Shown: piece by piece, positions 1 to 55,269 of the stretch
How the letters are laid out: every line of letters begins with the position of its first letter
Numbering within the stretch: the stretch's first letter is position 1
DNA from: Parafrankia discariae
GTDB taxonomy: Bacteria > Actinomycetota > Actinomycetes > Frankiales > Frankiaceae
Length of the DNA: 55,269 nt
Reading direction: 5' to 3'
Assembly: GCF_000373365.1 (NCBI RefSeq)
Contig: NZ_KB891226.1
Span: 1-55,269, forward strand
Made by a program: the position numbers and the translations under genes
Notes under the pieces: model-generated
Database searches by the model: none
Seen by the model: only the letters and a program-made list of their open reading frames with translations
Told to the model about the DNA's origin: nothing

Positions 1-693
1 GTAGCCGCGGGTGCGTAGGTGTTCGACGGTGACGGCGGCGCAGGAGCGTACGTGTTCCTCGCTGGTGCGGGCCGCCGCCGTGACGTCGCCGGCCCGGATC
101 TCGGTCAGTAGTCGTTCGCGGTATTTCGTCTCGTTGTTCTCCCAGGCGGGGGCGTCGTAGTAGAAGCTGCCCTGCAGGACGCCGCCGAGGAAGTCGAGGA
201 TCGCGTCGAGGCGTGGTGATTTGCCGGCGGTGGCGATGATCTGGAAGAACCGGCGGTCCAGGCTCCGGCGGCGGGTCTCCTCGCCGGTGGTGGTGATCTC
301 GCGGTGCAGTCGGGCGAGTTCCTCGATCTGCGTCGGGGTGAGGGTGCGCACGGCGCGTCGGGTGGTCATTCCGGAGACCAGGGCGACAACTTCGTAGTGG
401 TCCTCGATGTCCTCGACGGTGACCTCGGCGACGAACGCGCCGCGCCGGGGGACGGCGTCGACGAAGCCTTTCTGTGCGAGTTCGATGAGGGCCTCGCGGA
501 CCGGGGCGCGGCTGATCCCGAGCGCGTCGGCGACCTCGTCCTGATCGATTTTGCTGCGTGGGGGTAGCGCGCGGGAGACGATCGCCTCCCGGATGAAGTC
601 GGCGGCCTCGTCCTTGAGGTTGCCGTAGCGCCGCCGACCCGAGGCGAGCCGCCGGATCGCACTCGGGTCGGCGGTGTCGTCCCGCAGGGTCAC
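1..693 (-). CDS. GntR-family transcriptional regulator, FCD type (C-terminus outside window)
   Basis: DNA-binding repressor/activator with an acid-sensing C-terminal domain. The winged helix-turn-helix is clear near the start (DEVADALGISRAPVREALIE, then a GAFVAEV wing), followed by an all-helical FCD-type region (DHYEVVALVSGM, EELARLHREI, RRFFQIIATAGKSPRLDAIL). The frame is still open at position 1, so the last residues lie outside. A GTG at 693 overlaps the TGA of the upstream phosphotransferase remnant by four bases (GTGA), a usual sign of translational coupling, so this was probably a separate cistron. The same frame is also continuous with the GGDEF gene upstream, so a gene finder may report one long protein. 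FCD regulators often bind TTGTATACAA-like sites such as those at 45.6 and 48.8 kb, but no direct link is shown. Confidence 0.8.
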   Translation of the reverse strand, partial: MTLRDDTADPSAIRRLASGRRRYGNLKDEAADFIREAIVSRALPPRSKIDQDEVADALGISRAPVREALIELAQKGFVDAVPRRGAFVAEVTVEDIEDHYEVVALVSGMTTRRAVRTLTPTQIEELARLHREITTTGEETRRRSLDRRFFQIIATAGKSPRLDAILDFLGGVLQGSFYYDAPAWENNETKYRERLLTEIRAGDVTAAARTSEEHVRSCAAVTVEHLRTRGY

Positions 694-2712
694 CACGTCG
701 CCGGACAGTCGTTCGACGCGGCGGTCTCCGCCGCTTCGTGCAGGTACCTGACCACGTGGCCTCCGGAGTCCTCGAGCTTCGGGTCGCCGCCCGCGCGCTG
801 GCAGCCCTGCTCCAGGACGATCGCCAGCCTCCATTTTGCCAGCACCAGGTAGTAGCCGAGGTCGTCCACCCGCCGGCTCGGAGGCGCCGCCGAGGGCGGC
901 AGGATCGAGCGGACCTCCGCCGGATTCGTCCTCATCATCTTCGTCGGGCCGCGACCGCCGCCCGGCCTGACTCCGGGGTCGGAAGTCGGGCCGGGCCGGT
1001 CGATGCCGGACTTCGTGCTCACTGCCCGGGGTAACGGGATCGTTCCGCCCGTCGAAGGCGGTACCACCCGGTTCATCGGGCGGCGGTGCGGCGGTCGCCT
1101 GGGCCATGTCGGGCTGGTAGACCTTCAGCCTGCCGGCCCGTTCCCGCTTGGCGGCGTACATCGCGAGGTCGGCCTGGTGGAGCAGGACGTCGGAGTCGGC
1201 CGGCCGGCCGGGGGCGTCGAGGGTGACCAGCCCGAGGCTGGCCTGCGGGGCGTACGGCCGCCCGTCGAGCAGGCACGGTGTCCGTATCGCCGCCGCGAGC
1301 CGCTCACCGACCCGGCGGGGATCGCGGAGTCCGTCGCCGTCGAGGATGACGGCGAACTCGTCGCCGCCGAGCCGGGCGACGGTGTCCACCGTCCGCGTCT
1401 CCGCCAGCAGCCGGTCCGCGCTGATCTGGAGGAGCTCGTCGCCGGCCGCATGCCCGAAGGTGTCATTGACACGCTTGAAATCGTCAAGGTCCAGAAACAG
1501 CACGGACAGCGACGCGCCGTTGCCGTCGGCGCCGGGGGTGCGCGTCAGTGCCTGCCGCAGTCGGCGGGTGAACAGGGCCCGGTTCGCCAGGCCGGTCAGC
1601 GGGTCGTGGAACGCCTGGTGGAGCAGTTCCCGTTCCTGCTCCCGGATCCCGGCCAACAGCCGGGCGTTCTCGACCAGGGTGAGCATCTGGCGGACCAGCG
1701 CCACCAGCAGCAGCCCGGCGATGCTGTACGTCTCGAAGCGGCCGACCGGCATACCGATCGACAGCCTGCCGACCACCAGCAGGCCCGCCGCACCGAGCGC
1801 CGCGTAGGGCAGCACCGCGTAGGCCCACGTCGCCTGCGGGCCGACCGGCGCTGGGCTGTCCGGCGGGGCCCTCCCCGGGGACGGCAACAGCGCGGCCAGG
1901 AAGATCGGCAGGAAGGCCGGTCCGAACGCGACCACGCTCAGCGGCGGCATGTCGAGCTGGTGCTGCGCGACGCGGTAGACGAAGACGTTGCTGACGAGAC
2001 CGTAGGCGAGCAGGCCCGAACCGAGCAGCGCCAGGGTCGCCGGGGAGCGTGGCCGGCGGAAGCTCGCGATCAGCACCACAGCTGTGAGCAGGATCAGTAC
2101 GGAGACCGCGTGGCCCAGGGACAGCAGGAACTGCTGGAGGTCGGGCGCACCGCTGCGGACCACCGTGGCGAGGACCGTCCCCCATTCGAGCAGGACGATC
2201 GAACCGACGATCAGGACGCAGTCCAGAAGGATGATCGCGTACCAGCGGGACGAGCCGCGGCCCTGCCGGCCCCCGCGGCCGTCCACCGGGTCGGTGGGCA
2301 GGGACAGCAGCCCGGCCAGGGCCACACCGTGGAAGACGACGAGAACGGAGTACCACCCCGAGGACACCTGGGGACATCGACCTCCCAGCGCGGCCGCCGC
2401 CGTCGCGCCGCTGGCTAGCGCCGAACTGCCCGCCATGACGCCGATGAGCCGCCGCCAGCGCCGGTCACCGGTGCTGGCGCGCCGAGCGGTCCAGAAACAG
2501 GCCCCCGCGGCGGCCGCCTGGGCGACCGCGTTGAGCGACATCGTGGCGATGACGCCCGGCAGCGGGCCCAACAGCACCGCGAGGGCCACCTCCAGCACGG
2601 AGAGCACCAGCGAGCCGACGACTGCGCACCACAACACCCGCGGCGTGCGGCCCGACACGAGCGAACGCCACAAGTCTTGTGTGGCGCTCGTGACGCCACG
2701 GAGTCCGGACAT
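1..2712 (-). CDS. membrane GGDEF diguanylate cyclase whose open frame continues into a GntR regulator (partial)
   Basis: Makes cyclic di-GMP from two GTP at the membrane. ATG at 2712 follows a GAGGG ribosome site about 8 bases upstream. Residues 1 to about 360 hold a chain of hydrophobic segments with no recognised sensor fold. The GGDEF domain runs about 365-530, with DPLTGLANR at 370-378, the intact GGDEF signature at 449-453 and an RTVD inhibitory I-site (440-443) exactly five residues upstream, so activity and product inhibition are expected. After the domain's natural end near 1100 there is a low-complexity acidic/arginine tail. I read every codon from there to position 1 and found no stop, so the frame runs into the GntR/FCD protein and leaves the window as an open frame of at least 904 codons. 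It may be a true fusion or a stop lost by deletion; the phosphotransferase remnant in another frame favours the latter. Confidence 0.75.
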   Translation of the reverse strand, partial: MSGLRGVTSATQDLWRSLVSGRTPRVLWCAVVGSLVLSVLEVALAVLLGPLPGVIATMSLNAVAQAAAAGACFWTARRASTGDRRWRRLIGVMAGSSALASGATAAAALGGRCPQVSSGWYSVLVVFHGVALAGLLSLPTDPVDGRGGRQGRGSSRWYAIILLDCVLIVGSIVLLEWGTVLATVVRSGAPDLQQFLLSLGHAVSVLILLTAVVLIASFRRPRSPATLALLGSGLLAYGLVSNVFVYRVAQHQLDMPPLSVVAFGPAFLPIFLAALLPSPGRAPPDSPAPVGPQATWAYAVLPYAALGAAGLLVVGRLSIGMPVGRFETYSIAGLLLVALVRQMLTLVENARLLAGIREQERELLHQAFHDPLTGLANRALFTRRLRQALTRTPGADGNGASLSVLFLDLDDFKRVNDTFGHAAGDELLQISADRLLAETRTVDTVARLGGDEFAVILDGDGLRDPRRVGERLAAAIRTPCLLDGRPYAPQASLGLVTLDAPGRPADSDVLLHQADLAMYAAKRERAGRLKVYQPDMAQATAAPPPDEPGGTAFDGRNDPVTPGSEHEVRHRPARPDFRPRSQAGRRSRPDEDDEDESGGGPLDPAALGGASEPAGGRPRLLPGAGKMEAGDRPGAGLPARGRRPEARGLRRPRGQVPARSGGDRRVERLSGDVVTLRDDTADPSAIRRLASGRRRYGNLKDEAADFIREAIVSRALPPRSKIDQDEVADALGISRAPVREALIELAQKGFVDAVPRRGAFVAEVTVEDIEDHYEVVALVSGMTTRRAVRTLTPTQIEELARLHREITTTGEETRRRSLDRRFFQIIATAGKSPRLDAILDFLGGVLQGSFYYDAPAWENNETKYRERLLTEIRAGDVTAAARTSEEHVRSCAAVTVEHLRTRGY
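690..869 (-). pseudogene. C-terminal remnant of an aminoglycoside-phosphotransferase-like protein
   Basis: In the frame ending with TGA at 690-692 the translation from about 869 reads VDDLGYYLVLAKWRLAIVL and then EQGCQRAGGDPKLEDSGG. This resembles the C-terminal helix of the phosphotransferase family found beside acyl-CoA dehydrogenases and synthetases (a tyrosine, then a LA-K-LA-ILE helix). The frame can be followed upstream to an ATG at 1076, but residues before about 869 are low-complexity and lack the kinase fold, so roughly 300 residues are missing. Its stop overlaps the GntR start by four bases, which suggests it was once a full gene in operon with GntR and was truncated when it was joined to the GGDEF gene. 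The family call rests on about 50 residues. Confidence 0.5.
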
Positions 2713-2794
2713 CGTCCACATCCCTCAAGGGAAGCGTAGCGAAGTCGAACCGATTCGGATAGTTGCACCGTTACGCCCGACCGGGTCGGTCGGC

Positions 2795-4810
2795 CTACCC
2801 GCGGAGGTAGCGGCCGAGGGCCATGATCGGCCACAGCAGCCGGTAGCCGTGGTAGTTGATGTAGAAGTCGCCGGGGAACCCGGTACCGGTGAACTGGTCC
2901 TCGTCCCAGGAACCGTCCGGCCGCTGGTGATCGGCCAGCCACCGGGCGCCCCGGGCGAGGGCCCTGCCCACCCCCGGCTGGTCGTCCGTCGTCAGCAGGG
3001 CCAACATCGCCCACGCCGTCTGGGACGCTGTGGACTCACCGCGGCCCGACCACTCGGGATCGGAGTAGGAGCGCAGGTCCTCACCCCAGCCGCCGTCGGT
3101 GTTCTGGTGGGTGAGCAGCCAGTCCGCTCCCGCCCGCATGGCCGGATGAGACGGTTCGATGCCCGCGGCGCGCAGCGCGGGCATCACACTGCCGGTGCCG
3201 TAGACGTAGTTGACACCCCACCTGCCGAACCACGACCCGTCGGCCTCCTGGTGGTCCAGCAGCCAGGCCACCCCGCGCCGGGTGCGGTCGTCGCCGGCCA
3301 GGCCGGCCTCGGCGAGCAGTTCGACGACATGTGCGGTGACGTCCGCGGAGGGCGGGTCGGTGAGGGCCCCGAAGTCGGCGAACGGGATCTGGTAGGGGAT
3401 GGTGCTGGTGTTGTCCGCGTCGTACGCGCCCCATCCGCCGTCGCTGGACTGCAGCCCGAACAGCCAGGCCACCGCCCGGTTCTCGGCGGCGGCCAGCTCG
3501 TCGCGCGCCGGGTGGCGCACCCGGCGCAGCGCGAGCAGGACCTCCGCCGTGTCGTCGGTGTCGGGATAGGTGTCGTTCTCGAACTCGAACGCCCAGCCAC
3601 TCGCCGGGACGTCGGGATGGTTGACCGCCCAGTCTCCACGCCGGTGGCGGACCTCCTGGCCGAGCAGCCAGTCGGCGGCGCGGATCAGCGCCGGATGGTC
3701 GGGGGCGATCGCGGCCGTGGCACCCGCGTCCGCGAGGGCGTTCACCGCCAGCGCGGTGTCCCAGACCGGCGACTGGGACGCCTCGACCATGCGGGAGCCG
3801 TCGGGGAGGGTGACACTGTAGTCGTCGAGGGCCCGCAGCGCGGCCTTCAGCACCGGGTGGTCGAGCTCGTACCCGAGCAGCCGCAGCGCGATTATCGAAT
3901 AGACCGCCGGCGGCTGAATTCCGCCGAAGCATCCATCCGCCTCCTGGCGGGCGATGATCCACCTTTCCGCGGCCCGCAGCGCCTGATTGCGCACGGTGCG
4001 AACGGGACGCCGGTGATACATGTGCAGTAGTCGGTCTACACCCGCGAAAAGCTCTTTCGCGGTGAACCGCGTGTGGATGCTCTCCAGCATGCCGAAGGCT
4101 CCGGCGCCGGGCGTGGCGGGCGCGGGCGCGGCGGGCGGGACCGGGTGCAGCTCGTCGAGGGCGAACGGCGCCGGCCGTACCGGGCGGAGGGCGGAGACGA
4201 CCGTCAGCGACACCAGGGTCTGGCGCGCCCAGGACCCGAAGGAGTAGATGTTCAGCGGCGCCCGGCGGGGGAGGAACATGATCTCCGGGGGCAGCACCGG
4301 CAGGTCCTCCCAGCGCCACCAGCCGAACAGCGCCAGCCAGATCCGGGTGAACACCCTGGTAGCGGGGATTCCGCCCTGAGCGCGGATCCAGGCCGCGGCG
4401 TTGAGCATGTGCGGCGCGCGGGTCTCGTCGCCGGCGAGGCGCAGGGCGATGTACGACTCCACAGTGGTGGACAGCTCGCCCGGGCCGCCGAAGTACTGCG
4501 GCCACGATCCGTCGGCGCTCTGCCGGGAGCGGATGAACTGGGCCGAGGGCGCCGTCAGCTCAGCCGTGCGGATACCGAGGTATTCGCGCAGCAGGAGGTT
4601 CTCTGCGTCCATGCTCGTGTTCGTCTCGAGATCGAATTTCCACCAGCCCGTGCCGTCCTGCAACGCGAGCAGGTGGTCGGTGGCGAGGCGCAGTGCGCGG
4701 GCGAGCTCACCCCCGGCGTCCGCGGTGCGGTCGCGCGCGGTGGCGTCGTCGGCGCTGATCTGCGCGGGAATGCTTTCCCGGGTGACCCCGACGGTGTCGG
4801 AAACGTTCAT
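2795..4810 (-). CDS. shc: squalene-hopene cyclase
   Basis: Cyclises squalene to hopene/hopanol at the membrane, the committed step of hopanoid synthesis. The 671-residue protein has the family length and the repeated QW motifs (for example QSADGSWPQYF, QEADGCFGG, QSSDGGWGAY, QEADGSWFG, QNTDGGWGED, QRPDGSWDED). The catalytic acid motif DTDD of the DxDD type is at about 417-420 within YPDTDDTAEV. I chose ATG 4810 because GAGGA lies 8-12 bases upstream; an upstream ATG at 4942 would add 44 residues without homology. No squalene synthase or other hpn gene is nearby, so precursors must come from elsewhere. It ends 82 bases before the GGDEF gene on the same strand. Confidence 0.95.
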   Translation of the reverse strand: MNVSDTVGVTRESIPAQISADDATARDRTADAGGELARALRLATDHLLALQDGTGWWKFDLETNTSMDAENLLLREYLGIRTAELTAPSAQFIRSRQSADGSWPQYFGGPGELSTTVESYIALRLAGDETRAPHMLNAAAWIRAQGGIPATRVFTRIWLALFGWWRWEDLPVLPPEIMFLPRRAPLNIYSFGSWARQTLVSLTVVSALRPVRPAPFALDELHPVPPAAPAPATPGAGAFGMLESIHTRFTAKELFAGVDRLLHMYHRRPVRTVRNQALRAAERWIIARQEADGCFGGIQPPAVYSIIALRLLGYELDHPVLKAALRALDDYSVTLPDGSRMVEASQSPVWDTALAVNALADAGATAAIAPDHPALIRAADWLLGQEVRHRRGDWAVNHPDVPASGWAFEFENDTYPDTDDTAEVLLALRRVRHPARDELAAAENRAVAWLFGLQSSDGGWGAYDADNTSTIPYQIPFADFGALTDPPSADVTAHVVELLAEAGLAGDDRTRRGVAWLLDHQEADGSWFGRWGVNYVYGTGSVMPALRAAGIEPSHPAMRAGADWLLTHQNTDGGWGEDLRSYSDPEWSGRGESTASQTAWAMLALLTTDDQPGVGRALARGARWLADHQRPDGSWDEDQFTGTGFPGDFYINYHGYRLLWPIMALGRYLRG

Positions 4811-5027
4811 GTCCGGTCCTCGCATATCGTTCATCACCAACGTGACGGGAAATCGGTCGGATCCCCGGAACATGGCCGGCCTGGGCGCCGGAAGGGCACG
4901 CCGAAGGAGCTCTCCGAACTGTGCCGCCAGAGTATTGGGCACTCATTCACCCCGGCGCGCTCACATTGTTCCGGGTGCCGCGACAGATCTTGCTTTCCGT
5001 TTGTGCGGTTCCTGTGGTGCGGGTGGG

Positions 5028-5726
5028 TCAGCCGGTGGGGGGCTGGACGCCCAGTCGACCGAGGCAGGTGTCGACCGTCATGAGGAGATCGCCGAGGTCG
5101 GTGCTGCCCGAGCTGCACCATGCCCGGGTGGCTACCTGGATGGCCCCGAGGAATGTGACGGCGGTCAGCTGGGCGCCCAGCCCGGGGTCGGGCGGGCCGT
5201 TCCCGGCGATGGCGTGTTCAGGCGGGGTGTGTTCAGCGGTGGCGCGTTCAGGAGTGGTGGGTTCGACCGAGCTGGGTTCGGTCTCCTCCGCGAGCTCCAC
5301 GGCGAGTCGGTCGCCGATGGCGACGAGGCGGCTCAGGACCGCTCCCGCCAGGGGCGACGAGCCGTCGAGGAGAAGCAGATGATCAGCGTAGTGGCGCAGC
5401 GAGTCGCCGTCCGGCGACATCAGCGTCCAGGCGTCGAAGGCCGCGTTGCGCAGCGCCGTCAGGGGCGGCTCGTCGGCGGGGCGGCGGCGCAGCGCGGCCA
5501 CGGTCAGATCGCCCATCTCGTCCAGCGGCGCGAGGGCGATCGCCTCCTTGCTGGTGAAGTAACGGAACACGGTGCGTACGGACACCTCGGCCTGGTCGGC
5601 GATCTCCTCCACCGTGGCCGCCTCGTAGCCCTTCAGGTGAAACAGCTCGTGCGCGACATCGATGATCGACTGGCGGGTGCGGCGCTTCTTCCGCTCGCGC
5701 AGGCCTTCCGTGCGCTGGTCCGACAC
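5028..5726 (-). CDS. TetR/AcrR-family transcriptional regulator
   Basis: The 232-residue protein has a classic N-terminal TetR helix-turn-helix at about 15-62 (RQSIIDVAHELFHLKGYEA, then VEEIADQAEVSVRTVFRYF). The C-terminal part is variable and includes a Pro/Glu/Thr-rich stretch at about 150-185 that looks like a flexible insertion. GTG at 5726 follows AGGAGG nine bases upstream. It precedes the squalene-hopene cyclase gene on the same strand with a 217-base gap that shows no clear terminator, so it may be co-transcribed with it. Target and ligand are unknown. Confidence 0.9.
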   Translation of the reverse strand: MSDQRTEGLRERKKRRTRQSIIDVAHELFHLKGYEAATVEEIADQAEVSVRTVFRYFTSKEAIALAPLDEMGDLTVAALRRRPADEPPLTALRNAAFDAWTLMSPDGDSLRHYADHLLLLDGSSPLAGAVLSRLVAIGDRLAVELAEETEPSSVEPTTPERATAEHTPPEHAIAGNGPPDPGLGAQLTAVTFLGAIQVATRAWCSSGSTDLGDLLMTVDTCLGRLGVQPPTG

Positions 5727-5800
5727 GCTCGATCACCTCCTGCCAGGTAGCGATTCCGTGGTCCTGATGTCTTCGGCAAGCATACGCATGGGACTGGCAA

Positions 5801-6313
5801 ATGGCAGCCTCTGACAGATTTTTGACCCGGATGGGTCGTATGCCCCTTTCCTGGCGCGGCCGGGGGGCGTCCTGGTCCGGGGTGCCGAGGGCGGCTGGCC
5901 GGCGGCTTGGGGTGCCGGCCAGCCGCGGCGTGGCCGACCGGGGCGACTTCGGGCAGAACCTGGTGGCGCCGGTCAAGGACGTCCGCGAGACGATCGCCTC
6001 CGCGCTGCCGGTGAACATCGAGCTCGCGCTGCTGCTCGCGCTGGCCGTCGCGATCATCTCCCGCACCCTGGTGGACACCCGCACCGGTGCGCCGCTGCCG
6101 GCCGCCGAGATCGACGCGCGGATGCGCGGTGTCGGCGTCCTGGAGCCGGGCGAACGGCGGACGGTCTTCTACTGCGGCGGCGGGGTGAGCGCCGCCTGGA
6201 ACGCGCTGGCCCTGTCGGCGGTCGGCGGTCCGGACGCCGCCGTGTACGACGGCTCCATGCCGGAGTGGGCGGCGGACCCCGACCTGCCGCTCGTGCTCGG
6301 GCCGGAGAGCTGA
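5801..6313 (+). pseudogene. chimeric relic: ABC peptide-permease fragment joined to a rhodanese C-terminus
   Basis: The 170-codon frame has no single-family match. Residues about 48-86 (RGDFGQNLVAPVKDVRETIA onward, into ELALLLALAVAI) resemble the N-terminal part of a DppB-type permease up to its second membrane segment. From about 90 (TLVDTRTGAPLPAAEI) the sequence becomes the end of a thiosulfate/mercaptopyruvate sulfurtransferase, with the active-site loop YCGGGVSAA and the typical AVYDGSMPEWAADPDLPLVLG ending. The join is near 6055-6070. Both parents are truncated at the fusion and the first 45 residues look random. There is no strong ribosome site. I read it as a deletion scar; it could still be expressed as a small single-domain rhodanese because the catalytic cysteine survives. 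Confidence 0.55.
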
Positions 6314-6447
6314 CGCGCGGGCGGCGCCGCCTCCGGTCGCGACACCGGCTTTCCTTGTTCGATATTTGAACTGATGGTTGTAGAAATAGAATTATGGCTG
6401 ATAGTCTGCCGGCATCCTCAGCATGAGAAGAGAGACGGGCGGGTGCG
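6314..6447 (+). promoter_or_regulatory. AT-rich leader and probable promoter of the F420 oxidoreductase gene
   Basis: An AT-rich island at about 6355-6410 stands out from the GC-rich surroundings. TTGAAC at 6366-6371 and TAGAAT at 6387-6392 (15-base spacing, short) could form a promoter for the gene starting at 6448. The ribosome site is a weak GGGCGGG. Confidence 0.3.
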
Positions 6448-7329
6448 ATGAGGCTCGGGGTCGTCTATCCGCAGATCGAGCTGGAGGGTGATCCGTCGGC
6501 GCTGGCCCGGTTCGCCCAGGCGGCCGAGGCGCTCGGCTACGACCATCTGGTCATGTACGACCACCTCATCGGCGCGTCGCACGAGCGGCGCGACCCGCCG
6601 ATCCGGGGCCGGTACGGGGAGCGCAGCCCGTTCCACGATCCCCTCGCGGCCTTCGCCTACCTGGCCGGCCTGACCGAGCGCATCGAGTTCGTGAGCGGCG
6701 TGCTCATCCTTCCCCTGCGCCAGACCGTCCTCGTCGCCCGGCAGACGGCCGACATCGACCTCATGTCCGGGGGGCGGCTGCGGCTCGGCGTGGGGGCCGG
6801 GTACAACCGGGTCGAGTTCCACGCGATGGGTGTGGACTTCGCCAGCCGGGGCCGGCGACTGACCGAGCAGATCTCCTACCTCCGCCGGCTGTGGAGCGAG
6901 GAGCTGATCAGCTTCGAGGGTGAGTTCGACCAGATCGACCGGGCCAACATCGTCCCGCGGCCGACCCGGCGGATCCCGATCTGGTGCGGAGGGTTCGCCG
7001 AGGCGGCGTTCCACCGGGCCGTCGCCCTGGCCGACGGCTTCGTCTTCGGCTACGGCCTCGACCAGCCGGCGATGGACGGCTGGGCCCGCCTGCGGGAACT
7101 GCTGGCGAACGCGGGCCGGCCGCTCGACGGCTTCGGTGCGCAGTTCGTCCTGCACGCGCCCGGCCGGCCCTACACCGATCAGGAGATCACCGACGGGCTG
7201 CTGCGGCTGCGGGCGGCGGGCGCCACCCACGCCTCGCTGTTCACGATGGGGCGCGGGCTCACCGGCGTCGACCGCCACCTCGACTACATCGCGGAGATCA
7301 TGAAGAAGGCCGAGGTCGCCCTGCGCTGA
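6448..7329 (+). CDS. LLM-class F420-dependent oxidoreductase
   Basis: Luciferase-like monooxygenase superfamily TIM-barrel enzyme (293 residues), probably using coenzyme F420 or FMN to oxidise or reduce a small organic substrate in the cytosol. Family features are the N-terminal LGVVYPQIE strand, the YDHLVMYDHL helix, the VSGVLILPLRQTVLVARQTA segment and the GGRLRLGVGAGYNRVEFHAMG phosphate-binding region at about 113-133, followed by RGRRLTEQI. This is the usual layout of actinobacterial F420 enzymes; the substrate cannot be read from sequence. It stands alone behind an AT-rich leader and is convergent with the acyl-CoA synthetase, with a hairpin between them. Confidence 0.88.
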   Translation: MRLGVVYPQIELEGDPSALARFAQAAEALGYDHLVMYDHLIGASHERRDPPIRGRYGERSPFHDPLAAFAYLAGLTERIEFVSGVLILPLRQTVLVARQTADIDLMSGGRLRLGVGAGYNRVEFHAMGVDFASRGRRLTEQISYLRRLWSEELISFEGEFDQIDRANIVPRPTRRIPIWCGGFAEAAFHRAVALADGFVFGYGLDQPAMDGWARLRELLANAGRPLDGFGAQFVLHAPGRPYTDQEITDGLLRLRAAGATHASLFTMGRGLTGVDRHLDYIAEIMKKAEVALR

Positions 7330-7354
7330 GCGGCCCGGCCCGGCCCGGTCGGTC

Positions 7355-7380
7355 CCGCTCCCGGCTCGGCGCGGGAGCGG
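7355..7380. terminator. convergent-gene hairpin
   Basis: Nine-base arms CCGCTCCCG (7355-7363) and CGGGAGCGG (7372-7380) with an 8-base loop lie between the stops of the F420 enzyme and the acyl-CoA synthetase. The stem can be lengthened with one bulge. There is no T tract, as is common in GC-rich actinobacteria. Confidence 0.55.
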
Positions 7381-7394
7381 ACCGTCGCCGGGCG

Positions 7395-9116
7395 TCAGCC
7401 GGGTTCCGCCCGTGGCAGGGCGGGCGCCGCCTGACCCGCAGAGGACTGTTCGCGCAGCACCGCCCGCTGGATCTTGCCGGTGGCGGTCTTCGGCAGCTCC
7501 GGAAGGATCGAGATCCGCCGGGGGTACTTGTACGCGGCGAGCCGCTCCCGGGCGAAGGCGGTCAGCTCCTCGGGCGTGGCCGCCGCGCCGTCGCGCAGCG
7601 ACACGTAGGCCGCCACGGTCTCGCCCCGGTAGGCGTCCGGCAGGCCGACCACGGCGGCCTCGAAGACGGCGGGATGCTCGTACAGGACGTCCTCGACCTC
7701 GCGCGGCCAGACCTTGAAGCCCGAGGTGTTGATCTGGTCCTTCACCCGGTCGACGAGGTAGACCCAGCCCTCGGCGTCGAGGACGGCGACGTCCCCGGTG
7801 CGCAGCCGCCCGCCCGCCAGGGCGTGTGCCGACGCCTCCGGGTTGCGCCAGTAGCCGGGGATGACCTGCGGCGCGGCGATGACCAGCTCACCCTCGACAC
7901 CCGGCGGCCGCGGCACGCCGTTCTCGTCGGTGATCCACACGTCGACGTTCTGCATCGGCACGCCGATCGACAGGGTGCCGCTCGGCCCGTGCACGGGTGC
8001 CGCCGCGCCGGGGGGCACGGCGATGCCCCCGCCGGTCGTCTCGGTCATGCCCCAGATGTTGTGCAGGTAGGGCCCGAACCGTGACCGGAACGCCTCCACC
8101 GTCGACGGCGGGATGGGCGCGCCTCCGGAATAGAGCCGTTTCACCGTGGCGAAATGCTCGGGGCCCGCGGCGTCAATCCGGAAGAAGGCGTTGAACGCCG
8201 TGATCGAACCGATGGTGGTCGTCACGCCGTGGTCGCGGAGGGCCTCGAGCGCGACCGAGGGCTCGAATCGGCCACTCATGCTCAGCGTCGTGTCGTTCAG
8301 CAGGGCGATGCCCGCGTTCAGGGAGAGCCCGGTGATGTGGAAGAGGGGGGCGATGGCGAACACCACGTCGCCGGGCTCGAGAAGGAGCCAGTGGCCGTAG
8401 TTCAGCACCGAGTTCAGGAAGTTCCGGTGTGTGTTCAGCGCGCCTTTGGGTGGACCCGTGGTGCCGGAGGTATAGGTGAGGAAGGCCGTGTCGTCCGGGG
8501 TGGTCTCAACCGGCTCGGGGTGCTGCCCCCGGCGTTGCGCCAGGATCGCCGCGAGATCGCCGTCGGGCGACGGCGCGGGATCGCCGGCGGTGCCGAACAC
8601 GCGCGGGTCGTCCGCCGTCTGGAAGTCGCGCGCGGAGGCGGACAACAGCCAGCGGACGGTACTGCCCGCGAGCGTCTCACGGGTCTGGGCGTCGGTCCCG
8701 CGGGCCAGGATGATCCCCGTGGCGCCGGAGTCGTCGATCAGCCGCCGCAGCTCGCGCCCGCGGTACATCGGGTTGAGCGGCACCGCGACGGCGCCGGCCT
8801 TCCAGATCGCCAGCAGGCTGATCGGGTAGTACGGCACGTTCTGCAGGTAGACGCCCACCCGGTCGCCCGGCCGGACGTCCCGTTCCCGCAGCTCGGCGGC
8901 GAGGGCGTCGCTGTGGGTGTCGAGCTCGGCCGCGCTGAGGGACCCGTCGAAGTACCGCACGGCCGTCCGGCCGGGGTTGCCGGCCACGCGGTCCCGCCAC
9001 GCGTCGACGATCGAGGGGTGGGTGAGGCGCGGCGACGGGTCGATCCGCGGTGGGTAGGCGGCGAGCCACGGCCGGGCGGTCGACAGGACGTCCTCGCTCG
9101 CGGAATCGGTCGGCAT
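7395..9116 (-). CDS. AMP-dependent acyl-CoA synthetase/ligase
   Basis: Activates a carboxylic acid to its acyl-CoA through an acyl-adenylate. The 573-residue protein has the ANL-family marks: phosphate loop TYTSGTTGPPKG at about 212-223, a WGMTETTGG A5 motif, RTGDVAVLDAEGWVYLVDR (A7-A8) and the C-terminal catalytic lysine region LPKTATGKIQR. ATG 9116 follows GAGGGG. It is transcribed towards the F420 enzyme and away from the KstD-like operon, so the 569-base region upstream holds divergent control sequences. Chain-length or aromatic preference is unknown; the catabolic surroundings suggest it primes a substrate for beta-oxidation. Confidence 0.92.
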   Translation of the reverse strand: MPTDSASEDVLSTARPWLAAYPPRIDPSPRLTHPSIVDAWRDRVAGNPGRTAVRYFDGSLSAAELDTHSDALAAELRERDVRPGDRVGVYLQNVPYYPISLLAIWKAGAVAVPLNPMYRGRELRRLIDDSGATGIILARGTDAQTRETLAGSTVRWLLSASARDFQTADDPRVFGTAGDPAPSPDGDLAAILAQRRGQHPEPVETTPDDTAFLTYTSGTTGPPKGALNTHRNFLNSVLNYGHWLLLEPGDVVFAIAPLFHITGLSLNAGIALLNDTTLSMSGRFEPSVALEALRDHGVTTTIGSITAFNAFFRIDAAGPEHFATVKRLYSGGAPIPPSTVEAFRSRFGPYLHNIWGMTETTGGGIAVPPGAAAPVHGPSGTLSIGVPMQNVDVWITDENGVPRPPGVEGELVIAAPQVIPGYWRNPEASAHALAGGRLRTGDVAVLDAEGWVYLVDRVKDQINTSGFKVWPREVEDVLYEHPAVFEAAVVGLPDAYRGETVAAYVSLRDGAAATPEELTAFARERLAAYKYPRRISILPELPKTATGKIQRAVLREQSSAGQAAPALPRAEPG

Positions 9117-9330
9117 TGATCAGCCCCTCGGGTCTGCGCAGGGTTCGGTCGAGCGTTCGGCGGGTCGGCCGCGGGGCGGAGTCCTCCGCCGCGGCCGCGG
9201 CGGTTCGTCCGGGCGCCGTGGGTGCAGGGTGTCCGCACCACGGGTGTCCGGGACGCGGGATGTTCAGGGCTCGGGATGTTCGGGACGCGGCGTATGCGGC
9301 GCGGGGCGGCCGAGCGGGAACCGGTCGGGC

Positions 9331-9359
9331 TTGACACCCCTCCGGGAGCTTACTAACTT
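9331..9359 (+). promoter_or_regulatory. sigma-70-type promoter upstream of the KstD/FMO operon
   Basis: TTGACA at 9331-9336 and TAACTT at 9354-9359 are separated by exactly 17 bases. Downstream is a local AT-rich tract. The nearest plus-strand gene starts at 9686, giving a leader of about 320 bases. The rest of the 9117-9685 gap shows no convincing gene. Confidence 0.6.
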
Positions 9360-9382
9360 GAGCAGCTATTGAACACTGTGTC

Positions 9383-9430
9383 TCACATACTGCACACCTC
9401 ACAGTCTGCACACATCACATAACGCGCACA
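9383..9430 (+). repeat. three tandem 16-bp direct repeats, probable operator array
   Basis: Three consecutive 16-base units start at 9383, 9399 and 9415: TCACATACTGCACACC, TCACAGTCTGCACACA and TCACATAACGCGCACA. The first two share 13 of 16 positions. They begin about 24 bases after the -10 element, so a protein bound here could block initiation or early elongation. The head-to-tail layout differs from the inverted sites usual for TetR and GntR proteins. Confidence 0.6.
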
Positions 9431-9685
9431 TCCTGGACGGCGGGCCAGGTGCTCCACGGCGGGTGCTGCACAGCGGTCGCGATGCCGCCCCGCAGCCCGA
9501 GGTGTCAGCAGGGCGTCCGCAGGCGGCGGACTCACCGGCTGACAGACCTGACTCGACCGCCGGCGGTGACACCGGCGGCGCGGCGGCCCGCACGGCCGTC
9601 GCGGCCCGCGGGCGCCGCGCCGACGCGGGTCCCGGTGCCGGCCGGCCGGGCGGTTCCGAACCTCTCCCAGTGACGGGGGCATGCG

Positions 9686-11350
9686 ATGCACGAGCATGAG
9701 ACGTACGACGTGGTGGTTCTGGGGTCAGGCGCGGCGGGGCTGACCGCGGCGCTCGCGGCGGCCGTGGAGGGCGCCCGTGTCGCGGTGTTCGAGAAGGCGG
9801 AGCTGCTCGGCGGCACGACCGCGCTGTCCGGCGGGACGATCTGGGTCCCCGCCAACCAGCCGGCCCGGGCGGCCGGCATCAAGGACTCCCGCGCGGACGG
9901 CCTGGCCTACCTGGCGAGTCTGTCCTACGGGATGATTCTGCCGGAGCTGGCCGAGGCGCTCGTCGACGGCGGGCCGGAGCTGGTCGACTTCGTCGAGCAG
10001 CGGACGGAGCTGCGCTTCCAGCTGGTCGAGGGCTATCCCGACTACCACCCGGAACGCCCCGGCGGCCTGCCGAACGGGGGGCGGTCGATCGAGGTCGGAC
10101 TCTTCTCCTTCCTCGGGTTCGAGGAGTGGGAGGACCGCATCGCGGGCGACACCCGCCGGATGCTCATCCGTGAGATGCCCCTGGGCGGGGGCACCGGCAC
10201 GCTGGAGCCGGACGTGCTCGCCGAGCGGGAGAAGAACCGCGCGGAGGGACTCGGCCGGGCGCTGGTCGGCGGTCTGCTCCAGGCCTGCCTGCGCCATGGG
10301 GTGCGGGTGGCCACCCGGTCGCGCGGCCTGCGACTGGTCACCGAGGACGGCGCCGTCACCGGGATCGAGATCGAGATCCCCGACGGCACCCGGTCGGTGC
10401 GCACCAGCGCGGTCGTGCTCGCCACCGGCGGTTTCGAGTACGATCCCGATCTCGTCCGCGACTTCCTGCGCGGGCCGCTGACCCGGGCCATCGGCGCGCC
10501 GTCCAACACCGGCGACGGGCTGCGGATGGCGATGCGGGTCGGTGCCCAGCTCGGCAACATGCGGGAGGCCTGGTGGGCCCCGGTGGTCAGCCTTCCCGGG
10601 CATCGCCGGGACGGCGCCCGCAACGGGCTGCTGACCGCCCGGGAGCGCGCGCTGCCCGGTTCGATCATGGTCAACGGCCACGGTCGCCGGTTCGCCAACG
10701 AGGCGGCGAACTACAACGCCTTCGGCGGCGCCTACCACCAGCTCGACGCGTCGAGGTTCGAGTACCCGAACCTGCCCAGCTTCATGATCTTCGACCAGTC
10801 GACCGTCGACCGGTTCGGTGTCTTCGGCGGGGCGCCCGGCGGCGCGGTGCCGGACTGGCTGGAGCGCGCGGACACCCTGGACGCGCTGGCGGGCCGGCTC
10901 GGCCTGCCAGCGGCCGAGGTGGCGGCGACCGTGCGGCGGTTCAACGAGCATGCCCGGGCCGGCACCGACCCCGACTTCGGCCGCGGCGACAACGCCTACG
11001 ACCGGTTCCCCGGCGGCCGGGTGCTCGACCCCGACTCGACCCTGTCCACGCTGGGCCCGGTCGAGACCGCGCCGTTCTACGGCGTGGAGGTCGGGTCGTC
11101 GGCGCTCGGCACCAAGGGCGGGCCCCGCACCGATCGGGACGGCCGGGTCCTGGACGTCGACGGCGACGTGATCCGCGGGCTCTACGCCGCGGGGAACGTG
11201 ATGGCGAGTCCGTCCGGCATGGTCTACGGCGGTGCCGGGGCGACGCTGGCCGTCGCCGGGGTGTGGGGTCTCTACGCCGGGCGCGCGGCGGCGCGTGACC
11301 CGGCGGCCGGAGCCCGGTCGCCGGTCCTGAGCGAACAATCCGGAAGCTGA
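9686..11350 (+). CDS. FAD-dependent oxidoreductase, 3-ketosteroid dehydrogenase/fumarate reductase flavoprotein family
   Basis: Probable 1,2-desaturase of a cyclic ketone, storing electrons in FAD. The 554-residue protein opens with a dinucleotide fold (VVVLGSGAAGLTAALAAAVEG, about 8-28) and the family strand GGTTALSGGTIWVPAN. A second FAD contact is SAVVLATGGFEYDPDLVRDF (about 245), and the C-terminus carries RGLYAAGNVMASPSG, then MVYGGAGATL, the region that in KstD contributes the active-site tyrosine and glycine. KstD, the 4-ene dehydrogenase and related keto-acid desaturases cannot be separated by eye. It is the first gene of an apparent operon with a flavin monooxygenase and an esterase, with 46 bases to the next gene. 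A second homologue is at 52.8 kb. Confidence 0.85.
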   Translation: MHEHETYDVVVLGSGAAGLTAALAAAVEGARVAVFEKAELLGGTTALSGGTIWVPANQPARAAGIKDSRADGLAYLASLSYGMILPELAEALVDGGPELVDFVEQRTELRFQLVEGYPDYHPERPGGLPNGGRSIEVGLFSFLGFEEWEDRIAGDTRRMLIREMPLGGGTGTLEPDVLAEREKNRAEGLGRALVGGLLQACLRHGVRVATRSRGLRLVTEDGAVTGIEIEIPDGTRSVRTSAVVLATGGFEYDPDLVRDFLRGPLTRAIGAPSNTGDGLRMAMRVGAQLGNMREAWWAPVVSLPGHRRDGARNGLLTARERALPGSIMVNGHGRRFANEAANYNAFGGAYHQLDASRFEYPNLPSFMIFDQSTVDRFGVFGGAPGGAVPDWLERADTLDALAGRLGLPAAEVAATVRRFNEHARAGTDPDFGRGDNAYDRFPGGRVLDPDSTLSTLGPVETAPFYGVEVGSSALGTKGGPRTDRDGRVLDVDGDVIRGLYAAGNVMASPSGMVYGGAGATLAVAGVWGLYAGRAAARDPAAGARSPVLSEQSGS

Positions 11351-11396
11351 CCCGAAGCCAGTAGAAACACCGGGAATTGGGGCGAAGAGCGAGACG

Positions 11397-13190
11397 ATGA
11401 CTGAGACCTTAGAGAATCCGGCTGAGACGATCACCGCGCGGGACGCCGAGGACATCTTCGCCGGATGGCTCGCCGACTTCGCGGCGGCCCTGCGGAGCGG
11501 ATCCACGTCCGACCTCGCCGCGCTCTTCCTCCCGGAGGCGACCTGGCGGGACTTCATGGCCTTCCCCTGGGACTTCCACCACACGGTCGGGCGGGAGGAG
11601 ACCGTCACCCGGCTCACCGAGCTGGCGAAGGCCTGGAACGCCGCCGACTTCCGGCCCAGCAGGGAGCAGCCGCCGGTCGTCACCGACGGCGCCGTCAACG
11701 CGTTCTTCGACTTCACCACCTCGGACCGGATCGACCGTGGCTATGTGCTGCTCGTACCGAGCGAGGGGCACTTCGTGGTGTCGATCCTGCAGACCCAGGT
11801 GATGGGGCTGCAGGCCCATCCGGAACGGGTGCGTCACCACCGCCGGGACGGCAAGGTCTACGGGATCGTGCCGGACCGCACCCGGTGGTCGAGCGACCGC
11901 GAGAAGGAGATCGCCTTCGAGGACACCGAGCCCGCGGTGCTCGTGCTCGGCGCGGGGCACAACGGGCTGGCCACCGCGGCCCGGCTCGGCGCGCTCGACG
12001 TGCCGACGCTCGTCATCGACCGCGAGGCCCGGGTCGGGGACACCTGGCGCAAGCGCTACGCGTCGCTGGCCCTGCACAGCACCGTCTTCGGGGACCATCT
12101 GCCCTACCTGTCGCTGCCGCCCTCCTGGCCGGCGCACACCCCGAAGGACAAGTTCGCCGACTGGCTGGAGTCGTACGCGAACCTGCTCGACCTCAACGTG
12201 TGGACGTCCACCACGTTCCTCGACGGGCACTACGACGAGGACGCCCAGCGGTGGACGATCCGGGTCCGGCGCGGCGACGGCTCGGTCCGGGAACTGCACC
12301 CGCGGCACTTCGTCGTGGCGGGCGGGCTGTTCGGCTCGCCGAAGATCCCCGCGATCAAGGGCCTCGAGACCTTCCCCGGCATGACGGCGCACTCGGACGA
12401 GTTCCAGTACGGCGCCGACTTCGCGGGGAAGAAGGCGCTGGTGATCGGGGCCGGCGTGAGCGGCCACGAGATCGCGCACGACCTGTACGAGCACGGCGCG
12501 GACGTCACCATGCTGCAGCGCAGCGCGACCTACGTGGTGAGCTACGAGTCCTACCACCGGTACTGGTCGACGCTGTTCACCGAGGACATGCCCTACACCC
12601 CGGACTTCGCGGACCAGATGACCTACTCGCTGCCCAACGAGCGGGTGGACGAGCTCAACAAGAAGCTGGTGAAGCTCGCCGCGGCGGCCGACCAGGATCT
12701 CCTCGACGGTCTCACCTCGCGCGGCTTCAAGCTCGAGTGGGGCCCGGACGGCACCGGCATCATCGGCGCCCACATGTCCGGCAAGGACGCCTACCAGATC
12801 AACATCGGCGCGTCCGAACTGATCGCGGACGGCCTGGTGCACCTCAAGCAGGGCGTCGAGGTGGCCGAGATCAGGGAGCGGACGGTGGTCTTCACCGACG
12901 GCTCGACCCTCGACGTCGACCTGATCGTCTTCGCCACCGGCTACCACCAGTTCTGGGGCCACATCAAGCCGACGCTGGGCTCGGTGGCGGACCGGATCGA
13001 CAAGGCGTACGGCCGTGCCGCGGACGGCGAGTACGCGAACACGTGGCGTCGCTCCGCCCAGCCCGGGCTGTGGTTCGGCACCGGGTTCATCCGGATGGCC
13101 CGTTTCTACACCCGGTTCACGGCGCTGCTGATCAAGGCGATCGAGGTCGGTGTCGAGCCGATGGACCCGGACCGGGCCGACGGCGACTGA
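11397..13190 (+). CDS. flavin-containing (Baeyer-Villiger-like) monooxygenase with N-terminal SnoaL-like region
   Basis: NADPH- and FAD-dependent oxygenase of 597 residues. The first about 150 residues (DIFAGWLADFAAALRSG, with ATWRDFMAFPWDFH) resemble a SnoaL/NTF2 domain, an extra compared with standard monooxygenases. The FAD fold begins near 181 (VLVLGAGHNGLATAARLG), the NADPH fold near 347 (ALVIGAGVSGHEIAHDL), and between them FPGMTAHSDEF (about 326-336) fits the F-x-G-x3-H-x3-F fingerprint. C-terminal LIVFATGYH is also typical. The fingerprint ends in F, as in N/S-oxidising FMOs, rather than the W of classical BVMOs, yet the next gene is an esterase, which would suit hydrolysis of a Baeyer-Villiger ester. 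The stop overlaps the esterase start (TGATG). Confidence 0.88.
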   Translation: MTETLENPAETITARDAEDIFAGWLADFAAALRSGSTSDLAALFLPEATWRDFMAFPWDFHHTVGREETVTRLTELAKAWNAADFRPSREQPPVVTDGAVNAFFDFTTSDRIDRGYVLLVPSEGHFVVSILQTQVMGLQAHPERVRHHRRDGKVYGIVPDRTRWSSDREKEIAFEDTEPAVLVLGAGHNGLATAARLGALDVPTLVIDREARVGDTWRKRYASLALHSTVFGDHLPYLSLPPSWPAHTPKDKFADWLESYANLLDLNVWTSTTFLDGHYDEDAQRWTIRVRRGDGSVRELHPRHFVVAGGLFGSPKIPAIKGLETFPGMTAHSDEFQYGADFAGKKALVIGAGVSGHEIAHDLYEHGADVTMLQRSATYVVSYESYHRYWSTLFTEDMPYTPDFADQMTYSLPNERVDELNKKLVKLAAAADQDLLDGLTSRGFKLEWGPDGTGIIGAHMSGKDAYQINIGASELIADGLVHLKQGVEVAEIRERTVVFTDGSTLDVDLIVFATGYHQFWGHIKPTLGSVADRIDKAYGRAADGEYANTWRRSAQPGLWFGTGFIRMARFYTRFTALLIKAIEVGVEPMDPDRADGD

Positions 13191-14188
13191 TGGCCGCCAT
13201 CGACGTGCACAGGCGGGTCGAACCCGGGACCGTGGCGCTGCTCGATCGGCTGGCGCGCTGGGACCTGACGAGCATCGCGACGATCCGGCGCTCGTACGCG
13301 GCGGTCGGCCCGCCGCCCGCCCCCGAGGACCCGCGGGTCCGGCGGCACGACCAGGTCGTCCCGGGTACGGACGGCCGTCCCGACGTGCGGGTGCGCTGGT
13401 ACCGCCCGGCCGACGCGCCGGACGGGGCGGCGCTGCCGTTCCTGCTCTGGCTGCACGGCGGCGCCTACATCATGGGGAACCTGGACGAGAACGACGACCG
13501 CCTCGACCGGATGGTCATCGAGCTCGGCTGCGCCGTCGCCTCGGTCGACTGGCGGCTGGCCCCGGAGCACCCCTACCCGGCGGGCCTGGAGGACGCGGAG
13601 ACCGTCTGGCGCCGGGTCAGCGCGAACCCGGCCGACTTCGGGGTCGACCCGGCCCGGCTGGTCCTGGGCGGGGCGAGCGCGGGTGCCGGCCTGGCCGCCG
13701 GGCTGTGTCTGCGGCTGCGGGACCTCGGCGTCCCCCAGCCGGTGCTGCAGCTGCTGATCTACCCGATGCTCGACGACCGTGAGCTGACCCCCTCGATCCG
13801 CGCGCTCGAGGACCCGGGCCACTGGGGCCTGTGGCATCTGCGGGCCAACCGGTTGTGTTGGGCGGCCTATCTCGGGTCGCTCGCCGGCGGCGAGGTCCCG
13901 CCCAGCGCCGCGCCGGCACGGGCGGAGGACCTCACCGGGCTCGCGCCGGCCTTCCTCGGGATCGGCGACGTCGACGGGTTCGTGGACGAGAACGTCGCCT
14001 ACGCGGCACGCCTGTCGGCCGCGGGCGTGCCGACCGAGCTGCACGTGTACCCCGGGGTCATCCACGGCGGGTTCGGCGCGCCGCCGCGCACCCCGCGCAC
14101 CGCGCAGTTCCTGCGGGATGTCTACGCGGCGCTGGCCGCCGCGTTCGTGCCGGCGGACGGATCCCAGGAAGCCGGCGAGGGGCCCTGA
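13190..14188 (+). CDS. alpha/beta hydrolase, hormone-sensitive-lipase family esterase
   Basis: The 332-residue serine hydrolase has the HSL oxyanion motif HGGA (about 90), the nucleophile elbow GASAG with serine near 162 (GDSAG in most relatives), an acid residue in GIGDVDGFVDEN (about 260) and the catalytic histidine in VIHGGFG (about 292). The N-terminal cap helices (ALLDRLARWDLTSIATIRR) are family-like. The start ATG 13190 overlaps the monooxygenase stop as TGATG and its own stop overlaps the next start in the same way, so the three genes are translationally coupled. Likely role: hydrolysis of the ester or lactone made upstream. This is inferred from position. Confidence 0.9.
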   Translation: MAAIDVHRRVEPGTVALLDRLARWDLTSIATIRRSYAAVGPPPAPEDPRVRRHDQVVPGTDGRPDVRVRWYRPADAPDGAALPFLLWLHGGAYIMGNLDENDDRLDRMVIELGCAVASVDWRLAPEHPYPAGLEDAETVWRRVSANPADFGVDPARLVLGGASAGAGLAAGLCLRLRDLGVPQPVLQLLIYPMLDDRELTPSIRALEDPGHWGLWHLRANRLCWAAYLGSLAGGEVPPSAAPARAEDLTGLAPAFLGIGDVDGFVDENVAYAARLSAAGVPTELHVYPGVIHGGFGAPPRTPRTAQFLRDVYAALAAAFVPADGSQEAGEGP

Positions 14189-14724
14189 TGGCCGGGGAGA
14201 ACCTGGCGGACGTGGCGGACCTGGCTGGCCTGGCGGAGGTGGAGAGCAGGGTCCGGCGGCTGGAGGCACGGCTGCGGTCGGCCGAGGACCAGCTGGAGAT
14301 CCTCCGCCTGCTCAACAGCTACGGTCCTCTGGTCGACAGCGGGTCGGCGGAAGAGGCCGCCGACCTGTGGATCAGCGGCGGCGGCTACGAGTTCGGCGTT
14401 CCAGCCGGGAGCGCTGTCCGGGTCGAGGCGCCGCAGGGCCTGGCGGATCTCTACCGGACCGAGCCGCACACCGGGCTGGTCGCCGCCGGCGTCGCGCACC
14501 TCACCGCCCCGCCTCGCGTCACCGTCAGCGGCGACACGGCGGAGGCCGTCGGCTATTCCTTCGTGGTCCTCAGGGAGGATGACCGGTGGTTTCTGTGGCG
14601 GGCCGCGGTCAACCACTGGACGCTGCTGCGCACCCCTGCCGGCTGGCGGATCCGGGACCGCCGCAACCGCGTCCTTGACGGCTCACCCGAGTCGCAGGCG
14701 ATCATGCGCCTGGTGCGGGGGTGA
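14188..14724 (+). CDS. SnoaL-like/nuclear transport factor 2-fold protein
   Basis: A 178-residue protein with the ring-hydroxylating-dioxygenase-beta or SnoaL_4 look: RLEARLRSAEDQLEILRLLN helix, YGPLVDSGSAEEAADLW, a mixed sheet ending in WRAAVNHWTLLRTPAGW and RIRDRRNRVLDG. Relatives act as isomerases, dehydratases or scaffolds; catalytic residues cannot be assigned. Coupled to the esterase through TGATG. The monooxygenase two genes upstream carries a similar fold at its N-terminus. It is followed by the IclR gene. Confidence 0.75.
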   Translation: MAGENLADVADLAGLAEVESRVRRLEARLRSAEDQLEILRLLNSYGPLVDSGSAEEAADLWISGGGYEFGVPAGSAVRVEAPQGLADLYRTEPHTGLVAAGVAHLTAPPRVTVSGDTAEAVGYSFVVLREDDRWFLWRAAVNHWTLLRTPAGWRIRDRRNRVLDGSPESQAIMRLVRG

Positions 14725-14774
14725 GAGCCCGCGCCGTGCAACCGGGCGCTGACGGGGCCGGATACCATCAGCCC

Positions 14775-15527
14775 ATGGCCCGAGCCGACCAGACGGAGAT
14801 CGTCAAAGCGCAGCCTGGGAGCCAGACGCTCGCGCGCGGTCTGCGGGCCCTCATCGCCGTCACGGAATCCGGGACGGGCCTGACCACCCAGGAAGTCGCG
14901 GAACGGCTTTCCATCCATCGGTCGATCGCCTACCGGCTGCTTCAGACATTCGTGGATTTCCGGTTTCTCACCCGTGCCGACAACGGCGTCTACCGGCCGG
15001 GCGCGAGGCTCGTGTCGCTCTCGGACGCGTACCTGCCGGGCCTGCGCGAGATCGCCCTGCCCTCGATGCGGCGGCTGGCCGAGCGACTCGGCTCCACGAT
15101 CGCGCTCTTCATCGCCGAAGGTGAGGAAGCGGTCGCGGTCTCGCTGGTCGAACCCACCAACACGACGCATCACCTGTCGTTCCGCGCCGGCATGCGGACC
15201 CCGCTGGACCGGGGGTCGGCGGGCTACGCGCTCGCCTCGGCGCTTCCGCCGCGGCCCGGCGAGCCGGCCGGGGTGAAGCTCGCGCGCGAGCTCGGCTTCG
15301 CGGTCAGCAGCGGTGAGATCGAGGCCGGGGCGCACGGCGTCGCGGCGCTCATCCCGGCCCGGTCCTCCAGCCCGCTCATGTGCCTCCACCTGGTCACCTT
15401 CCGTTCCGAGGTGGCGGACGGCGCCGGCCCGGTGATGGTGCAGGCCGCCGGCGAGATCGGCCAGCTCTTCGACGGCGGCGACCGGTTGTCGGGCGCCCGG
15501 GTGCCCGGGCTCGGCCAGGCCGGCTAG
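14775..15527 (+). CDS. IclR-family transcriptional regulator
   Basis: The N-terminal winged helix is LARGLRALIAVTESGTGLTT followed by QEVAERLSIHRSIAYRLLQT. A ligand-binding domain follows (MRRLAERLGSTIALFIAEGE, then the characteristic LSFRAGMRTPLDRGSAGYA). I place the start at ATG 14775 (250 residues); a GTG at 14721 overlaps the previous stop as GTGA and would add 18 unmatched residues. The gene sits between the flavoprotein operon and the mhp-type operon on the same strand. The E. coli mhp regulator MhpR is also IclR-type, so this protein probably controls the operon starting at 15830, perhaps through the palindrome at 15769-15786. Confidence 0.87.
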   Translation: MARADQTEIVKAQPGSQTLARGLRALIAVTESGTGLTTQEVAERLSIHRSIAYRLLQTFVDFRFLTRADNGVYRPGARLVSLSDAYLPGLREIALPSMRRLAERLGSTIALFIAEGEEAVAVSLVEPTNTTHHLSFRAGMRTPLDRGSAGYALASALPPRPGEPAGVKLARELGFAVSSGEIEAGAHGVAALIPARSSSPLMCLHLVTFRSEVADGAGPVMVQAAGEIGQLFDGGDRLSGARVPGLGQAG

Positions 15528-15732
15528 CCCACCGGCTCCACCAGGTTGTAGCCGACGCCGGCCCGGCGCCGGCGCTCGGCGGTCGTGCCTTCCCGCGCAC
15601 CCGCGTTGCTGGCCTGCCCGTCTGCCCGCGATTCCCACGTGCCCACCGTCTCGTGGCGGCGGGCGCCGTCGCGCCGTTCCCGGCCGCCGCGGGACGGGTG
15701 GGCGGGGCCGTCCGTCCACCGTCCTCCCGGTC

Positions 15733-15761
15733 TTGACACCCTTGAGGGCGGATCCTACTGT
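15733..15761 (+). promoter_or_regulatory. sigma-70-type promoter of the mhp-type operon
   Basis: TTGACA (15733-15738) and TACTGT (15756-15761) with a 17-base spacer lie 69 bases upstream of the first gene. The rest of the 302-base gap 15528-15829 has no gene; 15528-15720 is featureless GC-rich sequence. Confidence 0.65.
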
Positions 15762-15768
15762 GCATATT

Positions 15769-15786
15769 TAGAACGCTGGCGTTCTA
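15769..15786 (+). promoter_or_regulatory. 18-bp perfect palindrome, probable operator
   Basis: TAGAACGCTGGCGTTCTA is a perfect inverted repeat (8-base arms TAGAACGC/GCGTTCTA, centre TG). It begins 7 bases after the -10 element, so it covers the expected transcription start, a position fit for repression. A second short palindrome, GCGCTAGCGC, follows at 15798-15807. Confidence 0.6.
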
Positions 15787-15829
15787 TAGTTCGTACAGCG
15801 CTAGCGCGGGTCGCTGGCGAGGGTGCAGC

Positions 15830-16717
15830 GTGACCGAGGGATGGGCCAGGCGCGTGTCGGAGTTCGAAAGCATCTGGAGTGACCTTCAAGGCGTCCCGTT
15901 CTCGCAGGGATACCTGGACGCCGCGGGCGTGCGGACGAGATATCTGCACGCCGGCGACAAGAACCAACCGGTGCTCGTCCTGTTACACGGCTCGGGCGGG
16001 CACGCCGAGGCCTACGTCCGCAATCTGGAGGCCCACGCCCGGCATTTCTCGACGTGGTCGATCGACATGCTCGGGCACGGGTACACGGGCCGGCCGGGTC
16101 ATCCCCTGGAGATCGCCCACTACGTGGAGCACCTGACCGCGGTGCTCGACACCATCGGCGCGGACCGGGCCCACATCAGCGGCGAGTCCCTCGGGGGCTG
16201 GGTCGCGGCCCGCGCGGCCGTCGACCATCCGGACCGGGTCGACCGGCTGGTGCTCAACACCGCCGGCGGGTCGCAGGCCGATCCGGTCGTCATGGCCCGG
16301 ATCCGCACCCTGTCGATGGCGGCGGTGGAGGACCCGGCCTGGTCGACCGTCCAGGCCCGGATCAAGTGGCTGATGGCGGACAAGACCAAGGACTACGACG
16401 ACCTCGTCGCCAGCCGGCAGCGCGTCTACCGGCAGCCCGGCTTCACCGCGGCGATGAGCGACATCATGGCGCTGCAGGATCCGACGATCAGGGCCCGCAA
16501 CCTGCTCGGCCCGGCCGAGTACGGCGCCATCACCGCACCCACGCTGGTGCTGTGGACGAGCGACGACCCGACCGCGGACGTCGAGGAGGGCAGCCGGATC
16601 GCCTCGATGATCCCGGGCGCCCGCTTCGAGGTGATGCCCGGCTGCGGCCACTGGCCCCAGTACGAGGACGCCAAGACCTTCAACCGCCTGCACGTCGACT
16701 TCCTGCTGGGGCGCTGA
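15830..16717 (+). CDS. mhpC: alpha/beta hydrolase, meta-cleavage product hydrolase (MhpC-like)
   Basis: Expected to split the C-C bond of a 2-hydroxy-6-oxo-dienoate ring-fission product, releasing a short acid and 2-hydroxypentadienoate. The 295-residue protein has the oxyanion motif [11 protein letters not shown], the nucleophile in SGESLGGW (serine near 119), an acid in WTSDDPTAD (about 245) and the histidine in GCGHWPQYE (about 273). GTG 15830 is the start. It is first in a colinear run of hydrolase, hydroxylase, extradiol dioxygenase, hydratase, acetaldehyde dehydrogenase and aldolase, which supports the pathway assignment. The exact aromatic substrate is inferred. Confidence 0.88.
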
Positions 16718-16719
16718 CC

Positions 16720-18456
16720 ATGGCCACGGACCTGCCCAACCCCGGCCCCGGCCCCAACCCCGGCCCCGGAGCCGGCGCCACCGCGCCGGCGGTCGTGCTG
16801 ATCGGCGCCGGGCCGGTGGGACTGACGCTCGCGAACCTGCTCGGCGGCCACGGTGTGCGCACCCTGGTGGTCGAGGAGCGGGAGACGCTGATCGACTACC
16901 CGCGCGGGGTCGGTCTGGACGACGAGTCGCTGCGCACCTTCCAGAGCACGGGCCTGGTCGACCGGATCCTGCCGCACACGAACCCCAACCAGGTGATGCG
17001 GTTCGTCGACGCGAAGCAGCGCGTGCTCGCCGAGATCGCGCCGACCAGCGAGCCGTTCGGCTGGCCGAAGCGCAACGGCTTCGTCCAGCCGCTGGTGGAC
17101 GCCGAGCTGCTGGCGGGGCTGCGGCGGTACGAGCATGTCGAGGTCCGCTGGAACCACCGGATGGAGTCACTGGAGCAGACCGCCGACGGGGTGACGGTGG
17201 GGCTGTCCGGGCCCGACGGCCCCTCGACCGTCACGGCCGGCCATGTCGTCGGCTGCGACGGCGGGCGCAGCGCCACCCGCCAGCTCATGGGGGTGTCGTT
17301 CGAGGGCACGACGTCGCCGACGCGCTGGCTCGTGGTCGACATCCGCCCCGACCCGCTCGGCCGGCCCAACGTGGACGTCGGCGCGGACCCGGCGCGTCCG
17401 TACGTGTCGGTGTCCATCGCGCACGGCATCCGCCGCTTCGAGTTCATGCTGCACGCGGACGAGGCCGACGAGGCGGCGGAGGACCCGGAGTTCATCGGCA
17501 CGATGCTCGCCCGGTTCGTCCCGCGCCCGGACCAGGTCAACATCATCCGGCGCCGGGTGTACACGCACCACTCGCGGATCGCCGGCTCCTTCCGCGCCGG
17601 GCGGGTCCTGATCGCCGGCGACGCCGCCCACCTGATGCCGGTCTGGCAGGGCCAGGGCTACAACAGCGGCATCCGGGACGCGGCCAACCTCGGCTGGAAG
17701 CTCGCCGCGGTGGCGAACGGCCTGGCCGGCGAGGCCCTGCTCGACACCTACGACGTCGAGCGCCGCCGGCACGCGCAGGCGATGATCGACCTGTCGACGA
17801 CCGTCGGGCGCATCATCTCCCCGACCAACCGGCGGGTCGCCACCGTGCGGGACTGGATCGCCCGGACGGCCTCGGCCGTGCCCGCGCTCAAGCAGTACGT
17901 CGTGGAGATGCGGTTCAAACCGATGCCGCGGTACGTCGAGGGCGCGGTCGTGCACACGGAGCCGATCCGGGCGAACTCGCCGGTCGGGACCCTGTTCATC
18001 CAGCCGCGGGTCGACACCCGCGAGCGGGAGAACGTCCGGCTCGACGACGTGCTCGGGCCCTGGTTCGCCGTGCTGTGCTGGAACAACGACCCGTACGAGC
18101 TGCTCGGCCCCGAGACGTTCGCGAGGTGGAAGGCGCTCGGCGCGACCTTCGTCGCGCTGCGGCCGCTCACCCAGCTGCACTGGGCCGACCAGGACCACCC
18201 GGACGTCGTGGTGGTCGGGGACCGTACCGGCGCGCTCAAGTCCTGGTTCGACGCGCACGAGGAGTCCGTGCTCTTCCTGCGGCCCGACCGGTGTGTGGCC
18301 GGTGCCTGCGTCGCCCAGCTGACCTCCGAACTGGCCGCGTCGCTCGTCGGCGCGCTGTCCCTCACCCCGGGAGCCGAGGATGGCGCTCGCCCTCTGCTGC
18401 ATGTCGCACAGTCCGCTGCTCGGTCTGCCCGGCCCGCCGCCGTCTCTGCTGGCTGA
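16720..18456 (+). CDS. mhpA: FAD-dependent aromatic hydroxylase, 3-(3-hydroxyphenyl)propionate hydroxylase type
   Basis: Adds a hydroxyl group to a phenolic side-chain acid using NADH, FAD and oxygen. The 578-residue class A flavoprotein has [17 protein letters not shown] at about 28-44, the DG motif [10 protein letters not shown] (about 178) and the GD motif [21 protein letters not shown] (about 299), followed by [10 protein letters not shown], very typical of MhpA. A proline/glycine-rich tail ([12 protein letters not shown]) precedes the fold. ATG 16720 is two bases after the hydrolase stop. The last 77 bases overlap the dioxygenase gene in another frame, so its final about 25 residues are double-coding. 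Confidence 0.9.
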
Positions 18457-19315
18457 CGTCGGCACGGCGCTCGCCGCCGCCCGGGACGCGGTGCGTGAGT
18501 ACGACCCGGAGCTGGTCGTCCTGTTCGCCCCGGACCACTACAACGGCTTCTTCTACCGGCTCATGCCGCCGTTCTGCGTCGGCACCGCGGCGCGCGGCGT
18601 CGGCGACTACGGGACGCAGAGCGGCGAGCTCGACGTCCCCGCCGAGCTCGCCTACGGCCTCGCGGAGGCGGCCTGGGCGGCCGACGTCGACGTGGCCGTC
18701 TCGACCGGCATGGACGTCGACCACGGCACGGTGCAGCCGCTGGCGGCGCTCTTCGGCGACATCGCGGCCCGTCCGGTGGTCCCGGTCTTCGTCAACTCGG
18801 TGGCGGTCCCGCTGGCGCCGCTGCGGCGGGCCCGGCTGCTGGGGGCCGCGATCGGCCGCTACCTGGCCGGCCTCGACCGGCGGGTGCTCGTGCTGGGTTC
18901 GGGCGGGCTCTCGCACGACCCGCCCGTCCCGAACCTGGCCAGCCCGCCGGAGGTGCTCGAGCGCATCGTGCACGGACGGCCGCCGACCGCCGGTGAGCGG
19001 CAGGCCCGGCAGAGCGCGGTGATCGAGGCGGCGGCGAGCTTCGCCCGCGGTACGGCCGACCTGCGACCGCTCAATCCCGAGTGGGACCGGCGGGTGCTCG
19101 ACGTCCTCGACCAGGGCCGGCTGGCCGAGCTGGACGGATGGACGAACGAGGGGATCACCCGGGAGGGCGGCAACTCCGCGCACGAGATACGCACGTGGGT
19201 CGCCGCGTTCGCGGCGCTGGCCGCGGCGGGGCCGTACCAGGTGCGGACCAGCTATTACCGGCCCGCGCCCGAGCTGATCGCCGGCTTCGCCGTGCGGACG
19301 GCCTTCCCGCGATGA
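18380..19315 (+). CDS. mhpB: extradiol ring-cleavage dioxygenase, 2,3-dihydroxyphenylpropionate 1,2-dioxygenase type
   Basis: Opens the catechol ring next to the hydroxyls (meta cleavage) with Fe(II). The 311-residue class III (LigB-fold) enzyme opens with [15 protein letters not shown] and has [11 protein letters not shown]. Two histidines, H115 in [11 protein letters not shown] and H179 in GGLSHDPP, match by position the two catalytic histidines known in E. coli MhpB. ATG 18380 is preceded by GGGAGCCGAGG. The gene begins inside the hydroxylase gene (77-base overlap). It supplies the substrate of the hydrolase encoded first in the operon. Confidence 0.93.
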
Positions 19316-19367
19316 GGCCGGCGTCCACCCGCGGGCAGTGCTCGCCCCGACGATTCCGAGGTGCCGT

Positions 19368-20180
19368 GTGACTGGCAGCGTTGTGACCGGCGGCGTGGGC
19401 CGCGAGGCGATCGAGGCCGCCGTCGCGCGGCTCGACCGGGCGGCGGTCGAGCACGTGCCGTGCGCGCCGGTCGCCGACCTGATCGGCCCGAGCGACATCG
19501 ACGCGGCCTACGCGGTGCAGTCGGCGCTCACCGCGCTGCGGGTGTCCCGCGGCGCGCGGGTCGTCGGCCGCAAGATCGGTCTCACCTCGCCGGCCGTCCA
19601 ACGCCAGGTCGGCGTGGACCGGCCCGACTTCGGCGTGCTCTTCGACGACATGAACTACGCCTCGGGCGCCACGGTGCCGTTCGGTCGGCTGCTGCAGCCC
19701 CGGGCCGAAGCCGAGATCGCCTTCATCCTCGCCACGGACATCGTCGACCCGGAGCCCGCCGCCGTCCGGGCGGCGGTCGGCAGCGCGGTCGCGGCGATCG
19801 AGGTCGTCGACAGCCGGGTCGCGGACTGGCGGATCCGCATCACCGACACGGTGGCGGACAACGCCTCCAGCGGCGTCTTCGTGCTGGGCGACCGGCATCT
19901 CACCCTGGACGAGTTCACTCCGGCCGACGTGTCGATGCGGATGCTGCGCAACGGCGTGACGGCCAGCACCGGGACGGGGCGGGCGTGCCTCGGCGACCCG
20001 CTCAGCGCGCTGGCGTGGCTCGCGCGCACGGCACTGGACTTCGGGGATCCGCTCCGAAGCGGCGACATCGTCCTGTCCGGGGCGCTCGGTCCGCTTGCCC
20101 CCATCGAGCCCGGCGACGTGATCCAAGCCGAGGTCGGCCCCCTGGGCCCGGTAACGGCGACGTTCGAGAAGGAAGGCTGA
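19368..20180 (+). CDS. mhpD: 2-keto-4-pentenoate hydratase
   Basis: Hydrates 2-hydroxypenta-2,4-dienoate to 4-hydroxy-2-oxovalerate. The 270-residue protein has family blocks [41 protein letters not shown] and [14 protein letters not shown] chose GTG 19368 because GAGG lies six bases upstream; GTG 19338 would add ten unmatched residues. Four bases separate its stop from the acetaldehyde dehydrogenase start. The C-terminus ([20 protein letters not shown]) matches the family. Confidence 0.92.
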
Positions 20181-20184
20181 CACC

Positions 20185-21111
20185 GTGCAACAGGTGGCGA
20201 TCATCGGGTCCGGGAACATCGGCACCGACCTCCTGATCAAGATCAAACGAAGGTCCGAGTCGCTGAGCGTGGCGGCCATGGTGGGGATCGACCCGGAGTC
20301 GGACGGCCTCGCCCGCGCCAGGCGGCTGGGCGTCGCCACGACCTCCGACGGGGTGGCCGGTCTCCTGGCGATGCCCGAGTTCGAACAGGCCGGCATCGTG
20401 CTCGACGCCACGAGCGCGAACGCCCACCGCGCGAACGCGGCGGCGCTGGCCCCGTACGGCCGGCGGCTGATCGACCTCACCCCGGCGGCCCTCGGGCCGT
20501 TCGTCGTACCGGCGGTCAACCTCGACGAGCACCTGAGCGCCCCCAACGTCAACATGACGACCTGCGGCGGGCAGGCCACCGTCCCGATCGTCGCGGCGGT
20601 CTCCCGGGTCACCCCGGTGGCCTACGCGGAGATCGTCGCCACGGTGGCGTCGAAGTCCGCCGGGCCCGGCACCCGCGCCAACATCGACGAGTTCACCGAG
20701 ACGACGGCGCACGCGCTGGAGTCGGTGGGCGGCGCGCGGCGCGGCAAGGCGATCATCATCCTGAACCCGGCCGAGCCGCCGCTCATCATGCGCGACACCG
20801 TGCTGTGCCTGGTCGGCGACGTCGACCGGGACGCGGTCACCGAGTCGATCCACCGGATGATCGCGGACGTCGCCGCCTACGTGCCCGGCTACCGCCTGAA
20901 GCAGGACGTGCAGTTCACCCCCGTGGACCCGGCCGAGATGCGCATTCTCCTGCCGGACGACACGGTCGACGTCCGCTGGAAGGTGAGCGTGTTCCTCGAG
21001 GTGGAGGGCGCCGCGCACTATCTGCCGGCCTACGCCGGCAACCTGGACATCATGACGTCGGCGGCCGTGCGGGTCGCCGAGCGCATCGCGGGATCCGAGG
21101 TGACGGCATGA
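20185..21111 (+). CDS. mhpF: acetaldehyde dehydrogenase (acylating)
   Basis: Converts acetaldehyde, channelled from the aldolase, to acetyl-CoA with NAD+ and CoA. The 308-residue protein has the N-terminal NAD fold [17 protein letters not shown], a [14 protein letters not shown] active-site loop with catalytic cysteine C127, and the C-terminal [20 protein letters not shown] segment. The final ATGA overlaps the aldolase start, in line with the stable heterotetramer these two enzymes form in DmpFG/MhpEF systems. Confidence 0.95.
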
Positions 21112-22118
21112 GCGGGCCGAACATCTATCTGCAGGACGTCACCCTGCGGGACGGGATGCACGCCATCCGGCACCGGGTCGACCCGGAGCGGGTCGGCGCC
21201 ATCGTGGCCGCTCTCGACAAGGCGGGCGTCCGGGCGATCGAGGTCACCCACGGTGACGGGCTGGCCGGCTCCAGCCTGACGTACGGCCCCGGCAGCCACA
21301 CCAACTGGGAGTGGATCGAGGCGGCGGTCACCAACGCCTCGCAGGCCACCATCACCACGCTGCTGCTGCCGGGCGTGGGCACGATCGCCGATCTGCGCCG
21401 CGCGCACGCGATGGGGGTCGGCTCGGTCCGCGTCGCGACGCACTGCACCGAGGCGGACGTCGCCGCCCAGCACATCGCCGCGGCGCGCGAGCTCGGGATG
21501 GACGTCTCCGGCTTCCTGATGATGAGCCACATGGCCGAGCCGGCGGAGCTGGCCGCCCAGGCCAAGCTGATGGAGTCGTACGGGGCGCACTGTGTCTACG
21601 TCACCGACTCGGGCGGCCGGCTGACCACCGACCGCGTGCGCGAGCGGGTCCGTGCCTACCGCGACGTCCTGCGCCCGGACACCCAGATCGGCATCCACGC
21701 GCACGAGAACCTCTCGCTGTCGGTCGCCAACTCGTTCGCCGCGGTCGAGGAGGGCGCCTATCGCGTCGACGCGTCGCTCGCCGGGCAGGGAGCCGGCGCC
21801 GGCAACTGCCCGATCGAGCCGTTCGTCGCGGTCGCGCTGCTGCTGGGCTGGGATCTCGACTGCGACCTGCTCGCGCTGGAGGACGCGGCCGAGGACCTGG
21901 TCCGGCCGTTGCAGGACCGCCCCGTCCGGGTCGACCGCGAGACGCTCACGCTCGGCTTCGCGGGCGTGTACTCCAGTTTCCTCCGGCACGCCGAAATAGC
22001 CGCCGAGACCTACGGCGTGGACGCCCGCAGCATCCTGATCGAGGCGGGCCGGCGAAAACTGGTCGGCGGCCAGGAGGACATGCTCGTCGACATCGCCCTG
22101 GCGATACAGCCCAAGTAA
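21108..22118 (+). CDS. mhpE: 4-hydroxy-2-oxovalerate aldolase
   Basis: Splits 4-hydroxy-2-oxovalerate into pyruvate and acetaldehyde. The 336-residue HMGL-type TIM barrel has the metal/catalytic start [16 protein letters not shown] (R14, D15, H18), VTDSGGRLT, and the metal histidines in [15 protein letters not shown]. The C-terminal communication domain that docks on MhpF is present ([19 protein letters not shown]). ATG 21108 overlaps the MhpF stop by four bases. It completes the route from a dihydroxyphenyl acid to pyruvate and acetyl-CoA. Confidence 0.95.
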
Positions 22119-22234
22119 GCCCGCGATAACTGGCGGATGCCCGCAGGGCGCTTTCAGCGCTTTGCCGCTTCCGCGTTCCCCTTCCGCTGTGCCGTGCCCC
22201 GCATGCTGCTTTTCGTGTGCCCGAGGAGGCCATG

Positions 22235-23425
22235 ATGCCCGCCAACGACATCCCGGTGTTCGACGCCGACAACCATCTGTACGAGACCAAGGACGCGCTG
22301 ACGAAGTTCCTGCCCGCCCGTTACAAGGGCGTCGTCGACTATGTCGACGTCCACGGCCGGACGAAGATCGTGGTGCGGGGGCAGATCAGCGACTACATCC
22401 CGAACCCGACCTTCGACGTGGTCGCCCGCCCGGGTGCGCAGGAGGACTACTACCGGCACGGAAACCCGGAGGGCAAGTCGCACCGGGAGATCTTCGGGGC
22501 GCCGGTGCGCTGCATCGATGCCTGGCGGGAGCCGGCGGCCCGGCTGAAGCTCATGGACGAGCAGGGCCTGGACCGCACCCTGATGTTCCCGACGCTGGCC
22601 AGCCTCATCGAGGAGCGGATGCGGGACGACCCGGACCTGATCCACGCCGTCGTCCACTCCCTCAACGAGTGGCTGTACGAGACCTGGCAGTTCAACTACG
22701 AGGGCCTCGACCGCATCTTCACCACCCCGGTGATCTCCCTGCCGATCGTGGAGAAGGCGATCGAGGAACTGGAGTGGGTGCTGGAGCGCGGAGCCAGGGC
22801 GATCCTCATCCGCCCGGCGCCGGTGCCCGGCCTGCGCGGGACGCGCTCGTTCGGGCTGCCGGAGTTCGACCCGTTCTGGGAGCGGGTGCAGGAGGCCGAC
22901 ATCCTGGTCACGCTGCACTCGTCGGACAGCGGCTACGACCGCTACTACAGCGACTGGACGGGCACCAGCTCCGAGATGCTGCCGTTCAAGCCCAGCGCGT
23001 TCCGGATGCTGCAGGCCTGGCGGCCGGTGGAGGACGCGGTGGCGGCGCTGGTCTGCCACGGCGCGCTGTCCCGGTTCCCCCGGCTGAAGATCGCCGTGGT
23101 CGAGAACGGCAGCAGCTGGGTCGCGCCGCTGCTGCTGTCGATCAAGGATCTCTACAAGAAGCTGCCGCAGGACTTCACGGAGGACCCGGTCGAGGTCATC
23201 AAGCGGAACATCAACATCAGCCCGTTCTGGGAGGAGGACCTGGGCGCGCTCGCCGAGCTCATCGGGGAGGACCGGGTGCTGTTCGGGTCCGACTACCCGC
23301 ACCCGGAGGGGCTGGCGAGCCCGCTGACCTACCTCGACGAGCTCAAGCACCTGCCCGAGTCGACCACCCGCAAGATCATGGGTGGCAACCTCGCCCGGCT
23401 GATGAACATCTCGGTCCCGGCCTAG
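22235..23425 (+). CDS. amidohydrolase family 2 protein (LigW/decarboxylase-like)
   Basis: The 396-residue metal-dependent TIM barrel of the COG2159 group shows the N-terminal FDADNHLYE metal motif, PTLASLIEERMRDD, a strand with histidine ILVTLHSSDSGYDRYY, LVCHGALSRFPRLKIAVVEN and the terminal metal aspartate in VLFGSDYPHPEG. Relatives decarboxylate or hydrate aromatic acids. AGGAGG at 22224-22229 suits ATG 22235 (or 22232). It lies 116 bases after the aldolase and before a strong hairpin, so it is probably the last gene of the mhp-type transcript. A 433-residue relative is at 38.3 kb. The reaction is not assigned. Confidence 0.85.
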   Translation: MPANDIPVFDADNHLYETKDALTKFLPARYKGVVDYVDVHGRTKIVVRGQISDYIPNPTFDVVARPGAQEDYYRHGNPEGKSHREIFGAPVRCIDAWREPAARLKLMDEQGLDRTLMFPTLASLIEERMRDDPDLIHAVVHSLNEWLYETWQFNYEGLDRIFTTPVISLPIVEKAIEELEWVLERGARAILIRPAPVPGLRGTRSFGLPEFDPFWERVQEADILVTLHSSDSGYDRYYSDWTGTSSEMLPFKPSAFRMLQAWRPVEDAVAALVCHGALSRFPRLKIAVVENGSSWVAPLLLSIKDLYKKLPQDFTEDPVEVIKRNINISPFWEEDLGALAELIGEDRVLFGSDYPHPEGLASPLTYLDELKHLPESTTRKIMGGNLARLMNISVPA

Positions 23426-23478
23426 CCGGACCGGTTCCCCGGGGGGCGGGTCACGGACCCGTTCCCGGGACACGGCTC

Positions 23479-23516
23479 AGGGCGGCGCTCCCCCCGGGGG
23501 GTGGGAGCGCCGCCCT
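23479..23516. terminator. strong hairpin terminator between convergent genes
   Basis: AGGGCGGCGCTCCC (23479-23492) pairs perfectly with GGGAGCGCCGCCCT (23503-23516): 14 base pairs with a 10-base loop. It follows the amidohydrolase stop and precedes the helicase stop on the other strand, so it can serve both. No T tract is present. Confidence 0.75.
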
Positions 23517-23574
23517 GTGGTGACGCGGCCAGAACGGACCTGAGCTCATGTTGTGTGGGTGTGACCGAGCCTGA

Positions 23575-25029
23575 TCAGCGGGCGCGGCGTGCGCTGAACA
23601 TCGCGGCGCTGTGGGTCGGTCGCGCCCTGGACCGCTCCGCGGGCGACGGGCCGGCCTCGTGATCGGGCGAGCTGGTACGAGCCGTGGCCACGGGCGGTCG
23701 AGACGCCGTGGACCGTCCGGCGCGGCGGCCGTGGTTGCCGGCGGGGCGGCGTCCACGCCGTCTGCCCGTTCGAGGTGTCGGCTCGGCGCCGGGGTCTTCA
23801 CCGACCGGCAGGCGCTGGGCTGGAGTGGTTCTGGTCTCCGCCTGGATCGCGGCCACGGGGCTGGTGAGCGACCGGGTGCCGGGGGCGAGTGCGGAGAGTA
23901 TCGGGTGATCGGCGGATGCGACCCGGGTGGTCGTCGGCCTGATGCCGGCGGCGCGGGCCAGTTGCGTCACCTCACGGATCTGCTCCGTGGTCGCCAGGGT
24001 GATGACGGTGCCGCTGTTGCCGGCGCGCGCGGTGCGCCCGGAACGGTGCAGGTATGCCTTGTGGTCGGCCGGTGGGTCGGCGTGGATCACGAGTGCCACG
24101 TTGTCGACATGGATGCCGCGGGCGGCGATGTCCGTGGCGACCAGCGCCGAGGCCCGGCCGGTGTGGAAGTCGTCGAGGTTGCGGGTGCGGGCGTTCTGGC
24201 TCAGGTTGCCGTGCAGCTCGACCGCACGCACGCCGGCGCGGTTGAGCTGGCGGGCCAGAGCCTTGGCGCCGTGCTTCGTGCGGGTGAACACGACCGCGCG
24301 GCCCGGGGCGCTGGACAGGTCGACGAGCACGGGAAGCCGGCTGTCCCGCTCGACGTGCAGCAGATGGTGCGCCATCGTGCCCACCGGGGACTGGGCGGAG
24401 TCGGCCTCGTGTACCGCGGGCCTGCTGAGGTACTGGCGCACCAGGGTGTCGATGGCCTTGTCCAGGGTCGCCGAGAACAGCATGCGCTGCCCACCGGCCG
24501 GGGTCTGGCCGATCAGCCGGCGCACCGCGGGCAGGAACCCCAGATCGGCCATGTGGTCGGCCTCGTCCAGCACGACGATCTTCACCTGGGCCAGCGAGCA
24601 GCGCCCCCGCGCGAGGAGATCCTCCAGCCGGCCGGGGCAGGCCACGACGATGTCGACACCCCGCCGGATCGCGGCCACCTGCGGTTCCTGACCGACGCCG
24701 CCGAACACGGTGCACGAGGTGAGGCCGGCCGCGGCGGCCAGCGGTCGCAGCGCCGTGTCGATCTGCGCGGCGAGTTCGCGGGTGGGCGCCAGAACCAGCG
24801 CGCGCGGAGCCCCGGCCCGGGCCCGGGGCCCGCCGGACAGCCGCGCGACCATGGGCAGGAGGAACGCGAGCGTCTTGCCGGACCCCGTGCGGCCGCGGCC
24901 GAGGATGTCACGTCCGGCGAGCGCGTCCGGCAGCGTCGCCCGCTGGATGGGGGTGGGGGTCTCGATGGCGAGACGGGTGAGAACGTCGGTCAGGCGCGTG
25001 GGCACGCCGAGATCGGTGAACGAAGACAA
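23575..25029 (-). CDS. DEAD-box ATP-dependent RNA helicase
   Basis: Unwinds RNA secondary structure using ATP. The 484-residue protein has the full motif order: F...TPTPIQ (Q motif), Walker A GRGRTGSGKT at 44-53, PTRELA, GG, CPGRL, DEAD in VVLDEADHM (about 154), SAT (about 188), then VVFTRTKHGAK, ATDIAARGIHV and HRSGRTARAG. The C-terminal 100 residues are Arg/Pro/Thr-rich and probably disordered, as in RhlE-type helicases. The start is TTG 25029 (protein start MSSFTDLGVP); no ATG fits. It is unrelated in role to the catabolic genes and looks like a housekeeping neighbour. The 278-base upstream gap (25030-25307) shows no gene. Confidence 0.95.
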   Translation of the reverse strand: MSSFTDLGVPTRLTDVLTRLAIETPTPIQRATLPDALAGRDILGRGRTGSGKTLAFLLPMVARLSGGPRARAGAPRALVLAPTRELAAQIDTALRPLAAAAGLTSCTVFGGVGQEPQVAAIRRGVDIVVACPGRLEDLLARGRCSLAQVKIVVLDEADHMADLGFLPAVRRLIGQTPAGGQRMLFSATLDKAIDTLVRQYLSRPAVHEADSAQSPVGTMAHHLLHVERDSRLPVLVDLSSAPGRAVVFTRTKHGAKALARQLNRAGVRAVELHGNLSQNARTRNLDDFHTGRASALVATDIAARGIHVDNVALVIHADPPADHKAYLHRSGRTARAGNSGTVITLATTEQIREVTQLARAAGIRPTTTRVASADHPILSALAPGTRSLTSPVAAIQAETRTTPAQRLPVGEDPGAEPTPRTGRRRGRRPAGNHGRRAGRSTASRPPVATARTSSPDHEAGPSPAERSRARPTHSAAMFSARRAR

Positions 25030-25307
25030 GAAGAATCTCTATCTGTGCGGGTGTCCCGCCGACAACCGGGGATCCGAGGATCTCGGCCGGTTACGCGCGG
25101 AGCGGAAGCCCGATGCTGAGAGGCAGGCGCTACGACGCGCGGACAACTCGCGGCAGGAGCTCGACGAGCTGATGGAGCCAGCATAGCCGGTCCGCGCGCC
25201 GCATCGGTGCCCACAAGTGCGGTGAGGTCGTCGGCGGGCAACGGGCCGTCGCGGGAGGCCGCGCCGGCGGTGGGCCCCACCCAGGGTGCGTCGCACCTGA
25301 CAGAGCC

Positions 25308-26165
25308 CTACTGGGTGGCGGCGGCCGCCGACCCGCTCAGCGCGGCGCAGATGCCGCCGTCCACGAGGATGTCGACGCCGGTCACGAACCGGGCGCTGTC
25401 GGACAGCAGGAAGGCGACGACGTCGGCGACGTCCTGCGCCTGCCCGATGCGGCCGAGCGGAGTCTGGTCCACCAGGGTCTGCATGATCGTGTGGGTCTCG
25501 GCCTCCTGCCGGCCCTGCGGAGTGTCGATGATCCCCGGGGAGAGGGAGCAGACGCGCCCGCCGAGCGGACCGACCCGCACCGCCTCCTGGCGGGCGAAGC
25601 GCTGCACCCCGCGCTTGGCCCACGAGTAGGCCATGCCGGGGTCCTCGACGACGGGCCCGAGGGCCTCCTGAAGGCGGTCGAGGAAGTCCTCGGCGAGCGG
25701 GTCGTCCAGCACGGCGTCGGCCGCCGGATCGGCCTCGCTGATCTGCAGGTACGGCGCCATGGAGGCGAAGCACACCAGCGCCGTCCCGGCGGTGGTGAGC
25801 GGGCGCAGGGCCGCTGCGAGCAGTGCCGTCCCGACGAGGTCGACGGCGAAGATGCGGCGCCAGTCGGCCATGGTCGGGGAGATGCCCGCGGCGTGCGCGA
25901 CGGCGCGCAGCGTGCCGAGCTCGCCGGCCCGCGCCGCGAGCCGGTCCAGTCCCTCCCGGTCGGTGACGTCGAGGACGAACGCCTCGACGGTGGTCGCGCT
26001 CGCCGGCCACCGCTTCGCCAGCGCCGTCACCGACTCGTCCCGGTCGACGAGCAGCAGCGCGTCGACCGTGCCGTCGAGGCGCTGCGCGCAGGCCAGGCCC
26101 ATACCGCGACCGGCACCGGTCACGATGCCCACCGTCCCGGCGGCCCGGGTGCCATTCCTGGTCAA
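25308..26165 (-). CDS. short-chain dehydrogenase/reductase
   Basis: NAD(P)-dependent alcohol/ketone oxidoreductase of 285 residues. TGAGRGMG (about 16-23) is the cofactor glycine motif, LDVTD marks the adenine pocket, AHAAGISP replaces the usual NNAG, and the catalytic set is S in CFASMAP with Y-x3-K in YSWAKRG. The C-terminus has SPGIIDTP and FVTGVDILVDGGICAA. Start TTG 26165, with GGAGGAG just upstream. The stretch LEEL-like insertion between strands 5 and 6 (about 150-180) is longer than in standard SDRs. It is separated from the VOC gene by a 20-bp stem hairpin. Confidence 0.88.
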   Translation of the reverse strand: MTRNGTRAAGTVGIVTGAGRGMGLACAQRLDGTVDALLLVDRDESVTALAKRWPASATTVEAFVLDVTDREGLDRLAARAGELGTLRAVAHAAGISPTMADWRRIFAVDLVGTALLAAALRPLTTAGTALVCFASMAPYLQISEADPAADAVLDDPLAEDFLDRLQEALGPVVEDPGMAYSWAKRGVQRFARQEAVRVGPLGGRVCSLSPGIIDTPQGRQEAETHTIMQTLVDQTPLGRIGQAQDVADVVAFLLSDSARFVTGVDILVDGGICAALSGSAAAATQ

Positions 26166-26215
26166 GGCTCCTCCACTTCCCTGTGGCTTGACTGGTCGAA
26201 GCGTGCGGCGAGGTC

Positions 26216-26273
26216 CGCCGACGGCGCGGGCCCGGTCCGGGGGGACTACCCGGCCGGGCCCGCGCCGTCGGCG
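26216..26273 (-). terminator. 20-bp perfect-stem hairpin downstream of the VOC gene
   Basis: Positions 26216-26235 and 26254-26273 are perfectly complementary over 20 bases (arm CGCCGACGGCGCGGGCCCGG) with an 18-base loop. It starts seven bases after the VOC stop and lies upstream of the SDR gene on the same strand, so it should end or strongly reduce read-through. Confidence 0.75.
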
Positions 26274-26279
26274 GGCGGC

Positions 26280-26831
26280 CTACACGCTCAGCGTGCGGAC
26301 CGGGTCGCTGCCGTCCCAGTCCTGCGCGGCCTGGCGGACCAGCGTGGCGATGCCGTCCGTGGCGGCCGTGACCTCCATGATCTCGACGATGGTCGCGGGC
26401 CCGGCCGGCGGCTCGACGTAGGCGTAGCGAGCCGCGCCGTCACCGTCACCGGACCACACGACGGGCCAGCCGGCGGCTGTCACGGCCCGCATGGTGGCGT
26501 CGAAGTCGTCGGTCCACCAGGCCAGCTGGTGGAACCCCTCGTGCCCGGCGTGCAGGAACTCGGTGTAGATGCTGGGGGTGTCGTCGTCCTGGCAGATCAG
26601 TTCCACCTGCAGGTCACCGGTGTTGCTGAAGGCGACGGACAGCGGGGCCGAGCAGGGCCGACCCCGGTAGACGCCGGTCTGCGTCAGGCCGCGCAGGACG
26701 TACCAGGGACCCACCCCCAGCTCCAGCCAACTGCGCACGGCCTGATCGATGTCGCGGACGACGTAGCCGATCTGACGGGCGGCGCCGGGCAGGACGGCCG
26801 GCCGGGCGGCCACCTCCGAGGTCGGGGTCAT
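26280..26831 (-). CDS. VOC-superfamily (glyoxalase-like) protein
   Basis: The 183-residue vicinal-oxygen-chelate fold protein opens with RQIGYVVRDIDQAVRSWLEL, includes LQVELICQDDDTPSIYTEFL and HEGFHQLAWWTDDFDATMRA, and ends VEPPAGPATIVEIMEVT. Histidine and glutamate in QLAWW/VEIME positions fit the metal sites of epimerases or lyases such as the methylmalonyl-CoA epimerase-like group, but function is open. ATG 26831 has GAGGAG eight bases upstream. It follows the zinc alcohol dehydrogenase gene by 100 bases on the same strand. Confidence 0.82.
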   Translation of the reverse strand: MTPTSEVAARPAVLPGAARQIGYVVRDIDQAVRSWLELGVGPWYVLRGLTQTGVYRGRPCSAPLSVAFSNTGDLQVELICQDDDTPSIYTEFLHAGHEGFHQLAWWTDDFDATMRAVTAAGWPVVWSGDGDGAARYAYVEPPAGPATIVEIMEVTAATDGIATLVRQAAQDWDGSDPVRTLSV

Positions 26832-26931
26832 CGGTGCTCCTCTGCGTAGACGGACGTGTGGGACGGGCCCGCGGGACGGGGGACCGGTGACGGGCCGATC
26901 CCGGTGTGTCGGGGGGACCGGGCGTGCCGTC

Positions 26932-27867
26932 TCATGGCTCCAGCACGACCCGGATGGCGCCCGACTTCCGGTCGCTCGCCACCCGGAACGCCTCCTCGGC
27001 TTCCTCGAGCGGGAAGCGGTGGGTGATGAGGGCGCGGGCGATGTCGGGCTCCTCGGCGAGCATGGCCGCGGCGTCGTCCATCTCACGGCCGCCGCCGTGG
27101 CGGCAGTAGCCGAGGGAGGACAGCAGGCGGCCCTCGCGGAGGAAGACGCTTAGCCAGTCGACCTCGATGGTGCCCATGTAGACCCCGATGGCGACGACGG
27201 TGCCGCCGGGCGCCAGCAGCTCCACCGCGCGGGCGAGGCTGGCCGGGCTTCCCGCCGCCTCGATGATGACGTCGTACTCGCCCTTGGGCGGGCCGCTGGC
27301 GCCGAGGCGCTCGGCGGCCTCGATCTGGTGCGGATAGCGCGCCTCGATGGCGATGTCGGTGATGCCCTGCCGGCGGGCGGCGGCGACGGCGAGCAGGCCC
27401 AGCGCGCCCGCGCCGACGACGGCGACCCGGGCTCCGGGGGCGGCGCCGGAGATCCGGACGCCGTGCCAGGACACCGACGCCGGCTCGACGATGGAGGCGT
27501 CGCGCACGTCGAGGCCGGCCGGCAGCGGGACTAATCGGGCCGTGGGCACGCGGAACTGCTCGGCCATGCCGCCGTCGGCGCTGAAGCCGAGCGCCCGCTC
27601 GCCGTGCGTGGGGCAGCGGTTGTAGTTGCCGTTCAGGCACTGTTCGCACTCCATGCAGCCGAAGAGCGCCTCGACGATGTAGGCGCTGCCGTCCGCGCGC
27701 ACGCCCGCCAGCTCGTGGCCGAGAATGTGGCGGCTGCCCTGGCTGATGTAGATCAGGTCGGAGCTGCAGATGCTCGCCGAGCGGACCTGCAGGATCTCGC
27801 CGGTGCCGGGCGGCTCGTCGAGGTCGACGAGCCGCACGCCGCCTTCGGCCGCACGTACGGCTTTCAT
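26932..27867 (-). CDS. zinc-dependent medium-chain alcohol dehydrogenase
   Basis: Oxidises an alcohol with NAD(P)+. The 311-residue protein keeps the catalytic zinc cysteine in SASICSSDL and GHE in ILGHELAGV, the structural zinc cluster C-x2-C-x2-C-x7-C (GCMECEQCLNGNYNRC), and the Rossmann motif VVGAGALGLLAV. It is about 30 residues shorter than typical family members, with a compact catalytic domain. Its start ATG 27867 overlaps the stop of the fused ABC transporter by four bases, so the enzyme is made from the uptake-system transcript and may handle the imported compound. Confidence 0.9.
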   Translation of the reverse strand: MKAVRAAEGGVRLVDLDEPPGTGEILQVRSASICSSDLIYISQGSRHILGHELAGVRADGSAYIVEALFGCMECEQCLNGNYNRCPTHGERALGFSADGGMAEQFRVPTARLVPLPAGLDVRDASIVEPASVSWHGVRISGAAPGARVAVVGAGALGLLAVAAARRQGITDIAIEARYPHQIEAAERLGASGPPKGEYDVIIEAAGSPASLARAVELLAPGGTVVAIGVYMGTIEVDWLSVFLREGRLLSSLGYCRHGGGREMDDAAAMLAEEPDIARALITHRFPLEEAEEAFRVASDRKSGAIRVVLEP

Positions 27868-30677
27868 GGACGCTCCTTCGCGGGTTGCGGGACGGTGGGG
27901 CCGGTCGTGCTGGAGCCGGTCGTGCTGCCGGCCAGGGCTGCCGGTGGCCCGGCGGGGGTGTCGCTGATCCCGAGATAGGACTGCACCAGCAGGTCGGCGT
28001 CGACGTCCGCGGTCCGCTGCGCCCAGGCCACCCGGCCGACGGCCATGAAGGCGATGGTGTCGGCGAGCGCCACCACGTCGTGGGCCTTCTCCTCGACCAG
28101 CAGGATCGCGGTCCCCGTGGCCCGCAGTTCCTCCAGGGCGGCGTAGACCTCGGCGACGACGAGGGGGGCCAGGCCGAGCGAGGGCTCGTCCACGATCAGC
28201 ACGGCGGGGGGCTTCACCAGCGCCGGCGCCAGGGCCAGCATCTGCTGCTCGCCGCCGGACAGAGATCCGGCGAGCTGGCCGCGGCGCCGGCCGAGCACCG
28301 CGAAACGGCGGTAGGCGGCGTCCCGGTCATCGGCGGACGGCAGCCACAGGGAGAGGTTCTCGTCCACGGTCAGGGCGGGGAAGATGCCGCGGCCCTCGGG
28401 GATGAGGAAGGCGCCGTGCCGGACTCTGCGGTGCGGTGGCAGCCCCGTGACGTCCTGGCCGCCGAGCCGCACGGTGCCCCGCGTCACCGGGACGCCGCCG
28501 GTGACCACTCCGCAGATCGTCGACTTGCCGGCCCCGTTGGCCCCGATGAGGGCGAGCACCTCGCCGGCCCGCAGCGTCAGGCTGACCCCGTGCAGCACCT
28601 CCACGGCGCCGTAGGCGGCGTGCACGCCGCGCAGCTCGAGCACGGTCGAGGCACCGTCCGAGGCCTCGGTGTCCGGCGCGCTGACCGGGGTCACGCTGTT
28701 CGGGGTGGTGCTGACCGGGGTCGCCGCCGTGGCGGCGGCCTCCCGGCGCAGCGCCCGCCGCTCCCGCCTGCGGCGGCGCTCGAACCGCTGCTGCGCGGTG
28801 AGCGCGAGGATGCCGTCGGAGTTCTGCGCCAGGTTGATCGCGGCCAGGCCGGAGAGCACCTGCGGTAGGTAGGACGTCTCCGCGACGTGGCTGAGGATCT
28901 CGGGGCTGACGGCGGCGCTCAGCCCGGCGATCACGGCCGCGGCTGGCCGGCGCACCCCGAACAACACGACCGTGGCGAGCCAGAACAGGCCCGTCTCGAC
29001 CGGGTAGTCAAGGTGGGTGATGCGCCCGGACGAACTCGCGAGCAGCACACCGCCGAACCCGGCGATGGCCGCGGACAGGGCGAACACCGCGGTCTTCGTG
29101 CGGCCCGCCGAGATGCCGATGGTCACCGCGCCCGGCTCGGTGGAGCGCAGCGCGGCCATCGCCCGGCCGGAGCTCGACCGGATCAGGTTGCTGACGAGGA
29201 GAAGGGCGAGGCCCAGCACGACCGACAGGAAAATGATCATTGAGCGGGAGTCGGCGAGGTCCACCGGCCCGAGGGCGGGCGGGCTGAGCACCCACCCACC
29301 GAAGTCGTTCCGGCTCACGCCGCTGAGCTGGAAGAACAGGTTCTGGCAGAGGTACGCCAGGGCCAGGGTCGCCAGCGCCAGGGGCAGTCCGCCGAGCCGA
29401 CGGGCGGGCAGCGACACCAGCACGCCCATCGCGGTGGCGACCGCGGTGCCCAGGAGCAGCGCGACCGCGAACGGCCAGTGGTGGCTGACCGCCCAGCCGG
29501 CCGTGATGCCGGCGGCGGTCACGAACGCGGCCTGCGCGAGGCTGACCATCCCGCCGACTCCGGTCACGACCGTGAAGGAGAGCAGCACCAGCGACAGCGC
29601 CAGTCCGCGGATGATGAGTGACTGCCAGTACTCGTCCGCCACGAACAGCGCGAAGACGAGGACGACGACGCTCCACACCGTCCACGCGATGACCTTGCGC
29701 CGCTTCGACTCCGTCCCGTAGGACGGCGGCGGCGGGTCGTCGTCGGCGTGCGCGCCGGCCCGCCGGCTGCGGTCCACGGCGAACACGAACAGCAGCCCGA
29801 GCAGCAGGATGAACGGCACCGACGTGCTGAACCCGGAGATGTTCTGGGCGAAGTCCGCGTAGCCGACGATGAGGTTCTGCAGGACGCCGATCAGCAGGCC
29901 GCCGGCGAGCGCGAGGGGCATCGAACGGAACCGGGCGAACACGACAGCCGGCGTCGAGATCAGCACGACCGTGGTGAACACCGGGGTGTTGAGCGTGAAG
30001 ATCGGGGCGACCAGCACACCGGCGAGCCCGGCGAGGAAGCTGCCCAGCATCCACGACACCGCCGAGGTCCGGTCGGGATCGATGCCGCGCAGGGCGGCCA
30101 GGCTCCGCCGGTCCACCACGGCCCGCATCCGGAGCCCGAGCCGGGTGCGCTGCAGCAGGACCCACAGACCGACGGCCGTGAGCACCGCGGCGCCGAAGAC
30201 GGCGATCTGGTTGCTGTCCAGCAGCACCCCGCCGAGCGTCCAGGTCTTCTTCGGGGTCGGCCCCAGGCCGGGGATCAGGAACAGGTCCTCGATGCCGGCG
30301 ATGTCCAGGTGGAACCACAGGTTCAGCCGGCTGGAGATGAACAGGCAGAGCCCGGGCACCGCGATCAGCAGCCCGATCGGTACCACGATCTTCACTGCCA
30401 CCGGGGCGTGCGCGAGCCGCCGGTAGACCAGCCTGTCCAGTAACAGGCCCAGCAGCGGCGCGAAGACAAGAATGGAAATGATCGCCGCGGGGACGACCGG
30501 CACGCCGGCGGTGACATTGAGTTGTACGAACAGATAGGCGGTGGCGAAGGCGACCGCACCGTGCGCGAAGTTGAAGATGCCCGACGTCTGATAGGTCAAG
30601 ACCACGCCGGCCGCCAGGATGGCGTAGAGACCGCCGGCGACGGCGCCGCCGACGATGAGATTGAGGAACTCCTCCAT
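27864..30677 (-). CDS. branched-chain-amino-acid-type ABC transporter: LivH-LivM-LivF triple fusion
   Basis: One 937-residue polypeptide contains three normally separate subunits. Residues 1 to about 320 are LivH-like permease (GGAVAGGLYAILAAGVVLTY, with IFNFAHGA). About 335-640 is LivM-like permease (GGMVSLAQAAF, RSTEPGAVTIGISAGRTK). A basic linker (QQRFERRRRRERRALRR) and Ala/Thr/Pro stretch lead to a LivF-like ATPase at about 683-915 with Walker A GANGAGKST (712-720), signature LSGGEQQ (about 805) and Walker B VLIVDEP. A separate LivG-like ATPase and a binding lipoprotein lie upstream on the same strand. Such importers carry hydrophobic amino acids, aromatics or steroid-like acids in catabolic islands; the substrate is unknown. 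ATG 30677 is near-canonical for LivH. Confidence 0.93.
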   Translation of the reverse strand: MEEFLNLIVGGAVAGGLYAILAAGVVLTYQTSGIFNFAHGAVAFATAYLFVQLNVTAGVPVVPAAIISILVFAPLLGLLLDRLVYRRLAHAPVAVKIVVPIGLLIAVPGLCLFISSRLNLWFHLDIAGIEDLFLIPGLGPTPKKTWTLGGVLLDSNQIAVFGAAVLTAVGLWVLLQRTRLGLRMRAVVDRRSLAALRGIDPDRTSAVSWMLGSFLAGLAGVLVAPIFTLNTPVFTTVVLISTPAVVFARFRSMPLALAGGLLIGVLQNLIVGYADFAQNISGFSTSVPFILLLGLLFVFAVDRSRRAGAHADDDPPPPSYGTESKRRKVIAWTVWSVVVLVFALFVADEYWQSLIIRGLALSLVLLSFTVVTGVGGMVSLAQAAFVTAAGITAGWAVSHHWPFAVALLLGTAVATAMGVLVSLPARRLGGLPLALATLALAYLCQNLFFQLSGVSRNDFGGWVLSPPALGPVDLADSRSMIIFLSVVLGLALLLVSNLIRSSSGRAMAALRSTEPGAVTIGISAGRTKTAVFALSAAIAGFGGVLLASSSGRITHLDYPVETGLFWLATVVLFGVRRPAAAVIAGLSAAVSPEILSHVAETSYLPQVLSGLAAINLAQNSDGILALTAQQRFERRRRRERRALRREAAATAATPVSTTPNSVTPVSAPDTEASDGASTVLELRGVHAAYGAVEVLHGVSLTLRAGEVLALIGANGAGKSTICGVVTGGVPVTRGTVRLGGQDVTGLPPHRRVRHGAFLIPEGRGIFPALTVDENLSLWLPSADDRDAAYRRFAVLGRRRGQLAGSLSGGEQQMLALAPALVKPPAVLIVDEPSLGLAPLVVAEVYAALEELRATGTAILLVEEKAHDVVALADTIAFMAVGRVAWAQRTADVDADLLVQSYLGISDTPAGPPAALAGSTTGSSTTGPTVPQPAKERP

Positions 30678-30711
30678 TGTGTGGCCCTTCGATGGAGATC
30701 CGGTCTGGCGG

Positions 30712-31512
30712 TCAGCCCAGGTAGGCCGCTCGGACGGCGGGGTGGGCCTGAATCTCGTCCGGTGTGCCCTCGGCCAGGACGGAGCCGAGGTTCAGCACCA
30801 CGACCCGGTCCGACTGGCCCATGACGAAGCCGACGTCGTGCTCGACGAGCACGACCGCCACGCCGGTCGTGCGCAGGCGCTGGATCTGCTCGCCGAAGAG
30901 TTCCGTCTCGTGCGCGGACAGGCCCGACGTCGGCTCGTCGAGCAGCAGCAGCCGGGGTCGGTCGGCGATCGCCCGCGCCAGCTCCACCAGCCGGGCCTGG
31001 CCGATCGGCAGCGCCCCGGCGGGCTTGTGCCGCAGGTCGGCCAGCCCGCAGGCGGCGAGCACCGACAGCGCGTGCTCCCGCCGCTCGGCCTCGCGCCGCC
31101 GGCGGCCGGGCGTGGCTAACAGGTCGGCGAGCAGCCCGCCCCCACCGCCGCGCCATTCCATGGCGGTCAGGACGTTGTCCTCCACCGAGAGGCGGCTGTA
31201 CAGCTGCGCGCGTTGGAAGGTACGACGCACACCGGAACGCGCGCGACGTTCCGGGAGCTGCCGGGTGACGTCCACTCCGTCGAGGAACACGGCGCCCGAC
31301 GTGGGCGGCGTCAGGCCCGAGATGATGTCGAACAGGGTGGTCTTGCCGGCGCCGTTCGGGCCGATGAAGCCACAGACCTCGCCGGGGTCCACCCGCAGGG
31401 ACACATCACTGATGGCGGTGAGACCGCCGTAGCGCTTGGTGACGTGGCGGACCTCCAGTGCCGGTTCCGTGGTCACCCCGGCGACGCTGCTGTCGGTGCT
31501 GGTCGCAACCAC
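30712..31512 (-). CDS. livG: ABC transporter ATP-binding protein, LivG type
   Basis: Cytosolic ATPase of the importer (266 residues). Walker A GPNGAGKTT is at about 56-64, the Q-loop region is TFQRAQLYSRLSV, and Walker B is LLLLDEPTSGL. The signature is degenerate, PIGQARLVELARA, as often in LivG (normally LSYGQQR). The H-loop is VVLVEHDVGFVM and the C-terminus LAEGTPDEIQAHPAVRAAYLG is diagnostic of LivG. GTG 31512 with AAGGAG five bases away is preferred over an ATG far upstream. It pairs with the ATPase fused to the permease. The fused gene begins 34 bases after its stop. Confidence 0.92.
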   Translation of the reverse strand: MVATSTDSSVAGVTTEPALEVRHVTKRYGGLTAISDVSLRVDPGEVCGFIGPNGAGKTTLFDIISGLTPPTSGAVFLDGVDVTRQLPERRARSGVRRTFQRAQLYSRLSVEDNVLTAMEWRGGGGGLLADLLATPGRRRREAERREHALSVLAACGLADLRHKPAGALPIGQARLVELARAIADRPRLLLLDEPTSGLSAHETELFGEQIQRLRTTGVAVVLVEHDVGFVMGQSDRVVVLNLGSVLAEGTPDEIQAHPAVRAAYLG

Positions 31513-31600
31513 ACCCACTCCTTTCCGCCCCTGCGGGCCCGTAACGGTCCAGGAAGCGGGGGACAGACCCGGCCCCCGTGCGGAGACTGGGACTCCCTCC

Positions 31601-31635
31601 GCGGGCGGAGGGATTTGGTTCCGCCCTCCGCCCGC
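31601..31635 (-). terminator. intergenic hairpin between binding-protein and livG genes
   Basis: GCGGGCGGAGGG (31601-31612) and CCCTCCGCCCGC (31624-31635) form a perfect 12-bp stem with an 11-base loop, 17 bases after the binding-protein stop. Outer CCCGTGCG/CGCACGGG arms can extend it. In this position such stems commonly protect or attenuate, giving more binding protein than membrane components. Confidence 0.6.
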
Positions 31636-31652
31636 TTCGCACGGGTGCCGGT

Positions 31653-33005
31653 CTAGTTGGTGTAGGGGTTGTTGCAGACGAGCGGAACGGCGAGCGAGTA
31701 GTGGCCGTCCTTCAACTGGGTGGAGGCACTGCAGGGAGCGCCGTAGAAATGATTCTCCGGCCACGTCGACTGAGCGATGAAGATGCCGTCACCGTAGTGG
31801 TAGTCCGGGCTGTTCATTGTGCTCAGGAACTTGTCGACGGTGAGATCCTTGCCGGTCGCCTTGAGGCCGGAGATCAGCATGTCGGCGGAGATCCACCCCA
31901 TCGCCGAGGTAAGGGACAGCTTGGCGCCCTTGCCGTACTTGTTGATGTCGTCGGTCATCTGGCGCACCGTCGGGTTGGCGGTCTCCTCGAACGGCAGCCA
32001 CTGGACGGCCGTGTAGGTCTTGTTCAGCGCCTCCAGGCCGGTCAGCCGCGGGTCGTAGCCCACCGAACTGGTCTGGATGCCCTGGTAGCCGGCGGCGGTC
32101 AGCGTCTGGGCCAGCGCGGTCACGTTCACGAAGTCGGTGACGTGGTAGACGAGCGCCGGCGGCTTGCCGTGGTTGGCGGTCATGATCTGCCGGACCAGGG
32201 AGGACGGGTCCGAGGGCGGCTGCCCGTACTGCAGGGTGGTGTTCGTCATGACGACGTCCAGCCCGGCTCGTTCCAGGGCATCCTTGGTGTCGGCGACGCC
32301 CTGCTTGGCCGAGGCGTTGTCGACGCCGAGCAGGACGACACTCTTGTCCGAACTCTTGGACAGCAGCTCGACGTACGGGCCGACCTGGATCGAGTTGTAC
32401 TTGTCCGGCAGCAGGCAGCCGGTGAAGCCGAAGGTGTTCGCCCGGCCGCAGAACCCGCTGTTGAACGACCAGCCGAACGCCGGCACCACGTTCTTGCACA
32501 GCGCGTCGACGTAGCCCGCCATCGTGGTCGTCACCGGGGCCGCGGCGAAGACCTTCTCGTTCTCGGCCAGCTTCTTCCCGGCGTCGGCGTTCTGCTGGGC
32601 GTTCTGCGCGTCGTCGACCATGCCGGTGTAGTCGATCGTGCGGCCGAACACGCCGCCCGCGGCGTTCTCCCGGTCGAACCGGGCCTGGGCGCCGAGGTCC
32701 GCCTCCTGGTAGGTGGAGGTGCCACCGCCGCTGAGGGTGCCGATCCCGCCGACCTTGATGCTGGTGGGGGTGATCCCCCGGGTCGGGTCGGGCGAGTGGC
32801 CGGAGCAGGGCAGGGTGCCCGACACCGGGAGGGTCTTCCAGGTGGCCGGCTGCGTCGCGGAGGAGCGCGAGAGTGTCGCCGTCGTCCCGGCGTCCGTGCC
32901 TGGTGCCGCCGTGCTGGCGCCGCCGCCGTCCCCGCCGCTCCCGCAGGCGGCCACCAGGGCGAGTGCCGCCGCCAGCACGGGTAAGAGGCCTTTCCTCGGA
33001 TTCAT
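31653..33005 (-). CDS. ABC transporter substrate-binding lipoprotein (branched-chain amino acid type)
   Basis: Extracellular lipid-anchored receptor of the importer. The 450-residue product starts with a short positive region and hydrophobic core and the lipobox LVAAC with the lipidated cysteine at 21, followed by a Gly/Ser/Thr linker. The periplasmic-binding type I fold follows: SIKVGGIGTLSGGGTSTYQE, GRTIDYTGMVDDAQNAQQNA, VVLLGVDNASAKQGV, and cysteines near the end (GAPCSASTQ, LVCNNPYTN) that may form a disulfide. ATG 33005 begins the signal peptide; the frame continues upstream without homology. It leads the minus-strand transporter transcript and faces the TetR gene divergently. Confidence 0.92.
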   Translation of the reverse strand: MNPRKGLLPVLAAALALVAACGSGGDGGGASTAAPGTDAGTTATLSRSSATQPATWKTLPVSGTLPCSGHSPDPTRGITPTSIKVGGIGTLSGGGTSTYQEADLGAQARFDRENAAGGVFGRTIDYTGMVDDAQNAQQNADAGKKLAENEKVFAAAPVTTTMAGYVDALCKNVVPAFGWSFNSGFCGRANTFGFTGCLLPDKYNSIQVGPYVELLSKSSDKSVVLLGVDNASAKQGVADTKDALERAGLDVVMTNTTLQYGQPPSDPSSLVRQIMTANHGKPPALVYHVTDFVNVTALAQTLTAAGYQGIQTSSVGYDPRLTGLEALNKTYTAVQWLPFEETANPTVRQMTDDINKYGKGAKLSLTSAMGWISADMLISGLKATGKDLTVDKFLSTMNSPDYHYGDGIFIAQSTWPENHFYGAPCSASTQLKDGHYSLAVPLVCNNPYTN

Positions 33006-33302
33006 TTCTTGGACGACCTTCCTGGGTAGTCGCTGCGCGGGCGGTCCGGCCGTCGCGGCGCTTTCCGCGACGACGGCCTCTTCGGTGCAGCCGAAATCCG
33101 CGGCGCGCCGGACCGCGCCTGCGAAAGTGAAGTTGAACGAGCGGCTGATACTGCCCGCCGGTCGGTTGGAATCCCGGTGAAGCCAAATAGAACGCACTGC
33201 GGCGAAGCGTCCCGTGGCGGCGACTGTGAATACGGCCGCCGACGGTCTGTAGTGGCTGAAGTGGCCGCGACAGGTCGGCTGCGGTCCAGTACGCGGCAGT
33301 TC

Positions 33303-33328
33303 CACCTGCCGGCGTCAGCCGGCAGGTG
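33303..33328. repeat. 11-bp perfect hairpin in the divergent intergenic region
   Basis: CACCTGCCGGC (33303-33313) and GCCGGCAGGTG (33318-33328) flank a GTCA loop. It lies about 300 bases upstream of the binding-protein gene and over 850 bases before TetR. It may be an operator or a transcript hairpin. Confidence 0.5.
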
Positions 33329-33891
33329 AACAATTACTGGGCCGCGCCGGCGCGACTGCCTGTCGGTTCGGCCGGAACGTGTGGGAAGGCTTACATTTTC
33401 CGATCCGGAAGTCAAGAGGCCAGTGGTTGTGACTCTGGGTGGCAAATCGGTCGCCTTGCGCAGATGTGTGCATGGCCGGTCTTCGCCTGCCGCCCGCCTT
33501 GTCGGCTTCTCCCGGAAATGCCGCTTTCGGTTGGTTGTTCCGCGCATTCCCGTCTCCAGGCAAGGAGGGGGTACCGGAGAGGTGCCGGCTGTCGGCTGCC
33601 GCGGATCGTCTCCGGGGCCGCTGTCTCCGTCCGGGGCGGCCGTCCTCGTCCGGGGAGGGCGGGTCCGGTGGCCTGTGTCCGCGCGCGGTGTGCGACCGCG
33701 CGCCGGTACGGGGTTGATCGATCGGCGGCCCCCTGGCCCGGTCCGTCCATCCCGCCGCGGCCCGTCCGTCGGCAAGGCTCGCTGTTCCACGCCTGGTAGG
33801 CGGGCTGGTCGCCATCGGTCGACCGCCTGCGACCGTTCGGAAGGTGCTTGCTGTCGGCCCGGAGAGCGTCTACATTATCGTCAACTTTCCA

Positions 33892-33925
33892 GACATGATC
33901 GTCGATTTTTTTTCAGGATCATGTC
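33892..33925 (+). promoter_or_regulatory. 9-bp inverted repeat around an AT-rich spacer, probable operator
   Basis: GACATGATC (33892-33900) and GATCATGTC (33917-33925) are perfect inverted arms separated by 16 bases that include eight consecutive T (33906-33913). The AT-rich setting upstream of the TetR gene suggests a promoter/operator, possibly for TetR autoregulation; on the minus strand the same element could fold as a stem. Confidence 0.5.
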
Positions 33926-34027
33926 AGTTTTGGTGCAACGGGCTCGTCGGCAGGCCGGCGAGGGGCACCGGCCCGACGACCGCGCGCAGCGGCGGCGGAC
34001 CGGGACCCCGTGAACAGGTGAGCGGTG

Positions 34028-34183
34028 ATGAAGATGCCGAAGGTGAGCGGGTGCCGGCGGGCGCTGACCGAAGCCCGCCCGCACCCCCTGGCCCGAGGCG
34101 GATGCGGGCGTGGGGTTCGACTACGTCGTCGGACCCGGCACTCGCAGTGCACCAACCCGATGGCCCTGGAGGAGTACCGATGA
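34028..34183 (+). CDS. possible 51-residue leader peptide overlapping the TetR start
   Basis: ATG 34028 opens a 51-codon frame rich in Arg and Cys that ends SQCTNPMALEEYR. Its TGA overlaps the TetR ATG (ATGA at 34180-34183), so the two would be coupled. The ribosome site is weak and the last codons coincide with the TetR GGAGGAG site, so this could be chance. I recognise no family. Confidence 0.25.
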   Translation: MKMPKVSGCRRALTEARPHPLARGGCGRGVRLRRRTRHSQCTNPMALEEYR

Positions 34184-34908
34184 CAGCAGTTCCCCAGCCG
34201 AAGCCGGCGGCGGAACCGGTCTGGAGCTCCGGCGCCGACAGTCAGCTCAGGACACAGCGCTGGGACGACGACCTGCCGCGCTCCCGCCGGGGAGCCGAGA
34301 CAAGGGCCCGACTGGTGGAGGCGGCGAAGAGTGTCTTCGAGGAGAAGGGTTTCCACGACGCGCGGGTCTCCGACATCGGCGAGCGTGCCGGCCTGACCCA
34401 CAGCGCCTTCTACCACTACTTCGACTCGAAGGAGGACATCCTCCGGGAGGTGGTCACCGCCATAGACCATGCCCTCAACTCGGGTATGGATGTCATTCTT
34501 GATCCATCTTCTCCCGCCACCCCCCGCGAGCGCCTCACGAAGGCGATCCGAATTCGTTTCGAGGCACACCGCGAGGAAGCGCGGATCATGAATGTCATCG
34601 AGCAGGTGGCGCGGTACAACGAGTCGATCAACGCTCTCTGGAGCGAGCTCTACCAGCGGCACTGTGAGGAGATGGCGCACTCGATCAAACAGCTCCAGCG
34701 ACGCGGCCTGGCGGACGCGACCCTCGACGCGGTCATCGCCACCGACGCGCTCGCCACGATGACACTGCGTTTCGCCGAACAGTCACTCATGCAGGACGGC
34801 TCTCGATACGACTTCGACATCGCCGTCGACCAGATCACCAAGATCTTCATCAACGCGCTGCAACTTCGCGACCCCAAGAAGCGCCGCCGGCGTGACGACA
34901 GCGGCTAG
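34180..34908 (+). CDS. TetR/AcrR-family transcriptional regulator
   Basis: The 242-residue protein has the TetR helix-turn-helix at about 45-92 (ETRARLVEAAKSVFEEKGF, then VSDIGERAGLTHSAFYHYFD, SKEDILREVV). The C-terminal helices resemble KstR2/FadR-like regulators of lipid catabolism (ITKIFINALQLRD). GGAGGAG lies eight bases before ATG 34180. It ends in a basic tail (KKRRRRDD). Placed between the divergent uptake operon and the aldehyde dehydrogenase/P450 operon, it is the natural candidate to control both, probably through the inverted repeat at 33892-33925. Its ligand may be an acyl-CoA intermediate; this is inference. Confidence 0.9.
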   Translation: MTAVPQPKPAAEPVWSSGADSQLRTQRWDDDLPRSRRGAETRARLVEAAKSVFEEKGFHDARVSDIGERAGLTHSAFYHYFDSKEDILREVVTAIDHALNSGMDVILDPSSPATPRERLTKAIRIRFEAHREEARIMNVIEQVARYNESINALWSELYQRHCEEMAHSIKQLQRRGLADATLDAVIATDALATMTLRFAEQSLMQDGSRYDFDIAVDQITKIFINALQLRDPKKRRRRDDSG

Positions 34909-35352
34909 CGCGCCCTGTCCCGGCGCGGCCGGCGTCGCCGGCTGATCAGCGGACTCCAACCAACGACACCAGCGGGGGGACAGTTCCCGCGATCCGATGT
35001 CGACACCGCACGCGACTCGGTGTCGAGACCAGATCACCCGCTCTCCCACACCACCAGACGACACCCGCCTCGCGTCCCCGGGCGGATACGGACCACAACC
35101 CACCCGCGACGTCACGCCCGCCCAGGTATCTCCTCGGGCGGCGTCGCCGAGAACCCGACGTGGCGGTCTGGCCAGACGTGAGCACTGCTCCCGGCGCCGG
35201 ACCGGACGTTGACCAGCTCCTGTTGCGAAGCGTGTGGGAGAGGCGGGACGCGGGATGCGGACTCCACCGTCACGCCAGCCACCACCGTCACCTACCGGCG
35301 TACTTCAGCCACACCAGGGCGTACTTCTGCCTGCGGGCGAGAGGAGATCACC
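34909..35352 (+). other. 444-base gap between TetR and aldehyde dehydrogenase genes
   Basis: Contains no recognisable gene, no strong hairpin and no clear -35/-10 pair. The frame of the downstream aldehyde dehydrogenase stays open back to 35209 but without homology. A promoter for the downstream operon probably lies here but cannot be assigned. Confidence 0.4.
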
Positions 35353-36831
35353 GTGACCGCGGTGACCGATGTCAGGTCCGAGTCCAGGATGCTTGTGGAC
35401 GGCGAGCTCGTCGAAGCCGACTCGGGCAAGCGATTCGACAACATCAACCCCGCGACCGAACAGTTATTGGGCCAGGTGGCGGACGCCTCCACGGTGGAGA
35501 TGCGGCGGGCGATCACGGCCGCCCGCCGCGCGTTCGACACAACCGACTGGTCGACGAACCATTCCTTCCGCAAGCGCTGCCTCGAGCAGTTGCAGGACGC
35601 GCTGGAGAGCGAGCGTGAGGAGCTGCGCGAGGAGCTCATCCTCGAAGTCGGCTGCCCACGGATGGTGACCAGCGGCCCGCAGCTCGACGACCCGTTGGAG
35701 AGCGCGCTTCGTTACCCGGCCAAGCTGATCGACGAGTTCCCCTGGGAGTCGGATCTCCCGGACGGCATGGCGATGGGCGTGCTCAACCGGCGGCGGGTCC
35801 GCAAGGAACCGGCCGGTGTGGTCGGCGCCATCGTGCCGTGGAACTTCCCCTTCGAGGTGGCCCTCAACAAGCTCGGCCAGATCCTCGCCACCGGCAACAC
35901 CGTGGTGCTCAAGCCCGCTCCGGACACGCCGTGGAACGCCACCCGCATCGGCCGGCTGGTCGCCGAGCGCACGGACATCCCGCCCGGCGTGGTCAACGTC
36001 GTCACCTCCTCGGACCACCTGGTGGGGGAGGAGCTGACGCTCTCCCCGCAGGTCGACCTCATCTCCTTCACCGGATCGACCACCGTCGGGCAGCGGATCA
36101 TGGCGAAGGGCGCGGCGACGATGAAGCGGGTGTTCCTCGAGCTCGGGGGCAAGTCCGCGACGATCGTCCTCGACGACGCGGATTTCCCGAGCGCGCTCAT
36201 GGCCGGCCTGGGCGTGTGCTACCACGCCGGTCAGGGCTGCGCCGTCCAGACCCGGATGCTGTTGCCGCGGTCGCGTTACGCCGAGGGTGTCGAGGTGCTG
36301 AAGGCCGCCTTCGCGGCGGTGCCCTACGGCGACCCGCAACGCCCGGACGTGATGATGGGCCCGCTGATCTCGGCCAAGCAGCGGGCTCGCGTGCTCGGCT
36401 ACATCGAGAAGGGGGTGGCGGAGGGCGCCACCCTCGCTCTCGGCGGCAGTCGGCCCGAGCACCTGCCCACCGGCTGGTACGTCGAGCCCACCTTGTTCAC
36501 CGATGTGGACAACTCGATGACGATCGCCCAGGAGGAGATCTTCGGGCCGGTTCTCGTGGTGATCCCGTTCGACGATGACGACGACGCCGTCCGGATCGCC
36601 AACGAGAGTGTCTACGGGCTCAGCGGCGGTGTCTTCTCCGGATCCCTGGAACGGTCGTTCGCCGTGGCCCGCCGGGTGCGCACCGGGGGGATGTGCGTCA
36701 ACGGCGGCACGCCCTACGGAGCCGACCTGCCCTTCGGGGGCTACAAGCACAGCGGGATCGGCCGGCAGAACGGCACGCTGGGATTCGAGCAGTACCTGGA
36801 GACCAAGTCCCTCGCCTGGCCGAAGGCCTAG
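35353..36831 (+). CDS. aldehyde dehydrogenase (NAD(P)+)
   Basis: Oxidises an aldehyde to the acid. The 492-residue ALDH-superfamily protein has the cofactor region VVGAIVPWNFPFEVALNKLG, LKPAPDTPWNA, FTGSTTVGQRI, the general base glutamate in FLELGGKSATIV (about 263) and catalytic C296 in GQGCAVQTRM, then EEIFGPVLVVIPFDDDDDAV and the closing PFGGYKHSGIGRQNG. GTG 35353 with GAGGAG is the best start. It is first in a plus-strand run with a P450, which suggests sequential oxidation of a terminal methyl or alcohol to a carboxylate before CoA activation. Confidence 0.93.
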   Translation: MTAVTDVRSESRMLVDGELVEADSGKRFDNINPATEQLLGQVADASTVEMRRAITAARRAFDTTDWSTNHSFRKRCLEQLQDALESEREELREELILEVGCPRMVTSGPQLDDPLESALRYPAKLIDEFPWESDLPDGMAMGVLNRRRVRKEPAGVVGAIVPWNFPFEVALNKLGQILATGNTVVLKPAPDTPWNATRIGRLVAERTDIPPGVVNVVTSSDHLVGEELTLSPQVDLISFTGSTTVGQRIMAKGAATMKRVFLELGGKSATIVLDDADFPSALMAGLGVCYHAGQGCAVQTRMLLPRSRYAEGVEVLKAAFAAVPYGDPQRPDVMMGPLISAKQRARVLGYIEKGVAEGATLALGGSRPEHLPTGWYVEPTLFTDVDNSMTIAQEEIFGPVLVVIPFDDDDDAVRIANESVYGLSGGVFSGSLERSFAVARRVRTGGMCVNGGTPYGADLPFGGYKHSGIGRQNGTLGFEQYLETKSLAWPKA

Positions 36832-37064
36832 TCCCGGCCCGCGGATCCCGCAGGTCCCGCGGATCCAGCGGATTCCTTTCCCGCCTCAGGACGTCACCCG
36901 CCTCGGAACGCCACCCGCGGCCCACCGGCACGCTCGGCATGGCCGGAACCGCGCGGTCCGCCGCCGGCGGCATGCCCAGACGAACACCGTGCCGACGACC
37001 CCCGCGAACGACGCGAGGCACGAGGCATCTCCGGAAGGCCGCTCGCCCCAGTGAAGGAGCAACC

Positions 37065-38261
37065 GTGTCAATCACCAGCCATTTAGGTGACGTCTACTAC
37101 GACCCCTACGACTTCCAGATCGACGCCGACCCCTACCCGGTGTGGCGGCGGCTGCGCGACGAGGCGCCGCTCTACCACAACGAGAAGCACGACTTCTACG
37201 CGCTGAGCCGCTTCGAGGACGTCGAGCGCGCCCTGAGCGAGTGGGGCACCTTCCTGTCCGGGCGGGGCACCCTCCTGGAGATCATCAAGGCGAACGTCCC
37301 CATACCCCCCGGGAACATCCTCTTCGAGGACCCTCCCGTGCACCACGCGCACCGCGGTGTCATGGCCCGGGTGTTCACGCCGAAGAAGATGAACGCCCTC
37401 GAGTCGAAGGTCCGGGAGTTCTGCGGGCGATCCCTCGACCCGTTCGTCGGCACCGCTGGCTTCGACTTCATCGGAGACCTCGGCACGCACATGGCGATGC
37501 GCACGATCGGCTATCTCCTGGGTATTCCGGAGGAGGACCAGGAGACGATCAGGGCCCTCTTCGACGACAATCTCCGCATCGAGGACCCGGACAACCCGAC
37601 GCCACCCGACATCGGCATCGAGGGCGCGTTCAGCGACTACGTCGACTGGCGGGCCGAACATCCCTCGGACGACCTCATGACGGAACTCATGAACGCGGAG
37701 TTCGAGGACGAGACCGGGACCGTCCGCACGCTGACCCGGGATGAGGTGATCGCCTACATCAACCTGCTGGCCGGGGCCGGGAACGAGACGACGGCCCGGC
37801 TCGTCGGCTGGGCCGGGAAGCTCCTCGGCGAGCACGCGGACCAGCGCCGCGAGCTCGCCGCCGATCGATCACTGATTCCCAACGCGGTGGAGGAGGTGCT
37901 GCGCTACGAGGCGCCCTCCCCGGTACAGGCGCGGTACATCGAACGCGAGGTGGAACTGCACGGCCGGACGATACCCGCGGGCGGCGTCGTCCTCCTCCTC
38001 AACGGTTCCGCCAACCGGGACGAGCGCCGTTTCCCCGATCCCGACCGTTTCGACATCCACCGCTCCGTGGGTCGCCATCTCGGTTTCGGCTACGGCATCC
38101 ACCACTGCCTCGGTGCCGCACTGGCCCGCCTCGAGGGCCGGGTCGCGCTGGACGAGGTGCTCCAGCGCTTCCCCGACTGGGAGGTCGACTGGGACAACGC
38201 GGTCCAGGCCCGCACCTCGACCGTGCGGGGCTGGGAGAAGATGCCCGTCCGCATCGGCTGA
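37065..38261 (+). CDS. cytochrome P450
   Basis: Haem-thiolate monooxygenase of 398 residues. The I-helix oxygen motif AGAGNETTAR is at about 234-243, ExxR in EEVLRYE, and the haem-binding loop FGYGIHHCLGAALARLE carries the ligand C348. It resembles soluble bacterial class I P450s (CYP125/CYP142-like size), which need a ferredoxin and reductase; none is adjacent, the nearest ferredoxin gene being at 54.5 kb. GTG 37065 has AAGGAG five bases upstream. The 233-base gap before it contains short GCGGATCC repeats only. Confidence 0.94.
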   Translation: MSITSHLGDVYYDPYDFQIDADPYPVWRRLRDEAPLYHNEKHDFYALSRFEDVERALSEWGTFLSGRGTLLEIIKANVPIPPGNILFEDPPVHHAHRGVMARVFTPKKMNALESKVREFCGRSLDPFVGTAGFDFIGDLGTHMAMRTIGYLLGIPEEDQETIRALFDDNLRIEDPDNPTPPDIGIEGAFSDYVDWRAEHPSDDLMTELMNAEFEDETGTVRTLTRDEVIAYINLLAGAGNETTARLVGWAGKLLGEHADQRRELAADRSLIPNAVEEVLRYEAPSPVQARYIEREVELHGRTIPAGGVVLLLNGSANRDERRFPDPDRFDIHRSVGRHLGFGYGIHHCLGAALARLEGRVALDEVLQRFPDWEVDWDNAVQARTSTVRGWEKMPVRIG

Positions 38262-38322
38262 CAGCCGTCCCGGAGCCAGTGTTTTGCGTACCGTTCCGCC
38301 GCAGCCCCAGGGGAGAAAGAAA

Positions 38323-39624
38323 ATGCAGCAGTCGGACATGATCCTGATCAGCATTGACGACCATTCGATCGAGCCCCCGGACATGTACAAGCGGCATGTT
38401 CCGGCGAAGTGGCTGGACCAGGCCCCGAAAGTCGTGCGCGGTGAGGAGGGCGCGGATCTCTGGGTGTTCCAGGGGCAGGCGACCGCGACGCCGTTCGGCA
38501 TGGCGGCGACCGTCGGCTGGCCCCGCGAGGAATGGGGATTCCACCCCGGCTCGATGTCCGAGATGCGGCCGGGCTGTTTCGACGTCCACGAGCGCGTCCG
38601 TGACATGAACGTCAACGGCGTGCTGGCCTCGATGTGCTTCCCGACGATGGCCGGCTTCAACGCCCGGACCTTCAGCGAGGCCGGCGACAAGCAGATTTCC
38701 TACATCATGCTCCAGGCGTACAACGACTGGCACATCGACGAGTGGTGCGCCACCTACCCCGGCCGGTTCATCCCGCTGGGAATCGTCCCCATGTGGGACG
38801 TCGACCTGGCGGTCGCGGAGATCCGGAGGATCGCCCGGAAGGGCTGCCGCGCGATCAGTTTCCTGGAGGCGCCGCACGGGCAGGGCTGGCCGAGCTTCCT
38901 GTCGGGCTACTGGGATCCGATGCTGAAGGCGCTCGTCGACGAGGACATGGTGCTCTGCCTGCACATCGGCGGCGCCTGGGACATCGTGCAGCTGGCGCCC
39001 GAGGCGCCCGTGGACCATTCCATCGTGATACCGTCGCAGCTGACGATGCTCACCGCGCAGGACCTGCTTTTCGGTCCCACGCTGCGCCGTTTCCCGAAGC
39101 TGCGGGTCGCCCTCTCCGAGGGTGGCATCGGCTGGATCCCGTTCTATCTCGACCGTATCGACCGGCATTTCCAGAACCAGACGTGGATCGAGGGCGACTT
39201 CGGCGGGAAGCTGCCCTCCGAGGTCTTCCGCGAGCATTTCCTGGCCTGTTTCATCACCGACCCCGCCGGTCTCAAGATGCGGCACGACATCGGCGTCGAC
39301 GTGATCGCCTGGGAGTGCGACTACCCGCACACCGACACGACCTGGCCGGAGTCGCCGGAGTTCGTGTGGAACGAGCTGCAGGCCGCCGGCGTCCCGGATG
39401 CCGAGATCCACAAGATCACCTGGGAGAACAGTGCTCGCTTCTTCAACTGGGACCCGTTCAGCCACGTCCCGAAGGAGCAGGCGACGGTGGGGGCGCTGCG
39501 CGCGCAGGCCACCGACGTGGACGTGACGCGGATGTCGCGGGCGGAGTGGCGCAAGCGCAACGAGGCCGCCGGAGTGGGCCGGGTGGAGGCCGACGGACTC
39601 CAGGACGTGAGCGCGGCTCGATGA
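38323..39624 (+). CDS. amidohydrolase family 2 protein
   Basis: The 433-residue TIM-barrel metalloenzyme belongs to the same group as the protein at 22.2 kb: ILISIDDHSIEPPDMYKRHV at the N-terminus, CFPTMAGFNARTFSEA, IPLGIVPMWDVDLAVAEIRR, LHIGGAW, FPKLRVALSEGGIGW and WECDYPHTDTTWP with the C-terminal metal aspartate. In many actinobacterial catabolic islands such proteins accompany P450 and CoA-transferase genes, but the reaction (hydrolysis, decarboxylation or hydration) is not known here. GGGAG precedes ATG 38323. The stop overlaps the CoA-transferase start (ATGA). Confidence 0.86.
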   Translation: MQQSDMILISIDDHSIEPPDMYKRHVPAKWLDQAPKVVRGEEGADLWVFQGQATATPFGMAATVGWPREEWGFHPGSMSEMRPGCFDVHERVRDMNVNGVLASMCFPTMAGFNARTFSEAGDKQISYIMLQAYNDWHIDEWCATYPGRFIPLGIVPMWDVDLAVAEIRRIARKGCRAISFLEAPHGQGWPSFLSGYWDPMLKALVDEDMVLCLHIGGAWDIVQLAPEAPVDHSIVIPSQLTMLTAQDLLFGPTLRRFPKLRVALSEGGIGWIPFYLDRIDRHFQNQTWIEGDFGGKLPSEVFREHFLACFITDPAGLKMRHDIGVDVIAWECDYPHTDTTWPESPEFVWNELQAAGVPDAEIHKITWENSARFFNWDPFSHVPKEQATVGALRAQATDVDVTRMSRAEWRKRNEAAGVGRVEADGLQDVSAAR

Positions 39625-40835
39625 GCGGTGTCATGGAGGGCGTCCGCGTCCTCGAGGTCGCCGAGCACACCTTCGTGCCGGCGGCCTCGGCCCTGCTGGC
39701 CGACTGGGGCGCGGAGGTCATCAAGATCGAGCACGTCGAGCGCGGCGACGCCATGCGCGGGCTCGCCTCGGCCGGGGTGGCCGCGGTGCCGGCGGACGTC
39801 CACGTGCTGCTGGAGCACTCCAACCGCGGGAAGCGCAGCCTGGGCCTCGACCTCACGTCCGACGAGGGCCGCGACCTGCTCTACCGGCTGGCCGCGACGT
39901 CCGACGTGTTCCTCACCAACAAGCTGCCTAAGGTGCGGGCGAAGCTGAGGATCGACGTCGAGTCGATCCGCGAGCACAACCCGCGCATCATCTACGTGCG
40001 CGGCACCGGCCAGGGCGAGCGGGGCCCCGACGCCGACCGGGGGTCCTACGACTCGCTCGCGTTCTGGGCTCGCGCCGGGATCGCGTCGGGTCTGACCCGT
40101 CCGGAGTACGGCCATGTGCCGAGCCCGCCGGCCCCGGGCTTCGGGGACTCGATCGGCGCGATGACGATCGCCGGCGGCATCATGGGCGCTCTGTTCCACC
40201 GGGAGCGGACCGGCGTCGCCAAGATCGTGGACGTGTCCCTGCTCGGCACCGGCCTGTGGGCCATGGGCCAGGCGCTCGGGCTCTCGCTGGTGCTGAACAT
40301 GCCGTGGGAGCCGCTGCCGCTGAACGCGATGGCCAACCCGCTCGTCGGCAACTACCTCACCAAGGACGGGCGCTGGCTGGCGTTCTCCTGCCTGCAGGCG
40401 GGCCGGTACTGGCCGCCGATGTGCGAGGTGATCGGGCGGCCGGAGCTGGCGGTCGACCCCCGGTTCGCCGACCACACGGCGCTGCGGGACAACAGCACCG
40501 AGGCGATCGCCCTGCTGCGCGAGGCCTTCGCGGAGCGCACGCTCGAGGAGTGGCGGTCGCGGCTGGCCGACTTCGTCGGCCAGTGGGCGGTCGTGCAGGA
40601 CACGCGGGAGGCCGCGGTCGACCCCCAGTCCGCCGCGAACGGCTACATCCAGGACCTCGAGACGGCGGCCGGCGTGCCGTTCCAGCTGGCCGCCGCGCCG
40701 GTGCAGTTCGACGAGCAGCCGTCGGCCACCCGCCGGGCGCCGCAGTTCAACGAGCACGGCGACGAGATCCTCGCGGAGCTCGGGCTCGACTGGGACACGG
40801 TCGTGGACCTCAAGGTGCGCGGCGTCGTCGCGTAG
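39621..40835 (+). CDS. CoA-transferase family III (CaiB/BaiF)
   Basis: Transfers CoA from one acyl group to a free acid, activating it without ATP. The 404-residue protein opens with GVRVLEVAEHTFVPAASALLADWGAEVIKIEH, has HSNRGKRSLGLDLTSDEGRDL, and the putative catalytic aspartate D144 in DRGSYDSLAFWARAG. RTGVAKIVDVSLLGTG and NYLTKDGRWLAFSCLQAGRYWP are family blocks. It is coupled by ATGA to the amidohydrolase gene. Its likely job is to load the acid made by P450 and aldehyde dehydrogenase for the two downstream acyl-CoA dehydrogenases. Confidence 0.93.
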   Translation: MSGVMEGVRVLEVAEHTFVPAASALLADWGAEVIKIEHVERGDAMRGLASAGVAAVPADVHVLLEHSNRGKRSLGLDLTSDEGRDLLYRLAATSDVFLTNKLPKVRAKLRIDVESIREHNPRIIYVRGTGQGERGPDADRGSYDSLAFWARAGIASGLTRPEYGHVPSPPAPGFGDSIGAMTIAGGIMGALFHRERTGVAKIVDVSLLGTGLWAMGQALGLSLVLNMPWEPLPLNAMANPLVGNYLTKDGRWLAFSCLQAGRYWPPMCEVIGRPELAVDPRFADHTALRDNSTEAIALLREAFAERTLEEWRSRLADFVGQWAVVQDTREAAVDPQSAANGYIQDLETAAGVPFQLAAAPVQFDEQPSATRRAPQFNEHGDEILAELGLDWDTVVDLKVRGVVA

Positions 40836-40893
40836 CGGCCGCCCGGGCCGTCCGCACACCAACCATCCGACTCGACAGGTAGGAGAAAGTGAC

Positions 40894-41718
40894 ATGACCT
40901 TGTTCGACGCGTTCCGCTACGACGGGAAGCGGGTCCTCGTCGTCGGCGGGGCGACCGGTATGGGCGCGGCCGCCGCCGAGCTGGCGCAGAGCGCCGGCGC
41001 CGAGGTCGTGGTCATGGACTACGCCGAGGTCACGCTGCCCGGCGCCAAGTCCATCCACGTCAACCTGGCGGACGCGGCGTCGATCGACGCGGCCGTCGAG
41101 CAGGTCGGCGGGCCGGTGCACGCGCTGTTCTCCGCCGCCGGTGTCGCCGACGGCACGCCCGGCATCGAGCGGATCAACTTCATCGGCCATCGGTATCTCA
41201 TCGACCGCCTGCTGGCCGGGGGCCTGCTGCCCCGGGGCTCGGCCATCGGCTTCATCTCGTCGGCGGCCGGCCTCGGCTGGGAGGGCAACCTCCCGCTGCT
41301 CAAGGAATTCCTCGACATCACCGACTTCGACGCGGCGACGCTGTGGGTCCAGGAGCACGGCAAGGCCGACTACACGTGGAGCAAGCAGGCGATCTGCGCC
41401 TACGTGGCTCGCGAGTCGTTCGCGCTGCAGAAGCGGGGCATCCGCGTCAACGCCATCTGCCCCGGCCCCACCGACACGCCGCTGGCCCAGGCCAACAAGG
41501 AGATGTGGCTCGGCTTCGGCGCCGACTACCGGGCCGAGCTCGGCATCGAGGCGGCGACGCCGCTGGAGCAGGCCTACCCGCTGTTGTTCCTCTGCAGCGA
41601 CGCCGCCGTGGGCGTCAGCGGCATCACCGTCGTCACCGACGCGGGCTACTGCAGCTCCGGCATCACCGGAAGCTACCCGGCCGCGACGGCGAACGTGAAC
41701 TACTTCTTCGGCCGCTAG
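40894..41718 (+). CDS. short-chain dehydrogenase/reductase (3-alpha-HSD/coniferyl-alcohol dehydrogenase-like)
   Basis: The 274-residue SDR has cofactor motif VVGGATGMGAAAAELA, SAAGVA in place of NNAG, catalytic S in FISSAAG and Y-x3-K in DYTWSKQA, and PGPTDTPLAQ. The absence of the typical NAG helix, and a long insertion after the catalytic serine (LGWEGNLPLLKEFLDITDFD), match the 3-alpha-hydroxysteroid/coniferyl-alcohol dehydrogenase subgroup. AGGAGAAAGTGAC precedes ATG 40894. It is in line with the CoA-transferase and acyl-CoA dehydrogenase genes. Confidence 0.88.
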   Translation: MTLFDAFRYDGKRVLVVGGATGMGAAAAELAQSAGAEVVVMDYAEVTLPGAKSIHVNLADAASIDAAVEQVGGPVHALFSAAGVADGTPGIERINFIGHRYLIDRLLAGGLLPRGSAIGFISSAAGLGWEGNLPLLKEFLDITDFDAATLWVQEHGKADYTWSKQAICAYVARESFALQKRGIRVNAICPGPTDTPLAQANKEMWLGFGADYRAELGIEAATPLEQAYPLLFLCSDAAVGVSGITVVTDAGYCSSGITGSYPAATANVNYFFGR

Positions 41719-41723
41719 ACCCA

Positions 41724-41743
41724 GTCCGGCCGGCCGGCCGGAC
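41724..41743. repeat. 20-bp perfect GC palindrome
   Basis: A self-complementary run built from CCGG units lies six bases after the SDR stop and before the first acyl-CoA dehydrogenase. It may weaken read-through or simply reflect GC bias. Confidence 0.35.
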
Positions 41744-41810
41744 CCACCGGTCCGGCATCCGGCCGATCCGGCCCCGCCGGTGCCGCCAGCGACCTGGAGG
41801 AAAACCCGAC

Positions 41811-42950
41811 ATGCTGTTGGAACTGAGCTCCGACCAGGAGATCTTTCGGGACACCACCGCGAGATTCCTGACCAGTCGGGTGCCGATCAGCGAGGTCCGG
41901 AGTCTGCGGAACCATCCCGCCGGCTTCGATCCCGACTACTGGCGCGAGGGCGCCGAGCTCGGCTGGACGTCGCTGCTGGTCAGCGAGGAACACGGCGGTG
42001 GCTCGGTCAGCGGCGGGGGGCTGGTGGACCTCACCACGATCGCCCACGAGTTCGGCGTGCACGCCGCGCCCGGACCGCTGGTCCCGACCAACGTGGTCGC
42101 CGGGACGCTGAGCACCTTCGGCGGCGAGGCGCACCGTCCCGTCCTCGAGTCGCTGCTGGCCGGCACGTCGGTCGCGGCGTGGTGCTTCGGCCCGGCCGTC
42201 GACACCGACGGCCGCGGCCCCGCGGGCCCGCGCTGCCGGATCGCCGACGGCGAGGTCGTCCTCGACGGCGTCCAGCGCCCCGTCGAGGCGGCGGGCCAGG
42301 CGCACCACATCCTGGTCACGGCCCGGGCCGAGGGTGGGCTCACGCAGATCCTCGTCCCGACCGACACCGCCGGGGTGTCGATCGAGCCGATGCGCACGGC
42401 GGACCTGACCCGCCGTTTCGCGGCGGTGACGTTCGACGGCGTCCGACTCCCGGTCGAGGCCCTCGTGGGAGAGCTGGGTGACGCCGACGAGCTCCTCGAG
42501 TACCAGCTCCAGCTCGCCGTGGTGATAGGCAACGCCGAGGCGGTGGGCGCCCTGCAGACCGCCTTCGACATGACGCTGCAATGGGCGTTCGACCGTTACT
42601 CGTTCGGTCGCCCGCTGGCCTCCTACCAGGAGCTCAAGCACCGCTTCGCCGACCAGAAGACGTGGCTGGAAGCCTGCCACGCCGTCAACGACGCCGCCGC
42701 GGCGGCGGTCGACGACCGGTCGCCCGACGCGAAGGAGCTGGTGAGCGCCGCCAAGGCGTTCATCGGCGACTACGGCTCCGAGCTGGTCCAGGACTGCGTG
42801 CAGATCCACGGCGGGATCGGCGTGACCTTCGAGCACGACCTGCACCTCTACCTGCGTCGGGTCACCGTGAACCGGGCCCTGTACGGCACGCCGGCCGACC
42901 ATCGCCAACGCATCAGCACCGTGCTCGAGAACCGGAAGGAGCGGGCATGA
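41811..42950 (+). CDS. acyl-CoA dehydrogenase (FadE-type, subunit 1 of a likely heteromer)
   Basis: FAD-dependent desaturase of an acyl-CoA (379 residues). N-terminal helices LLELSSDQEIFRDTTARFL, the middle sheet and the C-terminal FDRYSFGRPLASYQELKHRF, with DCVQIHGGIGVTFEHDLHLY, show the family. The middle domain is reduced: the usual FAD/substrate motif E-P-x-x-G-S-D is absent and replaced by WCFGPAVDTDG. This half-site loss is typical of one partner in actinobacterial alpha2beta2 steroid dehydrogenases. The stop overlaps the start of the second dehydrogenase (ATGA), supporting a shared complex. GGAGG is ten bases before ATG 41811. Confidence 0.9.
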   Translation: MLLELSSDQEIFRDTTARFLTSRVPISEVRSLRNHPAGFDPDYWREGAELGWTSLLVSEEHGGGSVSGGGLVDLTTIAHEFGVHAAPGPLVPTNVVAGTLSTFGGEAHRPVLESLLAGTSVAAWCFGPAVDTDGRGPAGPRCRIADGEVVLDGVQRPVEAAGQAHHILVTARAEGGLTQILVPTDTAGVSIEPMRTADLTRRFAAVTFDGVRLPVEALVGELGDADELLEYQLQLAVVIGNAEAVGALQTAFDMTLQWAFDRYSFGRPLASYQELKHRFADQKTWLEACHAVNDAAAAAVDDRSPDAKELVSAAKAFIGDYGSELVQDCVQIHGGIGVTFEHDLHLYLRRVTVNRALYGTPADHRQRISTVLENRKERA

Positions 42951-44209
42951 CCGAGGACGTCGAGAGTTTCCGCCTGCGCGCCCGCGCCTGGATCCGCGCG
43001 AACCTCCGCCCGCTGGAGCCACACGAGATACTCGCGCCCACCCTCGCGTTACCGGTCCAGACCGAGGAGGAGGAACACGCCGCGCTCGCCCGGGAGCGTG
43101 AGCTCCAGCGCATGATCTTCGACGCCGGCCTCGCCGGGATCGGCTTCCCCCGGGAGTACGGCGGGCAGGGCCTGACGACGGACCACCAGCGCGCGTTCAA
43201 CGCCGAGATCGTGGGCTACGAATACCCGGCGCGGCTGCAGGCGCCGTCGTTCTCGCCCTGCGGTGCCGTGCTGCTGGACTTCGGCACCGAGGAGCAGAAG
43301 CGCCGGCACATCCCCGCCATTCTCAAGGGCGAGGAGATCTGGATGCAGCTGCTGTCCGAGCCCAGCGGCGGGTCGGACGTCGCGGCCGCCCTCACCAGCG
43401 CCGTCCGCGACGGTGACGACTGGATCCTGAACGGCTCGAAGGTCTGGACGACCGGCGCCTCGACCGCCGACTGGGGCCTGTGCCTGGCCCGGACGAACTG
43501 GGACGTCCCCAAGCACCGGGGCCTGACCGTGTTCATCCTGCCGATCCACCAGCCGGGCATCGAGGTGCACCGCATCGAGATGCTGAACGGCTCTACCGAG
43601 TTCTGCCAGGAGTTCCTGACCGACGTCCGGGTCCCGGACAGCGACCGCATCGGCGACGTCGACGGCGGCTGGACGGTCGGCACCCGGTGGATGTTCCACG
43701 AGCGGATGCTCTTCAACTCGCCGTTCGTCAGCATCCCGGTGGGGACCTCACCCGGCGAGGTCGGCGCCGACTCCATCGTCAACGTCGCCCGGGACACCGG
43801 GCGGTTCGACGACCGCTGCGTCCGGGATCTCCTCGGCGAGGCCCACATGCTGGAGCTCGTCGGTCAGACGCTCCGGCGCCGGATCGGCCGCGGTGTCGCC
43901 GCGGGCCGGATCTCCGAACAGTCCGCCGCGATCACCCGCCTGTTCGCGGGTGTCTCCTCCGCGCGGAAGGCCACCATCGCGTTCGAGATCGCGGGCCCCG
44001 CGGGCGCGGCCTGGACGGCGGACGACGGCGCGGCCGCGAACTGCGGCGACGACTTCCTGATGCGGCAGACGTCGTGCATCGGCGGCGGCACCACGGAGAT
44101 GGCCCGCAACGTGATCAGCGAGCGGGTGCTGGGCATGCCCCGCGAGCGCACGCCCGACCGTGACCGCCCGTTCCGCGACGTCCCGCGCAGCGCGTCGAAC
44201 CGGGCCTGA
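42947..44209 (+). CDS. acyl-CoA dehydrogenase (FadE-type, subunit 2 of a likely heteromer)
   Basis: The 420-residue partner keeps the nucleotide-binding LLSEPSGGSDVAAALTSAVR, KVWTTGASTADWGLCLARTN, and ends with GGGTTEMARNVISERVLGMP, the usual FadE28/29-like close. The residue that is a catalytic glutamate in medium-chain enzymes (YEGT) is glycine here (IGGGTT), so the base must lie elsewhere, as known for some actinobacterial side-chain dehydrogenases. Together with the preceding gene it should form one enzyme that starts beta-oxidation of a bulky CoA ester. The operon ends at the hairpin at 44220. Confidence 0.92.
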   Translation: MTEDVESFRLRARAWIRANLRPLEPHEILAPTLALPVQTEEEEHAALARERELQRMIFDAGLAGIGFPREYGGQGLTTDHQRAFNAEIVGYEYPARLQAPSFSPCGAVLLDFGTEEQKRRHIPAILKGEEIWMQLLSEPSGGSDVAAALTSAVRDGDDWILNGSKVWTTGASTADWGLCLARTNWDVPKHRGLTVFILPIHQPGIEVHRIEMLNGSTEFCQEFLTDVRVPDSDRIGDVDGGWTVGTRWMFHERMLFNSPFVSIPVGTSPGEVGADSIVNVARDTGRFDDRCVRDLLGEAHMLELVGQTLRRRIGRGVAAGRISEQSAAITRLFAGVSSARKATIAFEIAGPAGAAWTADDGAAANCGDDFLMRQTSCIGGGTTEMARNVISERVLGMPRERTPDRDRPFRDVPRSASNRA

Positions 44210-44219
44210 CCGGGATCCC

Positions 44220-44249
44220 GGCCAGGCGCGGTTCGACGGGCGCCTGGCC
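44220..44249. terminator. hairpin between convergent genes
   Basis: GGCCAGGCGC (44220-44229) and GCGCCTGGCC (44240-44249) form a perfect 10-bp stem with loop GGTTCGACGG, between the acyl-CoA dehydrogenase stop and the SDR stop on the opposite strand. Confidence 0.65.
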
Positions 44250-44268
44250 ATCCGGCCAGGTCCGGCGG

Positions 44269-45114
44269 TCACGTCTCGGAGAAGAACGCGAAGTCCTCCA
44301 GGAGCTGCTGGTGGCGGGCACGCACCATGCCCGCCATCTCCGGATGCGTGATGATGTAGGTGCGGTTGGCGCGGATGCCCCGCACGACAATCGGCCCCAC
44401 GGCCTCGTCCGACATCATGCTCAGCGGCAGGTTCGACGGCAGCTCGCGACCCGCCATCGGATCGGGCGCCGGTCCACCGAACCGCTCCGGGCGGTGCCGG
44501 GCAGACGTCGAGACCAGATTGGTCGCCACCGCTCCGGGGCAGAGCACCGACACCCCGACACCCTCGGACGCGAGCTCGTGCCGCAGCATCTCGCCGTACC
44601 CGAGAACGGCGTGCTTCAGCGTGGTGTACACGCCGGTGTCCGTGCCGCCCGTCTGCTCCGCGGGTAACGCCAGCAGGCCGGCCATTGACGATGTGAGCAC
44701 GATGTGCGATTCGTCGCCGTATCCACGCAGCAGCGGCAGGAACGCCTGGACCACGCGCACGGCTGCCATGAGGTGGAATTCGACGAACCACGCCCACAGT
44801 TGCTCGCTGGCCGTGGTGAGTGGAGCGTTGGTGTGGACGCCGACCGTGTTCACGAGCACGTGCACGCTGCCCAGATCGCGTGCCGCGCCGGCCGCGAGTT
44901 CCGCTAACGAGTCGCGATCGGTCGCGTCCACGCGTGAAGCGTGCGCCTCGCCCCCGCGCCGTACGATCTCGTCGCGTACCGCGCCCGCGCTGCCCGAGTC
45001 GATGTCGGCGACGAGGACTCGCACGCCCTCGCCGGCGAGACCTAAAGCAATCCCGCGACCGATTCCGCTCCCGCCGCCGACAACAACCGCGCCGCGTCCT
45101 TCTAGCCTGTCCAT
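44269..45114 (-). CDS. short-chain dehydrogenase/reductase
   Basis: The 281-residue SDR has VVVGGGSGIGRGIALGLAG, ADIDSGSAG, DATDRD, NTVGVHT for NNAG, catalytic S in VLTSSMAG and Y-x3-K in VYTTLKHAVLGYGEML, and PGAVATNL. The C-terminus is extended (about 40 residues, RANRTYIITHPEMAGMVRAR) compared with minimal SDRs. It is the only minus-strand gene in the last 11 kb, divergent from the BKACE operon across an 826-base region. Substrate unknown. Confidence 0.88.
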   Translation of the reverse strand: MDRLEGRGAVVVGGGSGIGRGIALGLAGEGVRVLVADIDSGSAGAVRDEIVRRGGEAHASRVDATDRDSLAELAAGAARDLGSVHVLVNTVGVHTNAPLTTASEQLWAWFVEFHLMAAVRVVQAFLPLLRGYGDESHIVLTSSMAGLLALPAEQTGGTDTGVYTTLKHAVLGYGEMLRHELASEGVGVSVLCPGAVATNLVSTSARHRPERFGGPAPDPMAGRELPSNLPLSMMSDEAVGPIVVRGIRANRTYIITHPEMAGMVRARHQQLLEDFAFFSET

Positions 45115-45940
45115 AGCTGCCCGCCTCGTGTGTCACGCTCGCCGAGGACGCCTCGCATTCACGCGGGGTCCTGGCGGCATCTTCTCCATTGTTCTGGGTA
45201 GGCCCCTCTATCGCGGGTCCACGGCCCCAGTCCTACTTTGGTGTCTTTCATGGGTTCGGCGCCGGCCAGGCCGGTGAAAATGTACGTCCGTCCCGACCTG
45301 GCCGTGCACGAAGTACTTTCCTCGCCTGTCGCAGGCCCCTGCCGGCGAGCGGACCGACGCGGCCTGACGGCAGGGCCCAGGCGTCGACCGTCACCGCAGG
45401 CGAGGGCCCGCCTCGTCCCGCCGGGTGCCTCCGTCCTCGCCGTCCCGCCGCGGTGCTGATCTTTCAAGGGTCGCTCGTGCGAGGACGCAGCCCCACCTCC
45501 CACGGTCATCGATCATGGCTCCGGCGTAACCAGCCAGCCGGACATGCCCGGCACCGCGGACGGTCCGGCGGCCAGCCCATTTCTTGCGGATCTCGAGCAG
45601 TTTGTATACAACCATGCCCGAGAGGTGTATACAACAGTTGGAAGTGGGTGGGCGGGGGTCGCGGGCAGGCGGGTCCCTTCATCCCAAGGCCGGTCGCCCA
45701 GGAGGTATATCGGGACGATGATCCAAGTCCAGGGTGAGCCGGCCCGTGGGCGCAGCCGCCACGAGCCCGGCGTACCGAGTCGGCACCACGCCGGACGCGC
45801 CGGTGTGGCGGTCTCGCCAGGTGCCGGGTGATCCCGTCCGCGGGCGGCTGGCCCCGGCCCCGGGGCTCCCCTCCCGCCACGGCCTCGGCCACGAGGCCGA
45901 CTGACTCGATGTAAGCCGGCGTGGCGAACGTGAGGTGGGT
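45115..45940 (+). other. 826-base intergenic region with paired operators and long leader
   Basis: From 45115 to about 45540 I see no gene or clear site. The two TTGTATACAA-type sites at 45602 and 45625 come next, then a leader of about 300 bases to the BKACE start. TTGCGG at 45584 with TATACA inside the first site at 45605 could form a weak promoter with 15-base spacing. A 37-codon frame (45718-45831) with AGGAGG 12 bases before its ATG lies in the leader; I recognise no family in it. Confidence 0.5.
45602..45634. promoter_or_regulatory. two TTGTATACAA-type operator sites
   Basis: TTGTATACAA at 45602-45611 is a perfect 10-bp palindrome; GTGTATACAA at 45625-45634 matches at 9 of 10 positions, with centres 23 bp apart. 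The G-T-n-T-A-C core is the type commonly bound by GntR-family (FadR/FCD, HutC) regulators. The sites precede the BKACE/TauD/SDR operon. Confidence 0.55.
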
Positions 45941-46840
45941 ATGACGAAGCAGAAGCTCATCATCGAGGTCCGGATCAACGAGGGAACGACGAGGGACAGC
46001 AGCCCACACGTTCCCTACAGCCCTGCGGAGATCGCCGGCCAGGCAGTCGAATGCTGGCGGCAGGGCGCGTCACTCGTGCACTATCACGCCCGGGATCCCG
46101 AGACGGGTGCGCAGTCCGCTGAGGTGGATCTGTACGCGGACGTGGTACGGCGGATCAAACAGGACAGTGATCTCATCACGTTTCCCACACTGGGTGCCAG
46201 CATGCTGCCCACCGCCGGGGAGCGTTTGGCGCACATCGTCGAGATGGCGAAGGATCCGGCGACCAGGCCCGACTGCGTCCCAGTCGACATGCTGACCACC
46301 AACCTGGACCGGTACGACGCGCGGCGCAGAGCGTTCATCAGCGATGAGCGGGTCTATTTGAACACGACCAAGATGCTCACGCACATCTGCGAGACCGTGA
46401 GCGCCGTCGGGGTGCAGCCGGTGTCCATGATATGGAACATCGCCGGGGTTCGGCTCACCGAGGCGTTCCTCGAGATGGGACTGTACAAAGAGCCGTTGTT
46501 CTGTGAGCTGACGCTTTTTGCGGACCCGTTCGTCAGTTACGGACATCCGGCGACGATCAGGGGGCTGCACGCTCTCCTCGACTTCTTTCCGGCACGGGCC
46601 AACTGGCCCTGGTTCCTGAGTGTGATCGGCGGCAATGCGTTTCCGGCGCTCGCCGGCGCGATCGAATCCGGCGGCCACGTCGCCATCGGCGTCGCCGACC
46701 ATCCGTACCAGGAACTCGGCGTGCCCACGAACGCCGAGCTCGTCGCGCGTGTCGCCGAGATGGCTCGAAGCATGGGCCGGGAGGTCGCCACACCGGCCGA
46801 GGCCCGTGAGATGCTCGGACTGCCCGGATACGAGAGTTAG
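45941..46840 (+). CDS. BKACE (3-keto-5-aminohexanoate cleavage enzyme) family protein
   Basis: Zn-dependent enzyme that condenses a beta-keto acid with acetyl-CoA, giving acetoacetate and a new acyl-CoA. The 299-residue TIM barrel begins KLIIEVRINEGTTRDSSPHV and YSPAEIAGQAVECWRQGAS, with metal histidines H47 and H49 in LVHYHARD, then FPTLGASM, EPLFCELTLFAD and IGGNAFPALAGAIESGGHVAIG, ending PATPAEAREMLGL. ATG 45941 is preferred over GTG 45935. It is the first gene of a three-gene operon with a TauD-type dioxygenase and an SDR. The beta-keto acid is unknown; BKACE substrates vary widely. Confidence 0.9.
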   Translation: MTKQKLIIEVRINEGTTRDSSPHVPYSPAEIAGQAVECWRQGASLVHYHARDPETGAQSAEVDLYADVVRRIKQDSDLITFPTLGASMLPTAGERLAHIVEMAKDPATRPDCVPVDMLTTNLDRYDARRRAFISDERVYLNTTKMLTHICETVSAVGVQPVSMIWNIAGVRLTEAFLEMGLYKEPLFCELTLFADPFVSYGHPATIRGLHALLDFFPARANWPWFLSVIGGNAFPALAGAIESGGHVAIGVADHPYQELGVPTNAELVARVAEMARSMGREVATPAEAREMLGLPGYES

Positions 46841-46987
46841 TCCTCGGCGTCTTCGGCGAGTGTCGTGTGCGGCACGGCCGGATATCGCGCGAGCCGTATC
46901 GGCCCCGAGACTCCAGCGTCAGTAGAGTCCGCACGGCCCAACAGATGCGCGCGTCCTGACATCGTCAGCTCAAGGAGGTCGGTATCC

Positions 46988-47818
46988 ATGGGTGTAGAAA
47001 CAACACCGGCGCGGAAACGTTCAACAGTCGACGGTATGAGATTTGAGAAGGTGACCGGGAACATCGGCGCGACCGTCCACGGTGTCGATGTCCACGTTGC
47101 CCACGGGGACGAGGTGGCGTCGGTGCTGCTGCGATCGCTGCATGAACACGGCGTGCTGTTCTTCCACGCGGACACGGAAGTCAGCGGCGAGCAGTTCTCG
47201 GCGTTTGCCTCGGTCTTCGGTGATCTTTATGCCTACCCCTATGGGAAAGGTCCTGGCAACTTCGTGACCGAGGAGGGCGCTGACGCGGTACGACTCCGGA
47301 CGAATTATTGGCACACGGACGGGAGTCCTCAGGAGAAGCCTCCCCAGGCCGCGCTCTTATGCTCGGTGGAGGTGCCGGCCTTCGGGGGTGACACCATGTG
47401 GGCAAGCATGACCGCGGCCTTCGACGCCCTGTCGTCCCGATACCAGCGGCTGTTCGACGGCATGGAGGCTGTGCACAGTACCGCCGCGGTGGCGCGGTAC
47501 CACGACTCCTTCGGTCAGGGGGAGAGCCACGTGCATCCTGTCGTGATCACCGATCCGGTGACCCTGCGGAAGGCCCTCTACGTCAACTCGGTGTACACGG
47601 AGCGGCTCGTCGGGGTGAGCGAGCGGGAGAACGAGACGCTTCTGCGGATGCTGTACGAACACGTCAACACCCCGGAATTCCACGTCCGCCTGCGTTGGCA
47701 ACCGAACATGATCGCGGTGTGGGAGGAGCGGGTCACCCAACATCGCGCGATCGCCGACTACGCGGAGCGACGGGTCCTGCGCCGCATCACCATCACCGGC
47801 GACCGTCCGAGGGCCTGA
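46988..47818 (+). CDS. TauD/TfdA-family Fe(II)/2-oxoglutarate-dependent dioxygenase
   Basis: Hydroxylates a substrate while decarboxylating 2-oxoglutarate. The 276-residue protein has the iron triad H109 and D111 in NYWHTDGS and H252 in WEERVTQHRA, with the 2-oxoglutarate arginine following in ADYAERRVLRRITI. GGDTMWASMTAAFDAL and HPVVITDPVTLRKALYVN are typical of the group. AAGGAGG lies nine bases before ATG 46988. The 147-base gap after the BKACE gene has no terminator. The substrate may be a sulfonate, an aryloxy acid or another carboxylate; the neighbourhood does not decide. Confidence 0.92.
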   Translation: MGVETTPARKRSTVDGMRFEKVTGNIGATVHGVDVHVAHGDEVASVLLRSLHEHGVLFFHADTEVSGEQFSAFASVFGDLYAYPYGKGPGNFVTEEGADAVRLRTNYWHTDGSPQEKPPQAALLCSVEVPAFGGDTMWASMTAAFDALSSRYQRLFDGMEAVHSTAAVARYHDSFGQGESHVHPVVITDPVTLRKALYVNSVYTERLVGVSERENETLLRMLYEHVNTPEFHVRLRWQPNMIAVWEERVTQHRAIADYAERRVLRRITITGDRPRA

Positions 47819-48041
47819 CCGCGTTCTGGGCCCTTCGCCGGCGCCCGCGTGGCCGACCCTTTCGCGTGCCGTTGCCAGGCGGCCCGCGGGCGGTGCCGCC
47901 CGTGAGCCCGCAGAGGTAGGGGAACCAGGTCCTGTCCATGATGAGTCAGCAAAAACGGCGGCCCGCTCATGGCCGCGTGCGCGCGTTGTGTGCCGGTGAC
48001 GAGGTGACCGGTCCCGGTGCGCCGGTCCACGGAGGTGAGTA

Positions 48042-48782
48042 ATGGGCATGCTTGACGGGAAGGTGGCGGTGATAACCGGCGCTGGATCGGGCATAGCGAA
48101 GGCATCCACGGAGCTCTTCGTGCAGGAGGGTGCCAAGGTGGTGGCCGTCGACATAAGTGGTGCCGAGAAGGAGACCGCGGCCGAAGTCGGCAGGAATGTT
48201 CTCCCCTTCCACTGCGACGTCTCCGACGAGACGAACGTCGCTGCGATGTTCGAGGCCGCGATCAAGGAGTTCGGACGCGTCGACGCCGTACTGAACGTGG
48301 CCGGTACCCACGGTACGCGGCCACCCGAGGTGGTCACCGTCGCCGAGTTCGAGAAGATGACCCAGGTGAATCTGCGCGGCGTGCTCGTCATGACCGAACA
48401 CGCGATTCCGGCGATGCTTCGCTCGGGCGGCGGCAGCATCGTCAACTTCTCCTCGATCTCAGCGGTCAACGTACAGAGCCGGACGTCGGTCATGTACGCT
48501 GCCGCGAAGGCTGGAACCCATGCGCTCACCAAGGCGGTGGCCGTCGAGTACGGCCCTCAGGGCATCCGGGCAAACGTCATCGCACCGGGATTCACGCTCA
48601 CTGAGATCATGAAAGGGCCGCCTGAGCTGTTGCGTGAGATGAGCTCGAAGGCCGCGCTCAAACGGGGAGGTCGGCCGCGCGAGCTGGCCGAGGTGGCGGC
48701 CTTTCTGGCCTCGGACCGCGCCTCCTTCGTGACCGGAGTCGTCATCCCGGTCGATGGCGGCTGGTCTGCGCGACTGGCCTAG
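48042..48782 (+). CDS. short-chain dehydrogenase/reductase (FabG-like)
   Basis: Classical 246-residue SDR: ITGAGSGIAKASTELF (last glycine of the TGxxxGxG motif is replaced by alanine, GSGIA), CDVSDE, NVAGTHG, catalytic S in NFSSISAVN, Y-x3-K in MYAAAKAGTHAL, PGFTLTEI and the FVTGVVIPVDGGWS ending. GGAGGTGAG precedes ATG 48042. It lies 223 bases after the dioxygenase gene and probably oxidises or reduces the product of the two upstream enzymes. The 235 bases after it carry the operator-like site at 48811 and no gene. Confidence 0.9.
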   Translation: MGMLDGKVAVITGAGSGIAKASTELFVQEGAKVVAVDISGAEKETAAEVGRNVLPFHCDVSDETNVAAMFEAAIKEFGRVDAVLNVAGTHGTRPPEVVTVAEFEKMTQVNLRGVLVMTEHAIPAMLRSGGGSIVNFSSISAVNVQSRTSVMYAAAKAGTHALTKAVAVEYGPQGIRANVIAPGFTLTEIMKGPPELLREMSSKAALKRGGRPRELAEVAAFLASDRASFVTGVVIPVDGGWSARLA

Positions 48783-48810
48783 CGTACCGCCAGCGTATAG
48801 CCGGAAGGAC

Positions 48811-48818
48811 TTGTATAC
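48811..48818. promoter_or_regulatory. TTGTATAC operator-like site upstream of the E1 operon
   Basis: TTGTATAC (continuing GC) matches eight of ten positions of the palindrome at 45602. It sits 200 bases before the E1-alpha start, in an AT-richer stretch that includes TTGATGATTGAATACG, a likely promoter area. Confidence 0.4.
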
Positions 48819-49017
48819 GCCGGCGGATTGATGATTGAATACGTCGGTGATCGCTGGCGGAGTATCCGCTGGCGGGGCGATGGCCATACGGATTCCGCGG
48901 CGCGGCCATGCTCCGTGTCGCGGCCTGTCGGCCCGACAGAAATACCCGAACTCCCGCCTTTCGGCCGCTTCGCGTGTCGCCGTCTGGCGCTGGTTCGCCG
49001 GCCGCAGGAGGAGGACC

Positions 49018-50016
49018 ATGACGACGGATGGAACGGCGGGCCTGTCGGGACGGGTATTACGCCGGTTGTACGAGCTGATGACGCTCATGAAGGCGGCCGA
49101 CGACCGGCTGAGCCGGGGGATCGCGTCGGGTGAGCTGCAGTGCGTGTACTGGCCTCCTCGAGGGCAGGAGGCGATCGCCGCGGCGATGGGGGTGTGCCTC
49201 CGGCCGGACGATCGGTTGGTCACGACCTATCGGGGGTTGCATGACCTGATCGGCAAGGGCGTGCCGCTGGTGGAGATCTACGGCGAGATGCTGGGCCGGC
49301 AGGTGGGCTCGGGCCGGGGCAAGGGCGGGACGATGCACATCGCCCGCCCCGACTCGGGCGTCATGTTGTCGACGGGGATTGTGGGATCCGGGCCGCCGGT
49401 CGCGGTGGGCTTGGCCATGGCGGCGCGGCGCAAGGGCCTGGATCGGGTGACAGCCGTGAGCTTCGGTGACGGGGCGACGAACACCGGCTCGTTTCACGAG
49501 GCGGCGAACATGGCGGCGCTGTGGGATCTGCCGTTGGTGTTGGTGTGCCAGAACAACCAGTACGGCGAGATGACGCCGACCGGGCACACGATGAAGATCG
49601 ATCAGGTCGCGGACCGGGCGGCCGGGTACGGGATGCCAGGCGTCCGCGTCGACGGTAACGACCCCGTCGCCCTCCTCGCCGTGTTGACGCGGGCCGTGGA
49701 GCGGGCGAGGAACGGGGGCGGCCCGACGCTGGTGGAGTGCGTGACGTTCCGGTTCCGTGGTCACTACTTCGGGGATCCCATGGCGTACATCCCGGCCGAA
49801 CAGATGGCCGCCGCTGTCGAGGCCGATCCGATACCGCGGTTCCGGTCGCGCCTGCTGGAGACGGGGGTCTGCGACAGGCAGGCTCTCGACGAGATCGAGG
49901 CGGGCGCCACCGCGGCGGTCGAGGAGGCGCTGGCCGCGGTTCTGGCGGCGCCGGCCGCGACGCTCGACGAACTCGATCGTGATGTGTACGCCGACCCGCG
50001 GAACTGCCCCGCCTAG
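49018..50016 (+). CDS. thiamine-pyrophosphate-dependent dehydrogenase E1 component, alpha subunit
   Basis: Half of an E1 enzyme that decarboxylates a 2-oxo acid (or cleaves acetoin) and passes the acyl group to a lipoyl arm. The 332-residue protein has GQEAIAAAMGVCLRPDD, TTYRGLHDLIGKG, GRGKGGTMHIARPDSGVM, GIVGSGPPVAVGLAMA and the TPP/Mg motif FGDGATNTGSFHEAANMAAL ending in CQNNQYGEMT (about 148-182). ATG 49018 follows AGGAGGAGG. Similarity in layout is highest to acetoin/pyruvate dehydrogenase E1-alpha (AcoA/PdhA). The beta subunit follows after 72 bases. Confidence 0.94.
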   Translation: MTTDGTAGLSGRVLRRLYELMTLMKAADDRLSRGIASGELQCVYWPPRGQEAIAAAMGVCLRPDDRLVTTYRGLHDLIGKGVPLVEIYGEMLGRQVGSGRGKGGTMHIARPDSGVMLSTGIVGSGPPVAVGLAMAARRKGLDRVTAVSFGDGATNTGSFHEAANMAALWDLPLVLVCQNNQYGEMTPTGHTMKIDQVADRAAGYGMPGVRVDGNDPVALLAVLTRAVERARNGGGPTLVECVTFRFRGHYFGDPMAYIPAEQMAAAVEADPIPRFRSRLLETGVCDRQALDEIEAGATAAVEEALAAVLAAPAATLDELDRDVYADPRNCPA

Positions 50017-50088
50017 ATTCGCGGATCCCGCTGGGCCGCGGATTCCGCGGGCGTCACGGGAGGCGCGTCTCCGGGGGATGCCGGCTTC

Positions 50089-51147
50089 GTGACGGCTGCT
50101 CGCCTTCTCGATCATTCGACCCGCATAGAGGTGGACGTGGACGAGCAACGGATGACGATGCGCGAGGCGTTGAACCTCGCCTTGGACCAGGCGTTGGCCC
50201 GCGACGAGCGTGTCTTCCTGCTCGGGGAGGACATCGCCGATCCCGGCTCCAGCGGGCCGACCAGGGGGCTGTCGACCAAATACGGCACGGATCGGGTGCT
50301 GGACACGCCGATTTCCGAGGCGGCGATCGTGGGTGCCGCGATCGGCGCCGCGATGGAGGGGTTCCGCCCGGTCGCCGAGATCATGATCATGGATTTCATC
50401 GGTATCGCCGCCGATCAGATCGTCAATCATGCGGCGAAGCTGCGCTTCATGACCGGGGGGCGGACAACCGCGCCGATCACGGTCCGGACACAGGTCTACG
50501 GCGGGCTGGGGACCGGGGCGACGCACTCGCAGTCGTTGGAGGCGTGGTTCATGCACGTTCCCGGGCTGAAGGTGATCGTTCCGTCGACGCCGCGGGACGC
50601 GAAGGGTCTTCTCACGTCGGCGATCTTCGATGACGACCCGTGTGTCTTCCTGGAGACGATTCGTCTGCAGGGCCAACGCGGGTTGGTGCCGGTGGACCCC
50701 GGATTCTCGATTCCGCTGGGTCGGGCGGACGTGAAACGGCCGGGTACCGATGTCACGTTGATCGGCTATGGCCGGGGGGTGGTCGAGTCGCTCGGCGCGG
50801 CGGCCGTGCTCGAGGCGGAGGGAGTCAGCGCCGAGGTGCTTGATCTGCGCACCCTGGTTCCGCTCGACGTGCCGACGATGGTTGATGCGGTACGTCGCAC
50901 GAGGCGGGCTGTGGTCGTGCATGACGCGGTGCGGTTCGCCGGGCCCGGGGCGGAGATCGCCGCGATTCTGCAGCGCGAGCTCTTCGGCGTGCTCGCGGCG
51001 CCGGTGGAACGGGTGGGTGCCCGGTTCGTGCCGAATCCGGCCCCCTCGGCGCTGGAGTCGCAGATCTATCCGAACACCGAACGTATTGCTGCGGCGGTCC
51101 GGCGGACGCTGCGGTCGGAAATTATCGAGGACGGTGCCTGTGGCTGA
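50089..51147 (+). CDS. thiamine-pyrophosphate-dependent dehydrogenase E1 component, beta subunit
   Basis: Completes the E1 heterotetramer with the preceding product. The 352-residue protein has the family start MTMREALNLALDQALARDER, FLLGEDIADPG, DTPISEAAIVGAAIGAAMEG, FIGIAADQIVNHAAK, RTQVYGGLGTGATHSQSLEA, and the C-terminal transketolase domain with VLDLRTLVPLDVPTMVDAV. The start is uncertain: GTG 50089 has GGGGG upstream, but ATG 50152 would begin exactly at the conserved MTMREAL. The last codons overlap the lipoyl gene by eight bases, so the three products are made together. Confidence 0.93.
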   Translation: MTAARLLDHSTRIEVDVDEQRMTMREALNLALDQALARDERVFLLGEDIADPGSSGPTRGLSTKYGTDRVLDTPISEAAIVGAAIGAAMEGFRPVAEIMIMDFIGIAADQIVNHAAKLRFMTGGRTTAPITVRTQVYGGLGTGATHSQSLEAWFMHVPGLKVIVPSTPRDAKGLLTSAIFDDDPCVFLETIRLQGQRGLVPVDPGFSIPLGRADVKRPGTDVTLIGYGRGVVESLGAAAVLEAEGVSAEVLDLRTLVPLDVPTMVDAVRRTRRAVVVHDAVRFAGPGAEIAAILQRELFGVLAAPVERVGARFVPNPAPSALESQIYPNTERIAAAVRRTLRSEIIEDGACG

Positions 51148-51382
51148 CTTCACGATCCGTATTCCGCGGGTATCCGTCGCGATCTCGGAAGCGGAGCTGA
51201 TCGAGCTTCTCGTGGACGAGGGAGCGAACGTGACGGAGGGTGAACCGCTGTTCATCATCGCGACGGACAAGGCCGAAACCGAGGTGGAAGCCGGTGCGTC
51301 CGGCACGGTGCACTGGACCGGCGCCGTCGAGACGGTTTATGAGATCGGTGCCGAGATCGGGACGATCCAGACGTCGGGCTGA
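51140..51382 (+). CDS. free-standing lipoyl/biotinyl-attachment domain protein
   Basis: An 80-residue protein that is a single swinging-arm domain: ADFTIRIPRVSVAISEAELI, LLVDEGANVTEGEPLFIIAT, with the attachment lysine K44 in ATDKAETEVEAG, ending VYEIGAEIGTI. It starts at GTG 51140 inside the E1-beta gene. In ordinary complexes this domain is the N-terminus of E2, followed by a peripheral-subunit-binding domain and acyltransferase; here the frame stops after the one domain, and no E2 or E3 gene is seen to the window end. It should carry the acyl group formed by E1. Confidence 0.9.
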   Translation: MADFTIRIPRVSVAISEAELIELLVDEGANVTEGEPLFIIATDKAETEVEAGASGTVHWTGAVETVYEIGAEIGTIQTSG

Positions 51383-51420
51383 CCCCGTGGGGAAGTCCGT
51401 GTGGCAGGAGGTTGATGTCG

Positions 51421-52764
51421 ATGGCTCTCGCCGAAGACCGCCGGTCGGTCGTCGCTCGCGATATTTTTTTTCCGATGCGCGACCTTTTACACGTGCCGCG
51501 CGAGCGTTATTACGACCGGGGTTTCTACGAACTGGAGAAGGAGTACCTGTGGCCGCGGGTCTGGCAGATGGCGTGCCGTCTGGAGGAGATTCCGCAGCCT
51601 GGTGACTTCGTCGAGTACGAGATCTGTGATCAGTCGATTCTGGTGGTGCGGCAGCCCGACCGGTCGATCAAGGCGTTCCACAACGCCTGCCGCCATCGGG
51701 CCACCCAGCTGTGTTCGGGTTCCGGGCGGCTGCGTGGTGGGCAGATCGTGTGCCCGTTTCATGGCTGGCGGTGGAACCTCGACGGAAGCAACTCGTTCGT
51801 CTATGGCGCGGAGGGGTTCGCGCCGGAGGTCCTGCGCCCGGAGGACATCCGGCTGCAGGAGTGCAGGGTCGACACGTGGGGTGCGTGCGTCTGGATCAAC
51901 ATGGATCCGGACGCCCGCCCGCTGCGGGAGGCGCTGGCACCGGTAGCGGGGCTGCTGGACGGGGTGTGCGTGGAGAACATGCGGGTGTGGTGGTGGAAGG
52001 AGACCATCCTCAACGCGAACTGGAAGGTGGCCCAGGAAGCTTTCCACGAGGGCTATCACGTGATGGGAACACATCCGCAGCTCACGTTCGGCCTGGGTGA
52101 CGAGTATCCGTTCGCGAATGTCGAGTACACCGCGTTCGAGAACGGCCACGGCCGTTTCCAGGGTCGGTTCGACCCGACCGCGGGCGGTATCTCCCAGGGG
52201 CGCGGCGGAGAGGCGTTCCTGGAGCGGTCGCGGATACTGTGGGAGGGGCAGGACGCGATGACCCTCGAACGTGACCTGAACATCTTCCGGGGAATGCGTA
52301 ACCGGGTCGCACCCGGTGAGGATTTCCCGACCGTGGCGATCAGGGCGCTGCTTGACTACGCGGAAGGTGCCGGCATCCCGCTGCATCCGACACCGGAGGG
52401 CCTGCGGCTGTGGGGCGGGGGGGTTTTCCTGTTCCCGAACTTCCTCATGCTTCCCCAGTTCGGAAACGCGCTTTCGTACCGGGCCCGCCCCTACAACGAC
52501 GACCCGGAGTGGTGCCGTTTCGAGGTGTGGTCGCTGACCATGTATCCGGAGGGAGAGGAGCCCGGCCGGGCGAAGCTGAAGGGCCGGTTCGCCTGCGACG
52601 ACACCGAGAACTGGGGCCTGATCCCGCGCCAGGACTTCAGCAACATCGCGAGCCAGCAGCGTGGCCTGCGTTCGCGTGGCTACCGCGAGCATCGTCTCGC
52701 CACCGAGATGGAGCAGCTCATCAGCAACATGCACTCCGAACTCGACCGGTACCTCGCCGGCTGA
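51421..52764 (+). CDS. Rieske-type aromatic-ring-hydroxylating oxygenase, alpha subunit
   Basis: Non-haem iron oxygenase of 447 residues. The Rieske cluster ligands are C90, H92, C111 and H114 (CRHRATQLC through CPFHGW), and the mononuclear iron histidines are H209 and H213 in AQEAFHEGYHVMGTH. The preceding WKVAQEAF is typical. AGGAGG at 51406-51411 favours ATG 51421 (nine bases) over ATG 51415. No beta subunit is encoded, so it is a homo-oligomeric type. Electrons could come from the ferredoxin at 54.5 kb; no reductase gene is present. Codons 15-17 include a run of eight T. Confidence 0.93.
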   Translation: MALAEDRRSVVARDIFFPMRDLLHVPRERYYDRGFYELEKEYLWPRVWQMACRLEEIPQPGDFVEYEICDQSILVVRQPDRSIKAFHNACRHRATQLCSGSGRLRGGQIVCPFHGWRWNLDGSNSFVYGAEGFAPEVLRPEDIRLQECRVDTWGACVWINMDPDARPLREALAPVAGLLDGVCVENMRVWWWKETILNANWKVAQEAFHEGYHVMGTHPQLTFGLGDEYPFANVEYTAFENGHGRFQGRFDPTAGGISQGRGGEAFLERSRILWEGQDAMTLERDLNIFRGMRNRVAPGEDFPTVAIRALLDYAEGAGIPLHPTPEGLRLWGGGVFLFPNFLMLPQFGNALSYRARPYNDDPEWCRFEVWSLTMYPEGEEPGRAKLKGRFACDDTENWGLIPRQDFSNIASQQRGLRSRGYREHRLATEMEQLISNMHSELDRYLAG

Positions 52765-52803
52765 AGCGCCGTACCGAAACCATCCACTCCCTGGAGGGGC
52801 ACC

Positions 52804-54498
52804 GTGTCGAATTCGGACGCCGGTTACGACCATGCCGTTGACGTCGTTGTCGTGGGCTCGGGCGGTGGTCTGGGCGGCGCCGTGACCGCGGCGGCGAGTG
52901 GGCTGGAGACACTGCTGATCGAGAAGCAGCCGCTGCTCGGCGGGTCGACGGCCATGTCCGGCGGCGTCCTGTGGCTACCGAACAACCCGCTCATGCAGGC
53001 CGACGACGTTCCCGACTCCCTCGAACAGGCGCTGGCGTACTTCGACTCCGTCGTCGGAGACGCCGGTCCCGCTTCGTCGCCTCAGCGCCGGGTCGCCTAC
53101 GTCACCGAAGGCGCCGCGATGGTCCGCTTCCTGCAGAACCTGGGTATGCGGTTCGAGCGGTGCGAGGGCTACAGCGACTATTACGCCGGGGTGGCGGGTG
53201 TCCGCGGCGGCAGTGCCCGCGGGCGCTCCCTCGAACCCGCGGTGACCGACGGCAGACAGCTCGGGCCGTGGTTCGACAAGCTGATGCCGGGCATGACGAT
53301 GGGGCTCGGAATCGTGGTGATGACCCGCGAGGCGTCCAGGCTGCAGATGGTCAAGCGACGATCGAAAGCCATGCGCACCGCCGCCCGTGTCGGGGTGCGC
53401 ACGGCCGCCGGCCGACTACGGCGGCAGACCAGGCTGGCCAACGGCGGGGCACTGATCGCCCAGACCCTGAAGACCGCACTCGCCGCCGGGGCGTCGATCT
53501 GGACGAACACCGGTCTGGTCGACCTGATCACCGAGGACGGCCGGGTCGTCGGCGTCGTCGCCGACCGGGACGGCCACACCATCCGGATTCGCGCCCGTCA
53601 TGCCGTGCTGCTGAGCTCAGGTGGTTTCGGCCGTAACCCCGAGATGCGCAAACGGTACTCGAGGCAGCCGAACGACGGAACGTGGACCAGCGCCAACCCG
53701 GGTGACACCGGCGAGGCGATCGAGGCCGCCATGCGCCTGGGCGCCGCCGTCGACTTCATGGACGAGGCCCTGTGGATCCCGGCCTCCATCCAGCCCGGCG
53801 GCCGTCCGAGCATGCACAACGGCGAACGCTGCAAACCGGGTTCGATCATCGTCGACCGGGCCGGACGCAGGTACTTCAACGAAGCCGTCTCCTACATGGA
53901 AGCCGGCCGCCAGATGTACGCCCACAACGTAGACGGGGAATCCATCCCGAGCTGGCTCGTCATGGACGCCCGCCACCGCTCCCGCTACCTGTTCGCGTTC
54001 CGTCCCAACACCCCACAGGAATGGCTCGCCAGCGGCTACATGAAGAAAGCCGACACGCTCGACGAGCTCGCGCGGGCATGCGGCATCGACCCCGCCGGTC
54101 TGGCCACCACCGTGACCCGCTTCAACACCTTCGCGAGACGGGGCACGGACCCCGATTTCCACCGCGGCGAAGGTGCCCACGAAAAGTACCAGGGCGACTA
54201 CGGCAACAAGCCGAACGCGTCGCTCGCACCCGTCGAGAAGGCACCGTTCTACGCCGTCGAACTCTACCCGGGCGACGTCGGCACCAGCGGTGGTCTCCTG
54301 TGCGACGAACACGCCCGCGTGCTCGACACCAACCACGACCCGATCCGCGGCCTCTACGCCGCCGGGAACTGCACCGCCTCGGTGATGGGCCGCACCTATC
54401 TCGGCGCGGGTGCCAGCATCGGCAACAGTTTCGTCTTCTCCTACATCGGCATGAAACACGCCGCCCAGGCCGCCTCCGCGGACCGGGCGGACACATGA
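52804..54498 (+). CDS. FAD-dependent oxidoreductase, 3-ketosteroid dehydrogenase family
   Basis: The 564-residue homologue of the protein at 9.7 kb has the FAD fold VDVVVVGSGGGLGGAVTAAA (about 12-31), GGSTAMSGGVLWLPNNPLMQ, a second FAD contact LLSSGGFGRNPEMRKRY, GSIIVDRAGRRYFNEAVSYM and the C-terminal GLYAAGNCTASVMGRTYLGA, then GASIGNSFVFSYIG. The tyrosine of the final motif is present. GTG 52804 follows GGAGGGG. Probable desaturase of a cyclic ketone or enone; it is coupled by ATGA to the ferredoxin gene and lies directly after the Rieske oxygenase, echoing the KstD/KshA pairing of steroid ring degradation. Confidence 0.88.
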   Translation: MSNSDAGYDHAVDVVVVGSGGGLGGAVTAAASGLETLLIEKQPLLGGSTAMSGGVLWLPNNPLMQADDVPDSLEQALAYFDSVVGDAGPASSPQRRVAYVTEGAAMVRFLQNLGMRFERCEGYSDYYAGVAGVRGGSARGRSLEPAVTDGRQLGPWFDKLMPGMTMGLGIVVMTREASRLQMVKRRSKAMRTAARVGVRTAAGRLRRQTRLANGGALIAQTLKTALAAGASIWTNTGLVDLITEDGRVVGVVADRDGHTIRIRARHAVLLSSGGFGRNPEMRKRYSRQPNDGTWTSANPGDTGEAIEAAMRLGAAVDFMDEALWIPASIQPGGRPSMHNGERCKPGSIIVDRAGRRYFNEAVSYMEAGRQMYAHNVDGESIPSWLVMDARHRSRYLFAFRPNTPQEWLASGYMKKADTLDELARACGIDPAGLATTVTRFNTFARRGTDPDFHRGEGAHEKYQGDYGNKPNASLAPVEKAPFYAVELYPGDVGTSGGLLCDEHARVLDTNHDPIRGLYAAGNCTASVMGRTYLGAGASIGNSFVFSYIGMKHAAQAASADRADT

Positions 54499-54890
54499 CC
54501 GCGCAAAAAAGAGGGCGGCCCCGAGGGCCGGTGGTACACGTCGACCCCATCGGCGCCGACCTCGAACTCGAACCCGGAGAGACGATCATCGAGGCCGCGT
54601 GGCGCCTCGGGTACCACTGGCCCACCGTCTGCCACGGCCAGGCAACGTGCGCGGTCTGCCACCTTGAGATCCTCACCGGCATCGAACACCTGACACCCCC
54701 CGACCACGACGAACGGGACGCCCTCGAACACCGACTCCCCGGCGCGCACCGCCGTGACCTCACCAGCCTCCGGCTCGCCTGCCGAGCGCAGGCGACCGGC
54801 GACGTCACCGTGCGCAAGAAAGGCGTCCGGCGTCGGCAGGCAGTACCGACCGGCCCATGTCCACCCGTCGTCGACGAGCAGGAGCGCTGA
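54495..54890 (+). CDS. [2Fe-2S] ferredoxin (plant/adrenodoxin type)
   Basis: Small 131-residue electron carrier. Four cysteines C46, C52, C55 and C96 fit the C-x5-C-x2-C-x40-C pattern (VCHGQATCAVCHLEI and RLACRAQ), with GETIIEAAWRLGYHWPTVC before the first. A basic, proline-rich tail (TVRKKGVRRRQ) extends the C-terminus beyond the core. ATG 54495 overlaps the flavoprotein stop. It probably delivers electrons to the Rieske oxygenase; the P450 at 37 kb is a possible second client. A ferredoxin reductase must be encoded elsewhere. Confidence 0.92.
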   Translation: MTAQKRGRPRGPVVHVDPIGADLELEPGETIIEAAWRLGYHWPTVCHGQATCAVCHLEILTGIEHLTPPDHDERDALEHRLPGAHRRDLTSLRLACRAQATGDVTVRKKGVRRRQAVPTGPCPPVVDEQER

Positions 54891-54893
54891 CCT

Positions 54894-55269
54894 GTGCAGA
54901 ATCCTCACAACGGAGGCGGTACGGCGACCGGTGTGGACAGGCCCATACCCGCGGTTGACGATGACAGCCGCGGCTTCTGGCACGGCGGGGCTGCCGGGCA
55001 GCTCCTGATCAGCGTGTGCGCGGCGTGCGAACGGCTGTTCCATCCGCCGGCGCCGATCTGCCCTGGCTGCTATTCCCGGTCGATCTCGTCCCGGCCGGTC
55101 TCGGGCCGCGGGACGGTGGTGACCTACACGGTCGTCCGCCGCCCGTGGATCCCCGGCTACGAGCCGCCCTACGTCGTGGCCCGGGTGGTGCTCGCCGAGC
55201 AGCCCGATCTGCACCTGTTGACCAACGTGGTCGACTGCGACGTCGAAGCGGTCAGCACCGGCATGGAGG
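54894..55269 (+). CDS. DUF35 OB-fold/zinc-ribbon protein (3' end outside window)
   Basis: From GTG 54894 the translation gives FWHGGAAGQLLISVCAACER, LFHPPAPICPGC (a C-x2-C...C-x2-C zinc ribbon) and then the OB-fold strands GRGTVVTYTVVRRPWIPG and PPYVVARVVLAE. GGAG lies upstream, overlapping the ferredoxin stop. DUF35 proteins are partners of thiolase-like acyltransferases or aldolases (as in steroid side-chain lyases), which bind the acyl-CoA. A thiolase-family gene is therefore expected just beyond the window. About 125 codons are visible. Confidence 0.9.
   Translation, partial: MQNPHNGGGTATGVDRPIPAVDDDSRGFWHGGAAGQLLISVCAACERLFHPPAPICPGCYSRSISSRPVSGRGTVVTYTVVRRPWIPGYEPPYVVARVVLAEQPDLHLLTNVVDCDVEAVSTGME

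Follow-up and report, generated by a model that had tools for sequence, protein, structure and literature searches.

A probable IclR-family tandem operator, with lineage-specific duplicates of its second site, at a KstD-like promoter of Parafrankia discariae

Described IclR-family operators and the present locus

The IclR family has an operator class (group 1, which includes MhpR) of the form GTNCG-N5-6-CGNAC, as described in passages of PMC8222616, which also predict tandem palindromes 18-22 nt apart in 94 orthologous groups. According to the same passages, this spacing agrees with tetramers whose dimers lie on one face of the DNA. Table 1 of that source gives the operator of Escherichia coli MhpR as GGTGCACCTGGTGCACA, crediting Torres et al. 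2003, and we found this sequence in the mhpR-mhpA gap of strain K-12 (L090:1454-1470). MhpR of E. coli carries the annotation of an activator; phenylpropionate and 3-hydroxyphenylpropionate bind it and stimulate its operator binding, as stated in a passage of PMC11237407.

We analyzed a 55,269-nucleotide stretch of DNA from P. discariae, referred to in full length as the window, in which a promoter and three 16-bp direct repeats precede a KstD-like gene (Table 1). The conserved unit at this promoter consists of two 15-bp imperfect palindromes with the half-site GTKCA, their centers 21 bp apart, directly after the -10 element. It resembles the group 1 tandem operators in its 15-bp palindrome with a 5-bp center, in its 21-bp spacing, which falls within the 18-22 nt given in that part of PMC8222616, and in having an IclR gene within the cluster, in the same 10 of 35 genomes as the KstD-like gene. 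Unlike the group 1 consensus, the fifth base of the half-site is A and not G, the Parafrankia sites are degenerate forms, and one palindrome has been duplicated in 16-bp steps. With the operator of E. coli MhpR the locus shares GTGCA-N5-TGCAC, the regulator family, and an mhp-type cluster; however, E. coli has a single palindrome and activation, and the cluster in the window adds KstD-like and flavin monooxygenase genes. A palindrome with an additional repeated box is also found in the operators of PcaU, PobR, and HmgR, but there the extra box is part of the site and is needed for PcaU binding (passages of PMC8222616), whereas the extra copies here are unconserved.

We consider it probable, from sequence comparison, that the element combines a promoter with an IclR-family tandem operator, probably repressing, whose second site was duplicated within the lineage. 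The earlier note had suggested cooperative binding of an unusual regulator through the direct repeats. Judged by its sequence, the element is instead a familiar kind of tandem palindrome operator and not the sign of an unusual regulator: the conserved site is a palindrome pair of a known kind, and copies 2 and 3 of the repeat are unconserved.

Table 1. Features of the window discussed in the text (bits and ranks refer to the palindromic matrix; ranks are out of 55,255 positions)
Feature	Position	Strand	Details
Operator-like site, GTTCGATATTTGAAC	6357-6371	+	Rank 4; upstream of luciferase-like monooxygenase gene (6448-7329)
Partner of 6357 site, TTGTAGAAATAGAAT	6378-6392	+	21 bp on; 9.3 bits
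Second three-copy 16-bp array, GGGTGTCCGGGACGCG type	9242-9289	+	38/48 identity; same intergenic region as the 9382 array
Promoter TTGACA-17-TAACTT	9331-9359	+	Read in sequence; also present in G002, G003, and the second G003 copy
Operator site 1, GAGCAGCTATTGAAC	9360-9374	+	In 11 aligned promoters; 9.6 bits, rank 13
Operator site 2, TCTCACATACTGCAC	9381-9395	+	14.8 bits, rank 3
Three-copy 16-bp array	9382-9429	+	Copies 2 and 3 absent from orthologous promoters
Array copy 1, CTCACATACTGCACAC	9382-9397
Site 2 duplicate, CCTCACAGTCTGCAC	9397-9411	+	8.3 bits, rank 18; 16 bp on
Array copy 2, CTCACAGTCTGCACAC	9398-9413		88% to copy 1
Decayed site 2 duplicate, CATCACATAACGCGC	9413-9427	+	2.4 bits, rank 171
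Array copy 3, ATCACATAACGCGCAC	9414-9429		75% to copy 1
KstD-like FAD dehydrogenase gene	9686-11350	+	FAD_binding_2; first of presumed operon
Flavin monooxygenase-like gene	11397-13190	+
SnoaL-like protein gene	13831-14724	+
IclR-family regulator gene, proposed binder	14721-15527	+	HTH_IclR, IclR_C
Promoter-like TTGACA-17-TACTGT	15733-15761	+	Before mhp-like operon; read in sequence
Operator before mhp-like operon, GTGCATATTTAGAAC	15760-15774	+	19.0 bits, top score of the window
Putative second site, GTTCTATAGTTCGTAC	15781-15796	+	6-bp center; by eye, 21 bp after 15760 site
mhp-like operon	15830-22118	+	MhpA, MhpB, MhpF, and MhpE pass NCBIfam cut-offs
MhpC	15830-16717	+	Pfam fold and position only
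MhpA	about 16768-18456	+	1068 bits, cut-off 853
MhpB	18380-19315	+	521 bits, cut-off 291
MhpD	19338-20180	+	Hydratase; under its cut-offs
MhpF	20185-21111	+	Above NCBIfam cut-off
MhpE	about 21108-22118	+	Above NCBIfam cut-off

Promoter, direct repeats, and their conservation

The promoter and the three head-to-tail 16-mers claimed in the earlier note were both found in the sequence, with TTGACA at 9331-9336 and TAACTT at 9354-9359. A scan for sigma-70 promoters and terminators gave no call; it missed this promoter because TAACTT agrees with TATAAT at only three of six bases, but the -35, spacer, and -10 are kept in relatives. The three copies of the array are identical at 36/48 positions in pairwise comparison, and TRF reports the array as 9382-9421. 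The motif said to be common to all copies, TCACA-nn-CTGCACAC, occurs in copies 1 and 2 and is lacking in copy 3, and the term "phased" is wrong in the helical sense, as 16 bp corresponds to ~1.5 turns.

We then counted three-copy arrays with pairwise identity of at least 75% and periods of 12-24. Six were detected in the 55-kb window, including a pair with period 16, at 9242 and 9382. In 200 simulated windows from a first-order Markov model, no period-16 array appeared, and the mean was 0.02 over periods 12-24; the 9382-9429 array therefore exceeds what base composition yields. Period-16 arrays are, however, not unique to this locus within the genome: 400 kb of coding and non-coding DNA on contig C2 contained three, along with 20 arrays at periods of 10-20 that are not multiples of three. 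The array at 9242-9289, 140 bp upstream, is unrelated in sequence to the one at 9382-9429. In a genome-wide motif search, TCACANNCTGCACAC matched exactly twice in the 7.9-Mb genome, both times at the 9382-9429 array, and with one mismatch five matches were obtained, compared with four for the reversed control. A regulon of the direct repeat was rejected on these counts.

Orthologues of the KstD-like protein (E up to 1e-150) were found in 10 of 35 Frankiaceae genomes, that of the window included. Together with a second copy in G003, they gave 11 promoters, which were aligned by the site 1 pattern, site 2 then being read at +21. Both sites, 21 bp apart, were present in 11 of 11, and conservation ended at the edge of site 2. 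In the genus of the window (G002, G003, and the second copy in G003), the promoter and the next 36 bp were kept, the conserved block closing on the TGCAC or CGCAC that lies in the first repeat; none of these three promoters has repeats 2 and 3. The seven promoters of other genera carried TTGCCT or TTGCCC, a spacer of 17-18 bp, and TAATCT, followed by (C/G)TGCACTATNAGAAC, six bases, and then GTGCATTATCTGCAC (6/7) or GTGCATTATATGCAC (1/7). Site 2 of the window makes up most of the first 16-bp repeat and is the counterpart of GTGCATTATCTGCAC, and the left half of the Parafrankia site 2 (TCTCA, TCGCA, TATCA, or TTTCA) departs from the palindrome. Since orthologous promoters keep only the promoter and the first repeat, the conserved element is the palindrome pair and not the direct repeat. 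The earlier note had staked its reading on repeats conserved upstream of orthologous operons, where copies 2 and 3 are missing. Of 80 further loci, 62 were checked for arrays (L138 and 61 from outside Frankiaceae), and none of these had a three-copy array close to its operator. A longer conserved downstream pattern, searched with up to two mismatches, matched five places in three of six genomes of the genus against six control matches; four of the five were known promoters, and the fifth was at G000:C115.

Several observations were made beside these promoters. The second kstD promoter copy, with both sites, lies in L012 (G003:C218:6507-9576; operator at L012:1501-1536) in a genome matched to Parafrankia soli, and remnants of a KstD-like gene occur near it at G003:C218:7635-7908. 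In P. colletiae, two 15-bp copies, 93% alike, follow site 2 of kstD (L015:1335-1364), and the mhp-like operator has 12-bp copies 15 bp apart (L056:11052-11078); no array of three copies at 75% identity was found there at period 15-16, and the two-copy repeat is a faint parallel to the array of the window. In G028 (L018, reverse strand), two ACACCGAATCGGATTGAAAC or near copies upstream of kstD look, by eye, like CRISPR repeats.

Matrix scores and spacing of the palindromes

A palindromic matrix was built from eight sites of other genera and scanned over the window. The highest scores were those at 15760, 1489, 9381, and 6357, in this order, among 55,255 positions. The second, 1489-1503, lies inside an open reading frame and is probably a chance match, although it scores above site 2. 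In the 20-kb stretches of two relatives, the best five (L055) and the best four (L056) positions were all at these operators. The site at 15760 has the same position in both relatives; no matrix partner was found for it (best -0.5 bits). The 6357 site and its partner have counterparts in both relatives and, on visual inspection, seem to precede the promoter. In the mhpA/acsA gap of other genera, whose main sites contributed to the matrix and whose partners did not, a partner 21 bp away was the best in five of six loci; in the remaining one it ranked second. Single 19.5-bit sites without a partner were observed at L048:4537-4551 and L054:8448-8462. When the mhp stretch of E. coli was scanned, a position near the lacI start scored highest (14.1 bits), and the known operator was second (11.8).

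For a wider test, we took the best 80 of 362 stretches encoding relatives of the IclR protein of the window in a bacterial genome collection, and searched for pairs with both sites of at least 5 bits at spacings of 13-32 bp. The best pair was spaced by 21 bp in 66 of 80 loci (60/73 outside Frankiaceae); the other 14 gave 22 bp (three loci), 15 bp (two), 17, 20, 26, and 32 bp (one each), or no pair (five). By group, 21 bp was best in 6/7 Frankiaceae, four of which had given matrix sites, in 49/53 mycobacteria, and in 11/20 others; with 53 of the 80 mycobacterial, the loci are not independent. When both sites had to reach at least 7 bits, 72 pairs were found at 21 bp, and the next most frequent spacings were 23, 22, and 18 bp with 11, 6, and 5. 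As a control, 20 stretches of the window's own genome were scanned: 18 gave no pair, one gave a pair at 24 bp and one at 30 bp, and none at 21 bp.

At the level of whole genomes, GTGCANTATNTGCAM with one mismatch gave 43 matches in 10 genomes, the same number as the reversed control, and the palindrome pattern is therefore powerless outside the cluster. Fifteen of the 43 matches were exact, of which 13 were at kstD or mhpA/acsA operators and two in G023:C116. The latter contig has, outside the cluster, two exact GTGCATTATTTGCAC palindromes 34 bp apart (G023:C116:31277-31325).

Predicted regulator, its action, and alternative readings

Orthologues of the IclR protein (E up to 1e-25) occurred in the identical 10 of 35 Frankiaceae genomes as the KstD-like orthologues, and neither gene was found in the other 25. 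The protein is 51-52% identical to those of other genera, and HRSIAYR in its helix-turn-helix is invariant across nine aligned sequences. By tblastn, the gene was detected in six of the seven 20-kb operator neighborhoods of other genera, and the seventh genome has it on another contig. These results point to the IclR protein as the likely binder, as the earlier note had allowed for. Its identity to E. coli MhpR is 22% (BLASTP, E 0.008), and orthology with MhpR was rejected, as the NCBIfam PRK09834 models, which we take to be MhpR, gave 41 and 33 bits against cut-offs of 299 and 269.

IclR dimers would bind the palindromes at 9360-9374 and 9381-9395, two helical turns apart, both on one face of the DNA and probably as a tetramer. 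Binding would most likely repress the KstD-like operon by blocking initiation; repression is predicted because the expected transcription start falls within site 1, which directly follows the -10. An aromatic ligand of the phenylpropionate type would release IclR and lead to derepression, and a ligand related to that of MhpR is plausible here by analogy, although MhpR is an activator. A further probable target of the same IclR protein is the mhp-like operon, and the luciferase-like gene may be another. Repeats 2 and 3 would be recent tandem duplications of the second palindrome, of which copy 2 may bind weakly as a possible extra operator and copy 3 is probably unbound. Promoter activity, IclR binding, repression, and ligand are all points that we infer from sequence. 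The conserved promoter, the regulator site close behind the expected start, and their location ahead of the KstD-like operon support the earlier note in predicting control of this operon. The control also suggested for the divergent acyl-CoA synthetase gained no support: no site of its own lay between 9110 and 9350 (best 1.6 bits); in other Frankiaceae, the acyl-CoA synthetase orthologue has a tandem operator in common with MhpA.

We read the array as the distal operator duplicated in one lineage, with perhaps a minor effect on regulation. That the duplication made a three- or four-site operator, its new sites half a turn out of register, and altered the strength or cooperativity of repression is unlikely; if so, a bacterial operator would here be seen to enlarge by 16-bp steps, the two-copy 15-bp repeat of P. 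colletiae being a lesser parallel. The 16-bp step falls outside the 18-22 nt range of IclR pairs and puts neighbors on opposite faces of the DNA. It is also unlikely that the operator mediates activation, as its E. coli counterpart does, and that transcription really starts further downstream. The half-site is identical to that of the E. coli activator, and some 300 bp separate site 2 from the kstD start codon; against this, site 1 is immediately preceded by a -35/-10 pair in both groups of Frankiaceae. By eye, among 14 loci inspected, the palindrome pair also sits directly behind a -35/-10 pair, or no more than 12 bp from it, in Catenulispora (L123), Actinomadura (L124), and Trujillonella (L142).

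A binding array for an unusual cooperative regulator, made of the three direct repeats, is improbable. The excess over simulated sequence, the operator score retained by copy 2, and the two-copy repeat of P. colletiae would fit it, but copies 2 and 3 are missing from orthologous promoters, the 62 further loci checked have no three-copy array close to the operator, adjacent copies face opposite sides of the DNA, and the unrelated triplet at 9242 is what duplication would predict.

It is very improbable that a short leader-peptide gene, with GTG or ATG at 9378 (MSHILH..., MHYLH... in others), attenuates the operon. The start codon is aligned in four Parafrankia copies with the first codons alike, and the genera differ there by 3 nt. 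However, the frames share nothing past the palindrome and range from 6 to at least 100 codons, and CAT TAT CTG CAC in the seven promoters of other genera has no wobble change except one CTG to ATG. Moreover, the GTG belongs to GTGCA, and other promoters likewise carry this sequence in 21-bp pairs. The leader is less stably folded than its shuffled versions (z +2.15; 200/200 of these fold at least as well), which speaks against both attenuation and the RNA-level element proposed in the earlier note. The leader peptide was rejected, as the constraint stops with the palindrome and the frames diverge. TetR operators are also palindromes, and one TetR gene is close to the 6357 site, but binding by either TetR protein encoded in the window (5028-5726 and 33844-34908) is hardly credible and was rejected, since neither gene was found by tblastn in any of the seven 20-kb operator neighborhoods of other genera, where IclR occurs in six.

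If the tandem IclR operator with a duplicated second site is the correct reading, conspicuous direct repeats next to a promoter can have arisen by recent copying of a palindromic operator. This reading also provides a candidate motif for binding, and a predicted regulon of small size, for an IclR protein whose gene accompanies mhp-type and KstD-like genes in Frankiaceae, Actinomadura, Catenulispora, Rhodococcus, and many mycobacteria. A search of full-text literature, with most subscription journals outside its coverage, returned no title describing the regulator in Frankia, and a query naming Frankia was empty, which hints that the regulator is unpublished there.

Finally, the enzymes of the cluster were compared with family models. 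The best NCBIfam model for the KstD-like protein was 4-oxocyclohexanecarboxylate 2-dehydrogenase (468 bits, cut-off 1000), and none of the 25 cut-offs displayed was passed. The naming in the earlier note is kept as far as a KstD-like FAD dehydrogenase; the score against the 3-oxosteroid 1-dehydrogenase model (389 bits) stays under its cut-off of 788. Among the best 80 of the 362 loci, tblastn at 35% identity or more detected MhpA in 78, MhpC and MhpB in 73 each, and the KstD-like protein in 69, the mycobacterial KstD-like matches being only 42-48% identical and possibly paralogues. The KstD-like gene accompanies MhpA, MhpB, MhpC, and the IclR gene in most of these loci, which suggests that it serves a phenylpropionate or cyclohexyl-propionate pathway and not steroid metabolism. 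Its gene neighbors also prompt the guess that the enzyme may aromatize a cyclic ketone feeding the phenylpropionate pathway. A second KstD-like gene, 38% identical to the first, is located at 52834-54480.
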